A stretch of DNA of 64,000 bases, taken from contig KV419414.1 in the NCBI GenBank assembly GCA_001630475.1, forward strand, positions 25,323 to 89,322. Direction: 5' to 3'. Below are positions 1-64,000 of this stretch, piece after piece (position 1 is the stretch's first letter; each line of letters starts with the position of its first letter). This DNA is from Sistotremastrum niveocremeum HHB9708. Taxonomy: Eukaryota > Basidiomycota > Agaricomycetes > Sistotremastrales > Sistotremastraceae. The position numbers were made by a program, and so were the translations under genes. The notes below the pieces were generated by a model that saw only the letters and a program-made list of their open reading frames with translations, was not told the origin of the DNA and searched no databases.

Positions 1-1430
1 TACATCATTGCCGAATCGAGATGACGGCGGACTCGGCGATGCTGCGAAGGTCGAGCCATTTTCCGCTAAAGTTCCCCGCGGTGATCAGCTCGTACAGCTC
101 TCGAAAGGCGTTCACTACAGCAACCTTGAAAGCCCACCATAGTCGTGGAACAGTATACTCCCCAAAGGGTACAAGACCGACTCGCTTATTCGTGGTTTAT
201 CGTGAAACCGACATGCAATGTAGCGCTGGATTGACATCGCACGCTCTCCCCAATGGCTCTCATGTTTCCACCTATTTTTGAGCACGCAAGGTTCAGATCT
301 CCGGAAAGGGGTAGATCGGCTCCACTGTCTTAGGCTCCATAGTATCATGATGACATGCTCCCTCAGCGTGAGATATGGATCTCAATCTCGTGCGTTTGAG
401 TTTCGTTCACCTCAATACTTTCGTGAAGGGGATGCAATTGAGAATTTCATATTCTTGAAACCCTAATTGTCTTAGTAGGCCTGGTTTCCTGAAAGTACGA
501 AGCATTTGACAAATAGTCCTGAATTCGGATTCTGCGAACATGCTGAGTAAATGACTCAGCTGAGGCATTAGGAAACCGTTATCCAATGGGGAGATCAAGT
601 AATCGTATCTCTTTTGACTTACAGAACTTGTCTTCGGTCATGTAGGATATGTGAGTTCTTTTCCATTATATCCCGGGCTAATAAACTCGATAAACTCGAT
701 TTTCACAGACGGCACTTCAATTGGCTTCAAGTCAGGGATACGATTAGAGGCGTCTAAACTCCTCCGATGAGTTTGAATCTGTGGGTGGTGAAACGATTAC
801 ATGGAAGCTATCATACAACAAGGCAACAGTATCATTGATAAATGTTATGGTAGACGCCGAAAGCTGTCAAAGGTCATATAATATTATTATACCCTTTTCT
901 TTCATCTGGAACGATACGGAAGCACAAGGTAATCCATTCCAATAGTTCCACGCTTTTAACACTTTCGTATCTATCCTGGCGCAATAATTCCGGAAACTCG
1001 TGATCAAAAGCACAGAATCGAGATATCAATGGCATCCGAATGGATGAGAAGCTGTACGGGTTTCGGCGAGCGTGTATATGGGCTGATATTAACTCTCTTT
1101 CTGTTATCTAAATCCGACATGATCAGTGGCTTTGACTTCGTGGATTCGCGTTTCGTGGACGATGACTCGCTTATCTTTTAACAAACTGGGTATTCTCGAC
1201 AGGAGTCCTCTTCCCACATCTTCAGGACATGTTCCCGATTCCTTCCGAGAGCTTCAGCTCTCTGAAAGCGCTGCTATCCAGTGACTAGGACAAGGTGAAG
1301 AAGACGGGCGCTAAAGTTCAAGATGCTTCCGACATTCTCCTCTCCTGATTGGCCGGTCTTGTTGTCTAGCAATCGAACGTCGGGCCAGTCTTTAGCTGCA
1401 CTGAGGACCAGTTAATCTAGTAAATGACAC
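1..1430. other. No supported gene
   Basis: I see no complete gene here. The minus strand has an open stretch at 407-598 whose translation (SHLLSMF, RKPGLLRQLGF) looks like the leucine-rich tail of an F-box/LRR-type protein. No start, splice partner or domain can be tied to it, so it may be a gene relic. The remaining 800 bases show nothing I can support. Confidence 0.4.
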
Positions 1431-1449
1431 GAAATCCCACTCGTCGAGG

Positions 1450-1456
1450 TATAAAA
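1450..1456 (+). promoter_or_regulatory. TATA box of the small secreted protein gene
   Basis: TATAAAA lies 77 nt before the ATG at 1533, the usual fungal distance for a core promoter. No other gene begins nearby, so it most likely drives the Cys-rich protein at 1533-1817. Confidence 0.6.
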
Positions 1457-1532
1457 CCCATCACCACAAACGACAAACCTCATCGAGTTCACTCGTTCTA
1501 CAAGTCCAAGCAGCCTTTCGAATCTCCAAACA

Positions 1533-1817
1533 ATGTCTCGTTTCTACGTATTCGCTCTCGCAACTTTCTTCATCGCCTCCATCGTCACGCATGGAGCCTC
1601 CGCCAATCCGAACCCAATGAAAGGGATCGTGGCTAGGGTACGGATGTCATTTTCGTGGTTCATTTGCGTTCGCTAATGTATATAATATTTCTGATTCCAG
1701 ACTCCTTGTGGCGGTCCGGGAGAACCTTCTTGTGACTGGTGCATGATGGATCCCGACGAAATGTGCTGCCCCGGGTGGTGTGTCACCAACCCAGATGCGG
1801 CGTGCTGCCAAGATTAA
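1533..1817 (+). CDS. Small secreted cysteine-rich protein
   Basis: Two exons, 1533-1637 and 1701-1817, separated by a 63-nt intron (donor GTACGG, acceptor TTCCAG), give 73 residues. The N-terminus is a clear signal peptide: a hydrophobic core (FALATFFIASIV) ending near HGASA. The mature part of roughly 45 residues holds eight cysteines, including two CC pairs, in the order C-x6-C-x2-C-x7-CC-x3-C-x7-CC, and is rich in Pro, Asp and Gly. Such proteins are exported and disulfide-stabilised. They include effectors, antimicrobial peptides and cell-wall-associated factors, but the sequence does not say which. I do not recognise the family. The start is the first ATG giving a signal peptide and follows a TATA box at 1450. 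Both exons are in frame without adjustment, so the model is solid; the function is unknown. Confidence 0.8.
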
Positions 1818-2317
1818 TGAACTCTCTCATACCGAGAGTTCGCATTCGTCGATCTATGGTACATGTACGTCTCTTCATGCTATGTTTTGATCAACTTCAT
1901 CAACTGATTGGTCTGGGGTCAATTCTAGGAATATACTGGCCGCGGTTCTCGTATCGGAAAGCGTTGATGATATGTCATATGCTTTATGTTGCTTCCGGAA
2001 AGTGAATCCTTTCACTTTCCAATTATGTTTCCCTCTATGTCCCTATGTTTGTACCGTCGGACTGTGTCGTTAACAATGTTGTTTACTAAGATTCGGTGTG
2101 ATCGACACTCTCAAGACGTTCTTTAATGCGGATCCACACAACGTAATTGAAATTCGAAACAATAGACCGATCGATACCCAAACAGAAAGTATAAGTAGTA
2201 GACGCAGCATTCGATCACCTGAATACGCGAAAAATGCGAGGAATAATATCTTTTTCCATAGATAATAATGAGCCGTACGGAGTGATCACGGACGGAACTG
2301 AACGGCAACTAAGGCTG

Positions 2318-2632
2318 CTACGAGAGAATAACCATAATCGGTTCAACAAGGCCTATAGCTAGTCGTGACGCATTGCTCTGACAGCTGAGCCGCCGTGCAT
2401 TCCTGATGATATATAACTGGAAACATAGAGCATCAAAGACAAACCCGAGATCGGAACGATGAAACGAAAGCATACCATTCCCCGGGCATTCACATATAAT
2501 CTCGATGACCTATCCACCATCAATAAAAGACCCGCTCATAAAAACAAAACAACGTACCTGACAGCGAGGCGCAGCCCTAACAACAACAACAAAACACGAA
2601 GAAATCAAAGCAAGTGCAACAGCGAACTTCAT
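2318..2632 (-). CDS. Possible second small secreted protein
   Basis: The minus strand has an ATG at 2632 opening a textbook signal peptide (KFAVALALISSCFVVVV, cleavage near RAAP). A GTACGTT donor follows at 2557. A TATA box (2683-2688) lies about 50 nt upstream. Joining exon 2558-2632 to 2318-2509 across a 48-nt intron ending GGATAG keeps the frame and gives 88 residues. The second exon is neither strongly Cys-rich nor compositionally convincing, and another acceptor may be used. The first exon and promoter are therefore better supported than the rest. It has no recognised family. Confidence 0.4.
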
Positions 2633-2931
2633 CCTAATGACCGTCGAAAAGACAAACTGCCATCCCCCCACAGACAGTCATTCTTATAGAGAATCCACGC
2701 CGAACAGAGCCGATTATCCTCAGCGCCGAAGATGGAGAATAAGAGAGGGGTCAATAAACAGGTGCCTGCCACCTGACGCTACATCCCATCGCACGCCGTC
2801 AAACTATCCGTTTCACGTCCATCCTCGGGCGCGAGAAGTTCGTCTCGCTATTATAGTGAGAACCTTCAAGCGCGGTAAATATATCAACACAACACCGATC
2901 AAATGCAAACGAACCTCATCCCTGCATCCCT

Positions 2932-4390
2932 TTAGTTATTGAGCGTCGTCCGGTGATACTCCGTCATCACAATGAAGCATCCAGGGCCATAGAAGTAGAC
3001 GCCGAAAGTAATAGAAGTGCCTGGCGGTGCCTGACGACAGATCTCCAAATTCGGCAAGTCGAAATCAGGGAGTTCGGAGTAGAGCGGTCTTGGCGTATAC
3101 ATAATTCGATCAAGCGAGTCAGGTGAAAAGCATCGGAAGCAACGTGTCCGGTAGGACTAGACACTCGTCGACTCTGACCGCATGGACGGTCATCTATTGG
3201 CTGTCGTCGTGGAATTGACGAGAGGAACAGACAAGAGGTGTACCTCGATGGAATGCTCTGAAAGCCGAAGATGCCGAAGATGAGAGTCTAGAGACCAATG
3301 TCACAGCGGCGGACGCGAAGAACACAAGACAGATGCGGAATCATCACAGCGCGTTTCGTCCGCGACGGACAAAAATCAGAAAGAACTTCTCGCACACGAT
3401 CATATTTCCTCCGATTCAGTTAAGCATTAGAGGAAGATCGAGCATAATAAGGATGTGCCATCTTTTCGGTCGAAAAGAGTGAAGGTATTGTGATAGGGCA
3501 GACAGGCGTGGCCCATCGAGAGAGAGAGAACAGTCGGCTTTGAAACGCACATATTGACAGGATGGATAATCAATACTGAAGGCTACGACCGTCAAATAAG
3601 CAACATAAGTCTCGTAGACAGGGTATGATGAAGTACCTCGTAGAAGGCACTTTGGACGAAGCAACGCCGGCGAAGCCATATTCTCGATGAACCCAGAGTG
3701 ATATTTATCGCCAAAAGCGCAGTGATGATTAGACCTGCGATACAGAATAGCGCTCTTCCAAACGAAAAGGATAGAGAAATCGTCAGAGCAGACATGCGAG
3801 GCCGAACGAAGATTGACATGCAGATGGGCGCTGTATAAAGTCTGTTTTATTGAGACCCTCGTATCGACAGAATGAGCAACATCGATGCTACAACCGTCGA
3901 ATAAGCGAAATGTCGCTCTCAGGCAAGGTATGAAATCGTACCTCCCATAGACACCTTGGTCAAAGCAACGCCGGCTCGGTCAATTGCTAGATAAATCCAG
4001 CCCCATATCGTAATGAGATTCGCCTTTATAGTGGTCTCGAAATGCCGACAAGACAGCCTGAGCCTTTCCGACATGCGAAATCTTTTCAAGCATGTGCCGC
4101 AGTCCGTAATCCAGTCGCAGACCACTTGCGTAGCCGGATATCTGAGCGCAGAACACCGCAGTACTTTCCCTAGAATTCCCAGAGGACCTGAGAGACACGA
4201 GCGCCGGCCTGAGACCTAGTTGAAGAAATCCCGCTGGACAATATGGGAGCAACCAAGAAAAGGCATGAATAAGCGCCCGAACCGTCGGCGATGTCGGTTT
4301 CTGAAACAGAAATTGTTTCCCACACCCTCCCTGTCAAAGCAAATGAGAGCGCAAGGGAGAGGATACGAACTCGAGGACTCGATATCAAGA
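2932..4390 (-). CDS. Unresolved multi-exon coding region, possibly decayed
   Basis: Reading the minus strand, several stretches look coding but I could not join them into one frame. The clearest is a 3-prime exon ending at the stop at 2932, with Pro/Asp-rich text (PRPLYSELPDF, GVYFYGPGCFIVMTEYH). Upstream are a hydrophobic segment near 3700-3800 (GRALFCIAGLIITALLA) and another near 3980-4020 (ITIWGWIYLAIDRAGVAL). These suggest a membrane protein. Introns of 54 nt are visible at 3583-3636 and 3888-3941, and the exon-intron unit around them is duplicated (see the repeat entry). Frames do not connect cleanly, so this may be a pseudogene or a gene whose splicing I cannot solve. No family is recognised. 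Confidence 0.3.
3575..4000 (-). repeat. Two diverged tandem copies of an exon-intron unit
   Basis: The block at about 3580-3690 recurs at about 3885-3995, spaced near 305 bp. Each copy holds an exon end containing GCCGGCGTTGCTT, then a 54-nt intron starting GTAC and ending GT(C/T)GTAG with GCTTATT(T/C)GACGG near its 3-prime end. The match spans both exon and intron, so it reflects duplication of genomic DNA rather than convergence of protein sequence. Confidence 0.55.
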
Positions 4391-4574
4391 CATAGATACG
4401 AGTTAAAGGTAACGTTATAGATCTTCTTCAAAAAATACGAACATATGATCATTGGACAAAGAACAGAGGGCGAAATTTGAGAACACTGGTGATGAGATCG
4501 ATAAGATAATCGAGTCTTAAATCAAAGTTCCAAGACTATAACGAACATCCAACCATCATCGTCTCAATTAAATA

Positions 4575-5118
4575 GCTACAAAGAACGATTTTGGACGTCC
4601 CATCGATTGGAAAGAACGAGAAAGAAACCGAGAATCAAGTTCAATCAACGTTCTGGATGAATTCCGTACTAAAGACCACATCGCTATGAGAGTTATCACG
4701 TCAAGTAACCAAATCCCAAGAAGAACTTCCCAGGGATCTGGACTACACGTGCATCCACTTTTTAGAACGCGCCATCACCCACCCCAGCATCACCGACAGA
4801 GACATGGGAGAACAAAGCAGAGCCGCGAGTCATTACATAAGCAACGCCCTGCGCAAGATCGTCGGGCAAACTCACACAACATGGCTGGAAGCAACGGAGG
4901 CCCTTCACTTCCGAGGGTTACCCCTTGCTACAGCCCCTGGAAGGTGAATTGGATCGACCGAGATCGACGTCTAGACTCGACTTGCATCAGGCACAGCACA
5001 CCGGTCTTTACTCGACGCGGACTCGATCGTCGTATCAGGAGAGGGAAAGGGAAAGGACACGAGACGAGACGATATCTCATGTGCGATGGAGGAAAGGAAA
5101 GGAGAAGAAATAGGTGAT
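4575..5118 (+). pseudogene. Broken coding region, unrecognised
   Basis: From about 4575 an exon-like frame starts after an AATAG acceptor and reads through WKERERNRES and VLDEFRTKDHIAM. It needs a one-base shift at about 4688 to continue into the strongest part (ELPRDLDYTCIHFLERA, SNALRKIVGQTHTTWLEA), which ends at a good GTGAAT donor near 4943. A further frame (AHRSLLDADSIVV, DDISCAMEERKGEE) follows to about 5150 but cannot be joined in phase. Composition is clearly protein-like, mixing acidic and helical segments. The frame breaks suggest a decaying gene, although an unrecognised intron remains possible. I cannot assign a family. Confidence 0.35.
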
Positions 5119-5287
5119 AGATTATCAATGTTCCTAAAGAGAGAACAGCGATGAAGGGATAGTATTCCGATAGCCATTAACGTGAACGTGAGCATGAACA
5201 TGAAAGTGAGACAAAGTGTTCGATAAGCAAAAAGGCTCATGTCCATGACCCGAATGGAGGCCTTTTCGTCTCGATAAGATCGGTAAC

Positions 5288-5980
5288 TTAAAGAGTGAAC
5301 ACGCCTCCAACAACAGCACCCAAGAAACCGACGCCCAACGCGATGACCTTGGTATCCATTCCGCCGAACGCGACGAACGCGCCGAGAGCAGCGCTCGAGC
5401 TGGTAGCAGCAGCGGCAGAGCTCGAAGTGGAGCTGGCGGAGGAGGAAGTAGATCCGGTGGAACTGGTGGCGGGAGAAGTGGACGAAGGGGTCGACGAAGC
5501 CGAAGAAGAGGTAGTTGACTCAGTCGTCGACGTGGTGGAAGTCGAAGACTCGGAGGAACTGGAGGATGCGGTCGAGTGAGACGCAGCGGAGGACGAGCTG
5601 TTCGAGGAGGTTCCTATCAAGTGATAGCTAATGAGTAAACGATCGAGAGGAGATATAGCACGATAACGAACCACCGCAGATAGTCTGCTGGAGAGTCTCA
5701 GCAGTCTGAACGTCCGCCTGGGTACAGTCGCTGACAAGGCAAGACAGAGCAGCCTGCTGGAACGCAGTAGACGAGCACACGCAAGAAACATTCGTGCTAT
5801 CAAATTCAAAGACGCGTCAGAAAACCATCCAAGACACCACCAACGAACGACCTACAAGCTCACGCAACCAGTAACCGAAGCAGCAGTCTGCGTGCAATTC
5901 TGGATACACGCATCAGGCAACGCCTGTCCATTGACAAACGACGCGAGGAGGGCAACAACAGCGAAAGGCGTGAACAACAT
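5288..5980 (-). CDS. CFEM-domain GPI-anchored cell-surface protein
   Basis: Three exons (5856-5980, 5672-5796, 5288-5613), with introns of 59 and 58 nt (donors GTAGGT and GTTCGT, both acceptors TTGATAG), give 191 residues. The order is a signal peptide (FAVVALLASFVNGQA), an eight-cysteine CFEM module (ACIQNC, TGC, SCVC, SCLVSDC, IC), about 80 residues of nearly pure Ser/Thr/Ala, and a hydrophobic tail of GPI-signal type. CFEM proteins sit in the fungal wall or membrane, and some bind haem or act at host interfaces. The residue three before the CxC motif, usually the haem-ligand Asp, is Asn here, so haem binding is doubtful. The GTAGGT donor was chosen because it keeps the CFEM spacing in frame; the more obvious GTGAGC donor does not. 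A TATA box lies at 6036-6042. Confidence 0.85.
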
Positions 5981-6035
5981 TTTCGTTATCTTTTCGTGAG
6001 GGCGACGACGCGGTCTGGAAACGAGGGAATGAACG

Positions 6036-6042
6036 CTTTATA
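6036..6042 (-). promoter_or_regulatory. TATA box of the CFEM gene
   Basis: TATAAAG on the minus strand, 56 nt upstream of the CFEM start at 5980. Confidence 0.6.
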
Positions 6043-6200
6043 CCTCGTTCCACTTCGAAGCATGCATTTCAAACTCCGAGAAGGTCAGAAATTCGGCATG
6101 GAAAATAGCCAGCCTCTCGGGTCGGCCGACTCCTATCGCCGACTCGGAACCTGCTTGCACGAGTTCTCGCCCCTGGCCAACGACTTGCCAGCTGGTCGTC

Positions 6201-6760
6201 CTATTCCACACCAGTGATAAGTTTCTCAGCGTTCACTGTCTCATCCATAGCAGTGGCCACCTCCTCTGCTATATCTGTCTTCGTGAATGGCCTGGCTTGC
6301 TCCCCGATTTCTTCACCGATTTCAAAGTTCCTGCGGGTATCGAATTTTTGAGACAACACCAGGATCTCGATTTGAGAAACATCTCAACAATTCGGGATAA
6401 TACTTATCCACATCCGGGAGAGTTTTCACTCCGTCGTACCTGATGCACTCTGGACCCCGCCCCCATCACAAAAACGTTTGCCTGCTCGATCTCATCTTCA
6501 AAGGAGTGCATGGAACGATATTAATAGCCATCGCCATTTCGATTGTCCCTTACACCTATCTCGTTAAAAATCCGTTTGGGAAAGGAACGCGGTACCATCT
6601 CTCCCGTCCACGAAAGCAACTCGAATTCCTATACCCATACTTTCAGCTGTCAGATCCAGGCCACGTCACTCCAAGTTCACTCCAAAACCAACACCTTTGA
6701 AAATTCAGTAATTTCGATGTCGATTCCCTGTATCCCTAGACTCTCCAGAATAAATTCAAT
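6201..6760 (-). CDS. Unresolved coding-like region
   Basis: The minus strand contains protein-like text that ends at a TAG at 6201: FEIGEEIGEQARPFTKTD followed by AEEVATAMDETVNAEKL. Further upstream are DVDKYYPELLRCFSNRD (about 6330-6430) and SSCFRGRERWYRVPFPNGF (about 6590-6640). The pieces lie in different frames, with at least one in-frame stop and one unexplained shift. It is either a decayed gene or one with introns I cannot place. It lies just 3-prime of the small gene split by the retrotransposon. No family is recognised. Confidence 0.3.
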
Positions 6761-6768
6761 CATCGTAT

Positions 6769-7067
6769 CACAGCGCCAAAACCCAGATCAAATATTCTTT
6801 TCCTTAGCAGACTGATCTCCCTCTCCAACTCTCTAATCTCATCACTCAACTCCTCAATCTGTCTCGGCCCACTCCTACATCACCCAACCACCCATAACGA
6901 AGTTCCATCAGCCATGCGATTCGACGATGATGCGAAATCGTGCTTACCGGAGCATTTCTGCAGCTTTGAAATATACATCTGCCTCGACGTCCGGCGGGAG
7001 ATTATTCGTCAACAGCTGTTCAAGCAGACCGTTCACGAGGGTCGGATTAGCGATGTCGAATGAACTC
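6769..7067 (-). pseudogene. 3-prime part of a small gene split by the retrotransposon
   Basis: This half holds the end of exon 2 (6948-7067) and exon 3 (6769-6874), separated by a 73-nt intron (donor GTAAGC, acceptor GATGTAG). Text such as GLLEQLLTNNLPPDVEAD leads into a charged heptad-like tail (IEELSDEIRELEREISLL), a likely coiled coil, and then a stop at 6769. The exon is cut at 7071/7072 by the LTR. Joined in silico to its 5-prime half at 17998-18140, the three exons total exactly 312 nt (103 residues), with splice phases 0 and 2 both consistent. Before the insertion this was therefore an intact gene. I do not recognise the family; a helical or dimerising protein is the most that can be said. 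Confidence 0.6.
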
Positions 7068-7071
7068 CTAT
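7068..7071. repeat. Target-site duplication, left copy (CTAT)
   Basis: CTAT lies directly before the left LTR and again at 17998-18001 directly after the right LTR. Removing one copy plus the element restores the reading frame of the interrupted host gene, which confirms it as the target duplication. Confidence 0.9.
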
Positions 7072-7731
7072 TGTAGAGTCCCCAGAATAAATTTCGTTTT
7101 ATCTTTTCTTTTTCTATTTATTTCTGCTTATCATTTCGACTTCAGACCATTATCAAGACCCCGTAGATATTTATTTTCGGCTTTCTATTTATTTTCCTGA
7201 CTCATAGAGCGAGCTTGCGCGTCGAACAGCCACTTCCGAAGACGCGTAAGCGCCCGCAGCCTCTTTCGTCGTAAGCCTTGTTTCTCATTGGTTTCTTATT
7301 TATTTCTCTTCATTTTTCGACTGTGCCGTAGTTACTGCGTTCAACTGTGCATTCCGAGACTCCCAGTATTTATAGAGCCGCCATTTGTACTAGATAAAAA
7401 AGCTTTAGAGAGAATACAAGACGTGCTCTCAAAGACAGAAAGTGTGATCTATTAAGCCAGAGTGCTTCTTGGATTACAATCTTACGACTATTAGTATCAT
7501 TTACGACCTCCAGCACCGTAGCCCAACACCTCCTCCTTCGATTCCGACTCCCTCTTACCTTTCGACCTCGCTTCCGAACTCCGATCCGAATCTCAACGTG
7601 ATCACGTTCATTTCGTGAACTCGTTGCACTTTCACTTCCTCGACCTCTCAGTCTCTCGTTTACGTTCCCTCAAGCGTATATTAGTCTTTGCAACTGCTAT
7701 CTACGGCCATTAGTAAGTTGTGAACTCTATA
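7072..7731 (+). repeat. Left LTR of the Ty3/gypsy element
   Basis: 660 bp, matching the right LTR at all but one position seen by eye. The ends form an imperfect inverted repeat (TGTAGAG and CTCTATA) rather than a perfect TG-CA pair. A TATTTATAG near 7368-7376 is a plausible promoter. GTAAGT at 7713-7718 is a strong splice donor, well placed for making a spliced subgenomic RNA from the leader. Confidence 0.95.
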
Positions 7732-7733
7732 TC

Positions 7734-7745
7734 TGGTGACCGACG
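7734..7745 (+). promoter_or_regulatory. Primer-binding-site candidate
   Basis: TGGTGACCGACG begins two bases after the left LTR, where the tRNA primer site of an LTR element belongs; TGG is the complement of the tRNA CCA end. The priming tRNA cannot be named by eye. Confidence 0.55.
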
Positions 7746-8243
7746 TAGGGGCAAGGCAAACAAACAAACACGGTTTGAATTACCTGCCTCACTTGACTGT
7801 CACGCTCGGGACGAACCCACCACCTCCTACCCTCAGTAACACACTTCAGTACGGCTTCTTCAGCACCCAGAAGGAGTCTCATACCTCGCCGTCGCCTCAG
7901 TTGGCCCGAACTTCCGTACCTAGACCCTGACAACACCAGTTACGGTCGAGGTCAGCGCAGAACCAAGCAGAACCCCCCTCCACAGCAGCAGCCACCCCAG
8001 ACAGTTCCAGAAAGACCTAGCAACCCAGTTGGAAGACAGTTATCAAGAAGAAACTCGTCTCCAAATTTAGTCCAGCAAGTTTTTGGCAGAGAATCGCCAC
8101 TCACCGACGAAGAAGACCCACAGCAGAACGACCATCCCCCTTCCCCAGAACACGACAATCCTCCATCCCCTCCATCTCTTACACCGCCACACGTTTGGAA
8201 TCCCGACCCAGTCAGAGCAAGATTAGCAGCACTCGCATACCTC

Positions 8244-9845
8244 ATGTCTCAACAAGGAAACAACGCAGGAGGTTCCGGATCAGGTTCTGGATCTGGTAAC
8301 TCCAACCCCCCTCCCGTTCAGATCATCATGCCCGCCGCTTCAATGCCAGTTCAACGTACAAAAGGTGCTCCTAAGTTCGTTGGCTCACCTGAAGACATTC
8401 AAGACTTTCTTGATGAGTTCGAAACTCATGCTCGGAAAGCCAAGCTCGATGAGACTTTAATGACTCAGAGTGTTGGTAAGTACGCTGACCGGAAATCGAA
8501 AGGTTTATGGGAACAATTACCTGGTTACAATGGTGCCTCTTGGCAAGCGTTTCGTAATCAGATTCTTGCCCTGTATCCACAAGTAGATGAATCTAAGAAG
8601 TTTTCTTCTGGAGATTTGGTCAGACTCGTCAAGAAATATCACAAGAAGGACATGAAGAGCTTAGCCGCATTTTCGAAGTACGACAGGAAATTCAACCGTA
8701 TCGCTTTATGGTTGAAATCCAGAAGAACTATGGCAGACTCTGAGATCAATCGTCATTATGCAGAAGGATTCCCATCCAAGACTTACCGGAAGGTTCAAGA
8801 CCGCCTTCAAATATCCTCCCCCAATCACGATCCCCTTGACGATTATTCCTACCCAGAAATCAGAGCCGCTGCCATATGGGTTTTCAAGAGTCGCAAAGCC
8901 AAGCACTACACCTCCGATTCTGATTCTTCAGACTCTGACTCCTCCTCCGATGAAGATTCTGATTCAGAATCGTCTGACGATGAGACATCAAAGAAGAAGA
9001 AGAAAAAGGAAAAGAAGACCCATACCAAGGAAATCACTGTCAAGACCGAACCGGACGCATCCAATACTAGACTTTTCCGTGAGTTAGTATCCCAGATGCA
9101 GCAGCAACAGGACGTACAGAACAAAGAGCGAAAAGAGTTTGCCCAAACTTTGGCCGCCATCACAGCCAAGATTACATCATCAACTCCCAGGAACGTAAAT
9201 CCCAACTCTTTTAATCGCACTCCCCTTTTCCCCAACTCAAGTCCCAACGGTGATCCTAATCGTAACTCCAATTCGACTTGCTTATTCTGTGGACACACTG
9301 GACACGTCATCAAGAATTGTCTAACTGTCTCAGAATATATTAATTCGAACCGAGTCAAGCGAAACGCAGAAGGATACCTGGTCGCACCAAACGGAGATCC
9401 CATCCCTCGAGGAACTCAAGGTCAGCCAATGAAAGAAAGGTTAGATAAATATCTTTCTACAATGGCAACATTTTATGCAAACCTTGTTCCTTCAACTTCT
9501 TCGACTTCGCCAACGCCTTCTCAAACTCAGTCCGCTGGCGCATATATTCTTGAGGCTTTTCCCTTCACAGAAGACTCTGATGAGTCAGCAGCCTATGAGA
9601 ATGTGTTAGCAGGAATCAGAGCAGCAACAGACCAGAAGACAAGACCAACCGTACAGCCAGGACCTCGGGCAAAGGCGCCTGTTCCTAATCCGGCAATTCT
9701 TCCACGGCCTTCTCCGAACGAACCAAGAGTGGCAAACGAGCCAAGACCATCAGAGCAACAGACAAGGCAGCAGTACAAGAGCGCAGCAGAAGACAAAGCC
9801 AAGATCGAAGAAGTCATCCAGATGTTCATGAAAGGAAGACTTACG
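8244..9845 (+). CDS. gag: Gag part of the Ty3/gypsy polyprotein, truncated by an insertion
   Basis: The frame gives 534 Gag residues before the inserted element supplies a TAG. Order: Gly/Ser-rich start; retrotransposon capsid region about 40-200 (FLDEFETHA, WEQLPGY, YAEGFPSKT); a strongly acidic Ser/Asp run about 225-250; a Lys-rich patch; a coiled region rich in Gln; and a CCHC zinc knuckle (CLFCGHTGHVIKNC) at residues 346-359 for RNA packaging. The first in-frame ATG is 8244. The same frame stays open upstream to 7797 with Pro/Gln-rich text but no ATG, so a non-AUG start cannot be excluded. Before the insertion the last codons ran straight into pol. Confidence 0.9.
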
Positions 9846-11908
9846 TAGTGTTCCGAAGTCCGGTCAGGGCAACCGGAGGCGACCGGCAACCGTGACCGGA
9901 CCGGGGTCGGTTGCGACCGGACCCGTGGTTGCGGTCAGACCACATTTCTTGCAGTCGCGGTCGTCGGTCAGTTGGGTTCTCAAAATTTTGAGCAACCGGT
10001 CGTGACCGGTCATGACCGGTCACGACCGCAAACAGTATATGACATGGTATACCCGTACATTGAGGTGTATCTGAGAGATGATATGTCGAGAGCAGGCCAG
10101 ATCGAGAGATGATTTGAACGGGATTTGTTGGAGAGATTGGAGAGCTTCAACGTTTTGACGTTGTGATGAAATGTATAGATCCCTAGCTATATAGATGGCT
10201 GGTCGAACAATGGTGATTAGTTTATGACTGATTCGAAAGAGATCGCAAAGACGCACCATCGATAACCGTTTCAAGACACATAAAACCTCTTCACTGGATC
10301 GCTCAGAGCTACAGTACACTGTCCTATCTCTTATTTTCCAAATTTGCAGCCAGGGCTTTCATGTCTCCGTGCAAACGATCACGGACAGCCACAATCTGAA
10401 ATCAAATTGACAAATATCGACCGCTGGCGATGGTGAAACTAGCCAAGAAAATCATTAATTCGGCGAGAGCGACACAACGGATACGGGAGTGTAAAAGTTT
10501 GTTGGGATGTTGCACCGAGACGCGACATGCGAGTGGATGGAGCATGATTGAGACACGCTTGGAAAGCCAACGAAGACGCGATACTTCAGATGAACGAGAC
10601 ACAGCGGTGAATGACATGGAATCAGGTAAATTGTGAGACAGGGATGACTGAAAGAGAGGACGTTGAAAGCACCAGCAACGAAGGTCGACGTCGACTCTTG
10701 ACCGCGAGGAGGACGCGTCGGCGGAGTCTCAATCAAAGCAAGCCCTTCGTCGACGTACCTTGGATGAATTCGGAAGGCCTGCTCACTCTATCATTCCACC
10801 GTTTCCTTACTTTACCTCTTCTATCATTGCTCTCCTCTCTCCAAATCTCTTGTCAGTGTTGGCTCTTTCAAGTAAAAGATATTTCGTACGAACGTTGGTG
10901 GAAAAAGGCTCAATTCGTGCATGTCGAAGCCTTGAAGGACATCATGTGTAAGTGTTCGTCTATCTAGGTCTCATTTGCTGTCCACTGAGGAATTTCTCTG
11001 AGCCTATATCATATTCTAAATCCCTTCTTCCCTCCGCCGTCTCAACGCCTCCGATGACTACAATCGTCGGGTCAAATTTCGCCTCCATCTTGCCCACTAG
11101 TTCAGCTCGCGCCGCTCCCTCGAATGCCAGTCATAGCCGATTTCGTTCAGTCTTCGATGCGACTTCGTGAAGCTAGTGTACCATCAGGTCTGCGAGTTTG
11201 AAGTGTTGATGTCATTTCGGAGGGCAAGTCGGAGGGTAGGGAGGAATCATATGTGTGCGAATAGAGGTCTGCTCGGAACGAACTCACACTGTTGAGGTAC
11301 GTGTACTGTCCTTATTTTTTTGGTTTCTTTGCTGAAAGCGTCTTCTCTCTGTCAAATCCGAGCTCAACATACTCGTTACCGTCTGCAAGCAATCAGACAT
11401 CGAGTGGTCGACACAGTTACACTCGCATGCCCAGTCTCATCACGCCCATCGTCTCCCCATCCTCTGTCCCTCGATAACCATTGTCGTCGATCACTATTCT
11501 CCTCAACCCTCGTGCTGGCTCTTGTTCCAGATAATCAAAGGTACGAATGTTGGTACCCATCGTTGCGTCGTTCACTCACATATAGGCTTCGCAAATCAAG
11601 TAATATTGATGGCATCCTCTCAAGTTGTGTCTGATACCTAGTAGTCAGTGGTATATAGACATGTATGATCGTAGTAGAGTTGTAATACAGCTGTTGATTA
11701 TCCAAATGAAGAACAACCGGTCAGGCAACCGGTCAAGGAGGCAACCGGTCAGTAGACCGTAACCGGACCGGCAACCTGCGGTCATGACCGTAGACCGCGG
11801 TTGCAGTTGCCGGTCGGGCTTTTTGGGTGCGACCGGCAACCGATATCGGTCTCCGGTCGGCGCCTGCGGCGGGCCAGGGTCCGGTCGTAACCGGACCTCG
11901 AAACCCTA
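9846..11908 (+). mobile_element. hAT-like non-autonomous element nested in gag-pol
   Basis: The 2063-bp insert is flanked by the 8-bp duplication GACTTACG (9838-9845 and 11909-11916). Its ends form imperfect inverted repeats: TAGTGTTCCGAAGTCCGGT on the left, TAGGGTTTCGAGGTCCGGT read inward from the right. An 8-bp duplication with TAG-type termini fits the hAT superfamily. About 180-200 bp at each end is packed with CCGGTC/GACCGG and CAACCGG motifs, several palindromic. No transposase is visible. The interior has a short minus-strand exon-like piece near 10328-10397 (VAVRDRLHGDMKAL after a TTTCAG acceptor), possibly captured host sequence. Excising the element and one duplication fuses gag and pol in frame. 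Confidence 0.88.
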
Positions 11909-11916
11909 GACTTACG

Positions 11917-14900
11917 GAATTGACTCCTGCCCACCTTCTATCGATCAGTCCGGCACTCCGTGTTTATTTGCAGAGTTATGTCCGTACTCACCGAGTTGAA
12001 GCACCTAGGGCTGATGTCAATCATCTCGATCTTGTGGACCACGTAGACGGACGTGACAGCATTGTCTCTCAGGATTCAATTTCACTTCGAGAAGTTGAAG
12101 TCCTCCTCAATCACACGACTCGGACAAAAGCCACCATCGACGACGGATGTTCTATTGTAACCGTCAGGGAAGATCTCTGGAGAAAAATGGAAGGTCCGCC
12201 TCTTCATTTGGAGTCAGTCATGAGCATGGAAACAGCGGATCAGTCTATCAACAAGACGATTGGTAAATTGAAAAACTTACCTCTTCAGATTGGATCCATC
12301 ACTTTCTATGTTCAAGCCCAAGTTGTCAGTAAATCACCAGTCCCTCTCTTACTTGGTATGCCTTTCTTTGCGCTTTCAGGCTGTAGCAAAGATTTTCATA
12401 CTGACGGTGACATGACAATCACCATTACGAACCCCAATCCCCCTTACGAGACCATCGCAGTTCCCACCATTCCCAAAGACCGTCAAGACCGACATCCAGA
12501 GCCAATTCTCTTTCAAGACACCACTCATTCCTCACCTTCGACTTCCATCTCTCATGCTCCGGGAGCATTGAAGAACCTCGCCTCACTTTCTTTAGAAGAA
12601 CTCAGGCCATTTTTCCAACTTCGACAACCTTTCAAACCCTCAGAGAAATACGAACAACAGAAACCTGGTGTATACGTCACAACAAAGTATAAACCAGTAG
12701 CCAAGAAAGTCAATCCAGTCCTGGGAATAATCCCCGATGACTTCAAGATTGTTCGACGATTTCCTGAAGATCCACTCCTTTCACTCCCACCCATTCCAAA
12801 CCCCATTCCGACTTTCATTCCAGGAACTCGACTCACTCAAGAAAGATGGGACAAAATTGAAGAAGATCTCTTACGAACTGGATTTCTCTGGCCAAACGAA
12901 ATTCGTCTAGTGCAAGCAATTCTCCGAAATAATGAGAAAGGTATTGCATGGGATGATACAGAGAAAGGCCAATTTCGCGAGGATTATTTTGAACCTGTCA
13001 AGTTTCCAACAATTCCTCACATTCCATGGGTACAGAAGAACATGCGCATACCTCCAGGACTTCATGATCAATTGATTCAGGAACTTCAGCGCAAGATAGA
13101 CATGGGAGTTCTTGAACCGTCAAATTCTTCATATAGGTCCCGTTGGTTTGTTGTTCCTAAGAAAGACGGTAACCCTCGAATTGTTTGGAATTTGGAACCA
13201 CTGAACGCCGTAACCATCAGAGATGCAGGAGTCCCACCAATCATAGACGAAGTAATAGAAGCATGTGCAGGTCGTACGTGCTATACTCTTGCTGACATCT
13301 ATATAGGTTACGATCATCGGTTGATTCATCCCGATTATCGTGATCTCACCACCGTTCAGACACCACTAGGACCCTTTCGACTTACGACTCTACCTATGGG
13401 CTACACCAACTCCGTCACCATATTTCATCAAGATATTGTTTTTATCTTACAGGATGAAATCCCTCAAGTTGCCCAACCGTTCATTGACGACATCACTGTC
13501 AAAGGTCCAAAGTCGCATTATTTCCTTCCAGACGGTTCATATGAAATTTCCAGTACTCATCCAGGAGTTAGGAGATTTATCTATGAGCATTTAGAAGACG
13601 TCAATCGCATCCTCCACCGACTTCAGCATGCCGGAGCCACAGTTGCCGCCAAGAAGCTTATAATTTGCGTACCTGAAATATCTATTTTAGGACACACTTG
13701 TAATGCTTATGGAAGACGTGCAGATGATTCCCATGTCAAGAAAATAATCGACTGGCCTATCTGTCAAACTGTCACAGCCATTCGAGGTTTTCTAGGAACA
13801 ATGGGACTCATTCGCATTTTTGTCAAGGATTTTGCGAAACGAGCAGCTCCTCTCTCTCAGTTGACTAGAAAGGATGTACCTTTCAATTGGGGACCTGAAC
13901 AGCAAGCTTCCTTTGACGATCTCAAAATGGCAGCAACATCAGCACCCGCACTCAAGCCCATCGATTACGCCTCCAACAGAGAAGTTATTCTTGCCGTTGA
14001 TTCTTCTGTCATTGCTGTCGGATTTATTCTGATGCAAGTAGACGAGAATGGAAAACGTCACCCAGCAAGATATGGATCTGTTACATGGAATCAAACCATC
14101 AGCCGGTATTCTCAAGCAAAACTGGAACTATACGGACTTTGCGTTGCACTCAAGGAACTCAGAGTTTGGTTAGCAGGTATCAATCATTTCATTGTGGAAG
14201 TTGACGCATCATACATCAAGGGAATGCTCAATAACCCTGATGAAGTACCTTCAATGACCTTGAACCGCTGGATTTCATATATTCAGCTTTTCAACTTTGA
14301 GATCCGACATGTTCCTGCAGACCGACACAAAGCCGTAGATGGACTTTCAAGACGATTACCAGCCCCAGGAGAACAAGAGAACGACCCAGAAGAGCTTGAT
14401 GAGATCATCGACAAGAAGTTAGAAGTTTTTATGTTGTCTCAACCATCCCTTTCCCTTAACGACAAAATCGACACTCCCCATTCTCACGAGAACTACGTCA
14501 ATACTCCTTCCAATCATCCTCCAGACGCACCACCTCAGACAAAGGAATATGAGCTGAAAGATCAAGACGTTGAGATAATCCATCAGTATCTTGCGACTCT
14601 CACGCTTCCACCGGACTTAGCCGACGCCACTCGAAAACGAGTTCTGAGACTCACTCCTCGTTTCTTCCTCTCAAATGACAAACTCTATCGAAGACAAGAA
14701 GATGGAAAGCATCAAGTTGTCATTTCCTACCCGGACAGACTCAGAATCATGCGACTAGCTCATGACGAACTCGGACATAGAGGTTTTTACCCAATTCGTC
14801 GTTTGTTAGCTGACAGATTCTGGTGGCCTTCTATGGTTGTAGACCTCAAGTGGTACCTTCAAACATGCGATGAATGTCAAAAGCGCAATACCCTTCGACT

Positions 14901-15876
14901 CCACATCCCTCCGACAGTCCCAATACCCGCTTCTTTATTTTCCCGCGCTCACATGGACACGATGTACATGAATAAGGCAGGAAAATTCAGGTACATAGCC
15001 CACGCTAGGTGTTCACTCACAGCATGGCCAGAAGCGAGGGCTCTACAACGTGAAACAGGTACAACACTCGGCAAGTTTATTTTTGAAGACATTTTGTGCA
15101 GATGGGGCTCGCTCTCGGAAATAGTGACCGATAATGGTACGCCATGGATATCAGCGCTTGATTATCTATCTAAGACGTATCACATCAATCACATCCGGAT
15201 CTCGCCATACAATTCACAAGCTCAGGGAATTGTAGAACGCCAGCATCGCACAATCCGAGAAGCGCTTGTCAAGACCTGTGCCGGAGACCTCTCAAAATGG
15301 TATAGAATATTGCCGTACGTCATTTGGGCTGATCGAGTGACCATTAGGAAATCTACTGGTTATTCTCCATACTACATGGCCCATGGCGTTGAGCCTATTC
15401 TACCTTTCGACATCTCAGAAGCCACCTACCTCGCCCCTTCCCTCTTCGACCTCGTTTCAACTGCCGACCTCATCTCCATTCGTGCCCGCCAACTTGAAAA
15501 ACGTCCAGCAGATCTAGATCGTATGAAAGATCTCATCCTGAAGAGCCGAAAGCAGTCCTCGGATCAATTCGCAAAGGAATTCGCTTTCTCCATAAAGGAC
15601 TACGACTTCAAGCCAGGGCGTCTAGTTCTTGTTAGGAATTCCGGTGCTGAAACAGATCTAGGTCGAAAATGGAAGCCTCGTTATCTTGGACCATACGTCG
15701 TCATCGCTAGGCACAGCGGAGGATCTTACACGCTTGCTGAATTAGATGGGACTATCTCTAAGTTACGGTTCGCTGCTAAGCGAATTATTCCTTACTTTCT
15801 CAGGACTTCAGCAATCTTTCCAGAACCCAACTCCCAAATTTCAGATGCTTCTCTCGAGCAGGAGCTCGATTCCTAA
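11917..15876 (+). CDS. pol: Pol part of the Ty3/gypsy polyprotein (PR-RT-RNaseH-IN)
   Basis: 1319 residues after the insertion junction; the open frame also runs back into the nested element, but that part is not retrotransposon sequence. Order: aspartic protease around TIDDGCSIV (DDG where DSG/DTG is usual); reverse transcriptase with LADIYIGYDH, PLGPFRLTTLPMGY and the catalytic FIDD box; RNase H (ILAVDSSVIAVGF, YSQAKLELYG); integrase with the H2C2 zinc module (HDELGHRGF to CDECQ), D-D-E residues in AHMDTM, VTDNGT and VERQHR; and a GPY/F-type C-terminal module (YLGPYVV). Key residues are present, so the enzymes look intact. The copy is disabled because the insertion separates it from Gag and from any start codon. 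Confidence 0.93.
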   Translation, partial: ELTPAHLLSISPALRVYLQSYVRTHRVEAPRADVNHLDLVDHVDGRDSIVSQDSISLREVEVLLNHTTRTKATIDDGCSIVTVREDLWRKMEGPPLHLESVMSMETADQSINKTIGKLKNLPLQIGSITFYVQAQVVSKSPVPLLLGMPFFALSGCSKDFHTDGDMTITITNPNPPYETIAVPTIPKDRQDRHPEPILFQDTTHSSPSTSISHAPGALKNLASLSLEELRPFFQLRQPFKPSEKYEQQKPGVYVTTKYKPVAKKVNPVLGIIPDDFKIVRRFPEDPLLSLPPIPNPIPTFIPGTRLTQERWDKIEEDLLRTGFLWPNEIRLVQAILRNNEKGIAWDDTEKGQFREDYFEPVKFPTIPHIPWVQKNMRIPPGLHDQLIQELQRKIDMGVLEPSNSSYRSRWFVVPKKDGNPRIVWNLEPLNAVTIRDAGVPPIIDEVIEACAGRTCYTLADIYIGYDHRLIHPDYRDLTTVQTPLGPFRLTTLPMGYTNSVTIFHQDIVFILQDEIPQVAQPFIDDITVKGPKSHYFLPDGSYEISSTHPGVRRFIYEHLEDVNRILHRLQHAGATVAAKKLIICVPEISILGHTCNAYGRRADDSHVKKIIDWPICQTVTAIRGFLGTMGLIRIFVKDFAKRAAPLSQLTRKDVPFNWGPEQQASFDDLKMAATSAPALKPIDYASNREVILAVDSSVIAVGFILMQVDENGKRHPARYGSVTWNQTISRYSQAKLELYGLCVALKELRVWLAGINHFIVEVDASYIKGMLNNPDEVPSMTLNRWISYIQLFNFEIRHVPADRHKAVDGLSRRLPAPGEQENDPEELDEIIDKKLEVFMLSQPSLSLNDKIDTPHSHENYVNTPSNHPPDAPPQTKEYELKDQDVEIIHQYLATLTLPPDLADATRKRVLRLTPRFFLSNDKLYRRQEDGKHQVVISYPDRLRIMRLAHDELGHRGFYPIRRLLADRFWWPSMVVDLKWYLQTCDECQKRNTLRLHIPPTVPIPASLFSRAHMDTMYMNKAGKFRYIAHARCSLTAWPEARALQRETGTTLGKFIFEDILCRWGSLSEIVTDNGTPWISALDYLSKTYHINHIRISPYNSQAQGIVERQHRTIREALVKTCAGDLSKWYRILPYVIWADRVTIRKSTGYSPYYMAHGVEPILPFDISEATYLAPSLFDLVSTADLISIRARQLEKRPADLDRMKDLILKSRKQSSDQFAKEFAFSIKDYDFKPGRLVLVRNSGAETDLGRKWKPRYLGPYVVIARHSGGSYTLAELDGTISKLRFAAKRIIPYFLRTSAIFPEPNSQISDASLEQELDS

Positions 15877-15888
15877 GTCCCCGGGAGA
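15875..15888 (+). repeat. Internal copy of the polypurine-tract motif
   Basis: AAGTCCCCGGGAGA occurs immediately at the pol stop and again at 17324-17337 touching the right LTR. The pair brackets the block that carries the third ORF. Confidence 0.75.
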
Positions 15889-16219
15889 GGTGCCTGAATT
15901 TTCGTCATCATTTTTGCCATCATCGCCATCATTCCTTTTCGAACCGACTCATTAATTTCAAGCGCCCAGTCATATGCTTCTCCCGATCATCAAAACCTTA
16001 AACCACTATCTTTTGGACTTCTCAGCTTCTTTGCTTCGCTTCAATAGCCTTTTTGGATACTTCCTCCTTTCAGAAAATCAAAAAACCTTTTAAAAACTCT
16101 CAATTTTATTCCACAGACTTCATCCCCCCTCATTTCCTTGCCTCCTCGCATCTCTCACTTCGCACAACACCTATCTATCAGATCCCAAAGGTGGAAATTG
16201 TTGTGATCGGTGCCTGGAT

Positions 16220-16250
16220 TTCTTATCTCATTTTTTTTTTCCATTTTTAG
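16220..16250 (+). promoter_or_regulatory. Splice-acceptor-like tract before the third ORF
   Basis: A pyrimidine run with ten or more consecutive T residues ends TTTTTAG at 16250, two bases before the ATG of the third ORF. Together with the GTAAGT donor at 7713 in the LTR it could generate a spliced subgenomic mRNA, as retroviruses do for env. This is an inference; no transcript data are available. Confidence 0.5.
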
Positions 16251-16252
16251 CA

Positions 16253-17302
16253 ATGAATTCCTCCCCCCTTCCTTCCTATCACTCTTTCCTCTTCTCGAAG
16301 AAGCACGGCAACCCTCGACGTCCTCTCACCACCAAGCATGGGCTTGCCTACCTCCGAAACTGGGCAGAACGAGTCCGCCGCCACCGCATCCTATCATACC
16401 GAGACGCCGTCGGTGTCTTCAGCGAAATCCTTTACATCGGTTCTTACCTCAACCGTCGCTGCGACATTACCCTCTCCTTCATCTCGAAGATATTCCTCAA
16501 AGCTCTAGGCAACAAGAAGACCAAGTTCCTTAGGAACTGGGGTCAGCTCGAGTTTCAGGAAGGCTGGACCGGCATCTTGGCTCAGCAGAAAGTGTTCGAA
16601 GCGCTCAGGCACGCATTTCCGTACTTGTCTCTTGATAAGCATGGTCCTGCGAATGTTGAGTACACCATGCCCATGCCCTCCGATCTCACCTTTCAGCAAG
16701 TTATTGGCATCAAGAACTTCGCCAATGACTTGTACATCCGACTCAACTCCTTCAACCAACTCCCTCGACGCACCCTCATAGCCGACATGCGTTGGGAGAT
16801 CTGCGAGTTTGCCGAGCAGCACCGAGGCGCCGAAGATATCGGTTCTATGGTACCGGCTGATCCTAATCTCGATCGCCCTTATCAAGACGAAGACCAAGTC
16901 CCTCCTTATCGACCCGACGACCACGATCATACTCCATCCTCATCCGACTCACCGGTCTCTCAGGGTCCTCCCTCCCTTATTTCGATCTCGTCAACTTCGT
17001 CATCCTCGACTTCGTCGCTCTCCCTTCCTCCCAAACCATCCTTTCGTCGCACTGTGAAGAAACCGGTTGAGTTCCAGCCTAAGAAGCCACATCAGCCATG
17101 GCCTGGCTTTCCTATCGCTCCCCCTCCATTTTCACCTCGCCCACTTCCAGTTCCACCAACTCTTCACTCCTCCCATCTCTCCAAGTTCATCTCTCTTCCT
17201 CAGACGTCTCCTGCCGAAGAGCCCGAATGGCTTGTCCCAGTCAGAAATGGAGATCGTACCTCCTATATCCATTCCGCCTTCGTACGCCCTATTACGCCTT
17301 GA
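16253..17302 (+). CDS. Extra ORF between pol and the 3-prime LTR, unknown function
   Basis: 349 residues on the sense strand, in the position env occupies in some retroelements. There is no signal peptide or membrane segment, so it is not an envelope protein. Residues 1-200 look folded and helical (HGLAYLRNWAERVRRH, FSEILYIGSYLN, GQLEFQEGW, IADMRWEICEFAEQHRG). The rest is low-complexity Ser/Pro with basic patches (RRTVKKPVEFQPKKP). It overlaps no other reading frame and ends 35 bp before the LTR. I do not recognise a domain. It could be a captured host gene or a lineage-specific accessory protein, for example in RNA binding, silencing suppression or targeting. The ATG directly follows a splice-acceptor-like tract. 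Confidence 0.75.
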   Translation: MNSSPLPSYHSFLFSKKHGNPRRPLTTKHGLAYLRNWAERVRRHRILSYRDAVGVFSEILYIGSYLNRRCDITLSFISKIFLKALGNKKTKFLRNWGQLEFQEGWTGILAQQKVFEALRHAFPYLSLDKHGPANVEYTMPMPSDLTFQQVIGIKNFANDLYIRLNSFNQLPRRTLIADMRWEICEFAEQHRGAEDIGSMVPADPNLDRPYQDEDQVPPYRPDDHDHTPSSSDSPVSQGPPSLISISSTSSSSTSSLSLPPKPSFRRTVKKPVEFQPKKPHQPWPGFPIAPPPFSPRPLPVPPTLHSSHLSKFISLPQTSPAEEPEWLVPVRNGDRTSYIHSAFVRPITP

Positions 17303-17323
17303 GTGATCGGGGACGATCAATTC

Positions 17324-17337
17324 AAGTCCCCGGGAGA
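17324..17337 (+). promoter_or_regulatory. Polypurine tract candidate
   Basis: AAGTCCCCGGGAGA directly abuts the right LTR, the position used to prime plus-strand DNA synthesis. It is only partly purine-rich (CGGGAGA at its end) and duplicates the motif at 15875. Confidence 0.6.
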
Positions 17338-17997
17338 TGTAGAGTCCCCAGAATAAATTTCGTTTTATCTTTTCTTTTTCTATTTATTTCTGCTTATCAT
17401 TTCGACTTCAGACCATTATCAAGACCCCGTAGATATTTATTTTCGGCTTTCTATTTATTTTCCTGACTCATAGAGCGAGCTTGCGCGTCGAACAGCCACT
17501 TCCGAAGACGCGTAAGCGCCCGCAGCCTCTTTCGTCGTAAGCCTTGTTTCTCATTGGTTTCTTATTTATTTCTCTTCATTTTTCGACTGTGCCGTAGTTA
17601 CTGCGTTCAACTGTGCATTCCGAGACTCCCAGTATTTATAGAGCCGCCATTTGTACTAGATAAAAAAGCTTTAGAGAGAATACAAGACGTGCTCTCAAAG
17701 ACAGAAAGTGTGATCTATTAAGCCAGAGTGCTTCTTGGATTACAATCTTACGACTATTAGTATCATTTACGACCTCCAGCACCGTAGCCCAACACCTCCT
17801 CCTTCGATTCCGACTCCCTCTTACCTTTCGACCTCGCTTCCGAACTCCGATCCGAATCTCAACGTGATCACGTTCATTTCGTGAACTCGTTGCACTTTCA
17901 CTTCCTCGACCTCTCAGTCTCTCGTTTACGTTCCCTCAAGCGTATATTAGTCTTCGCAACTGCTATCTACGGCCATTAGTAAGTTGTGAACTCTATA
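17338..17997 (+). repeat. Right LTR of the Ty3/gypsy element
   Basis: 660 bp direct copy of the left LTR. The only difference I found is C at 17955 against T at 7689. Confidence 0.95.
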
Positions 17998-18140
17998 CTA
18001 TCGGAATATGTATGCTGAACAGGCTTCTCGACGAAAATCTCGCAGTGACTGTTCTGGCGTTGCTAAAAGAAGTCATCAATCACCGTCGTTCTTTACCACT
18101 GGAGAAAAAGAGGACATACGGTTTCAAAGAACATAGGCAT
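17998..18140 (-). pseudogene. 5-prime part of the small gene split by the retrotransposon
   Basis: Exon 1 (18120-18140, ATG then PMFFET) is joined by a 57-nt intron (donor GTATGT, acceptor CTTTTAG) to the first 65 nt of exon 2 (17998-18062: CEIFVEKPVQHTYSD). The sequence then runs into the CTAT target duplication. Its continuation lies at 6769-7067, beyond the 10.9-kb element, in the same frame. A1/T-rich TATAAGAG sequence 65-85 nt upstream of the ATG may be the promoter. As it stands the gene should make at most a short fusion reading into LTR sequence. Confidence 0.6.
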
Positions 18141-18980
18141 GCTGGCACTGAGTGAATAGCTCGGAGGACCTCTTCTCGACGATTGACCTGTCCAACTTCA
18201 ACCCACGAATATATCCAGCTCTTATATCCAACAAAGACGCCCGCCTTGACTCGGAATTATATAATTCCCACACACATCGGCAAAACCCCCCTCGTCCTCC
18301 GAAATGAAATGTCAACACTGGTCCCATCTCACTGAGGCTCAACCGTCCGCCGACACCCTGTCCAATGACCATAGTCGGTTCCATCTGGGCCCATTACAAC
18401 GCCGCATCAGCCAGCAATTTTAAGCGCCCAGAGCATCGGAATCAACTTTCTGGCTCCATCGACCTCCAATGCTCCTCGGACCCTTGACCCTATCGCTTGA
18501 CCACGTTGATCCGGCGAGGCAATGGTATCAGATCACCACGAGACATTACTTCATCAAACACCAATCATTTGAACGCCGTTCATTTCTGAGACCCCTAAAG
18601 ATCTCGAACCGCAGCACGTCGGACAACAACTCATAACCTTACGGACCTCCCTCATTTGACTGTGCTACTGTCTGACGACTATGGGCTCAGGTGTAGCAGG
18701 CAACTCTTTCGACTGGATAAGATATCGCCAATTTTGATGTTCAAGTTCTGGGAGGAATGGGGTGGCTGGAAGGCAACGTCGATTCAGCCGGCCAGTGTCT
18801 GTGAGTGAATCCGTCTTGGATGGGTGGGATACTTGTGTCGAAGCTTGAACCAAATCCAACGGCGAAAAATACAAGAAAGCGTATAATCATTTCGACTGCG
18901 CAGCGCACCGAGTGCAGTGAACGGTAGTCAGACTAGAGAGTGACTAACTGTCGACGACGACTCCTCCAATCCCGCAGCAC
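18141..18980. other. Intergenic, no supported gene
   Basis: A minus-strand ORF at 18124-18384 covers the presumed promoter of the split gene and has no recognisable domain. I see no other gene here. Confidence 0.4.
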
Positions 18981-20219
18981 CTACTTCGATATCTTCAAAA
19001 TCACAGGAACGACCCCTACAATCCATCAGCTCACTCTCAATCCGTTCAACAAAAGAAAAACGCACCTCCCGTCTGAAGTTGAACCGGCGGATGTCCAATA
19101 ACCTTCAACATCGCTCTAATCGCTCCAGAATGCGACGTAATCGAAATAACTGACAAAAAGCCAATATCAATATGGACTGGGATGGACTTGCTCTGACAAT
19201 AATGAAACTCACAAGTCGAATCCCACCCATCGAGAATAACTTCCTCGATTGCTTTCGACAATCTCGTCCTCAGTTCTTCCTCCGTCTCTCGATGATCCGG
19301 ATCCCAAAGAATATCTTCTTCCGAGAACGGGTCCGGGAATTCGAAATTCGGAAATAAAGATCCAAGCTCGGTCCTCGAAATTCGTTTGTCACATGTATGA
19401 ACGCCATGGTGTTCTCTCAAATTCTACATCCAGAAAATATTAGTCGTCAGCGAAGTCGAGTGAGGTGATGATCGGAAGATTTACTTCGATGAATTTAGGA
19501 CGGATATGAGGAGGGAGGAGTGAGTCAAAAGTGAGCTCAAGTGTTGACGCAGTCCGTCTCATCGGACTACAGTACCATCGTTCTGGGGTATGCATTCCAG
19601 AAGCTACCGCAGCTTTCCAAGCTTCGTTCAAAGCTTTTGCTTGTGACTCGCCGACGGGAGTCAGCAGAGGATCCGCTAGTACATCCAACCAATCAATGCA
19701 AGCATAGGCAATTTGAGATTAAGATAACGTACGCCCCCATACGATCTCCCCATCTCCATTCACGCGTGCCAAAGGGCTTCAGAAGTCATTAGAACAATGG
19801 AAGCATACGACTCGACATGATTCCGAACATACCCGTTCCAAGTCTATCCAAAAAGCGGAGATTCGGACGCGCAGTTCATCTGGATATGTCATAGATTCTC
19901 TCACCTCAGGTCCGTACTTATTAATGCCGACGTTATCTAATTTTCATACCCATATCAGCTGTCATCCAAGCCATCAAGATCAGAAGTACTCACGATATCC
20001 TTCACCATGCCGAGCAATCCAAAGTAACTTGACCCTCTGATCCTCACCGCACTGTCCTTTCAGCTCCTCAAATCTCCCCCGGAAGTCAAACCAAGCCTCG
20101 TGTGATTCAGCAGGACGAATCAAGAGAGGATCATTGACATTAGAGCTGGTAGAAGAAGCTTGCGAGTCAAAGAATGAGGGTACAGATAGACCATGTACGA
20201 CTTCGTAGGACAAGCTCAT
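18981..20219 (-). CDS. Histidine phosphatase (phosphoglycerate-mutase-like) protein
   Basis: Eight exons (19994-20219, 19905-19936, 19833-19843, 19733-19776, 19485-19675, 19213-19423, 19066-19149, 18981-19015) sum to 834 nt, or 277 residues, with every phase consistent. The catalytic motif is LLWIARHGEGYHN, where the RHG histidine is phosphorylated. NGDGEIVWG and LTPVGESQA follow as in fungal branch-1 members, and YCSPMRRTASTLEL carries the conserved Ser/Arg. The second catalytic His is in SITSHSGAIRAML. The protein probably removes phosphate from a small metabolite or phosphoprotein in the cytosol; substrate cannot be inferred. Exon 3 is only 11 nt (encoding TWN plus part of G), but without it the frame and the conserved spacing fail. 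The start is the first ATG of the open frame; an additional upstream exon is possible. Confidence 0.88.
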
Positions 20220-21200
20220 CGAGAATATTGGTTAACAGCGAATCCACTCTCGATCTTAGCGATCAGAACGGAGGAGCCCATGATGCGTTCTCAACGCCGA
20301 TGTCTCCGAGGTTCCTGGATGGAGCGTTCGGGTAAGACCGGAAAGCCGAAGCTGAGTCAGCAATGCGCTACGTGGCCTCATTTCTTGCCTCATTTTTCTT
20401 GACTTGATTATCCTGATCCCTGTTGTCCACAAAAATTGAAAATTCGTGCGGAAATATCAAAGCGCCTATGATTGGGATTCTCAGTGTACTTGTGATTCTC
20501 CCTCACATCGAAATTCCGAACATGGATGCGAAGGAAGATCAAGGAACTCGAAGACTGGAAATTCCATGGGTCCATACGTCTTCACGGCGAAGTTCGCGTT
20601 CGAAATTCTCACAATACCCTATAGCCCACGAAGCAAAGAATTCAGCACAATTCGCCATCACCTTTCACAATACCGTCGACATACTCAGGCGCTCCAGGGA
20701 TATCCTAACATCTTTTCTGACAGAGAATCTCCCTCAGATCACGAGAACACCCACAGTCGCGAAATATCAAGCGAATCCAGCAACACAACCTGAAATATAT
20801 CATGCTAGTCTTCATTAGGCCTTCATGGATTTACACGATCTGTCATGATAACGCTTGGATCAATGGACGTAGTGACCCTATTCCGGATCTCACATGCGAA
20901 ATTTGACGTGATAAGATTCCTGTCTCTTAACAGCTTCTTCAAAATCGATACCCTTCTCTGCGAGATATATCTGCCATACGTCGCGCACCTCTCATCCCTG
21001 AGATTACCATCCGCATGTATTCGTCCTGACACAATCACCCAACATTTCGCAACCCTACACACAGCTTCGATTCCAACTCATCAGCTTCCGTCCGTGATAT
21101 AGCCTTCAACGGTGCCTTAAAACCCTCTCGAAGCCTCGTTATCCGAATGACTAGCGGCGAAAGAGCGGAGATAGAGAAAATGACTTACTAGTAAAGGGTG
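20220..21200. other. No supported gene
   Basis: ORFs of up to 131 residues exist on the plus strand (20423-20818) but are low in protein-like character and lack splice context. Short minus-strand stretches (IPGAPEYVDGIVKGDGE near 20640-20700) hint at relic coding sequence. Nothing can be assigned. Confidence 0.35.
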
Positions 21201-21207
21201 AGGTCCC

Positions 21208-22689
21208 TTGCCAGTTCGTTTGATCAACATTGACATGCTTTGGTCAGACGAACTAGGAGTTCAACCAAACAAATGGGTAAATGTACAGCAGCAGTGGACG
21301 CCCCTATATTTACCCTCTTTCAAACAAAACGAGCCCTACCCTGCCCTGGTTTTGACCGGTCCCAAGCCTGACGATCGTGTGTACCGCCTTTATGGCAGAA
21401 ACGAACTATGGGAACTCGTATAGCAGTCGATTTGTCGTCCCGAATATATGTCCCAGGAGGTATGTTCTCATGATGCCTATGGCCGGCTCGTCCGTTGTCT
21501 AAGACAGCGGAACCGCCTTCCGTCCGCTCTCAAATTGATTCTCACGCAGAACCAGCTTGTCTATATATCCAGCGCTGTGCAGAATCTAATCTTGATTTTT
21601 TGTTCAGGTGGTAAATGTTTTACCGAGGAATCGCTGCCTGTCTTTTCTTCGCGAGAGTTCTGGGCACCAGTGTTCCCGTTGTAACTAACATTCACATCGC
21701 TTCAATCGCTTCTACGAATGATCTGTTGATCATCCAACACGAAAAGCCCCACGTTCATCAAGAGGAAGCTAATAGTGCCGACAGTGCGGAATTTACCTGA
21801 AGACCGTAATAAGAAGCGAGACGGTCCGACTTCGAATAAGAACAGGGATCTGTTTTCTCAAATACTCCCCCCTTAAAATAAGAAGCTACAACGCCAAGTG
21901 ACGTCGGATGTTGAAAGTAGGAGACCTTCTCAAGCTCAGGTGAATGGAGAACGTCGCGCGTTCCTGAAACTTCTGACCGAAAGGTGGTAAGCATACGGTT
22001 CCGTCCATCCGAGCGCTGAAAGAATCGCTAAATACATGCGTTTGCAGACTGCTCAGCTTCCCGAAGGAGATGTTTCAGGAACTGGGAACAACTTGGCGTC
22101 GTTCAGATTTCCGCGTTGCTTGAACGACCGGCCTTCAGGGAATATGTCGTGCTCTTCCAACTGGTGTATCAACTCTGGTCAATTGTCTCTAAATATTCAG
22201 GGCGGTTCCCTAAAACATTGTACTGCCATGACTTCGAATTTCTGTCCGTTATTCTGTTGCGGTTCTGGTGTGCTTTCTTCACAGCCCTGATTGATAGGAA
22301 AGGAGCCTTCATCAATGATCAGTCTGGTGACATAGACTGATCTGCCCCGCATTCGATGTCCATTAAAATGATTGCACTGAGAAGACCTTGGCCTCCTGCA
22401 GATCCTACGCGATCTTCCGTTCAATTACCACAAGCGTCAGATTGAACTTCTTTACATTCATCCGGGAACGGTTTATTTGCCGCGTATGCAGCAGCAGCAC
22501 TGGCGTGCTTCAGGCACAATTGCTTCTCCGACCAAACGCAATGCATGTGTTGTCCTACTGTCATTCAGTTCTAAACTTCTCATGTCAATCTGTCAGGATG
22601 TGGGAAGTACGGAGATCAAAAGCAAATACGATTTTCATATATCTCTTAATGTATGGCTCACAATCCGGGGAAAGGTTCGTTTCGAATGA
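21208..22689 (+). CDS. Unrecognised multi-exon gene
   Basis: Coding-like exons follow one another on the plus strand: about 21210-21423 (WSDELGVQPNKWVNVQQQW), 21400-21452 (TRIAVDLSSRIYVPG, ending at a GTATGT donor), 21501-21609 (HAEPACLYIQRCAESN), 22075-22326 (NWEQLGVVQISALLE, LRFWCAFFTALIDRKG) and 22389-22689 (LQILRDLPFNYHKRQIELL, SICQDVGSTEIKSK), ending at a TGA at 22689. The last two join cleanly across a GTGACA...GAGAAG intron. The earlier ones are less certain and may belong to a separate gene or contain stops. The protein appears helical and hydrophobic in part. I recognise no domain. Confidence 0.45.
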
Positions 22690-22832
22690 TGCTTCCACCC
22701 GGCGGTCCGCTGAGCTCCCTCATTCTCCGAATGTCATGAACTGAACAGCTTAAAAGGAGAAGTCGCGGAGAAGTTTCCATCAGCTCTCACTCGCAGAGCA
22801 TCGTTCCTCTTCCTCCAATAGTATCTTCAGAT

Positions 22833-23593
22833 ATGCTCCCATTTACCACCAAGCTCTTGTGCATCATCTTTGGTCTCCTTGCGGTCGCCACCAGCTTTGC
22901 AGCTGCCTCAGCTTTACCGGGTAGTGAGCTGGTCGCTCGTAACCCTCCTAAGCAACACATCTGTCAGATCGTTGCAGTCGCTGACGTTGATGTGGCCCTC
23001 GCGGCGGTCGGTACGTTTTGTCACCCTCCAATGACCATTCTGCTATGGCCTGATATAATGATATTTCCAGCTGCTTCTTACGGAAAATCTACCGATGTAC
23101 AGGTTGCTGCGTTCGCCGAGCTCGTCGCAGCAATCGACATCTGCGTCGAAGCAATCATCGAACTCAAAGCCGTCATCGATGTCGACGTAGTCGTCGACGC
23201 AACCGTTGCTCTCTACGTAGTAAGCTTCCGATCCAAATACATAGATAATAAACAAACCTGATCACCGAATGCGATACAGGCAATCGAAGCCGTGCTGGTT
23301 GAATTCAATCTAGTCGCAATCGCAGACATCGTCGCTTCCGTCCAACTCGATGTCGCGTTGAAAGCGATTCTCGACGCCATCGTTTTAGTCAAAGTCAACG
23401 CAAATGTCGACGTCGGTGCTGCGTATGTCTTTCTCTCTTCTATAATTAATTGTTCAGATGTTTAAAAATGGACAGACTCTCGGTCGCGGTCCTTCAGGTC
23501 TATGCTAGCATCAAGACTTACGTTTTCCTCGGCGGGTTGAACTTGAGCGCATTGATCATCCTGATTCTAGGCCTGGTCGGAATCATTCTTTGA
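22833..23593 (+). CDS. Signal-peptide protein with C-terminal membrane helix
   Basis: Four exons (22833-23010, 23071-23219, 23280-23422, 23476-23593) total 588 nt, or 195 residues. A signal peptide (LLCIIFGLLAVATSFAAASA) is followed by a mature region very rich in Val, Ala, Asp and Ile. It contains repeated DVDVA/DVVVDA-like strings, two or three cysteines and few aromatic residues. The C-terminus is a hydrophobic helix (LSALIILILGLVGIIL) ending at the stop, so the protein is either tail-anchored in the membrane or GPI-processed. Introns use GTACGT, GTAAGC and GTATGT donors. The GTAAGC donor at 23220 was preferred over GTAGTA three bases earlier. I know no family with this composition. Confidence 0.75.
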
Positions 23594-23898
23594 GGGGAAC
23601 AGTTTTAAGACTCATGATCCCGGTTGTGTTATCGGGTTAATCAGAGATAGGGACGAGTTGTTTTTGATCTGCTTTGTAATAACGTTGGCCCAGTTTTTGA
23701 CCCCGAATTTCCCAAATTGAGTGAATGACGCTACGAATCAATGCATACGAACGAGAACCACTGGCACAGCCAAACTTCCACATTCAATGTTCTGTTAACA
23801 TTATTTCATTGTTTGTCATCGTGCAATACTCTGAATCCTCCCAAGCCGCTCGGCTAATACCCAGCCTTCAGTACCATCGTCTTCAAGACTTCGAGTAC

Positions 23899-26752
23899 CT
23901 AATCCTCAAACTTAGAATCCCAATCCTCCGTCTCCGTTTCCGTTTCCATTTCCATTTCCCTATGCGATACCCACACCCTCTCCAACATCTCATCAATATC
24001 CTCATCATCATCAGCCCAATCATCATGACTCCAATCCTGTCCCATAACACCATAAGCAGCCACATCCCTAACCGGCGGTCTCTTAACCCATCTCACAAAC
24101 GCCTCAAATTCCTCCTTCTCATCATCCGAACGTGAAGACCGAATAGCAGTTTGCGAAATATGACTCTTGATTAAAAGCAAAAGCGAGTCGTTGAGGACTT
24201 CAGGACGACGGAGAGCACGATAAAAAGCACGATAAAAAGCCCACAGGATTTCGAAAGTCCTGAGAGCGAAATTAAACACAAGTCGAGTAGAAAGATTAGA
24301 TCGGCCTACTCATCAATCCGTCGATCTATTTGCTGCCACATCAATACCTCGTCCAAAGTCCACGCTACGATCGAGATTTCTTCGGCATTGCGGCCGTCTT
24401 GAGCAGTCGTAGATGAAAATTCCGGAGAGATCGAGCCGATCGGGGTCAAAGGGTTTCTCGGATTGTTAACTCCGATATCCGCGAGCGCTTCAGTCACGAT
24501 TTTGTTCACATATTCCACGAGGGACTTCGGCAGATAAAGGAGCATTCGAATGTGATGTGATTCATCGAGGACCTCCTCCATATCGTCAGAAAACGACGTC
24601 CGAGTCTCTTTGAAGTCCTCTGAATAAATATCCAATAATGAGTCCGGTCAATATTCCCGGGAGTCAAATAAATACCTGGGATCGCTATTCCGGCTTCGAT
24701 GGTCATGCTTCGTGACGTTTGAGCACGGGTTTGTTCATGCTGCTCGAGATGGTACTTGAAACCATCGATGGTAAAGTGCTTGTCCCAAGGATACCTTGCG
24801 ACAATGATCAGAATAATGATCGTATGCACGACATGGTAACCCACTTCGGAGCTTCATCATACGAAAGACCATCCTGAGCAACATCACGATATTCCTCCGT
24901 AGCCCATACATCACTCTTCAACCTATCACCAATCAACATCCGCTCCAACGAAGAATCGAAGAGGCTTACTTGATAGTCCCTTTCACAGCAAGTTCCCACA
25001 ACGCAACATGCCTCATCAACAACCCAAACCCACTCAAACAACTCCTCTTCCCCACAGGCTCCGAACTCATCTGAATCCGACTCTCCAACATCGAATGACT
25101 AAATTCCCTCCTCCCTTCCACCTCCAAATTCGGATGGTTCTTCGGATTAGGCCACTGCGGCGCAGAAGGAGGATAAAGCGTATGACCCCATTTGATATAT
25201 TTATTAATGAGACGTGTAACCCATTTTTGGGCTGTGAAATGTACGATGCCGAGGTCGCGAGATGTGATTTGTTCGGCTGTTGGTGGGTCTGGATCGTGTC
25301 GCTCTACGAATGCTTCGACATAATGAGGAAGGATACGTATTCCGTAGCCCTAGACATGAAGTGAGTGTCGGAACATTGCTATGTATCAAATTTACTCACC
25401 CTGTCTGCGTACTTGAAAACTCTGGATGACGTCAGCAGGTGTTGCCAAGACGACCGTTGAGATCACTTCACCTGTCTTCTTGACTCGCACGACGTTCTCC
25501 CAAGTAATGACCTTAAATGAGATCCATGGTAAAGACGTTATACCCAGCTGAGACAATCAATCAATAAACATCAACACGAAGGAGTGAGACCGAAATCTCA
25601 CTTTCGAGCGCCCGCGCAGTCCGAGGAAGCATATACACCTCTTCCCCATCGTATCCCGCAGCGCAAATATCAAGATCAAAGTTCAACAGTACATCCTTCG
25701 GCGAAGGCGCAAGTTTCAAAACGATCTGTACGCGTTTCGTAGGGTACGACGAATAGAACGTGATCGTCTTCGAATTCCGAACGACAAATGTAGGGGCGTC
25801 GGGGGGAAGATTCGACTTGAACACGTTGAATATCTCTCGAAGTTTTGCCGTAGCCTCAACGGGACCGAGACCGTGGATATACAAATCGATATCGGAATGA
25901 GCGAATTTCGAGGAGGTCTCGATGCCAGGAGGAGAGAGCAACGTGCCAAGAACGATTCCGCCCGCAACGAAGACGTTATTCCAGTCCAATCCCTTCAGAA
26001 TACCACCAGTGATATCTTCAAAAGTTTTGGCGAATCCCGACACGGAGGACTGGACGTGGATCTCAGAATCGCATTTGAGATCGAGAAAGGTGAAACCTGG
26101 CAATTTTCCGCCCCGCTCGAGGATGAGGGATGATGTGGATGTTCGTGCTTCAGGGAATATAGTGGAGAAATGGGAGATTTTGAGTAGGCCAGAGGTCCAG
26201 TCGCGATGACCAGGCAGACGAAGCCACGCTTCGTTCCGCAAAACCCTACATCAGTCAATTTGAAGAAGTCAAGCAAAATAGAAATAAGGACACGTACCAC
26301 TCATCAACATCTCTTTGCGCCGTGTCTTTCAGAAAGGTAGAGCCGAAACGCCCAGCACATAGCGTCGTGTAAGGAATCTTCTCCCAGTCCCAGATCCTCC
26401 TCCTCAACTTCGAATCCGCAATTTTCTCGATCTTCTCCACATCCCCTCTTGGGTCCTCTCCAAATCTCACGCCTTTCCAACCCGACACATCAAATCTGCG
26501 ATTGATCTCCCTGAAGCGCCGAGCGTCCGCCTTCGTCGACTTCCTGTACGACGCGATTTGAGACTTGATGACGAGTTCTGCAAGTTTTCCAAGACGAGAA
26601 GCCCAGTTCCTCGAGTTCAAAAGAAGTCGTAACTTGTTGGATGCTGCCTCGCAAACGATAGGTCGTCCGTCTCCATACTGTCTAAAGTGCGTCAGATCCG
26701 CTCATTTCGCGTCATTCAAAAATTCGTACGGATTGCTATCAGCAACGGGCAT
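23899..26752 (-). pseudogene. Large multi-exon gene with a stop and two frameshifts
   Basis: The first exons are clean: 26730-26752, 26298-26681, 25602-26245, then about 25460-25550 after a GTCTCAG acceptor. They read EKIADSKLRRRIWDWEKIP, VFVAGGIVLGTLL, SDIDLYIHGLG and NFDLDICAAGYDG, which resembles a conserved fungal hypothetical family. The SDIDLY core looks nucleotidyltransferase-like, but this is uncertain. After LETGYNVFTMDLI an in-frame TAA stands at 25513-25515, yet the same frame continues as GHYLGERRASQ. Later exons (GIRILPHYVEAFVERHD, PNPKNHPNLEVEG) need one-base shifts near 24975 and 24845 before continuing (DVWATEEYRDVAQDG; RYPWDKHFTIDGF). The last exon ends at 23899 with an acidic tail. 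Unless introns explain all three breaks, the gene is decaying. Confidence 0.65.
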
Positions 26753-27130
26753 GCCCTCAAATTGCTAGCTGTACGAAGGATCTGTTTCTCCTTTCAGCCC
26801 TTCGTTGAAAACTAAAGTGGACTCGGATGGGAAATGTTCGACTCGTGTAGCGACGATCCGAAATCCGATACCCAATTTCAGCTTGCTTTGTCAGCAACGC
26901 GTTTCTTCCATCATGATTGCGCGCGTCGAGACTCGAATCAGCAAGCGAATGAGAGTTGGCGTTCGACATGGTTCTCCACTGATGCCAGTCATTGAACCAG
27001 ACAATCCGTCCATTTAATAGCTGGGTCTCGAACATATACTCCGCGTCTCCATACGGTGCCTTCGCAAGAATATATCGTCATCGTGCGAATTTTCATTTAT
27101 TTGTACTGATTCTCAGATTTCATTTCAGTG
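26753..27130. other. Intergenic, upstream of the decayed gene
   Basis: Both strands have open frames of 70-92 codons (for example 26757-27035 minus), but neither has splice or domain support. The stretch likely holds the promoter of the minus-strand gene ending at 23899. Confidence 0.35.
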
Positions 27131-27212
27131 AGGACTTAGAGCCCGTTTGGCGGCCGGAATTTCGGACGCGATTTCAGTTGAAATCGTGATTTGGCCAAAA
27201 TTCCGCGGAAAG

Positions 27213-27848
27213 TAGAGTTCTTCAGAAAAAATTAGGCCATATGTTATAGGCTAATTAGGCTAATTAGGCTATTTTCCCACTATTTTTCAGCTACAATAGC
27301 ACTAAAGTAGCAGGAAATAGCAGAAATAGCAGCTAATTTTTTCTGAAGTTCCAAGGTCCAGTCCACGTGACTGGTCGTATTGGGCAACCGGACCGAAGTT
27401 GCAACTGGACTGCAGTTGCCAGTTGCCTCAGTTTCTGAAAATCAGGCAACCGGCAACCGCAGTCATGACCAGTCGTGACCACGGTCGCGACCGATACTCA
27501 GGGAAGACCCTTAAGGGTCCCCAACCAGGGTGGTCAGAGGGTCATGTAGTGGTATTTTCCCCATCTATGAGCATGTATTCATGGTATATGATATATATAC
27601 AGTATATATGTGACCAATAGACACTAATAGACCATATATAAAAGGTTAAAACAATATATTAATGATTAAAATATTAAATATATTGGCAGGCAACTGGTCG
27701 TGACTGGTCATTTGATGACTGGTTGCCGGACCACAACTGCAGTTGCAGTTGCCAGTCACGGACATTTTGGAATTTGGCAACCGGTCGCAGTTGCCAGTCA
27801 CAAGGAATTTTGGAAAAAGTCCAGTCGTGACTGGACTTTGGAACTCTA
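27213..27848 (+). mobile_element. hAT-like non-autonomous element with CAGTC/GACTGG arrays
   Basis: 636 bp flanked by the 8-bp duplication GCGGAAAG (27205-27212 and 27849-27856). The right end reads TAGAGTTCCAAAGTCCAGTC inward. The left end is the same sequence (TAGAGTT then CCAAGGTCCAGTCC) after removing a 127-bp MITE inserted seven to eight bases in. CAGTTGCC, GACTGG and CAACCGG motifs fill both ends, echoing the element at 9846-11908 with which it shares terminal sequence. No coding capacity is seen, and the A/T-rich centre (27550-27690) is without ORFs. Confidence 0.85.
27221..27347 (+). mobile_element. 127-bp MITE nested in the hAT-like element
   Basis: Terminal inverted repeats TTCAGAAAAAATTAG and CTAATTTTTTCTGAA enclose an A/T-rich core with the tandem run GGCTAATTAGGCTAATTAGGC. 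The flanking duplication is GTTC (27217-27220 and 27348-27351), possibly AGTTC. Its removal restores the terminal repeat of the surrounding element, which proves that it inserted second. Confidence 0.8.
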
Positions 27849-28117
27849 GCGGAAAGTGCGTTTGGCGGCTCCAGAATTTTGATCAACCGTATTTTGCTCG
27901 AGATCGTGTGAACGTTATTTTACATAGTGAAATTTTGTCAATCAAAATACATCTCCCCCCCCTGTTTTTTCTGCAAAATCACGACTTACGAGCTTCGGCT
28001 CCTGCACACGGCATACTCACGGTCACTATCACACTCATATTCATTGCGCACACTCCTTCTACGACTACTGGATAACGGAGATGGCTCAAATAGACACCAA
28101 GAAAACAAAATAAGAAA

Positions 28118-28304
28118 TCAAGGCGTATGCTGGAGCAGAGGGAGCAGATTCAGGAGAAGATGAGCTGAGGATGAGGATGAATCTGGATGATGGAACAGGT
28201 GCTGCCAACAATGAACGGTGTGGCCGGGGATATCGATGAATGACGGACAGATTGCGTGGGTAGCAGCAGGATCATGATAAACGGTGCGGTGAATCGATCG
28301 TCTC
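28118..28304 (-). pseudogene. 3-prime part of an ORF split by the 5.2-kb element
   Basis: Minus-strand text RRSIHRTVYHDPAATHAIC leads through CPSFIDIPGH and a Ser/Leu-rich tail to a stop at 28118. Its frame continues upstream only on the other side of the hAT-like element (33506-33673). Removing the element and one ACCGTCGC copy joins them in frame as about 120 residues. Whether this is a true exon is uncertain, as no domain is recognised. Confidence 0.45.
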
Positions 28305-28483
28305 ACCGTCGCTAGTGATGCCGCCGTCCGGTCCGGCAAAGCGTCCGAACCCGGTCCGAACCGAACTGAACCGGCGGTCCGGTTCAGGTTCAGGTTCGGT
28401 TCGACCTGGGGGACCAACGGTTCGGTCCGCGGTTCGAGCTGTTTGCCTGGCAGCCCGGACGCGGTTCGAACCGAACTGAACCG

Positions 28484-28902
28484 CACCTGTACCTCATCAT
28501 ATTCTAAGCGAACTAGGAGGCAGATTCGGTTAGTTCCGGCCAGCTAATTAGCTCGGAAGATGCTCTCCTCCCTCCCAGCAAGGCTCCCAGCCAAAACTGA
28601 GGGACTTAGCCGTAGAAACACTCATTGTAAATACTAAAAATAATAAAGTACCTTCGGACTATCTCCCGTACCTCCGTCGCCCCTTAAATCGCTTCTTTGG
28701 ACCCTGTTCAACGTCACCGCCGCCTCGGAACAGCCTCGGCGCCGCCCTTCGCGCCAAGACCCTGCTTCCGCTCCGCCCCGACCTCCGCCCCGTTGCCGCC
28801 GCTTCGCCGTCGCTGTCGCTGACAACGAGCTCGCTGCTGCTGCCCTCCCTTGCTCAACACCCCAACATATATACCTTGCCGTGATCGTCTCACTCATCGC
28901 TA
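28484..28902 (+). repeat. Left arm of the long inverted repeat
   Basis: 419 bp, matched in reverse complement by 31618-32037. Confidence 0.8.
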
Positions 28903-29817
28903 TACACTCATACACTTTATATTTACTTCTGGATCCGCTCAACACTGGTGATTGTGGCTTTGTGGGTCCACTGTTCATGTTCACTTAGTGATGGTCATTG
29001 GAGGGCTGATTTATTTGAGTATATTAGACCATGTAGTTATATACACTATCCTGTCACTGTACCACCAATGAATGCAGCTGAGTCGATCTGACCACATAGC
29101 GACGGTCTGGAGGGGCGCGGGAATTATCAGCGCGGGAATTACGATGTCGACGGGGAACGATAGGTGATAGAGTGTAAAGTGCTGGCATAGATGTAGAGAT
29201 ACACAGAGAATGAGTTAGTAGGAGCGTGAGGAAGAAGTTGAATGTACTCACCGTTGATGGACGCTCTCATCCTGCAACATCTCTCCTAACTCTTCTTCAT
29301 CCCACTCCTTGCATTCCATTGCCCCCCATTCCTTTCTTCTCATCCAGCACTTGACGTCGCCACAGCACGTCCGTCCGTCTGTCTATCATCTCCTCCAAGT
29401 CCTGACTCTTCCTGTATGGTGGTGGCGAGAATGAGCCTCATATCAGCCTGCTATGTACGTTAGACTAGATGTAGACTCTAAGTAGACTTGAATATACGTA
29501 TCTTGGACTGCGACACTCTCGGGGTCCCCATGTGCTTCCCGATCTCTGCCCAAACAATTCGTTCGATTCCGTACGCACCAAGAGATGGCCTTCGCCCTAC
29601 ATCGTGATTGTGGAGTTGTATTCCGAGTTCTAGAGGCAATGGCTGCTTGATATGGAGCCACAAAGAAGCCTATCTGCTATCGATCTGTAAAGTAAGCGAC
29701 CGTAATACATCACGCAAATCAAACACCTACCTCCGCACACTCGACTGCCTGACGCCCTTAGCGTCGTTCATTTGTTGAGTTTGGTGTCTTATCATCATCC
29801 ATACAGTACAGACCCAC

Positions 29818-30010
29818 CTTGATATCGGCGTAGGCATGGTATGGGCTGAATTCGTAGGGGGAGGTGTTGTGGTATCGGCGTTTCAGGGTGCGGTGGTTGT
29901 AGTCATTGATTTTCTCTAAATTCAACTAAATATGACTCGCATTAATGTTTAAATCATTCTTACGACGTTAGAACACTTACCTGAAGGCGGAACGGGGCTA
30001 CAGCAGCCAT
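29818..30010 (-). CDS. Exons of a gene carried inside the inverted-repeat element
   Basis: Minus-strand exon 29981-30010 starts ATG and reads MAAVAPFRLQ up to a GTAAGTG donor. A 55-nt intron ending ATATTTAG leads to exon 29818-29925 (LNLEKINDYNHRTLKRRYH, YEFSPYHAYADIK), then a GTGGGT donor. Phases are both 0. Further candidate exons lie at about 29735-29760 and 29443-29700 (YGIERIVWAEIGKHMG). The gene may be the element's own or captured host sequence. I cannot identify a transposase motif, and the 3-prime end is unsolved. Confidence 0.4.
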
Positions 30011-31617
30011 GATATCGTGAGGATGGAGAGGATTTCCAACCGTGACTACAATTGTCACGCAACTCCGTCTGCCATCGCTGGTCGGAGATTGTCACGCTGA
30101 AGATAAGATGAGTATTGTAAGCCTTATCGTACGCTCAGAACTTGACCTACAGGGCTGTAATGTTGAACGTAGATGTTTCATAGTGTATAGAAGCCACTAA
30201 TGCAGTCCGATCTATGGAAAAGAAAAAATGTTCTCGAAGGTATCTGGTCTCGCTCGAAAACAGCTCAACCATTCGTACGACGTTTCAGTCAACACTCGTG
30301 AAGGGTCCTACTTTCGTGACACATACATCTTCATCAGAAATCATTCTAGAGTTCATATACAGTGGAAAAATCATCATATTAAGCTCGTAATACACGGAAA
30401 CTAATGCAAAGTGACATTTTCTCGCAAAATTTGACCGACGTCGAGTCTGTGATGGCGACACGTCTAAAATCGTCCTCTATACCTGTTACTTTGGAATATA
30501 GCCCTTTGATATCTCTTGGATGGCCACGTCCTTCTCCTAGTCGGGATTCTGACTCCTTCATGATAAAACGACTTGTCGTAAGGGAGGAGCCTGGAGCGAG
30601 TGATGGGCCGTTGTAACATCGGCACTGATAGGGCTTACCTTAGGCGATACGGTGGAGGTTGGTGGGACCACAGGCTCAATCGTGAATTCATAAACCTAAA
30701 TGGAGATGTCAAGAACGAAAGAAAGCAACAAATAAACGATGAGCGTGCGCACCTCGTAGAAGACATGATACGCTACCCATGGCGGGACCTCAATCTCTGT
30801 CTATGGTGTGTTCGCAGCTTGTCGATACGCAGCGGATGCACAATCTCCCGCCCCTAGTCTTCAGTCTGCGATGCTGCAGCGTCTTGATCGTTCACTTGTG
30901 ATCGTCGATCGACAGCACGGTTTGCTGGAGGATGTAGCTGAGGGGGCGGTATCATCGCGGTACGTGAATAGAACGGCTGAGAGCTCACCAAAATTGTCCA
31001 TGTCATCACATCAGCCTGCCCATGAATCAGCCTGCCCGCTCTCCAAAGCCCTGACCTCAACCCTCAACCACCTGCCCTCTCTTACATCGCTCGGCGAACC
31101 CAATCCTCTGGCTCACATCGACATCATGTTGCACTAGATTGTGATGTTGAGTTGGGGCGTACCCAGACGAATGCCTTGTGAGAGCTTCGTCCCGGACCAA
31201 GTCTTCGAGGTGGGTCTCGTCCGGCGGCATGGTGTTCCGGTGCTTCATGGTGGCTAAAGACGACACACGATGAGTAAAAAATGGAGTCTAACATAGAGGT
31301 AAGTCATACCTATGTTTTCTTCTGCAAGTCGTACAATGAGAGTGCGTAGTGGGCAGAACGGACGAGCCGTACCCGTACTGGTCGGAACTCGTAAACAACT
31401 ATGAAACAGATGGCGCTGTTCGCACCTGTTAGACTGTGGAGTATCCTATAGCTCATATAGCAAGCATGTGAGGTCGTTGTGACGGTATTGCATCAGCGAG
31501 TGGTTGGTGAGCAGGCGGTGAGCGAGACGATGTTCGGGCGCTTACAGACATGCGTTGAAGACGTCGTCGAGTTTGTTGACAGAGTGATCAGATCGTCTAG
31601 ATAGGGGTGGCATTGTG

Positions 31618-32037
31618 TAGCCATGAATGAGACGACTCCGGCAGTATATATATGTCGGGGTGTTGGCCAAGGGAGGGTGGGAGGAACGAGCTCATCGTCA
31701 AGGACGATGAGAACGAAGCGGCGGCAAGCGAGGCGGAGTCGGGGCGGAGCGGAAGCAGGGTCTTGGCGCGAAGGGCGGCGCCGAGGCTGTTCCGAGGCGG
31801 CGGTGACGTTGAACAGGGTCCAAAGAAGCGATTTAAGGGGCGACGGAGGTACGGGAGATAGTCCGAAGGTACTTTATTATTTTTAGTATTTACAATGAGT
31901 GTTTCTACGGCTAAGTCCCTCAGTTTTGGCTGGGAGCCTTGCTGGGAGGGAGGAGAGCATCTTCCGAGCTAATTAGCTGGCCGGAACTAACCGAATCTGC
32001 CTCCTAGTTCGCTTAGAATATGATGAGGTACAGGTGC
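31618..32037 (-). repeat. Right arm of the long inverted repeat
   Basis: 420 bp, the reverse complement of 28484-28902 with scattered differences. Confidence 0.8.
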
Positions 32038-33505
32038 TGAACCGCGGACCGATGGTCAAACAAGCACGAAATACTTTATAAAGAACACAGTTTTCCAGTT
32101 ACAGAAAGTAGAAACGGTGATATATTGATGATTCGTACTGCAGAGATCGTTAACTCCGTTATGTCCGGATCCAAACAGACACCCACACCGCGCCAGCAGC
32201 TCTCCCAACGATTCGCTACTATTATCAAAACTCGTTGGCACTCGTTTACGACACATTCTACACTTTCAACTCTCGACATACAATCTTCAGCCATGGCTTA
32301 TCCGTCGCCGCTTAGCCTCAGAACGTGCTAGTAAGTGCATCCTCTCCTTCATCAAAAGGCTCTGGCAGCAATCGCGTGCGACGACAAGCTTGGTGCTTGT
32401 CGTTGCACACGTGCGGTATGAGTGACTTGGTGTCACTCATACCAGCTCTACCTCCCTTCAAAACCAATGACTTGGCGTCACTGGTGTTTGTCATCGCTCA
32501 GCGCCCAGCGCTCGCTCAACACGTTCACAGTCCTGCAGCCAGTCCGATATCTTCCAGCTCAACATGCATCCCCCGGAATCTCACTCGAGTTCTTTTTACT
32601 GGGCAACCTATCTCTTTACGCGTCTCTCGTGCAAAGAGAGCTGGCATCACTGCCTGATCATCTGTTGTTGTCGTCGTTTCGCCGTGTTTTGCATCCGTTC
32701 AGGTTTCTTACGTTCCCCGCATTCAATCTCGTAAGTCAATACTTGATATCTATTTCACACGTATCCACACGTTCCGTTGACGAACGTTCTTTTTTGCCAG
32801 ACTATCGCTAAAACTGCACCGTCGTTTAACCTACGAGAACACAATCTTGTCAACTTGTGCTCACTGGCTGGAGGGCTTCTAAGTCTTGAAGAGCCCCGAG
32901 GGAACAGATAGAGAAAGGCAGACATTGAGGATGGAAGATTCGATGCGGGGTTATCTTGATGAACATGGTGCGTTTTCCTTTCTTATTCGCCTCGAACTCC
33001 GTGCTAACTTCGAGTTTTCGTCTCTCCAAGTCCCTCCCAATCTCTCAATCGCATCATCCGCACGAATCTAGCATACTCGTTGTGTACCGGCAACCCTATG
33101 TATCTCCGCCATGGTCTCTGTTGCGCCATCTGCATTCGCCCGTGGCTTGCGGCGTTTCGTTTCAAGACAGTACAATTCCACAAGTACCTTCGTCGTTTCA
33201 ATATGAATCCAGTATACTACTGCTCAATCCACACACCTTCTTTTTGATTCAAATTTTGAATCATAGTCTCGCGCGTGCTCTCAAGACTTTCAGGAAAATC
33301 AAATCAAAAATAAATAAATAAAATGAAAGCGTCCTCGAAGCGTCCGAACCGCGTTCGAACCGGACCGGACGCTCTGAGGACCGGACGCTGCGTCCGGTTC
33401 AGGTCCGGGCGCTGGAGGGAGGACCGAACCGAAGTTCGGTTCGAGGTTCGGGCTCGAGAGGTCAAGGACCGAACCGAACCGAACTTCGGCATCACTAACC
33501 GTCGC

Positions 33506-33673
33506 TGGCGACTCACTGCGTTGAACCCTATCCCCACCATTGCTGTCGCCACCATCGCCGCCCACGACCATTTGTATGAGTGTCAACGCTTCACATGTCA
33601 TCTCCAGGATGTCTCTCTCCATATCTCTTGAGCTACTCGTGAGGTTCCAGACGCTGGTTTGGTCACCAGCCAT
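33506..33673 (-). pseudogene. 5-prime part of the ORF split by the 5.2-kb element
   Basis: The minus frame from 33673 reads MAGDQTSVWNLTSSSRD, then a Gly/Asp-rich patch (VVGGDGGDSNGGD) and RVQRSESPATV up to the insertion point. Its partner is 28118-28304. No promoter or domain is evident, and a MITE-like sequence sits just upstream at 33734. Confidence 0.45.
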
Positions 33674-33733
33674 TGTCCAGCTTAATTGGAATTATAATGA
33701 TAAATTGCGTAAATATTCAGTGCATCCGACAAC

Positions 33734-33860
33734 GCGTTTGGCGGCGCAATATTTTGGTGGAATTGGAAAATGAAGATTTCGCGAGATTTGGATTTCGAGA
33801 CCAAAATACAAAATACAAAATCACGGTATCTCGCGGAAAATCCTGCCCCCAAACGGGCCC
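33734..33860. mobile_element. MITE-like hairpin with GCGTTTGGCGG / GGGCCCGTTTGG ends
   Basis: The left end GCGTTTGGCGGCGCAATATTTT and right end (read inward) GGGCCCGTTTGGGGGCAGGATTTT form imperfect inverted repeats around about 127 bp with an internal CAAAATACAAAATACAAAA run. The terminus resembles the sequences at 27142 and 27858. No clear target duplication was found. Confidence 0.45.
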
Positions 33861-33869
33861 TTAGATTCA

Positions 33870-34767
33870 TGGAAAAAGTTCTTTATATCTCTCGAGGTTC
33901 GAAACTTTCGTGAGCACCAGCCTACCAGGTCCTATTTCGAACCCAGATCTAAGAGACAACAGCCACGAACATTTCACCGACATCCAACCTGTGCACTGGC
34001 TTAGCATACCGATCGCGAAACATCCTCCTCCTCCTATCACACTCTATTTTTATCCCACCATCTCACAAGAACTCACCAAACAATCTCGATCAACTCTCAT
34101 TCCGAACGACTCAGGACTAAGGGCATCAGCAGCTGACTCATCTCTCCGTCCCCAGCGGCATAGCCATAAACGGAAAGTCGCCTGAGCCAGACAATAAGAA
34201 GCGGAAGCAGAAGAGGAACAGACGTGAGAAGCATCTCAGCGCTCAGGGACACATTTCTCGCGAGTCTTCCGTTAGTTAATTGAGTCCAGAACCGATCCTC
34301 TTCATCCTCGCAATTTTTCTTTTTCAAGTTTTTGATATTCGTCTACAAGTTTGCACAATATTCGTTGTCTGCTAAACATTACTAAGAGCAGTTTTACCAC
34401 ACTCTTATCGATGTAAGCACCCTCCTCTCATCGAACTTTCTGAATTTACACAAGACAGCGCCTCTCATCCTGACAGCGCTGTCAAATATTGCACCCTTAC
34501 AACCAATGCACACAGCAACCTCCTATCGTTTCCCATCTCAACGATCACGCCAAGACCTCCCTATAGCAGCTAATAATAGCTTCGTTCCTGGAACTCATGT
34601 TCCCTTCACTGTCAATTTTTTGGGCGCAATAGGGCAAACACTCGGGCGGTGTTCATGGATTATATTGATAGTCTATGGGCTGGGTATATTAATTCATTGA
34701 AGATCTTATAATCCGAACCGTCCATCTCCCAGTGTTTTACACCCACCCCCGTCTCAGCATACATGTA
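33870..34767. other. No supported gene
   Basis: Short frames on both strands lack domains or splice structure. The right end must contain the promoter of the gene starting at 34768; only weak TATATTAA is visible near 34685. Confidence 0.35.
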
Positions 34768-35560
34768 ATGACTTCGAAATTCTTCACCGCTTTGTTCGTC
34801 GCAGTCTTGACATTCAAATCTGGTACGACGCGTTCTGAACATAGTACTCTTCAAGCTCTAACATCCCGTAAAGCCTTCGCAGACCCCGTCCTCATCCGCC
34901 GCCAAGACAACCCAAATCCATTCGGTACAATCCCCTCCGGCGTACGTCCCATCCCACCCCTCCATTAATTTCCATACTAACCTCTCAACGATAGTGCAGC
35001 AGCCAATGTCAAGCAATCCAAAGCGAATACTCCAGCTGCTTCTCCTCAAGCACCAGCACAGTCGACACAACATGTTTCTGCGTCCGCTCCAACATCGTCG
35101 ACGCAGCTACCTGTGCACAATGTACAGTCAACGTAGGCGCATCGACCGTAGACGAGGCTCAACATGTCGTTGACGGTGCGTTCACTCCCATCTTACATTT
35201 CAATCATAATCATACTGAACTTCGTTAATATCGATAGAAATAACGGGTGTCTGTATCAGCGCCGACTTCCCATTCACTTCTCCCCCCATCCTCCCCGCTC
35301 AAGACGGCGAAGGATCTGGATCTTCCGACACCTCCTCTGCAGCATCCACGGCTACGGATACGTCCGGTCCTACATCCTCCGGCTCAGTTTCAGCTCCATC
35401 AACGACTTCATCTTCTTCGGCTTCCAAGAGTTCAAGCTCGAGCAGTCCTGCGTCTTCTGCTACGACGAGCAAGAGCTCTGCGATGAGTATTATTTGTTCT
35501 TCGAAATATTCAGCTTTGGCTAGTATTTTAGTAGTGGCTCTTGGACTTTTCGGAATGTGA
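34768..35560 (+). CDS. Eight-cysteine GPI-type surface protein, paralogue A
   Basis: Exons 34768-34822, 34874-34941, 34995-35175 and 35238-35560 (627 nt, 208 residues). Order: signal peptide (KFFTALFVAVLTFKS); a short linker with VLIRRQDNPNPFGTIP; a seven-cysteine module spaced C-x3-C-x9-C-x11-C-x-C-x10-C-x2-C, plus an eighth Cys at the start of exon 4; a long Ser/Thr stretch; and a hydrophobic tail (LASILVVALGLF) of GPI-signal type. The layout resembles CFEM proteins but the spacing differs. It shares exon phases with B and C downstream and faces them from the opposite strand. Role: probably a wall or membrane surface protein. Exon 2 has the same 68-nt length in all three copies. The exon 2 acceptor here is an unusual AAAG. 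Confidence 0.82.
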
Positions 35561-35822
35561 TAGCATCATAGCAGAACACCACATGTATACTCGATACTCT
35601 TTGTTAGCCTCGAACGATCCACAAAGCTTTCCACTCCACGTCTTCTGAGTAATATTGAGAAGGAGATGATGTAAAACATTCTCAACTACGAATATTCCAA
35701 GCATCACAATGTAACGCATAAAAGGTCGAAATGTGTCCGAGAAGAAGAGGGGCGAAAGAAGGAGTCGCGTTCAAGCCATGAGAAGAAAACATGAGTGAAA
35801 TAACCACCAGTGCGATTGTCTT

Positions 35823-36673
35823 TTAGAACATCGCAATTCCAAGACCAACCAAAACAGCCCCAACATGACCCAAAACACCAACATCACTTCTCTTCATCCC
35901 CCCACTAGACGTACTCGCAGCCGGAGCAGAGGAGCTCGAGCTCGAGGACTTGACCGTGCTCGAAGAGCTAGCAGAGCTGGAAGAGCTAGTGGACGATGAA
36001 CTGAGAGAGGTGAGGGTGTTGGACGACGAATCCGTGGGTGTGGGTGCCGAGGAGGTCTCGGTGTCGGTAGGAGTGATGGTAGCGCTTCCTGCACCGGTGA
36101 GAGTTGGGGTAGCAACGTTCTGGGCTGAGCAGAACTGAGCGACGACTATGGAGAAATCATATTCAGTATGAAGCCAAACGATAGGAGATTTTAATAGATT
36201 ATAGAGATTGAAAGACTGAAAAGGATGTGATGATTGGGGTTAAACAAGGAGAGAACTTACCATCGATAGCCTCCTGCTCATCATCCTCCGCCGCAAATCC
36301 CACATTAACAAGACACTGTGCACACGCAGCAGCCTTCTCAAGATTCGCATCCGTACAGAAACACGTTACTTGAGCTTGTCCATTGACGAAGCACGGAGAA
36401 TAGACGTCGACGAGGGGTTGACAGCTCGAGGTGCACTTTCATTGAATAGGATATTAGTATCGGATGATGGGAGAGAGGGAAGAGACTTACGGAGCCTGGG
36501 ATTTCTCCGAAGGGAGTAGCGGCTGTTTGACGACGGAACTGGATGGGATCGGCATTGACTGTAGGCGGAAGCATGAAGGTCAGCTATCAACTCATTAACT
36601 CGAGCAAATATGAAGATGCACCCAGAGTGACTATGGCAGCGACTGAAAGAATAGCAGGGACAACGAACATCAT
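35823..36673 (-). CDS. Eight-cysteine GPI-type surface protein, paralogue B
   Basis: Exons 36622-36673, 36491-36558, 36261-36435 and 35823-36145 (618 nt, 205 residues). Order: signal peptide (FVVPAILSVAAIVTL), IQFRRQTAATPFGEIP, Cys module C-x3-C-x9-C-x9-C-x-C-x10-C-x2-C with the eighth Cys in AQFC, a Ser/Thr/Pro stretch, and a hydrophobic tail (HVGAVLVGLGIAMF). Exon 4 is 323 nt, as in A, and exon 3 is 175 nt, as in C. TATAAAG stands about 105 nt upstream of the start. Two ATGs are adjacent; I used the first. Confidence 0.85.
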
Positions 36674-36679
36674 TGTGAG

Positions 36680-37420
36680 CGTTTGGATTCGAGAGTTGAA
36701 GGCAGACTCGTGAGATGCACTCGAGATGTGGGTTTAAGCCTGAGCCTGAGGAAACCGAATCCGTTGTCAAGGTCTTTATAGCATTCGAGGCTTGCAACGG
36801 GACCAAAACCCGCTTGAGGGCAGGATTTCATTTCCACGAAACAATCGCACGCTAGTATAGGCTTGGCAACCACATTCGGAATGCAGGGTACATCATCTTC
36901 TGTTATCGCACCCGGGCGGTGCGAGTTGTTGATCCTGCTGGCGGTGAAGGGCGAAAGGGATGAGGAAGAGCCTAAGCACACACAGATATCTTCTTATCTG
37001 GGTCGGCGGCATATCAGATGAAGAGAAAGGCGGTGAGGGGAATATTGAGCTCGCCGTCGAGAATAACGAAAACCTAGCTGAGTTCGAAATTCTCAACGTC
37101 GAGGAAGCTACCGCTGAATTGAGAGCGGGCATCTCAATTGACTCGCAACAATTCAGTACTATGGCAAATTATTGGAAGGGAACGTTCCACGGGCAATCCA
37201 AAAGGGAAAACCCGCAAACGTTCGCGAAAACGGCTCAAAATTATTTTTGGTTCTACATGTACTACTGTAGAACTAGGAGGGGCTCGAAATGAATTGGAAG
37301 GGGAAAAGTCAAGTTAACTAAACTTGAATGACACCAGAGAATGAAGAATCGTTCGTGACAATCATAATAGTCCGGTAATAATCATAGCCTCGGCACATTA
37401 AATCATCAGTAGACTCCGAA
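36680..37420. other. Intergenic between paralogues B and C
   Basis: This contains the B promoter. Plus-strand frame 36960-37292 has acidic text (NIELAVENNENLAEFE) but no start context or domain. I could not decide whether it is real. Confidence 0.3.
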
Positions 37421-37423
37421 ATC

Positions 37424-38324
37424 TCAGAACACCGCACTCAAAACCCCAACGAAAGCGGCACCAACAGACACCAAGAAACCCGCATCGAAACCTTTGGCTC
37501 CGCTGGTAGAGGTAGTGGCGGCCGGAGCGGAGGAGCTCGAGCTGGAACTCTTGCTAGAAGAGCTAGAAGATCCGGAAGATCCTCCAGAGCTCGAAGTGGA
37601 TCCCGTGGAAGAAGTTGCGGGAGAAGTGGCGGTAGAGGTGGGGACCGTCGAGGGAGACTCGGACCCTGTGGAAGAGGACGCGGGAGTGGTCAGGGATTCA
37701 GTCGCAGTGTCGGTGGAGGATGCGGAAGTTTCGGAAACCGAACCAGTGGGAGAGCCTCCAGCAACGAGGGTGGGGGTAGAGACGCCCTCAGCAGCACAAG
37801 CCTGGGCAACAACTGTATATAGAATCAGCATACGCGAAAGAAGTAAATAAATTATGGCGTAAAGGCAGAAAGACAACGACCGAGAGCCGGAGAAAAAGAA
37901 GCGGAAGGGCACTCACAACCAAGAGCCTGTTGTTCATCGCTCTCACTCGCGAAGTTGACGTCGACGAGGCACTGGGCACAGTCGGCAGCTTTTCCGAGAT
38001 TCGCGTTCGTGCAGAGACAGCTGGGCTGTTCCTGGCCGTTCTGGAAACAGGGAGTATAGGCGTCGATGAGAGGTTGACAACTTGCGTTGCACTAGAATAG
38101 AGAAATTATTAACGCGAAGGATGATGTGGAATAGACAACGTACACTATCAGGGATGGTTCCGAAAGGATTAGCAGCGGTCTGACGGCGAAGGAGAATGGG
38201 CTCAGCATTCGCTGTGAGACAAAACATCGAGTCAGTCGTATAAAACGAACCATCAGGCTAATAGACACTCACCAGTGGCGATCGAACCAGCTAAAACAGC
38301 GAAGACAACAGCAGCAGTCAACAT
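37424..38324 (-). CDS. Eight-cysteine GPI-type surface protein, paralogue C
   Basis: Exons 38273-38324, 38144-38211, 37917-38091 and 37424-37812 (684 nt, 227 residues). Signal peptide (TAAVVFAVLAGSIA), then ILLRRQTAANPFGTIP, then the same Cys spacing as B (QPLIDAYTPC, CAQCLVDV) with the eighth Cys in AQAC. A longer Ser/Thr/Gly stretch and a GPI-type tail (VGAAFVGVLSAVF) follow. The exon 3 donor is GTGAGT at 37916; the earlier GT would break phase. A TATATAAAG-like box lies about 90 nt upstream. B and C are in tandem and closest to each other. Confidence 0.86.
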
Positions 38325-38329
38325 CGTAA

Positions 38330-40856
38330 ATATAAAGTGATAAGTTCGAAAGTAAAGTAAGGTCAGAGGGGAACGTGTCGACGCTGAGAGGGAACAATTT
38401 CCTTGCTACGCCCTTTATATCGTGCGCCCTGTCTCAGCTTAAGTAAACAGCCCGCTAGCGGCCAGGCTTTCATTTCAATTGAAGGCGAGGCGATTCTTTG
38501 GCTTGGCATCCGTATTTGGTTGTATCCAGGGGTCAGCGAGTTCGGGTGCTGTAAGCGAGGGCGGTGCGAGTCAATCGCATGTAAATGAAGCATTGCTTTC
38601 GGAACATTTATGGGCTTTAAGCAGTGCTCGGATGAATGAAGCTGAGTTGTTGATGATCTACGGAAATGTATCTGAGAGCCTTGATTATCTACATTCCGGT
38701 CAGTGCTGAAAGCAGAACAGTTTGAGAAGATGTCAATCAAACGGACTCTCACGCTAGTTTTCGCGTGTCTTCGATGCTTTCTTCTTCGGGTCTTCCGCTA
38801 GGACAAGAATGACCGTCTCATTCGGCTTCGACTTCGATTGTGTTCGACGTGGCGAGGTCCGCTCAGCATAGCACTATATTTAGAATGGTCCACGATGCCC
38901 TTGAGAAAGTGAGTTAGATTATGCTGTCCAAATTAGCACAGGCCATCGCTATCATAGCAACACATGTTCACCAAAGCTATGCAGAATATTTACTAGGTTT
39001 TAGTCCGCATCAACAGAAGACAATAAACTTGAATAAAGGATAACGCCGAAGTCCAGAAGCAGAAGCGTGTCGAGAAAGAAGCACCTTCCATACAAGCTTC
39101 CGGATCATCTTTCGATTCATCGTGCGGATATTATTTTTTCTTGTCCACAGTTATTATGATTATTATTTCTTGTCCACATTGACGAATATACTTGAAGATA
39201 ATGAAAGACGCGATAAAACAGATGAGGATTTCGTTGTCTCAGATTATCCAGACCGAGACTCCACATTGAGTTTGGTCAAAGGGTGTTTCATCGATTCGTT
39301 AGAGACATGAGATCTCGTCTTCGCTGAAATCAAGGGGCAAGGCACATTACCTAATGTGCGATGAAAGCGGAAGACCAGATCCAGAAGGACTCGGTGAAAG
39401 CTCGAAAAGATTTCATGAAGAGAAAGCTTTAGAAATTCTTTGAAGTTGTATGACGATCAAGCCTGAGGTTATTAGTTCATGACGCAGGATCGAACCGATC
39501 AATTGAACACTTGAACACTGAACAGACGCGGTCCGTCACTGACTCACGCGAACTGTCGCGAAGAAAGCCAAATTTGACGACAAGAACGGTGGTGACACGC
39601 TAAAACCACGCTCAGAACGACATGAATGACCAGCAAATACACGTTGTGTGCTTGCAGCACAGAGCATGGCGAAACAAGCTTGAGGGGAGTCGAACGAAGG
39701 GCGATCTTATCTCCGAAGGTCCGAGAGTCCAGGCCTTGGATTATTTCGAAGTCCGACGAGAGAGCACCAAATCGACAATGCTGGCTGCATGCTGGCTGCA
39801 TGCTGGCTGCAATCCATTAGGTCACCGTTCGACATCTGACTCGCACTTACTTGTACCATATAATGCAGCCTGATGCATATCTCTTGGACAGATCCTTGAA
39901 ATCTGAATCTGGACTGATTGGATTTCTATCACGGTTTGAATGAAACGGATGAAGCTCTATCTCTATATATCTAGGTTTCATACGCCGTTCACCTCCCTCT
40001 AGAGGTCATCTGTGTTTTCAATCCGCTTTGCAGCAGACATAGCACCTTCTCGAATCCAATCCGCTGACGTGCTCTTATATTAATTGCACTTGGTCTCAGC
40101 TTCTTGGGACATCGTCTTTCGAGCGGCTTTGTTCCACGTACGACATTCTGAAATCTTGTGGAAAGCCGATTGCAATCCTTCCTAGTTCTCTGCTACGAAT
40201 ACAATCGATTTAGTCCCCGATGCCGATCCTATCGCCAGTCGCCCAACCTCACAATCTTCCAATACGCAATACTTATACGAGTACCAGCTTCGATCGACTG
40301 CTCGGTTGACGTTGCTTGACTCTCAAATACCCTTCTGTTCAGTGCTAAGGTCTTGCCGAAAGTCATGTTCGGGGTCCAATATAATCATGATGACAGTCTG
40401 AAGAAGAACGCTATGTTCCGCTTCTCTCCTAGCCTGATTCGGCTTCTCGAAGGCTCACCGACGCGTCCTCTCGGCTTCCAGTCAAAAAGCTTAAATTGTC
40501 CTCTCGCCGAAATATCCCGAACCGAACACGGCCGAAAAGACAAATCACAATACTTGCGGACCGGCGCTTATCGTTCGATTCTCACCGAAGCCTTTCGCTC
40601 ACACTTTGCTTCCGTTCCCACTTCCTGAATTCAACAGGGGATTGTCATACCCTTTGACTCAGTTGATTACGCCCATTCCTATTCTGGGGCTCCACATTAG
40701 CAATCAAGAAGCCGTGAACGTGATGTTTGCGGGTCATAGTGATGAACAGTTCAATACTTAGTATAAAGAATCGCCTGTTGCATCCACGACTCTCACAAGC
40801 TCCATATCCACACCCATTAACCACCTCGGAACTTCACTCGTCTTATCATTCCAGTC
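38330..40856. other. Gene-poor stretch
   Basis: About 2.5 kb without a supportable gene. ORFs are short (up to 129 codons) and lack domains. The only clear feature is the 11-bp triplicate at 39779-39811. Confidence 0.4.
39779..39811. repeat. Tandem repeat, 11 bp x 3
   Basis: TGCTGGCTGCA is repeated three times in perfect tandem. Confidence 0.9.
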
Positions 40857-41662
40857 ATGCCTCAATCTGTTCTTCGTCCCATGAAAATGGCTCACATCGT
40901 CTTCCGGACGGCGAACTACGAAGCTATGCTCGATTGGTGGACGAATCTGCTTGGAGGTATGTTATTTCATGGATTCAAGAATATCAGGTCATGACCTTGA
41001 CTCTTTTCGCAGCTCACGCGGTATACAAAGCCGACTTCGCGACATTCTTAACATACGACGACGAACACCACCGGATCGCTATAATCAATCAACCTCATCT
41101 CACTGAACCTCGTGGGAAGAATATTTCAGTTTTCGACCACGTTCGTTACTATCGCATTCACATCTTCTATCGTTCACTGAAGCTCGACGGATCAGGTTGC
41201 ATTCACATATTCTTCTCTCAAGGATCTTCTCGAAGGGTACAAGATCCGCAAAGCCAAAGGCATCATCCCATCGATCTGCATCAATCACGGTCCCACAACT
41301 AGTACGTCTTCCGCTTCCTTTCAGAACGAAATCCCTCAACCGAACTCTCGTCAACAGGCATGTATTACGTAGACCCCGACGGCAACCGTGCCGAGCTTCA
41401 AGTCGACGCGTTCGCAACAGCTCAAGAAGGTATCGATTACATGCACTCGGACGAATTCAAACGTAACATCGCGGGTAAACTATTCGTCCCGGAGGATTTG
41501 ATCGCAAGATTGGAAGCTGGCGAAAGCGAGGAAAGCATCAAGAAGCTAGTCATGGGAGAGGATGAAGTTATGGATGAGAAGCAGGCTGCCGAGTTTGTTA
41601 AGAAGTTGGTCGGAAGTAACGCTGGAGACTCCGCTCCGAAAGAAACGGTTATTTCTGCTTGA
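40857..41662 (+). CDS. VOC / glyoxalase-fold metalloprotein
   Basis: Exons 40857-40956, 41013-41140, 41196-41301 and 41358-41662 (639 nt, 212 residues). The N-terminal half has MKMAHIVFRT and MLDWWTNLLG, typical of the vicinal oxygen chelate fold. The second half has VFDHVAFTYSSLKDLLEGY and YYVDPDGNRAELQVD, where His and Glu (with the first His) would form the metal site of extradiol-dioxygenase or glyoxalase type. A C-terminal helical extension (IKKLVMGEDEVMD, EFVKKLVGS) is not part of the usual fold. It probably acts on an aromatic or small electrophilic substrate in the cytosol; the exact reaction is unknown. Intron 2 uses a GTTCGT donor, chosen because it alone preserves DHVAFT. Confidence 0.85.
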
Positions 41663-41835
41663 TCCCGTTTGAGAAAATATATCATGTCGTAACATCGTCT
41701 CATGTCACAGGACAGCCCCAAAATACCTAAGACAATTTCAGCTAGTGGACGTCGGAGAAGTTTGACAGGTCATACCAATACATGGATCACGGTCTCCAAG
41801 TAGCTATGAAATATAATAACTCATCGGAGCTTTGA

Positions 41836-42702
41836 CTACGGAGAAGGGGACTGCGATGTGCGAAGATTTGATCGTAAGCCTGGTTTCCTAGAAATTTCGT
41901 TGAGCAATGTTGGACTTTCCCAGTGTTCGTTGATCTCCAATTCACGGAGAAGGGGTAACCCTCGAATGGCTTGTACAACGGCGTCTTGACAGCATTCTAT
42001 CTGCTCCATGGGGAGGTTAAGGTCCGCGACATATAACTCGAGCCGTTCGATGTTAGGTGCTTTCGTGGGAAGATACCCGAGGATGATCTCGGCGTCGTGT
42101 AATGGGAGTGATAGCCGTAAGTCTTTCAGCCTATCGTTGAGAAAGAGCGAGATGTATGGTGACGCCGCTGCTTGATAAACGTAGAGGCCTCCCATGTTTT
42201 CCATATCATATACACTTTTCCAACCGAATTCTTCGAGCGAGGGAAGAAAAGCTTCTCCGCGAGGTAGAGTAAGAAGGAGTTCGATCATGGATTTCTGTGA
42301 GATTCCGAGAGGATCGAAATTGTTTGGATCGAGAGACAGGCTGCGTATTCTGTGATTGTAATGCCGGAACCGCTTCCAGTGAGTCGCAGAGATGGATTGA
42401 GTGAATTCCTGAATGAAAATTAGAGAGCGTCTAGCATGACTTGAAAAAAACCGTGCTTGATGACCTCGATAGCCTTCGCGGTACATTGGACATAGCGATC
42501 CCAGAATGATCTTCATATCAGGACATTCGCAATAGAGTGCGTCTAGTGCGTACTCGGAAACGAGCTTGGAGACCCGAGCACAAACGACCATGGTTTTGAA
42601 GTCTGTTCGACCGTCATCTTCTACTTTGAGGTACGACATGATCTCGGAGACAAGTTCTGAGATCTCCCAGACGCGAGAGGGGTTCATAGTTGGAACATCC
42701 AT
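41836..42702 (-). CDS. F-box-like protein, intronless
   Basis: 288 residues in one exon. The N-terminus (ISELVSEIMSYL, VCARVSKLVSEYALDALY) matches the F-box-like region of agaricomycete proteins and is clearly paralogous to the next gene upstream (44921). The remainder has irregular Leu-rich segments (LKDLRLSLPL, IERLELYVADLNLP, LPLLRELEINEH). F-box proteins recruit substrates to SCF ubiquitin ligases through Skp1. Compared with the neighbour (541 residues) it is about half length and stops after a few LRR-like units, so it may be a truncated duplicate or a short form. Confidence 0.75.
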   Translation of the reverse strand: MDVPTMNPSRVWEISELVSEIMSYLKVEDDGRTDFKTMVVCARVSKLVSEYALDALYCECPDMKIILGSLCPMYREGYRGHQARFFSSHARRSLIFIQEFTQSISATHWKRFRHYNHRIRSLSLDPNNFDPLGISQKSMIELLLTLPRGEAFLPSLEEFGWKSVYDMENMGGLYVYQAAASPYISLFLNDRLKDLRLSLPLHDAEIILGYLPTKAPNIERLELYVADLNLPMEQIECCQDAVVQAIRGLPLLRELEINEHWESPTLLNEISRKPGLRSNLRTSQSPSP

Positions 42703-43225
42703 TGTTTAGGAATCGGATTGGCTAATTGGACGCGTAACACCTCTGCTTGCATGAGGTTGGCACGATGGTTGTGCGAGTTGAGCAGGGTTTCAAACTCCGG
42801 ATATCCGTGAGAATCTCAATAAATTTAGTATATCCGGCACTAAGACCGGCTCACGCCGTTCATCGATATTCATAAATTGAGGAGCATGGTGCGCGTGGAA
42901 ATCTCATGGAAACTCTGTTTGTCGATGTTTGAGTAACAAATCGTGGTAGATCTCGAATGCACGGAAAAGAAGCAGGCCTCGGGTTATTCTACTCGCTTTT
43001 ACAAGGAAGTTCTGAGAGCAATCTTACCTCCCGGCCAGTAATAAACCTCAAGACCCATAACGAGCCACTCGAGGTCTGTAACCTCGAAACATAGTCCGGG
43101 AACATCCCAGCGTTCTGCAACGGCCGGAAAGACTGGGTACTGCGGTCAGCCAAATTAAGTGACGTGATTGGAGGAATGTAGCGGGGTCAAGTTCAGTAAA
43201 TGGTATGCTGGTAGGACGTCGTGGC

Positions 43226-44921
43226 TCAGAGCGGTCGTGATGTTGCTAGAGAGTGCGGATGCCAATTCTTCGATGATGGGCCATGCCTGAGTAACACAAG
43301 TGCGGCGGCTACAGCACTCCACGTTTTCACCTTTCGCAAAGAACCTTTTGCGGAGAAATGGTTATTACTCCACCAGCATCCTACTACCACTGAACTCTCC
43401 TCGATGAACATTTCCTTGGGTGAGACGATGTGTCTTAATAAGGCGTGAGGCGGTAAAATGGATGCCAAAAAATTGACAACTCGAGACGTTTCGGTTCCAA
43501 TCTTGCTTGAATAAAGAATCATAGTATCTAGACTGTGCGAGAACGGGATGTGCGCGCGGTGGACGGGGGGAACTGCGTCTGAGGCATCGACGGATATACC
43601 GAAGGTTTTTAGCTTCCTGCAGTGCTGAGCGAAAGGGAGCAAGCATCTCAAAGTAGGTAGCTCGTATTCAGCAGACACGAAACCTCTGGCACAAAGCTGG
43701 AAGCAGCGGAGGTTAGGAAGTGAGATGGCAACACGTCCGAGATCATAATCGTTGACTCTCGGTGGTTGAGGATGCTCGATGATTAACACCTCCAGAAATT
43801 TCAAACGTAGCAATGGATCAATTGCCTCGCGGGTGAGTGTGGGGGGCATGATGTCTCCCCTGAGTCTGGGCTCGAAGAATTTTATCGCAAGGTCCTTCAA
43901 CAGAGCGAACGAGGCTGATATCAATTCGGTGGCTGCTCCAGCAGGAGTCCCATCCGTGAATACAACAATCAGGGCAGTCAGATTAGACGCCTGAAAGATA
44001 CATCGGCCATGACCCATCAGGCTTTTCGAGGAAATGTATAGCTCCGTGAGTTGTGGAAACTTGGGAAGCGGGAAGGGAATGCTTTCCTCGGAGGAGACAT
44101 TCCGATGGCGAATATGAAATCTGTATGAGCAAGTGCTAAGCTCACTCAAACGAGGTCTTGAGGCGAGCATTTCCATCACTTCCGGCGTCAGGAGGATGGA
44201 GGATATAGAAAGAGAACGCAACGATGAGAGCGAGAGGATCGCGTCTGCAGTTGGTGGAGTAGGCTTTAATACACCCGATATCAAGAAACCACAGCCATCC
44301 CGTAGGCTAAGGCGTTCAAGATTAGGGGCTTTGTGAACGATTTCACCCAGAAGATCGCAATAGTCAATATGCGACAACGTCAATGATAATGTCTTCAACC
44401 CATCGTGAAGGAGAGGTAGGATGATTGGATATCTCATTGGAAGATCCTCCTCCACGATCAATTTCTTGAGTGAAGGAAAGAGTGGTAGAGCCCCGCCATC
44501 GGGTGACAAACTGTCAAGGAGATCGCAGATTGACCCTCGGAGGGCAAATGGAATGTTCGTGCCAAAGCCCGAGTGTCTGAGAATACGAATCCTAGAGCTA
44601 TAGTGTCGAAATCGGCTCCACTGAAACGGTGTGATATCCTGCGTTATGGATCCCTGACGTGTCGTTGTGAGTTTTGATTCGACGAAACCAGTGACGCGAC
44701 GATCGTACCTCTCCCGCGCGTTGTATCTCTGGGCACAATAACTTGATTATGTCCAGAATTTCGGGTCCAGTACGATATAGAACATCGAGAGCGTGTTCCG
44801 AAATCATCTTTGAGACTCGAGCACAAGCCGAAAGGCTTTTCTTATCCAAGAACTCCATCAACATGCTGACGAGCTCTCCAACGGTCCAGAACGACGATGG
44901 AGGTGGAGGATCTGAGTCCAT
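43226..44921 (-). CDS. F-box / LRR-like protein
   Basis: Two exons, 44709-44921 and 43226-44638, around a 70-nt intron (GTACGA...CGCAG), total 1626 nt, or 541 residues. F-box-like start (FWTVGELVSMLMEFL, ACARVSKMISEHALDVLY), then a long run of leucine-rich segments (LKTLSLTLSHIDY, LERLSLRDGCG, LRSLSISSILL, LPNLRCFQLCARG). It probably serves as a substrate receptor for an SCF ubiquitin ligase. It is transcribed in the same direction as its shorter paralogue at 41836-42702, consistent with tandem duplication. Substrate is unknown. Confidence 0.82.
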
Positions 44922-46169
44922 GTATAGCAGGCCCGCGCTCGGGAGATGGAATTTTTGACGCTGGCGAACTGACTGGGGCGCAGAAGTCGACCTGCGGCCG
45001 TTATGGTTTCGAGCTCAAATCGGAGTTTCAAAATCCACGTAATGATCCCAAACGGGTATCTTCAACATTAGCGGTTTGCGCGACTCGGAACCAATGCGAG
45101 GTTTGGTACGCACTGCTGGGACAGACTCGACGGTTCCCAATCATCATAGGTCGATTTCTGCTAGAATTTTCCTGGAGGCAGGGCCTCGAGTTAGTAGTAA
45201 TTCGCGGCGATACGGCACCGAAACACCGCGTTTGATTTTGCGAAGCAACAATGTCGTTCTCGGAACGTTTGAGGTCGCAAAATTTTGCGCAAAAAGTTAA
45301 ATAAAAGACGGAGCAGACATATAAGCATCCAGTTCATCGCAGGGGGCCATCACTTGAGTTCACTGGGTAAGAAAAAGTCAAATTGGAAAGGGTAGCAGAA
45401 GAACATGAAGGGTGCTTCGGTTTCTGTATTTCGCATAATATTCCAATGTTCTTCTGTTTATCATCGATATGATTTAACTAGAGCGATCTTCTTAAAACAG
45501 ATCCTTATGAGAGAATTTACAGCGGTCACTGGCTTGGTCACGGAAACCCAGTGCCAGGATATATATATAACGCACTATTTGCTCGTAAAAAGCTCCCAGA
45601 GCGAGACGGATACCTGGCCTGGAGACTCGATGTCAGGAACGAGACAAATCATCGGTAATAGAGAAGAGCAGCTTCTGCATTCCGCGATCGAGTCGGCACA
45701 ACGCGTTCTGATAAATCGAGTTCATTGAAAGACCCAAACCATCTCGATCGAATAGGAGGACCAAAGCTCCCTGTTTCAAAGCTCGATCAACGCCACACGG
45801 GCTCCCATGGATTGACTGCAGCTGACCAGAGTCTTCAAAGTCTGGAAGGATCCGGAACGAGGGATCCCGGGTTTGGCCGATTCAGGGTTCTCAGGGTCAA
45901 GCGCCCACCAGCATTTTCGTTAATCGATGCACGCGGTGGTCTCCATTGAGTCTTTCAACTCTCCAGACAACCATCAGATTAGCAATAGAAGATGGTTCCA
46001 TTAGTTCTTGAATTAGTGTACAGCTGTGTGGTGCTAGAGAGAGCACATGCGAAGAGAATCACAAGTACATGTAATATACACGAAGGAAAACTGCGACAAG
46101 GTCATGAGCATTTGTTCGACTTTGATATGAAACACGAACCAAAATGAAGCTGAATAGCAGTGAGGGCGA
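44922..46169. other. No supported gene
   Basis: Plus-strand frames at 44897-45235 and 45405-45949 overlap the F-box promoter side and have no domain, TATA box or splice support. The right end is the 3-prime region of the bHLH gene. Confidence 0.35.
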
Positions 46170-46967
46170 TCACGCCGATATCCCTGAGGCCTTCTCGACC
46201 TCCCCGACCTCCAATTTGAGTAACCGATTCCCTTCCTCGAGCCATTTAACATATTCGACCGCCCTGAACAAGATGCCGCTCTTCCCTCTCGCTGTCCCTT
46301 CTCCATTTCCACTTCCATTCCGTCCGCGTCCACTTCCTTTCGGTCTTCCTCTCGTAGGCATACCAGTCCCGGGCGGAGCCCCTTCAGGGGCTAATAGAGT
46401 AGTGAGGTCCGCGTAGCCTTGTCGAATTAGATTTCGACGTTTCTGTTCGGATAGGATGTGATTCATTCGTTTCTGAGGTGACGTGAGAAGCGGTTTCGCT
46501 TTCTGTGTAGGAGTAGATGATGCATCCGTAGCGGATGTCGATGATCGTCTCGAAGGAGCTCGAGGATGAGAGTCGTTCGTGGAGGAGTTAGCGGTGGCGG
46601 ATTTAGGATGAGAGGGATTGCTTGGTAGATTGTTCGTAGCGATAGGAGGCGGAGGAGGCGGTCGATGGTCCATGCCCATATCTCCACTTCCTGATCCTGT
46701 AATCCCAGCCATCCCAAGAAGAAGGGCAGGATCAATCTCCAAGCCTTTCATGTCGAAATTATCAAGGAATCCAAGAAGGTTTGACGTCTCGCTCTGCGAG
46801 AAGAGACTGGATGCTGTTCCGTTCGTATTCGATGTCGTGGATGAATTTAGTGACCCAGGACCTTGCGACTGATCATGTTGTCCCAAGCCAGGATGTTGGA
46901 ACAGCGGATGGATGGATGGGTCGAACGAGAAGTCGAAATCCTGGAATGGAGGCGGCTGCTGCGTCAT
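46170..46967 (-). CDS. bHLH transcription factor
   Basis: 265 residues in one exon. The first 150 residues are low-complexity (Gln/Pro start, Ser/Thr/Asn-rich, PPPPPP), suiting an activation region. Residues about 163-183 carry the basic and first-helix part (KRMNHILSEQKRRNLIRQGY), with the Glu and Arg that contact E-box DNA. The loop is unusually long and contains an AT-hook-like RGRPKGSGRGRN. Helix 2 is GILFRAVEYVKWLEE, then a short leucine stretch. Basidiomycete bHLH proteins often have such long loops. It acts in the nucleus, with unknown targets. A small 3-prime exon cannot be excluded. Confidence 0.87.
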   Translation of the reverse strand: MTQQPPPFQDFDFSFDPSIHPLFQHPGLGQHDQSQGPGSLNSSTTSNTNGTASSLFSQSETSNLLGFLDNFDMKGLEIDPALLLGMAGITGSGSGDMGMDHRPPPPPPIATNNLPSNPSHPKSATANSSTNDSHPRAPSRRSSTSATDASSTPTQKAKPLLTSPQKRMNHILSEQKRRNLIRQGYADLTTLLAPEGAPPGTGMPTRGRPKGSGRGRNGSGNGEGTARGKSGILFRAVEYVKWLEEGNRLLKLEVGEVEKASGISA

Positions 46968-47517
46968 TGCCTTGTCTCACTGAGTTACGACGATTCAGTC
47001 TGAACAGAGAACGATGTTTTAGTACTGTACGCGTGAGAGGGAGTCTGTACGCACTGCGATGTCGATAGCAACGGTTTCGTGGTGGTGGTTCGAAGTAGGA
47101 GCACACGAATCCGAGTCTTGACGGATTGATCCAGGTCGTCTCGGACGTTGAGTTCTATTCGGTTGTGAGAATTCCGACTACCGGAGAAAGAAGCCCGGAA
47201 TCGGGATTCGGAGACTGCGCGCTTGGCGCTTGGATGTGCTCCGCCGCCCCAGTCCGCCGCATCCAATTCGCTACATCGAGAGTCGCCCCTTACTTGCTCG
47301 CTAGCCAGCCATATCTCCTCATTGATGATGAAAATTGTTCAGGATTTCGTATCAAGTGTCTCGTCTCCTACATGTAATGCTTATCGAAGCATTCAATCCA
47401 ATTTCGTTAATATCACCCAGATTGCCTTGTATGTATGCACTTTGTAATGCGATCACTCAGTCATAAGAACTGCAGGAACACTAATATGCTGTTTACGAGA
47501 AGATAACAAAAGGCAGA

Positions 47518-48154
47518 TCAAGCGATCCGTCCTGCGATGTATGTTAAGATTTTCTGAATCTCCAGTCTGTTCAACGCCAGTTTATACGTTGGTCCGCCCG
47601 TCTGTTTCTCGAAAGTCGGGTTCTGAGAGTCCGGCTTGGAAATGTCCCATTTAATAGCCTTCATCTGCTCCTGATCCGTATACACAAATCTCCAAAATTT
47701 CACTTCGGCCCCTTTCCCCCCGACCAGCCAAACAGTCTTCTGTGTCTGGACCTTGGTAACCTCTACGGCATAGTCGAATAGTTGTCTAATGGCATGTTTC
47801 CAGTCATCGCCGGCTTTGCTTTTTCCCTCGAACAGGACTAAGAAAGGGGTTTTGACGAAATCGGAGGAATATTGCATATCCGCTAGAGCAAGGTCGATCT
47901 TCGAGCGAGAGTTGAATGGAGTCGCTTCTGGTTCTATCAATCGTTGCTTCGGGGATGAATCAACAAAGTATTGATAGAGCGCCCTTCCGATAAAGATCAG
48001 ATAGACGGCCCCAGGGCAGAGGAATAGGGAGGACATACGCGTTCCAGATACTGTTGACTTCGCTTTCACTGCCTTCGTGTGCCTTTCCGAGCCATGGCTC
48101 CAATTGGTTCATATCACTCTGTGTCACAAAACGCAGGAAGGAAGGAGCTGCCAT
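47518..48154 (-). CDS. Probable PD-(D/E)XK-fold protein, copy 1
   Basis: Two exons, 48039-48154 and 47518-47983 (582 nt, 193 residues), with a GTATGT donor and GGAAG acceptor. The core reads SKIDLALAD, then LVLFEGKSK, then a helix (WKHAIRQLFDYAV), then VWLVGGKGAEVKFWRF. The Asp, then Glu-x-Lys across two strands followed by a helix is the pattern of PD-(D/E)XK nuclease-like folds. The N-terminus (NSIWNAALYQYFV) is shared with the divergent neighbour at 48754, which has the same exon design. Fungal relatives are mostly uncharacterised; some resemble effector-like nucleases of NLR or mobile-element systems. Enzyme activity is inferred only. Confidence 0.65.
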
Positions 48155-48753
48155 TTTCCTAGATGTTTGAGTTCAGTGAGTGCTTCGTCCACTACGAATG
48201 AAGACAACGTACGTCTTACACTGCAACTGAAGCTTTGGTTCGTATGAGTTCTGTGAGATAAATATCACGGTCTCCGCCATGTATTTATAACAAAAGCGCT
48301 AAGTTTCCAGGGCACTCATGGTGGGGGCTCGGCTGATCGTCCGAACCTGCCACGAGGCCCCTCGACCCACGTTTTCAATTTCACTGGGCTCTATTACGAG
48401 TCGAACCTAGGAGTGTGTGCATCATGTCATGAGATCGACACCGGAGTTTCGGTATTTGTGAGTCCGAGTCTCGTCCTATTGGCAGGGACGAACGGCGTCA
48501 ATAATGACAGCTTCTGATGGCACGGTTCGAAGGCTCCTCCAGCTCGGAGACCTATATTCCCGTTGTTCTGCCCAATCATAACCTTCTTCTCACCAAGTTC
48601 AATTCTAGGTATGGAATACCTTTCTGAGAGAAGTGCAAACCAACTAACGGCACATGATCCAGAGTTCCAGCATATATACAGTGAACCAAATACCCTCGTT
48701 TTCTACCATCGCCACTTCAATTGACTTGACGAGTCGTCACAACGCATTTCAGG
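48155..48753. promoter_or_regulatory. Shared divergent promoter region
   Basis: About 600 bp separates the two divergent nuclease-like genes. A TATTTATAA on the plus strand (about 48280-48292) points toward the minus gene when read in reverse. No other feature is evident. Confidence 0.35.
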
Positions 48754-49463
48754 ATGTCGTTCTTAGACAAATTCAATGCCCAACAGATGCAGAACCTCGC
48801 CAGACACCTCGAAAACGCATCCGAGGGAGCTGTCAATGGCCTGTGGAACACGTAAGTCTCCTCCACTTCACGGTCATGACCATCTTTAATATTCTCCCAA
48901 GAGCATTCCACCAATATTTCGCTTACCGAGCTCCTGTAGGACCCCCCGAACGTACATATCTTCTTCAAACGGAGGCTCATCCTCCGGGTCTGCCCACCCA
49001 CAGGGCGGACATCATCCTCTCCCGACAGACCTACACCCCCCTCTTCTTCAAATGGTCCATCGTATGCGAAGGCAAAGTCAACTCTAACGTCCAGGCTTGG
49101 GATGTCATTCTCACCCAAGCCGCTCGGTACGCTGTCGAATCGTCCAATAATGGAGATATTCTATATATCGTCGGTGCTCGAGGAAGAACGGTTCGGTTCT
49201 GGAGATTCAGGAGAGTGTCGAATAATTCGTACGATTCGGCCGATTTCGACTATGTAAACGGCAACGTTGTATTGGGCCCAGATGTGAGGCACGTTCTTCC
49301 CGCTTTGACCCTCGTCGAGGAAGGTGCGGAAGAGAAGGATGTCGTAACTGGTGACATTGAGTTGATAGAGAAACTGGCTCAAGCGCAAGGGGTATACGAT
49401 ATCGCCAATGACGGGCCAACGATACGCGCCATCTTAAATTATATTCAGCCTCTGCATACCTAA
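48754..49463 (+). CDS. Probable PD-(D/E)XK-fold protein, copy 2
   Basis: Exons 48754-48851 and 48902-49463 (660 nt, 219 residues); donor GTAAGT, acceptor CCCAAG. NGLWNTAFHQYFAYRA aligns with copy 1 at the same exon junction. The core has THRADIILS, then SIVCEGKV (Asp, Glu-x-Lys), a helix (WDVILTQAARYAVES), and ILYIVGARGRTVRFWRF. Relative to copy 1 it has a longer C-terminus, acidic and helical. The upstream ATG at 48654 has no supporting frame and was rejected. Function is unknown; both copies keep the putative catalytic residues. Confidence 0.68.
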
Positions 49464-49845
49464 ATAGCACACCTTTAGGTCGATGAATGTATTATAAGAC
49501 TTAGTCGTCCTTTCAACAAATACTCAGAGTACCGGCGATATCGGGGATATCGGCTAACTTAAAATGTTTCAAAATGACTCCTGCCGCTAAAGGTTTTCGG
49601 GATTCGTTAGGCTCTCGCTCGAGTCAAATAAACGTTTTAGAACAGGTCCTATGATTCAGAAGACGCCAAGTGAAACTGCGCATTACAAATCGTGACTCAC
49701 TCATTCATAGTATCGCTGCTATACGGCATGAGATACGATATAGCATGCTATAACAGCGTATAAAGAGTGTCATCGCTTGACCGAGCAAGTCTTCATCGAG
49801 CACCTCTTCGCGCTTAACACCCTAGTCCCGGAGATTATCAGTAAC

Positions 49846-50094
49846 ATGTCCACCTCACCTTCGTCTTCGACTCAAGATCTCCTCCCCTCTCCATCGAAAA
49901 GCCTGAGAAATCGCTTCGCGTCTCTCAAAAAGTCGAAGACATCGAGTTCAACGTCGTCTTCGAAGCTTGCTTCGAAGACAGCTCCCTCAGAAAACAAAAC
50001 GATACAGTCTCCCGCTGCGATTCAACCAACTTCAAATTCGTCGAGTACGACGAAGTCGCAGTCCAGAGCCGATTTCTTCAGCGCGGTGCGGTAA
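49846..50094 (+). CDS. Small Ser/Lys-rich protein, low complexity
   Basis: 82 residues, nearly all Ser, Thr, Lys, Pro and Ala (RNRFASLKKSKTSSSTSS), ending KSQSRADFFSAVR. The ATG at 49846 is preferred over an earlier in-frame one. There is no signal peptide or known domain. Disordered proteins of this kind occur in fungi, but coding status rests mainly on composition and an uninterrupted frame. Confidence 0.45.
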   Translation: MSTSPSSSTQDLLPSPSKSLRNRFASLKKSKTSSSTSSSKLASKTAPSENKTIQSPAAIQPTSNSSSTTKSQSRADFFSAVR

Positions 50095-52790
50095 AGGTTG
50101 GTTCTCATGTTTAGGGTGCGTATAGAGGCAATATTCGTCGCTTCGCTTGAACTTGACATCCACACAGCTATGAGATCTAGAAGCTCCATCGACTCCCCCG
50201 TTGAAGCATGATACGATCTTCGACTGGGCGGAGGATAATGTGTATTTATCGAGCTGGATCGCCCCGGGTTTGATGTACAACTGGATGTAACATGTAGACT
50301 CATAAGCTGGATACGTCGACAAGGATGATTGCGACGGGATCATGTCACGACGCAAATCAGGAGCAGTGTGGGCAAGATTGATTGTCGATAAAATACATTG
50401 ACTCCGGAAATACAAGACAAGGAAGGTGCAGAACGATGGGGTCACCAGAAACAAGCGAAATAAATGTCGAATGTAGATCGATGGCGTCGTCAGTAGGAAG
50501 CTTATGATAAATATGATGGATGAAGGCATTGGGGATGAGGTCTGAAGACGGGTTTTATGGGTCAGAGCAAGGACCATCATCGAGCAAGAAATTTCGCACC
50601 AGAGTGATTGGAGAGTTTCGGTATGCTCCCCTCTTCGGCCTATCAGGAGACCTCGAAACGAAGAACCCGCTCGTCATGACATGGGACTACAAGGATCATT
50701 GAATGATAAAAGTGACTGCCATGGCGATGCACGATAGAGCGACATAAGGTGACAACCGTTCACCTGGACCAGAATTAATTGAGCGTAGTTCAGACGTAAA
50801 TGCCGACATCCTCACCGATTCTGGCCAATTTGAAGAAGAGTCCTTGGAAGCTGAGTATCCTCGAATAAGTCACCACGTCAACAGCCCATGAATGCATGAA
50901 CCATGACATACCCCTCCTTGTTCCTGTCAATTAGTCGTGGCGCAACGCCTCGGATGTAGGTGCATGTACAGATGAGGAGTAAGATCACATATAAAAGTGA
51001 TTGGAAATTGAATAATGCCGACTTTAATAGAGCTATGAGCCATTCAAAACAGTGGATGCGCAACGAGGGTACTCACCATCACCGTCGACGACCAGAGCTG
51101 AGGCGACGTGGAAGTAGGTTCAAACTCCGATTACAATTCGTCCCATCCCAGTTTACGCTCAATTTTCGAAAATGAGGTTCGGCCTTCCCACATCTGTCCC
51201 CGATGAGACGAAATATTGTCAACGTCCCGTATTTGGAAAATGGCTTTGTCCAGAATGTGGAAAATGTCAGTTCTCTTGCCGCACAATCGTCATCTCATCA
51301 TGACTGGACGGGTTCTCAACTCATGTCTTATTAGCAAGATTTAGGTAACTTGCATCATGGACTTACTTGCGCCAGCCATCACTGCACATTGTACGCCGTC
51401 ATCTAGACTTCATGGTCTCTCATGATGCTCGTATCTGGATTGGAGTTTGCGTAACACTCGGTACGTTGTATTCCTTCGACCACCTTTCCGTGACCGACGC
51501 AAACATATCCACGTTACCCAGGTTGTTTGATCCTCATATATCTATTCCTCCGGATTCGATTTCAAAAAGATTGGCGAAATGCGCATTGGAGAGTCCAGGA
51601 TATCGCCCTCGTTATGACTGGACGAGGAAAAGAGCTTACCCCGGATCACACTCACCAGTCTGGAGGAGATACTGGCACTGGATGAACTTCATTGAGCTCT
51701 CTATTACTACGGGAAGCGCGTCCTGCGTTCGTGTTATGCTGGTGCGTGGCCTGGTGCGTGGCCTGGTGTCGTGTGACTGTCCTGCTAAGTGACTTCTCTC
51801 ATCGATCACAGACATAAGCGTGCGGAGCTCCGCTTGTCCCTCGACGTTGTCTCTGCAAACTGCTGCGACCCGGACTTGGCACGACATTTTGACCTGTCTC
51901 TGCCATCGTTCTCTTCTGAACGAGTGAAATTATACCCCTCAGAGTCCACGATACCGCTCAGATATTTTCCTGCTTCTCATAGGCCCACCAGATTATTCGT
52001 CATGATGTTCAATTTTAGCCTTCTATATCTATTGATATAATACCGTGAGATGCGTATTCTCTGCCTTAACTGTTGAAGAAATACTCTGCTAGTCAATCGC
52101 GGCGGTGGTGCCTGGCGCCAATGATATTTGCTTCCGTGCCGAGGTTCTCCTGAGCTTCAAAGTCTCGGCATGCAATTTATACCCGTATTTGCACGTGTTT
52201 GCGTCGACATCCCCGTTGATCTCAACGTTCTCGACTGCGTCAGCCTTTCTCGAATCCGGAGTTCTATCACAGCCATTCTCTATTCTCAAGGCAATTGACC
52301 TAGATCTTTCACAGCCTCGCGGTCAAGCCCGAGGTCGCACTACGTACTGGAGTCGATGCGCAGCAGCGCTGGCGCTACATCTCTACCACCCATTCTCTTT
52401 GGCTTGAAATCGATCAGTAAAAATATGTTGTCGCCCCTTTGACTCTTGTATCAAGGTTTTTCTCGAATTCAAGTATGCTCTCCATCTTCCCAAGGGAACA
52501 CAAAAATTTCGCGAAGCCATATATGTCATACCGGGGTCATACAGCGTCAAGATCTCAGTTCACTTATCTTCATCACCTTACGTTGCGATAGCTTCGCTGG
52601 AGCTTTCTTTACTTTCCAGAAGACGTCAAGCACCTGGAAATGTATTCACTACATTCCGCAGCCCGTACGAGCTCGAGCCATTCAAATTAGAGGCTATACT
52701 CCAATTCTCCGAAATCGCACCCGGAGCGAGTTCTATCGTGTCTAAAAGATTTATAAAGCCCCGCAACCTGCTCCATCTTTCCCTCAAAGT
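50095..52790. other. Mostly unresolved; one coding-like patch
   Basis: The best candidate is a plus-strand frame at about 51370-51640 (HIVRRHLDFMVSHDARIWI, SISKRLAKCALESPGY), possibly continuing near 51800 (SVRSSACPSTLSLQT after a CACAG acceptor). No complete model or family emerges. A 182-codon minus frame at 50032-50580 is hydrophobic but erratic. A 12-bp direct repeat (CTGGTGCGTGGC twice, then CTGGTG) lies at 51739-51768. Confidence 0.35.
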
Positions 52791-52793
52791 GAA

Positions 52794-53135
52794 ATGGGCG
52801 ACAATGGAGCAACAATAGGCATAGCTGTTGGTATCAGCGTCGCAGGTAGGTCCTTTCAACCCCTAGTCCTATTGTCTGGAAGGCTAACCTTCTAGATAGC
52901 TATAGCCTTACTCGTAATCGGTTTCTGGATCGTCACCCGCCGTCAAGCAAAAGACAGAATGAGGCGCGATGAGTTGATCGCGAGCGGCGCCAATGATCCA
53001 GAAACCAGGATGGCAATCGCTGATCCCTGGCACGGTTATAAGAAAGGCAGCGATCCTAATAGCAGCGATCCGGCTGAGGCTCATCCACAAGACGCTGCGT
53101 TGATTAGATGGAAGAGGCTGACATGTCGAGGTTGA
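52794..53135 (+). CDS. Small single-pass membrane protein, copy 1
   Basis: Exons 52794-52845 and 52900-53135 (288 nt, 95 residues). A short polar start runs into a single hydrophobic helix (IGIAVGISVAAIALLVIGFW), a basic stop-transfer segment (VTRRQAKDRMRRDE) and a hydrophilic tail. The intron falls inside the helix at the same point as in the neighbour at 53617. TATAAAG stands about 40 nt upstream. It has no signal peptide cleavage site, so the helix itself is the membrane anchor. Function is unknown. Confidence 0.68.
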
Positions 53136-53616
53136 TGACGGTATGTATCGTTTATTTTCCGAAAGGAACGCTTTACAAATCACGTCGACAGGAATTGATG
53201 AATGTACTTTGAATGATTTCTACTCTAGGATACCCTGCCTAATAATATCGTACTTCGCTATCGTGCTCGTTCCTGAGGCTTCGAGACTTCATTCAATTAT
53301 ATTATCATCGAATACTTTTCTTTCGCTCGTGGAGCACCAGCCGATGACAGGATGGGAAACCTGTGTCCCCTTCTGAGATTGATCGCCTTCTTTGTAGCTC
53401 CAAAACTTCCTGTCCTGCGAATCGATCTTCACAAAAAGCTCGAAGATACGCCGTCCGTTCGGACCTCGATTGCCCATCGTGAACGATCACGAGCTCTCCT
53501 CCTCAGATCTACGTCGGGGGGCGACGAACTCTCAGTTCTATGACGCACGAAGATAATCTGTTCTCTATATCAAGGTCTAGCATTGTCAGACCCTAAAGAG
53601 AATACTAAATCCCGCA

Positions 53617-53964
53617 ATGACGAACGCTGCTGCCATTGGCCTGGGTGTCGGCTTGAGCTGTACGGCGTCATTGTCTATCTTACTTGGATGCATTTACCGA
53701 TTGTCTTTTCCAGGTGCCGTATTCCTGGTTGCTCTCTTCGTCTTCTGGAATTATACCCGGAACATCTCGAAAGATAGAAATCGCGCCGATGTGGAGAACA
53801 TGATAGGAGGAGAGGGACAAACTGGAAACGAGCCTCGGAAACTTCGACGAGACGATATACTTCCGTCTCCGCAAGCTCCTCCTCATCTCGAGCACGATGA
53901 AGATGCTAGATATTTCACCGCCGCCAAGCTTGCTAACATCGGCGGCAAGACTGAGGGTCATTGA
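53617..53964 (+). CDS. Small single-pass membrane protein, copy 2
   Basis: Exons 53617-53659 and 53714-53964 (294 nt, 97 residues) with a 54-nt intron (donor GTACGG, acceptor TTTTCCAG). The helix AIGLGVGLSCAVFLVALFVFW is followed by NYTRNISKDRNRAD and an acidic tail. The unspliced frame is also open, giving 115 residues with a different helix. The spliced form is preferred because it reproduces the intron position and helix of copy 1. Likely the product of a tandem duplication. Function is unknown. Confidence 0.66.
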   Translation: MTNAAAIGLGVGLSCTASLSILLGCIYRLSFPGAVFLVALFVFWNYTRNISKDRNRADVENMIGGEGQTGNEPRKLRRDDILPSPQAPPHLEHDEDARYFTAAKLANIGGKTEGH

Positions 53965-54267
53965 CATGAGAAACTGGAGAGCTGGCCTTAAATACGGACA
54001 GACTAGGATAGATACAGTAAGTGGAACTCACTGATCAAGTCGAGTACAATCACGATTCCATGTTTGCAGCAGATCACGAACGGTATCGAGCTATGGTTCT
54101 GTCGTATCCTATTTAATTCGGGATCAATGTGAAGAAATATACCATAGAGCGGAAAATCACCAATAAATCGAATCACACAGTCCGTGACCAGCGAATCGTG
54201 ATTACGTAACTCCTATGAGCGCTTGAAGAACAGACTTTGTTTGCTTCCGTTTGTCTTCATTTTCTTC

Positions 54268-54353
54268 CGCGTGATCGAAGATGGAGTATCCGAGCGCTGG
54301 CTGATCTAGGCGCGTGATCGAAGATGGAGTATCCGAGCGCTGGCTGATCTAGG
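54268..54353 (+). repeat. 43-bp perfect tandem duplication in a promoter
   Basis: The unit starting CGCGTGATCGAAGATGG and ending GCTGATCTAGG occurs twice back to back (54268-54310, 54311-54353), immediately upstream of the thioredoxin-like start at 54386. Confidence 0.92.
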
Positions 54354-54385
54354 CACACCTAATCCACCCATCTCACAAGCAAAAA

Positions 54386-54872
54386 ATGCCAGTATCCTAT
54401 GTCCAATCCCTCGACCAATTCCAAGAAATTGTGAGTTATAATGTGGAACCGTGTCTTTTATTCTTTGATGGAAACTCAACGATCCACAGATCCAGCAGGA
54501 TTCATACTCGGTCTTCATGTTCTCCGCTTCATGGGCTGGACCAAGCAAACACTTGTCTCCTGTCTTCCAGTCATTCAGTAACCATGAAGCATGGGGGCAT
54601 GTGCAATTCTTTGACGTCGATATGGATGAGCAACCGGTGAGCCGGAATCTGTACCTTTGTTGTATGCGATGATTGAGATTTCTTTGCGAAGGATATTGTA
54701 CAAGAAGCGGGAGTATCCAATCCTCCGACTTTCGTAGTCTTCAACGGAGGGCAACGAATTGCGGCGTGGACTGGAAGTGCGCCGGCTAGTTTGGAAGTAA
54801 GTCTGATTTCCATTCGTCTTTCCTTCAATTCTAACGTCGTATCAGCAATTCTTGAACAGAATTCCTCAGTGA
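54386..54872 (+). CDS. Thioredoxin-fold protein without active-site cysteines
   Basis: Exons 54386-54430, 54490-54636, 54692-54796 and 54846-54872 (324 nt, 107 residues), the normal thioredoxin length. The fold is clear: YVQSLDQFQEI, FMFSASWAGPSKHLSPVF, VQFFDVDMDEQP, NPPTFVVFNGGQ (cis-Pro loop) and LEQFLNRI. The active-site box is WAGPSK instead of WCGPCK, and I see no cysteine anywhere, so it cannot act as a disulfide reductase. It may be a chaperone-like or binding derivative. All phases are 0. The last exon is only 27 nt, and the exon 3 acceptor is GCGAAG. A 43-bp duplicated block stands at its promoter. Confidence 0.85.
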
Positions 54873-55340
54873 CGCTCATCGACAACATTAGCATATGTCG
54901 CTCTTCCTTCATTGCTTTGAACAATCTGGATACACGGAAATGACAGTCTAATAAATGTCGTTCACATGATATTATTACTACCCGGTCTACTGTACACGAG
55001 AACATTCACTTTCCTCTGGGGATCAATTTGACTTGAACGTTTAACCGTGGGGCTCCTCCTCGTCCTGAGTCGTCCATCGCAATATTGAAAGCTCCGTGTT
55101 ACCAAGTTTGGCATCGGATAAACATTTTGAGTCCGCTTCGACCTGATGAATGGTTCGCCGGAGAGTCCGAGCGTCACTGATCCAGGCACAGATAAGGCAG
55201 ACGTTTCTCGCTTCGGTCGTTTCGCTGTCGTGGGCTCGTGAACCAGGAAGTCAGAGACCGAGTTCCTTGATTAAACCATTCAGTTTGCGCGGCTCGTTCT
55301 CAAGAATATATATTCCCAACCATTTTTTATACGGAGCTAA

Positions 55341-57266
55341 TACGGTTGCCCCTGAGTCCTTAGTAGAGAATTTCAAAATTCAATTTTCGCTTTCATTTCT
55401 CACGACAGGTTACCCGAGAAGTTTCGCCGACGCCAATTTCTGGGAAACCGCTTTGGATTACATGGACATTCGGTTAGCTCGGAGAAGTTCAGAACGTGGC
55501 GTCGGAGTTTGAACGCACTTCGCTGCAACTCAACGTGCTCGACATGGGATGGGCTGGCCGTTTGGCTCTTGATCTCTATATCTGACAACTATCTTCAGAA
55601 CGAAAGGCCACCCCAACTGTCAACTTATTAGAGTGCCTTACCATCCGCAAAAACCAGTGAATCAGCTGCGCCAGGACTATTCACCGATCACCAGCTTATC
55701 CAGCCATAAATCCTTCTCGACGACGACTCCGTCCCCAGCATAACAGTTCCTGGATGCATCAAATGGAGTCAGCATAAAAGTGCTGAAGAGACTGATGGGA
55801 GTGGCGATTACCAGATCGACGTATGTCAGTGATCGCCCTCCATTTGTCGAGCTCTCTAGAATGGATGAACCGCGGACAGTCCCAGTCCGGAGTATAGAGA
55901 ACTATTGATATGCAAGGTTGAGGTGAGTCACACCCTTTATTTCTATGCGCCACTGTTGACACGTAGACCAGTATCTCAAACTTCTGATCAAGCAAAAGCC
56001 GGATCTGTTCGGAATTTAGATTGAGCTTCCCCCGGATTGTCGAACATATGGGATGCCTTGGCATCGGGGGAGACGGTTGAGAGATCTTTGCAGAAATGCC
56101 GGCCGAGATTTTGCACGGTGAGTCAGCTACATTCCCCCGATTGGTAGCTGTAACTGACGTCGTCCCGAAAGTGCTGAGCGTGACAAAGAGTTCCGACCGT
56201 TCTGGTGTTCGATGATGGCAAGTACATATCGCACTGAGCTATTGGGTCCTCTGCGACGAACCTGCATGCGCTTGGTATGACATACAACAGTTTTCAACAT
56301 GTGGTCGGGACTTCATTGCTCGCGGAACCAGGTACGGTGTCTCTTCTTCGCTTCTCCAATGCTGATTATCATTGCTGATAGAAATACTATTCAATCCTGG
56401 CAGCACTCTTAGTCAACGAGGTTTCGCAGGTCAATGTCATCGACACATGCCATGGTGAGTTGTCAAACGAATTGTTGAAACTTGATTGTTCTAGCTCGAC
56501 TGAAGGCGGAATCGGAAGAAGATCGAATCCACAGAAGAACAAACCGCAACATGAATCTGACTACTTGAATTCCCCAAATGAAGCACTCGAGAGTATGGAT
56601 ACAGCAGAGTCGACATTGAGATCAATGAATATAGCAGTAATACGGCTGTGAAAGTCTGGATGTCCAGGCAACAGTGCGGCTTGAGGATCAGGCATCGACG
56701 TAGGGCACTTTATGGGTTGCAGCAACCGAGGTAGACAGTATATACAATAATGTAAGACGATCTCAGGCGGGACCAGGTCGCAAACGCACGGGACGAGCGC
56801 ACGCATAGATCAGCGACTCGAAAAATGACGAATTCTGAATATGAGGTATCCAGATGGCAGGGGCTGCATAAAGTCTCCAGTTTGTATCAACTAACGTCCT
56901 GGGAACAGTAGAGAATCACTACTACAGATGGAGTAGACATTCGTACAACAAAGGGACGTTTCCGATGTGCTTCTTACATGTAACTCCGTCATGTCCGCGC
57001 TTGACGATTCATAGGGGTTAACAAAATCCTCGAGAAATTTCAAAGAAAATGAGGATGCGAATTGATGCGCACATAAGCTGCAGACGCTACTGGCTCGTAG
57101 TTTCAATAATGCTTATCACTCGACCGATCGGACATGATCTGACGGCCAACCACTTGGCGCAACCGAAAAGGTGGCGTCGGCGAAACTTCTCGGGTAACCT
57201 CTCGTGGGAAATGAAAACGAAAATTGAATTTTGAAATTCTCTACTAAGGACTCAGGGGCAACCGTA
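55341..57266 (+). mobile_element. 1.9-kb TIR element with 6-bp target duplication
   Basis: Inverted repeats of about 97 bp begin TACGGTTGCCCCTGAG and end near CGCCGACGCC (55341-55437 and about 57168-57266). They are flanked by AGCTAA (55335-55340 and 57267-57272). The arms differ at only a few positions, so the element is fairly young. The centre holds no transposase. Small exon-like pieces are seen: VPTVLVFDDGK at 56190-56222, which looks like a thioredoxin strand and loop, and SFQHVVGTSLLAEPE near 56290-56335. These could be captured host fragments. The 6-bp duplication matches that of the element at 28484-32037. Confidence 0.78.
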
Positions 57267-57272
57267 AGCTAA

Positions 57273-57749
57273 GGATAACTATACTTCCGGTTAGTAAAAA
57301 TGTTTGAGAAACCCGATTCCCTGTTTTGCCGATTTGCTTTGCTTTCTTGGAGTCCTCGAAAGCACTCTAGGCACTTCGGCCGACGAGACCGAACGCTACA
57401 TGTAAAACGAAGTTCGTGAAAGCTCCGACTCAGGGACTTCCCAAATCCAGAAATCGTACACGTGTCCTCGGATCGTCAACGAGTTACGTGTCGAATTCCC
57501 ACAGCTCCTTGCTCCAGCCCTCCTGCAGGGTTCGCAAACGTTGTTCTCACCGACAGCTTTTTTGAAATCGCGGCCCATGTGTAAGGACCCTAAGTCGAGT
57601 AGGATGAGACTAGAGTCGAATATGGAGGGAACAAGACCGGTTGAGCAGAGGATTGAGAAGTGGACGAATCGGACGGAAGTAGAGCGTGAACGAGATATGG
57701 ATTGGGAGCGTGTGGTAGCGTACAGTGGGGGATACAATGATATGATAGC
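57273..57749. other. No supported gene
   Basis: Frames on both strands (57396-57737 minus, 57541-57753 plus) overlap each other and lack domains. I see nothing decisive. Confidence 0.35.
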
Positions 57750-58133
57750 CTAGATAGCTCGATAGCTCGTCTTTATATACGAAATCAGACCTGAACTTAA
57801 AACACAACCGAGCGTACGATGTGTGTCATGCCTCGCGTCCTCTACAGCCTCGTTTTCCATTCCTTTCCAATTCCTATCCAATTCCTTAGCAACCTCTATA
57901 TCCCTCGCAATATTTCCATCAACGAGCCTCGTTGTTCCAGCGTGTATGAGTTGCTGCCGCGTCGGCTGGCTCGGTACGCCTGGATTCCTTTCGCCTGTAT
58001 GAACACGAGGCCTTTTGAGACTTTCTAGACCGATGGCGATGGAGGTAAGAGTGAAGTAACGACGAGGTGATTGGTGGAAGGAGGTCGCAGACAGGCCCGA
58101 GAGTGCGAGACGACGTATAGCAGGTGAAGGCAA
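57750..58133 (-). CDS. Possible mitochondrial-type small protein
   Basis: 127 residues in one frame. The start (MPSPAIRRLALSGLSATSF, then SPRRYF) is basic, hydroxylated and free of acidic residues, as in mitochondrial presequences. The middle is acidic-helical (RDIEVAKELDRNWKGMENE) and the end less convincing, so an intron may truncate it. Its start is only about 200 bp from the end of the minus-strand retrotransposon at 58330. No family is recognised. Confidence 0.4.
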   Translation of the reverse strand: MPSPAIRRLALSGLSATSFHQSPRRYFTLTSIAIGLESLKRPRVHTGERNPGVPSQPTRQQLIHAGTTRLVDGNIARDIEVAKELDRNWKGMENEAVEDARHDTHRTLGCVLSSGLISYIKTSYRAI

Positions 58134-58325
58134 AATTGAACGTGATCGCGTTGAGAATAGACGCGCGTGGTGACGTAATCGTGAGGCTTCCGTAGCCTTG
58201 CTTTAACTTAGCGTTTCGACTTCAATGTTCGTTCCGTAGTTCACTCAATCACACTTTTAGACTTGCCAGCAAATACATGATATTCCAGAAACACTCAGCA
58301 TTGACATCAAGACTCATATCCGACG

Positions 58326-61300
58326 CTACATCCCCTCGCCACTTAAATCCTGACCGTCCCCGGGCAGATGCATCCTGTCGATATCCGCAACCCGATCTTT
58401 CAACTTATAATCTTCTTCGTCAAACTCTATCTCGGGGATGGGGACTGGACTGCGTGAATGGTAGGGGACGAGTCGATTGGCGGAGAATCGGAGGCGTGAG
58501 ACCGTGCCATCCAATTCGGCGAGGGTGTAGGAACCGTGAGGCCAGCGTTTGACCACAATGTACGGCCCGTTGTAGCGTTTAGCATATTTGCGAGATATGT
58601 CGGAGTCGATAGTCACATTTCTAACCAATACCAGAGACCGTGGCGGGAAATTGAAGTCTTGAATGACAGCGTGAAGACGCTTTTCGTACTGAGCCGCAGC
58701 TTGGCGACGTCTCTCGGCAACCTGCTCCTGAGCCTGATCGAGGTCGGCTTGACGATGCAGGAGCTGTTGCATGCGAAGTTCTATAAGGGTCTTCTGAGAG
58801 AGCGGCTGTGTGATATCAGGTACGAGGTACGTAGCTTCGGCTATATCAAAGGGCATCAGGGGCTCGATCCCATGTACCATGTAGTAGGGAGAATGCCCCG
58901 TCGCTTTCCGTGTAGTAGTCCGGTCGGCCCACATAACATGATGTAGTAAGATAGGCCACTGTTTGATATTATCACCGCAGATTTTGAGGATGGACTCGCG
59001 GACGTCGCGATGAGTCCGTTCTACAGCACCGTTCGATTGTGAGTGGTACGGCGAGATCGTGATATGGTTAATAGGAAACTTAGCTGCAAGAAACTGCAGC
59101 GCAGCTTTGATAGCGGCACCGTTGTCCGTAACGATCTCCATAACACTGCCCCAACGACATAGTACATTCTCCAATAAAAACGCTGCTAGCGTCTGCGCGG
59201 TCTCTTGTCGTAAGGCTCGGTATTCGACGTATGAGGTGAGGGAGTCGCGTGCTTGGACAATGTAGCGGAAGTTGTTAGAGGGGGGCATGAACATGGTATC
59301 GACATAGGCTTTGAAGAAGAGCCGCATGGGGCGAGCGACGCGAGGAGGGGTGACGACGGTTGTGAATTGGCGCTGCTGACACTGAAGGCAGCTTTTCAGC
59401 CACCAGACAACGTCGTCTTGGAGTCCTGGCCACCAGACCCGCGTGAGAAGGTTCATCCGTACGGCATAGACACCGCGATGTCCCATAGCTTCGTGCGCAT
59501 CTGTTAGGAGGCGTGAACGATCAGCGAGCTCAATACAAAGCTGATGACGTCCTTGACGATCACGGCGGAACAACTTATCGTCGAGAATAAAATAGTTCCC
59601 ACACTCCCGGATGAAACCTTTACGTTCGGATTCCGAGGCAAACTGGGGGAAGACCGACAAACGGAGGTAGGTTCGTATGTGGTCCAGGCGTGTAAAACGT
59701 GCTAGAATGGAAGGAGAGGTGGGGATTTCAGGAGTCGGATGCGAAGTCGTATAGATGGAGGGCAGATGGAGACGAGTATCGATAAGAAGGATAAGATTCA
59801 GATGACGGTCCAACCACTCTTCGGCTTGTTCAGCTGTGGTTTCGACTACGTCATCTGGAGAGGCAACTCGTCGGGAAAGGCCATCGACGGCTACATGAGA
59901 GGGGGCAGGTACATGCCGGAGTTCGAAGTCGAAGAGTCGGATAGCAGCAATCCAGCGATTTAGAGCTGCGGAGGGGATGACATCGGGGTTGTTGATCATT
60001 CCCTTAATGTAACTGGCGTCGACTTCGAGGATGAGATGGGGAACACGAAAGAGTGCCTGTCGGCAGGCGTGGAGGGCACGATAGACGCCATAGAGTTCGA
60101 GCTTGGCCTGGGAATAGCGAGATTCGCGTTCATTGAGGGTAATAGACCCGAACCGTGCGATACGTCGCTTCCCGTTGTCATCGTTCTGACACAGAATGTA
60201 ACCGATTGCTATGTTGGATGTATCAATAGCTAGAATAACCGGATGAGCCGAAACGTAGCTGATAGGCCTTAGGCAAGGCGAAGTCGCAATTGCGCTCTTG
60301 AGGAAATCCATTGCTTGCTGCTGAGGCTGTTCCCAGCGAAACTCGGTGTCTTTCTTTACGAGATCGGTCAGGGGTCGTGCGAGAGATGCGAAACCCTTGA
60401 TCCAAGTCCTAACAACGCCGCAGGTGCCTAAGAATGCTCGAATCTGATGAAGATTCTCACACGGCGGCCATTTGACGATTTTGTCGAGGACGAGCGGATC
60501 CGCAAGACGACCTTCATACGTGCAGAGCGAATTAAAAATATGGCACGTTGGTTGGCAGAGAATGAGTTTCTTAGCTGAGAAGGTGCCGCCGGCACATTTG
60601 ATGTAATGCATGACCCGATTAAGAATCAAGACGACTTCTACAATGAATCGCCTGCAGCCGAGTACGACGAGTGACATTTCGTACGATCCGTCGGGTAGCT
60701 CGTATCGTGTTCGAGGGGCTTTCAAGAACACATCATCTATGAATGATCGGACGTTATCGGGGATCTCATCTTGTAGAATGAATGTGACATCACCGTGAAA
60801 AATAACCACCGAATTAGTCCAGCCCATCGGAATAGCTGTGAGTCGCATAGGACCGAGAGGGGTCTGGAAGGTGGTAAGATCACGTGAATCAACATCGAGA
60901 GCTCGATGATCGTAGCCGACAAAGAGATCTAAAGAACAGTAGCAGGAGCGGCCTGCGAATTCTTCGACGATCTCGTCCATGAACGGAGGTACACCAGCGT
61001 TCTTGATTGTGACGGCGTTGAGAGGTTGGAGGTCATGAACGATGCGAAGAGATTTGCCGTCTTTCTTTAGCACACAAAAATAGCGAGATCGATAGGAAGA
61101 AGATGAAGGCTCATAGATGCCGGTCTGGATTTTGTCTCGGATGATGCGCATGACTTCGTCGAGGACACCGGGAGGAATAGGCATGTTTCGATGCGCCCAT
61201 GGTACGTGCTCGACAACAGGGATAGTGACGGGATCGAAGTAAGAAGCTTTAAAAGCTCCTTTCATGCTTTCGTCCCATGCGAGAGCTTCTTCGTTCGCCT

Positions 61301-61736
61301 TGAGCACGTAAGCGAGTAAATCTATTTCGGCAGGTAAAAGGAACTTAGCTGGGTCTAAATCCAGCGCGTCGTATCGTTCCTGAGTTAGGCGAGTGCCCGG
61401 TGTAAATTTTGGAGGGATTTGGGGTATCGGAGGGAGTGTGAGGTTCGGATCAATGGGTATACGGCGGTTGATACGAAATTGAGGAGGGAGCGTGGTCGCA
61501 ACCGGATGAACTTTCCGTGCTGCCGGTTTATAGAACTGTTTTGAGCGAGAGGTGACGAAGGGAAACACGGAAGCGAATTGAGAAGGAGTGAAGTGAGCGA
61601 AATGGAAAAGTGATGAGAAGGAATGTTTTTGGGGTTTAAGGAGATAGGAGTCGTCCGTAGGAAGAGGATCGAGCAATGTTTTTGGGTTTAGCATTTTGTA
61701 ATGAATGAGAGGGGTATCCATGGAAAGAAGGGTCAT
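58326..61736 (-). CDS. pol: Pol (RT-RNaseH-IN) of the second Ty3/gypsy element
   Basis: The open frame is 1136 residues; upstream in the same frame it extends to about 61830. RT shows CSLDLFVGYDH, PMRLTAIPMGW and FIDD. RNase H shows ILAIDTSNIAIGY and YSQAKLELYG. Integrase has the zinc module HEAMGHRGV to CLQCQ, then AYVDTMFM, VTDNGA and VERTHRD for D-D-E, and a GPY-type end (YNGPYIVV). The catalytic residues are all present. The stop codon lies inside the first bases of the LTR (TGTAG). It is out of frame with the protease by one base. Confidence 0.9.
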   Translation of the reverse strand: MTLLSMDTPLIHYKMLNPKTLLDPLPTDDSYLLKPQKHSFSSLFHFAHFTPSQFASVFPFVTSRSKQFYKPAARKVHPVATTLPPQFRINRRIPIDPNLTLPPIPQIPPKFTPGTRLTQERYDALDLDPAKFLLPAEIDLLAYVLKANEEALAWDESMKGAFKASYFDPVTIPVVEHVPWAHRNMPIPPGVLDEVMRIIRDKIQTGIYEPSSSSYRSRYFCVLKKDGKSLRIVHDLQPLNAVTIKNAGVPPFMDEIVEEFAGRSCYCSLDLFVGYDHRALDVDSRDLTTFQTPLGPMRLTAIPMGWTNSVVIFHGDVTFILQDEIPDNVRSFIDDVFLKAPRTRYELPDGSYEMSLVVLGCRRFIVEVVLILNRVMHYIKCAGGTFSAKKLILCQPTCHIFNSLCTYEGRLADPLVLDKIVKWPPCENLHQIRAFLGTCGVVRTWIKGFASLARPLTDLVKKDTEFRWEQPQQQAMDFLKSAIATSPCLRPISYVSAHPVILAIDTSNIAIGYILCQNDDNGKRRIARFGSITLNERESRYSQAKLELYGVYRALHACRQALFRVPHLILEVDASYIKGMINNPDVIPSAALNRWIAAIRLFDFELRHVPAPSHVAVDGLSRRVASPDDVVETTAEQAEEWLDRHLNLILLIDTRLHLPSIYTTSHPTPEIPTSPSILARFTRLDHIRTYLRLSVFPQFASESERKGFIRECGNYFILDDKLFRRDRQGRHQLCIELADRSRLLTDAHEAMGHRGVYAVRMNLLTRVWWPGLQDDVVWWLKSCLQCQQRQFTTVVTPPRVARPMRLFFKAYVDTMFMPPSNNFRYIVQARDSLTSYVEYRALRQETAQTLAAFLLENVLCRWGSVMEIVTDNGAAIKAALQFLAAKFPINHITISPYHSQSNGAVERTHRDVRESILKICGDNIKQWPILLHHVMWADRTTTRKATGHSPYYMVHGIEPLMPFDIAEATYLVPDITQPLSQKTLIELRMQQLLHRQADLDQAQEQVAERRRQAAAQYEKRLHAVIQDFNFPPRSLVLVRNVTIDSDISRKYAKRYNGPYIVVKRWPHGSYTLAELDGTVSRLRFSANRLVPYHSRSPVPIPEIEFDEEDYKLKDRVADIDRMHLPGDGQDLSGEGM
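58330..58340 (-). promoter_or_regulatory. Polypurine tract and LTR start of the second element
   Basis: On the minus strand GGCGAGGGGA directly precedes TGTAGCG, matching the TGTAGAG start of the first element's LTR. This fixes the 3-prime LTR boundary even though the LTR's outer end is unresolved. Confidence 0.6.
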
Positions 61737-61816
61737 GTTGTCCGAAGCAAGGGTATCTGAAGATGATGCGAGAGGCGAGCTGTGTTGATCGGAAAGCAGA
61801 GGCTCACCAGGGGGCT

Positions 61817-63193
61817 CTACTTTCCCGTAGAAAAATCTGCGTAATGCCCTGATGAACGAGGTATTCCTCGTTCTCGAGTTGGCATCTTAACAATGTGTGA
61901 CCGATTACTGGGATCGTGGAGCGTAATGTCCATCCCGCCATCGGGCGTGTCCTCACGAATTGCTAGAGTTAGTTGATAAAGAGGACGACCTAATAAGAGA
62001 CGGAACGGAGCCTTCTCGACGACTTGAGCATGGATAAAAACCACTAAGTCGCCGATGAGAAGTGGTAGGTCCCTGATGATGCCTTCCGTCTGCGACATGG
62101 TCGCATCGGCCATCTCGACACCTGTCCGGCCGGCTGTCTGTATAGGTAAGTGTAATTCTTCCCATAAATCTTTCCGGATGACGCAGATTGTCGCGCCTTC
62201 GTCTAGAACGGCCCATTCTTGAAGGTGACCGTCCACCATGACCAACAGTTCTCGAAGAGGAACGTTGTCAGCTGCGGTGATCCTCGGGTTTTGATGGTAT
62301 ACGGTGCTTTCGAGTAGATTGGCTGAGGGAAGCGATACCTCGATACGACGGGACTTTAGTAGATCTAAGAACCGAGATCGTATGGGATTACTCGCCGCGA
62401 GAAGATGGCGCAAATTGATCTTCTGAGCTAATGTGCCGTCCATACACATTTCGACTAAATCGTTGATGAGCTGTGGGTCTTCGATGGACGCCTCGTGCTT
62501 GTAATGTTTCGTAACGATAGGTGTTTTGACGGGCTTTTCGGTTCCGGAGGGCTCACTCGTAGGTTTTGGTGGAGACGGTGCGACGGGTGCGGAAGGAGGG
62601 ATGGATGGACGCGAAGAGTTTGGATCGGGGAGACAAGGTTGATTCTGAGAAATTGGAATGGGAATAGAAGATGGAGCCGCTGGAGGTCGAGGTGCGTGAG
62701 GGGTTGCTTCTCGATGAGGTCGAGCCGTCCGAGCCGGATTACGACGCTTTTCCTGTAATTCTAGAACGAGCGAATTGATCTGATTTAATGAATAGTCAAA
62801 CTCATCTTCGGAGGGATCGCTCCCCGCAACGTGCGAGAGAACGGTAGCCGGCGGCGTTGGATCGAGTAACGTCTCAATCAAATAAGCCGTTTTCTCTGGC
62901 ACTTCGGTGATCATAGAGACCCGAGCCTGTGGATTCTGCGTTAGCCAAATATCAAGACGATCCTTCAAAGTTTGGCCCCGGTAGCCAGGAGGGATCTGCG
63001 TATCGCCAGGCGTCAGCAGACGAGAACCGTCCGCTGTTCGCTTGGCTTTGCCCTGGCTAATGTATTCAGTGACAACCGGACAATTTCGGACCATGTGGCC
63101 CGTTTGGCCGCAAAACGCGCATCCAGGATACGCACTAGCCGTTGCACGAGGCTGCGAAGGGCCAGAAGGAATGGAGGGAGAAGGATAGGGAAT
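61817..63193 (-). CDS. gag: Gag C-terminus and protease of the second element
   Basis: From the MITE junction the frame runs through the CCHC knuckle CAFCGQTGHMVRNC, a Pro-rich spacer, a helical linker (DPQLINDLVEMCMDG, alignable with the Gag-Pol junction of the first element) and an aspartic protease around AVLDEGATICVIR (DEG at the active site), ending at a TAG at 61817. Adding one T to the run at 61831-61835 would carry the frame into pol, as in the fused first element, so the stop is most simply a disabling mutation. Confidence 0.8.
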   Translation of the reverse strand: MPYPSPSIPSGPSQPRATASAYPGCAFCGQTGHMVRNCPVVTEYISQGKAKRTADGSRLLTPGDTQIPPGYRGQTLKDRLDIWLTQNPQARVSMITEVPEKTAYLIETLLDPTPPATVLSHVAGSDPSEDEFDYSLNQINSLVLELQEKRRNPARTARPHREATPHAPRPPAAPSSIPIPISQNQPCLPDPNSSRPSIPPSAPVAPSPPKPTSEPSGTEKPVKTPIVTKHYKHEASIEDPQLINDLVEMCMDGTLAQKINLRHLLAASNPIRSRFLDLLKSRRIEVSLPSANLLESTVYHQNPRITAADNVPLRELLVMVDGHLQEWAVLDEGATICVIRKDLWEELHLPIQTAGRTGVEMADATMSQTEGIIRDLPLLIGDLVVFIHAQVVEKAPFRLLLGRPLYQLTLAIREDTPDGGMDITLHDPSNRSHIVKMPTRERGIPRSSGHYADFSTGK

Positions 63194-63195
63194 AC

Positions 63196-63460
63196 TGTAC
63201 TCATACGACCATAACGTACGGGCGTTACGGCGTAACGTTCCCAGAAATTGAACGTACAGCGTACAGGTCTAGTGTCACGCGTAACGTCGCCTACCATAAC
63301 GTACCGCTTAAGGCTCGGCAACCGCGGCCGGCGTAGCCGGCCGGACCAAATTTTGTGTGCCGAACGTACTTGGGCCACGTTACGCGTTACGTAACGCTGT
63401 TTTTGCGTACTGAAATCCGGATTTTGACCGTAACGGTACGTTGAGGTCGTATGGGTACAG
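63196..63460. mobile_element. 265-bp MITE with TA duplication and CGTAACG motifs
   Basis: Ends CTGTACTCATACGACC (left) and CTGTACCCATACGACC (right, read inward) are flanked by TA (63194-63195 and 63461-63462). The body has many CGTAACG/CGTTACG copies and a GCGGCCGGCGTAGCCGGCCG hairpin in the middle. Removing it with one TA joins the two parts of gag in frame (Pro-Ser-Ile-Pro). The TA duplication suggests a Tc1/mariner-type transposase mobilised it. Confidence 0.85.
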
Positions 63461-63462
63461 TA

Positions 63463-64000
63463 GATGGAGGAGGAGCACGAGTCTGAGCGGTAAGCGCAAC
63501 CGTGAGGGCAGTGATAGCGTTGGTTTGCTGTTGAAGCTGGGCAGCCATCGCGTCAGTGAACGACTTGAGAGCATCGTTTCCAAACATAGGCTCAGGTTTG
63601 GGAACTACACGAGGAACGTTTCGCGTAGCGGTCGGTTCTCGGCGGATTTCCCAAGTATCATCATTGCCTCCAAAGCCCCAGTCCATGTCGAAGCTAGATC
63701 GCTTGCCTTCTTCGAATAGACTGTGATCTTGACAGTTTTCGAATTCTCGCTGTGCTGCATTATAGATTTCGTCGACAGTGTATGAGTTTCGGTCACGGGC
63801 TGGATAAGTGATTTTGAGAAGGAGCTGTATCTTCTCACGCGCGTTCGCATCGAAGCCTTTGAGGAAGAGAGTAGCGGCCTGTTGTCCGGGGTTTTGGTTG
63901 TTGGCCGTCAACCAGTTGAGAATCATACGGAAGCGACGTCCATATTTGCCCACGTCTTCGACAGTGCGGATGGCTTGGTCATTCTGTAGGCGGGCTACGG
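63463..64000 (-). CDS. gag: Gag N-terminal part of the second element, partial
   Basis: The frame reads capsid-like sequence (RRFRMILNWL, LFLKGFDANAREKIQLLLK) and then a coiled Gln-rich segment (MAAQLQQQTNAITAL) up to the MITE. The start lies outside the window. The last residues of the raw open frame (after about 63463) are MITE sequence and not Gag. Confidence 0.75.

What the first reader, a model, noticed from the sequence alone, without database searches (positions are those of the whole stretch)
15875..17337. Extra ORF in env position bracketed by two copies of the polypurine tract
AAGTCCCCGGGAGA is found right at the pol stop and again against the 3-prime LTR. The block between carries a 349-codon sense ORF with no similarity I recognise. 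An ancestral element may have ended at the first tract and later gained the block, duplicating the tract. The second gypsy element in this window ends pol directly at its LTR with no such block, which supports a gain.
Basis: partly seen in the sequence, partly recalled or inferred. Interest (0 to 1): 0.8.

Follow-up and report, generated by a model that had tools for sequence, protein, structure and literature searches.

The report
Gag-like extra gene in fungal retrotransposon
A family of jumping genes in a fungus carries an extra, fast-changing but preserved gene that looks like a piece of the element's own capsid protein, sitting between two copies of a small DNA-copying signal (a hairpin plus a purine-rich tract), which may let the element regulate its own spread.

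Summary
AAGTCCCCGGGAGA occurs exactly twice, at the pol stop and against the 3' LTR, bracketing an open 349-codon ORF. The host is the fungus Sertulicium (Sistotremastrum) niveocremeum.

The block is not peculiar to this element. Homologous open frames follow pol at nine loci of this genome (one, C62, with a replaced tail), 18-36% identical between lineages where pol is 62-74% identical to the window's. Close pairs show purifying selection (dN/dS 0.04, 0.07, 0.19). ORF-bearing elements group on a pol tree; five ORF-less relatives, including the window's second gypsy element, end pol at the LTR.

ORF residues 32-122 match the second half of these elements' own Gag capsid region (hhalign E 1.2e-5, probability 81%; controls far lower). 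No fold search confirms it. No membrane segment was found.

What is duplicated exceeds the tract: a covarying hairpin lies 3-6 nt before both copies.

My reading: an anciently acquired Gag-derived third gene between two hairpin-plus-polypurine modules, possibly acting like Ty1 p22. Function is inferred, not shown.

The parts
7068..7071 (.). target-site duplication CTAT (left)
   Evidence: matches 17998-18001
7072..7731 (+). 5' LTR, 660 bp
   Evidence: TGTAGAG...CTCTATA, 1 mismatch to the 3' LTR
7734..7749 (+). primer-binding-site-like sequence (TGGTGACCGACG..., 2 nt after the LTR)
   Evidence: the same start TGGTGACCGACG in C9b and C30; the matching tRNA was not looked up
8244..9848 (+). gag (capsid region about 40-215, zinc knuckle); reading frame cut off by the insert
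9846..11908 (+). hAT-like insert in gag-pol (ends TAGTGTT...AACCCTA, 8-bp duplication GACTTACG at 9838-9845 and 11909-11916); not part of the element proper
11909..15876 (+). pol (protease, RNase H, integrase zinc domain); the ORF as listed starts inside the insert at 11827
15854..15869 (+). internal hairpin TCGAGC-AGGA-GCTCGA, 5 nt before the internal tract, inside the last pol codons
15875..15888 (+). internal copy of the 14-nt polypurine box AAGTCCCCGGGAGA, overlapping the pol stop
15877..16252 (+). ORF3 leader, G-poor (12% G)
16253..17302 (+). ORF3, 349 aa, Gag-capsid-like third gene
16346..16618 (+). ORF3 residues 32-122: region matching the second half of the Gag capsid region
   Evidence: five helices predicted at 27-121
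17304..17319 (+). terminal hairpin TGATCG-GGGA-CGATCA, 4 nt before the terminal tract
17324..17337 (+). terminal polypurine box AAGTCCCCGGGAGA abutting the 3' LTR
17338..17997 (+). 3' LTR, 660 bp
17998..18001 (.). target-site duplication CTAT (right)
58326..61736 (-). pol of the second gypsy element (C21b), which has no ORF3; its stop lies in the first LTR bases
58351..58366 (-). single terminal hairpin TGCCCG-GGGA-CGGTCA (one mismatch in the stem) of the second element, within pol
58331..58344 (-). single polypurine box AAGTGGCGAGGGGA of the second element; LTR from 58330

Best explanation
ORF3 is a third gene of one clade of Ty3/gypsy elements. It derives from the second half of the Gag capsid region (a CA-CTD-like domain plus a divergent tail, without the capsid first half or the zinc knuckle). 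It was placed between pol and the 3' LTR in the clade's ancestor, together with a second copy of the element's 3'-terminal module: a hairpin with a mostly GGGA/AGGA loop, 3-6 nt, then a 14-nt polypurine box. Shown: ORF3 homology across lineages, purifying selection in close pairs with fast divergence, profile similarity to Gag (moderate), duplication of hairpin plus box, stem covariation. Inferred: (1) the block arose by strand transfer during reverse transcription (copying of the 3' module, a jump into a gag RNA, a return to the 3' module of a second template); (2) ORF3 is translated from a shorter RNA (only weakly supported); (3) the protein binds Gag through the CTD-type surface and enters particles without the first half, so that it limits or tunes assembly as Ty1 p22/p18 does, with rapid divergence reflecting family-specific pairing with Gag; (4) the internal module primes plus-strand DNA a second time. 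Odds: Gag-derived third gene 0.75; p22-like restraint 0.3; structural helper 0.25; second priming site 0.4.
For: ORF3 homologues in the same place in WIN, C9a, C20, C9b, C66, C62, C107, C30 (8 of the 18 pol 3' ends examined: the window plus 17 loci) and at C22:373k; blastp E down to 2e-27 between lineages. dN/dS: WIN-C9a 0.041 (22 synonymous, 3 non-synonymous), C66-C62 core 0.071 (dS 1.7, near saturation), C107-C30 0.187. hhalign of 9 ORF3 against 13 gags: E 1.2e-5, score 47.7, probability 81%; in the reverse direction E 4.1e-5, probability 70%; 100 column shuffles reach at most 17.8 and the reversed profile 15.5. The platform's hhalign: E 1.5e-5, probability 79%. Four split comparisons find the same region with scores 26.9-38.1 (E 0.0097-0.00022), against at most 14.5 for four pol chunks and reversed gag. 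Five helices predicted at 27-121. Hairpin: score 5 or more in 20 of 21 boxes, 19 of 21 also with an RGGR loop, against 16% and 0.67% of 18,622 background 34-mers. Covariation: 91% of 78 cells paired, 37 cells changed on both sides (shuffled mean 13.3), covariation score 1.07 (shuffled 0.29), 0/500 shuffles as high for these three. A C22 terminus read later shows ATGACT-GGGA-AGTCAT.
Confidence: 0.7

Rival explanations
1. ORF3 is a structural helper (a minor capsid or assembly protein, or a separately made supply of capsid-like protein) that promotes particle formation instead of restraining it.
For: The Gag similarity is the same. C20 and C9b appear to have one fused gag-pol frame (open frames 1995 and 1963 aa), where extra capsid-type protein could balance the ratio. 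Strong purifying selection between close copies suits a gene the element itself needs.
Against: The match covers only the second capsid half and there is no zinc knuckle. C107 and C30 carry ORF3 although gag-protease and pol seem to be separate frames there, so gag-pol fusion does not explain it.
Confidence: 0.25
2. ORF3 is a captured gene of other origin (host gene or other element) whose helical core resembles Gag by convergence.
For: No Pfam, PDB-sequence or significant fold support for a capsid; similarity about 11% identity.
Against: Profile score 47.7 against at most 17.8 in controls, and the same region is found in all four split comparisons. The element encodes the matching protein itself.
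Confidence: 0.2
3. ORF3 is an envelope-like gene, as in errantiviruses or Athila-type plant elements.
For: Position between pol and the 3' LTR; sense strand. The window copy has a polypyrimidine-AG just before the ATG and a GTAAGT in its LTR end.
Against: No strongly hydrophobic segment in any of 9 members (highest 19-residue Kyte-Doolittle mean 1.41; no dedicated membrane or signal-peptide predictor was available). The splice signals are not conserved.
Confidence: 0.03
4. The internal hairpin plus tract is only a relic of the insertion event, kept because the hairpin overlaps the end of pol, and has no second priming role.
For: Absent in C107, C30 and C22. The hairpin lies in coding sequence. 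The within-element tract match rests on 4 families (observed sum 3 is the lowest of 24 permutations, the next is 4).
Against: All but two bases of the 14-nt box are non-coding, yet it is kept in 8 of 11 ORF3-clade pol ends and resembles each element's own terminal box. In C9b the internal stem changed on both sides together.
Confidence: 0.4
5. ORF3 was ancestral and was lost in the ORF-less clade by deletion between the two modules.
For: The two modules are direct repeats whose recombination would remove ORF3 exactly. C108 shows a block shrunk to 516 bp from pol stop to LTR with both modules kept. A similar loss is argued for Diaspora in soybean (PMC1142308, passages read).
Against: Such a third gene is not typical of Ty3/gypsy elements (recalled), so a gain must have happened at some point.
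Confidence: 0.2

Closest known systems
Ty1 p22/p18 copy-number-control factor (PMC8458377: abstract, outline and first part of the Discussion read)
   Same: A capsid C-terminal domain without the N-terminal half, made by the element itself from a shorter RNA; all-helical
   Different: p22 is identical to its Gag and starts inside gag. ORF3 is a separate, strongly diverged gene in env position; inhibition not tested
Drt2, domesticated Ty1' capsid fragment (PMC10951436: abstract and outline read)
   Same: Gag-derived protein with the capsid C-terminal domain, maintained as its own gene
   Different: Drt2 is a host gene; ORF3 sits in and moves with the element
Additional ORFs (aORF-3S, env-like) of plant LTR retrotransposons, e.g. 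Athila and Calypso (PMC7264820, PMC1142308: passages read)
   Same: Sense ORF between pol and the 3' LTR, present or absent by lineage
   Different: Described as env-like; ORF3 has no membrane segment and resembles Gag
ORF3s of bdelloid rotifer LTR elements (PMC5408684: abstract and outline read)
   Same: Third ORFs of varied, partly non-envelope nature
   Different: There esterases, exonucleases and a paramyxovirus-type fusion protein; no Gag-like ORF3 in the abstract
Central polypurine tract of lentiviruses and second PPT of Ty1 (recalled)
   Same: A second copy of the terminal polypurine tract inside the element
   Different: Here at the pol stop, with a duplicated covarying hairpin; priming not shown

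Membership tests
Ty3/gypsy LTR retrotransposon | LTRs, target-site duplication, polypurine tract, primer-site-like sequence | tested here: met
   (the tRNA itself was not looked up)
Ty3/gypsy LTR retrotransposon | pol order protease - RNase H - integrase | tested here: met
   protease 91-181 (Asp_protease_2 just above its cut-off, gag-asp_proteas just below), RNase H 688-820, integrase zinc domain 971-1022; RVT_1 hits only the second element, below its cut-off
Envelope-bearing retroelement | Membrane-spanning segment in the third ORF | tested here: not met
   0 of 9 members (hydropathy only)
Envelope-bearing retroelement | Spliced subgenomic mRNA for the third ORF | tested here: inconclusive
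   donor and acceptor candidates in the window element, not conserved in relatives
Gag capsid family | Sequence-profile similarity to the capsid region | tested here: met
   (moderate: probability 70-81%)
Gag capsid family | Capsid fold | tested here: inconclusive
   low-confidence five-helix model, no significant match
Gag capsid family | Zinc knuckle (nucleocapsid) | tested here: not met
   0 of 9; so ORF3 is not a full Gag
Ty1 p22-type self-restriction factor | Consists of the capsid C-terminal part only | tested here: inconclusive
   the match is confined to that half, but the name 'CTD' is inferred
Ty1 p22-type self-restriction factor | Encoded in frame within gag | tested here: not met
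   separate gene after pol; so it may work like p22 but is not a p22
Ty1 p22-type self-restriction factor | Trans-dominant inhibition of assembly and transposition | not testable with these tools
   needs an experiment
Element with a second polypurine tract | Second exact or near-exact copy of the terminal tract | tested here: met
   a tract at the pol stop in 8 of 11 readable ORF3-clade pol ends; compared with the own terminal tract in 4 distinct families (0, 1, 1, 1 mismatches of 14)
Element with a second polypurine tract | Plus-strand DNA starts there | not testable with these tools
   needs primer extension on replication intermediates

The most novel reading that the evidence does not exclude
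A retrotransposon clade built its own capsid-based brake. A copy of half of gag was moved into the envelope position between two copies of the plus-strand priming module, became a separate gene, and diverged so quickly in each family that it distinguishes its own Gag from those of co-resident families. The duplicated hairpin-plus-tract makes the gene a cassette that strand transfer can add or drop in one step, and gives the element two plus-strand starts.
Probability: 0.25. Interest if true: 0.85.

Novelty: new variant of a known kind. Interest (0 to 1): 0.65.

Why it matters
Third genes of LTR elements are usually read as envelope-like or as captured genes of unknown role. Here the third gene seems to trace back to the element's own gag and is selected for while changing faster than gag and pol, which is what a Gag-directed regulator or partner would show. 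If it restrains assembly, capsid-fragment self-control arose separately from Ty1 and from host genes such as Drt2 or Fv1 (the latter recalled). The duplicated hairpin-polypurine module gives a concrete, testable route for how a gene can be inserted between pol and the LTR, and points to an RNA hairpin that may be part of the plus-strand priming site.

Tried and rejected
Env-like protein: rejected on hydropathy. Recent gain in this element only: rejected, homologues span pol identities down to 62%. Neutral decay: rejected. Conserved splicing of ORF3: not supported. ATG-poor leader as a sign of scanning: looked strong against mononucleotide shuffles (8 against 20.7; 1 of 2000 as low) but GTA and TGA, of the same letters, occur only 7 and 11 times, so it is weak. 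Loop-tract pairing (GGGGAC with GTCCCC, seen in the window element): not followed because C20 keeps the loop but not the complementary tract. Simple blastp of ORF3 against gag: nothing, hence profiles. A first profile comparison with 8 ORF3 and 5 gags was weaker (E 0.0013 and 0.0006, probability 18-29%; best of 60 shuffles 19.9 against 33.8); the broader set was then built. Structure without alignment was poor (pLDDT 49) and its fold list of no use. Capsid structures other than the weak HTLV-1 row and an HTLV-1 Gag fragment at E 8.5 did not appear. Database protein searches found only this genome. The C66-C62 pol comparison is internally inconsistent (a stop in C62 probably shifted the codons) and was dropped; distant pairs are saturated at synonymous sites (dN/dS 0.42-0.49 where computable) and say little. 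Three of the 18 pol ends (C22:346k with an assembly gap, C37, C18) could not be judged. Alignment A5 included a mis-set C22 row and was not used. The tree has one distant outgroup and partial rows, and its C22 row is the 343k copy while the ORF3 was read at 373k. Paper searches on this arrangement: (open-licence library only); in the titles and abstract starts listed, and in the passages of the papers opened, I saw no Gag-like ORF in env position and no duplicated hairpin-tract module. PMC10085805 (passages) describes a T-rich box upstream of the tract, not a hairpin.
Full report
What is there. The window holds a young Ty3/gypsy element: LTRs 7072-7731 and 17338-17997 with one mismatch in 660, a 4-bp duplication CTAT on both sides, and a primer-site-like TGGTGACCGACG two bases after the LTR. 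Gag starts at 8244 and pol ends at 15876. The gag-pol frame is interrupted at 9846-11908 by a hAT-like insert with an 8-bp duplication GACTTACG, so the copy is broken there. The finding itself is correct: AAGTCCCCGGGAGA occurs exactly at 15875 and 17324 and nowhere else in the window, even with two mismatches allowed, and a 349-codon sense ORF (here ORF3) lies between.

Relatives. The window is C21:25323-89322 of a 34.7-Mb genome. A protein returned by the homology search from a contig of length 503,831, the length of C22, is named SISNIDRAFT_487471 of Sistotremastrum niveocremeum HHB9708, now Sertulicium. Searching the genome with ORF3 gave six places including the window. Searching with pol gave 43 matches (34 of 69 candidates scored, so a lower bound), with copies at 99, 74, 67, 62, 52 and 49% identity among them. 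I examined the 3' ends of pol in the window and 17 further loci. Eight of the 18 have an open homologous frame (WIN, C9a, C20, C9b, C66, C62, C107, C30); that of C62 matches C66 up to about residue 225 and then has another tail. C68 shows a short stretch like C20's ORF3, seen by eye (tblastn E only 0.13), between an assembly gap and an insert, and C108 has only 516 bp from pol stop to LTR with both tracts kept and no ORF3 match. Five have none (C23, C104, C8, C56, C21b). Three could not be judged (C22:346k, C37, C18). A further open ORF3 lies at C22:373k just after a C22-type pol end. So ORF3 is homologous across lineages, down to E 2e-7 between C107 and C20.

Selection and rate. Close pairs give dN/dS 0.041 (WIN-C9a, 22 synonymous and 3 non-synonymous), 0.071 (C66-C62 core, dS near saturation) and 0.187 (C107-C30); pol for the last pair is 0.013. 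Within the better-conserved part of the clade ORF3 cores are 24-29% identical where the Gag capsid region is 47-65% (four pairs); C107-C30 is 90% against 95%, and WIN-C107 22% against 30%, where both are near their floor. ORF3 is kept, but changes faster than gag and much faster than pol. On a pol tree the ORF3 clade has support 0.927 and the ORF-less clade 0.987, with one distant outgroup and partial rows. One gain (or one loss) explains the distribution.

The duplicated module. Reading the bases before each tract showed that the tract is only part of what is duplicated. A hairpin with a four-base loop, mostly GGGA or AGGA, ends 3-6 nt before the tract (six-pair core), both at the pol stop and at the 3' LTR. 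In 21 boxes (internal and terminal, ORF3-bearing and ORF-less) a hairpin of score 5 or more is found in 20, and also with an RGGR loop in 19; random 34-mers of the same loci give 16% and 0.67%. C9b terminal fails my strict rule (its stem has an internal mismatch) and C8 has another loop. In 13 distinct hairpins (19 sequences, C9a left out as a near-copy of the window element) 71 of 78 cells pair, 37 show changes on both sides against 13.3 in shuffles, and slid controls fall to 10-36%; two other measures, pairs with a double change and number of pair types, do not exceed shuffles. I had placed the sequences by their hairpin, which favours pairing, and related rows are not independent. A terminus read afterwards (C22) has ATGACT-GGGA-AGTCAT before AAGTAAGGGGGAGA. 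In ORF-less elements the single module lies inside the last pol codons and the pol stop lies in the first LTR bases; this was checked on C56 by comparing both LTR starts, holds for C21b by similarity to C56, and is read from the box alone in C23, C104 and C8. In the ORF3 clade the box is kept at the pol stop in 8 of 11 readable ends (not in C107, C30, C22) and resembles the element's own terminal box: 0, 1, 1 and 1 mismatches in four families (C9a and C108 left out as repeats of the window's and C66's tracts), the lowest total of 24 pairings, though the next is only one higher.

How it most likely works. The order pol - module - ORF3 - module - LTR follows naturally if, during minus-strand synthesis, the reverse transcriptase copied the 3' module, jumped into a gag RNA and came back to the 3' module of a second template; this is inference. 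How ORF3 is expressed is open: its leader is G-poor and has few ATGs, but other triplets of the same letters are as rare; a polypyrimidine stretch and AG stand just before the ATG in the window element, but such signals are not conserved. The protein offers one half of a capsid without the other. In Ty1 such a fragment, p22/p18, is proposed to enter the growing particle through the CTD and block it (PMC8458377, abstract and part of the Discussion read), and a domesticated Ty1' capsid fragment, Drt2, is reported as a restriction factor (PMC10951436, abstract read). I therefore take a Gag-directed regulator as the likeliest single role (about 0.3), with a structural helper close behind (0.25). 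The internal module may be a second plus-strand start like the central tract of lentiviruses (recalled), but its absence in three relatives shows it is dispensable for ORF3.

Novelty and limits. Extra ORFs between pol and the LTR are known in plants and rotifers (PMC7264820 passages, PMC5408684 abstract). A Gag-derived one, and a duplicated hairpin-tract module, did not appear in the listings of nine paper searches of an open-licence library. I found no homologue outside this genome (the second search scored only the 7,996 best candidates), and the databases at hand may hold few fungal transposons, so taxonomic breadth is unknown. No expression or binding data were available.

Noticed in passing
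L066:964-1836 and L066:2797-3786 (C25:105500-110000): Two tandem gag-only open frames (291 and 330 aa), 69% identical, dN/dS 0.245, without a zinc knuckle and with no pol match listed on C25: candidates for domesticated Gag genes, possibly restriction factors like Drt2.
   Followed up: partly
window 9846-11908: 2,063-bp hAT-like insert in gag-pol with an 8-bp duplication GACTTACG; C9a carries an 824-bp insert of the same kind (duplication GTGATCGG) between ORF3 and the terminal tract, and C68 seems to have one inside its ORF3.
   Followed up: partly
L015, L016, L036, L037 and window 58326-63094: Gag-protease and reverse transcriptase-integrase appear to be in separate frames in C107, C30, C22, C23, C104, C8, C56 and C21b, but in one fused frame in C20 and C9b (open frames); the internal tract is kept only in the subclade that includes the fused elements.
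   Followed up: no
L046 (C108:7500-12822): A copy with only 516 bp from pol stop to LTR, both hairpin+tract modules kept and no ORF3 match.
   Followed up: partly
window 28483-28906 / 31614-32037 and 55341-55444 / 57163-57266: Two long inverted repeat pairs (424 nt at 92%, 104 nt at 93%), possibly transposon ends.
   Followed up: no
window 7713: A GTAAGT donor-like site in the LTR end of the window element, no such pattern found in the LTR and leader stretches of C20 or C30.
   Followed up: no
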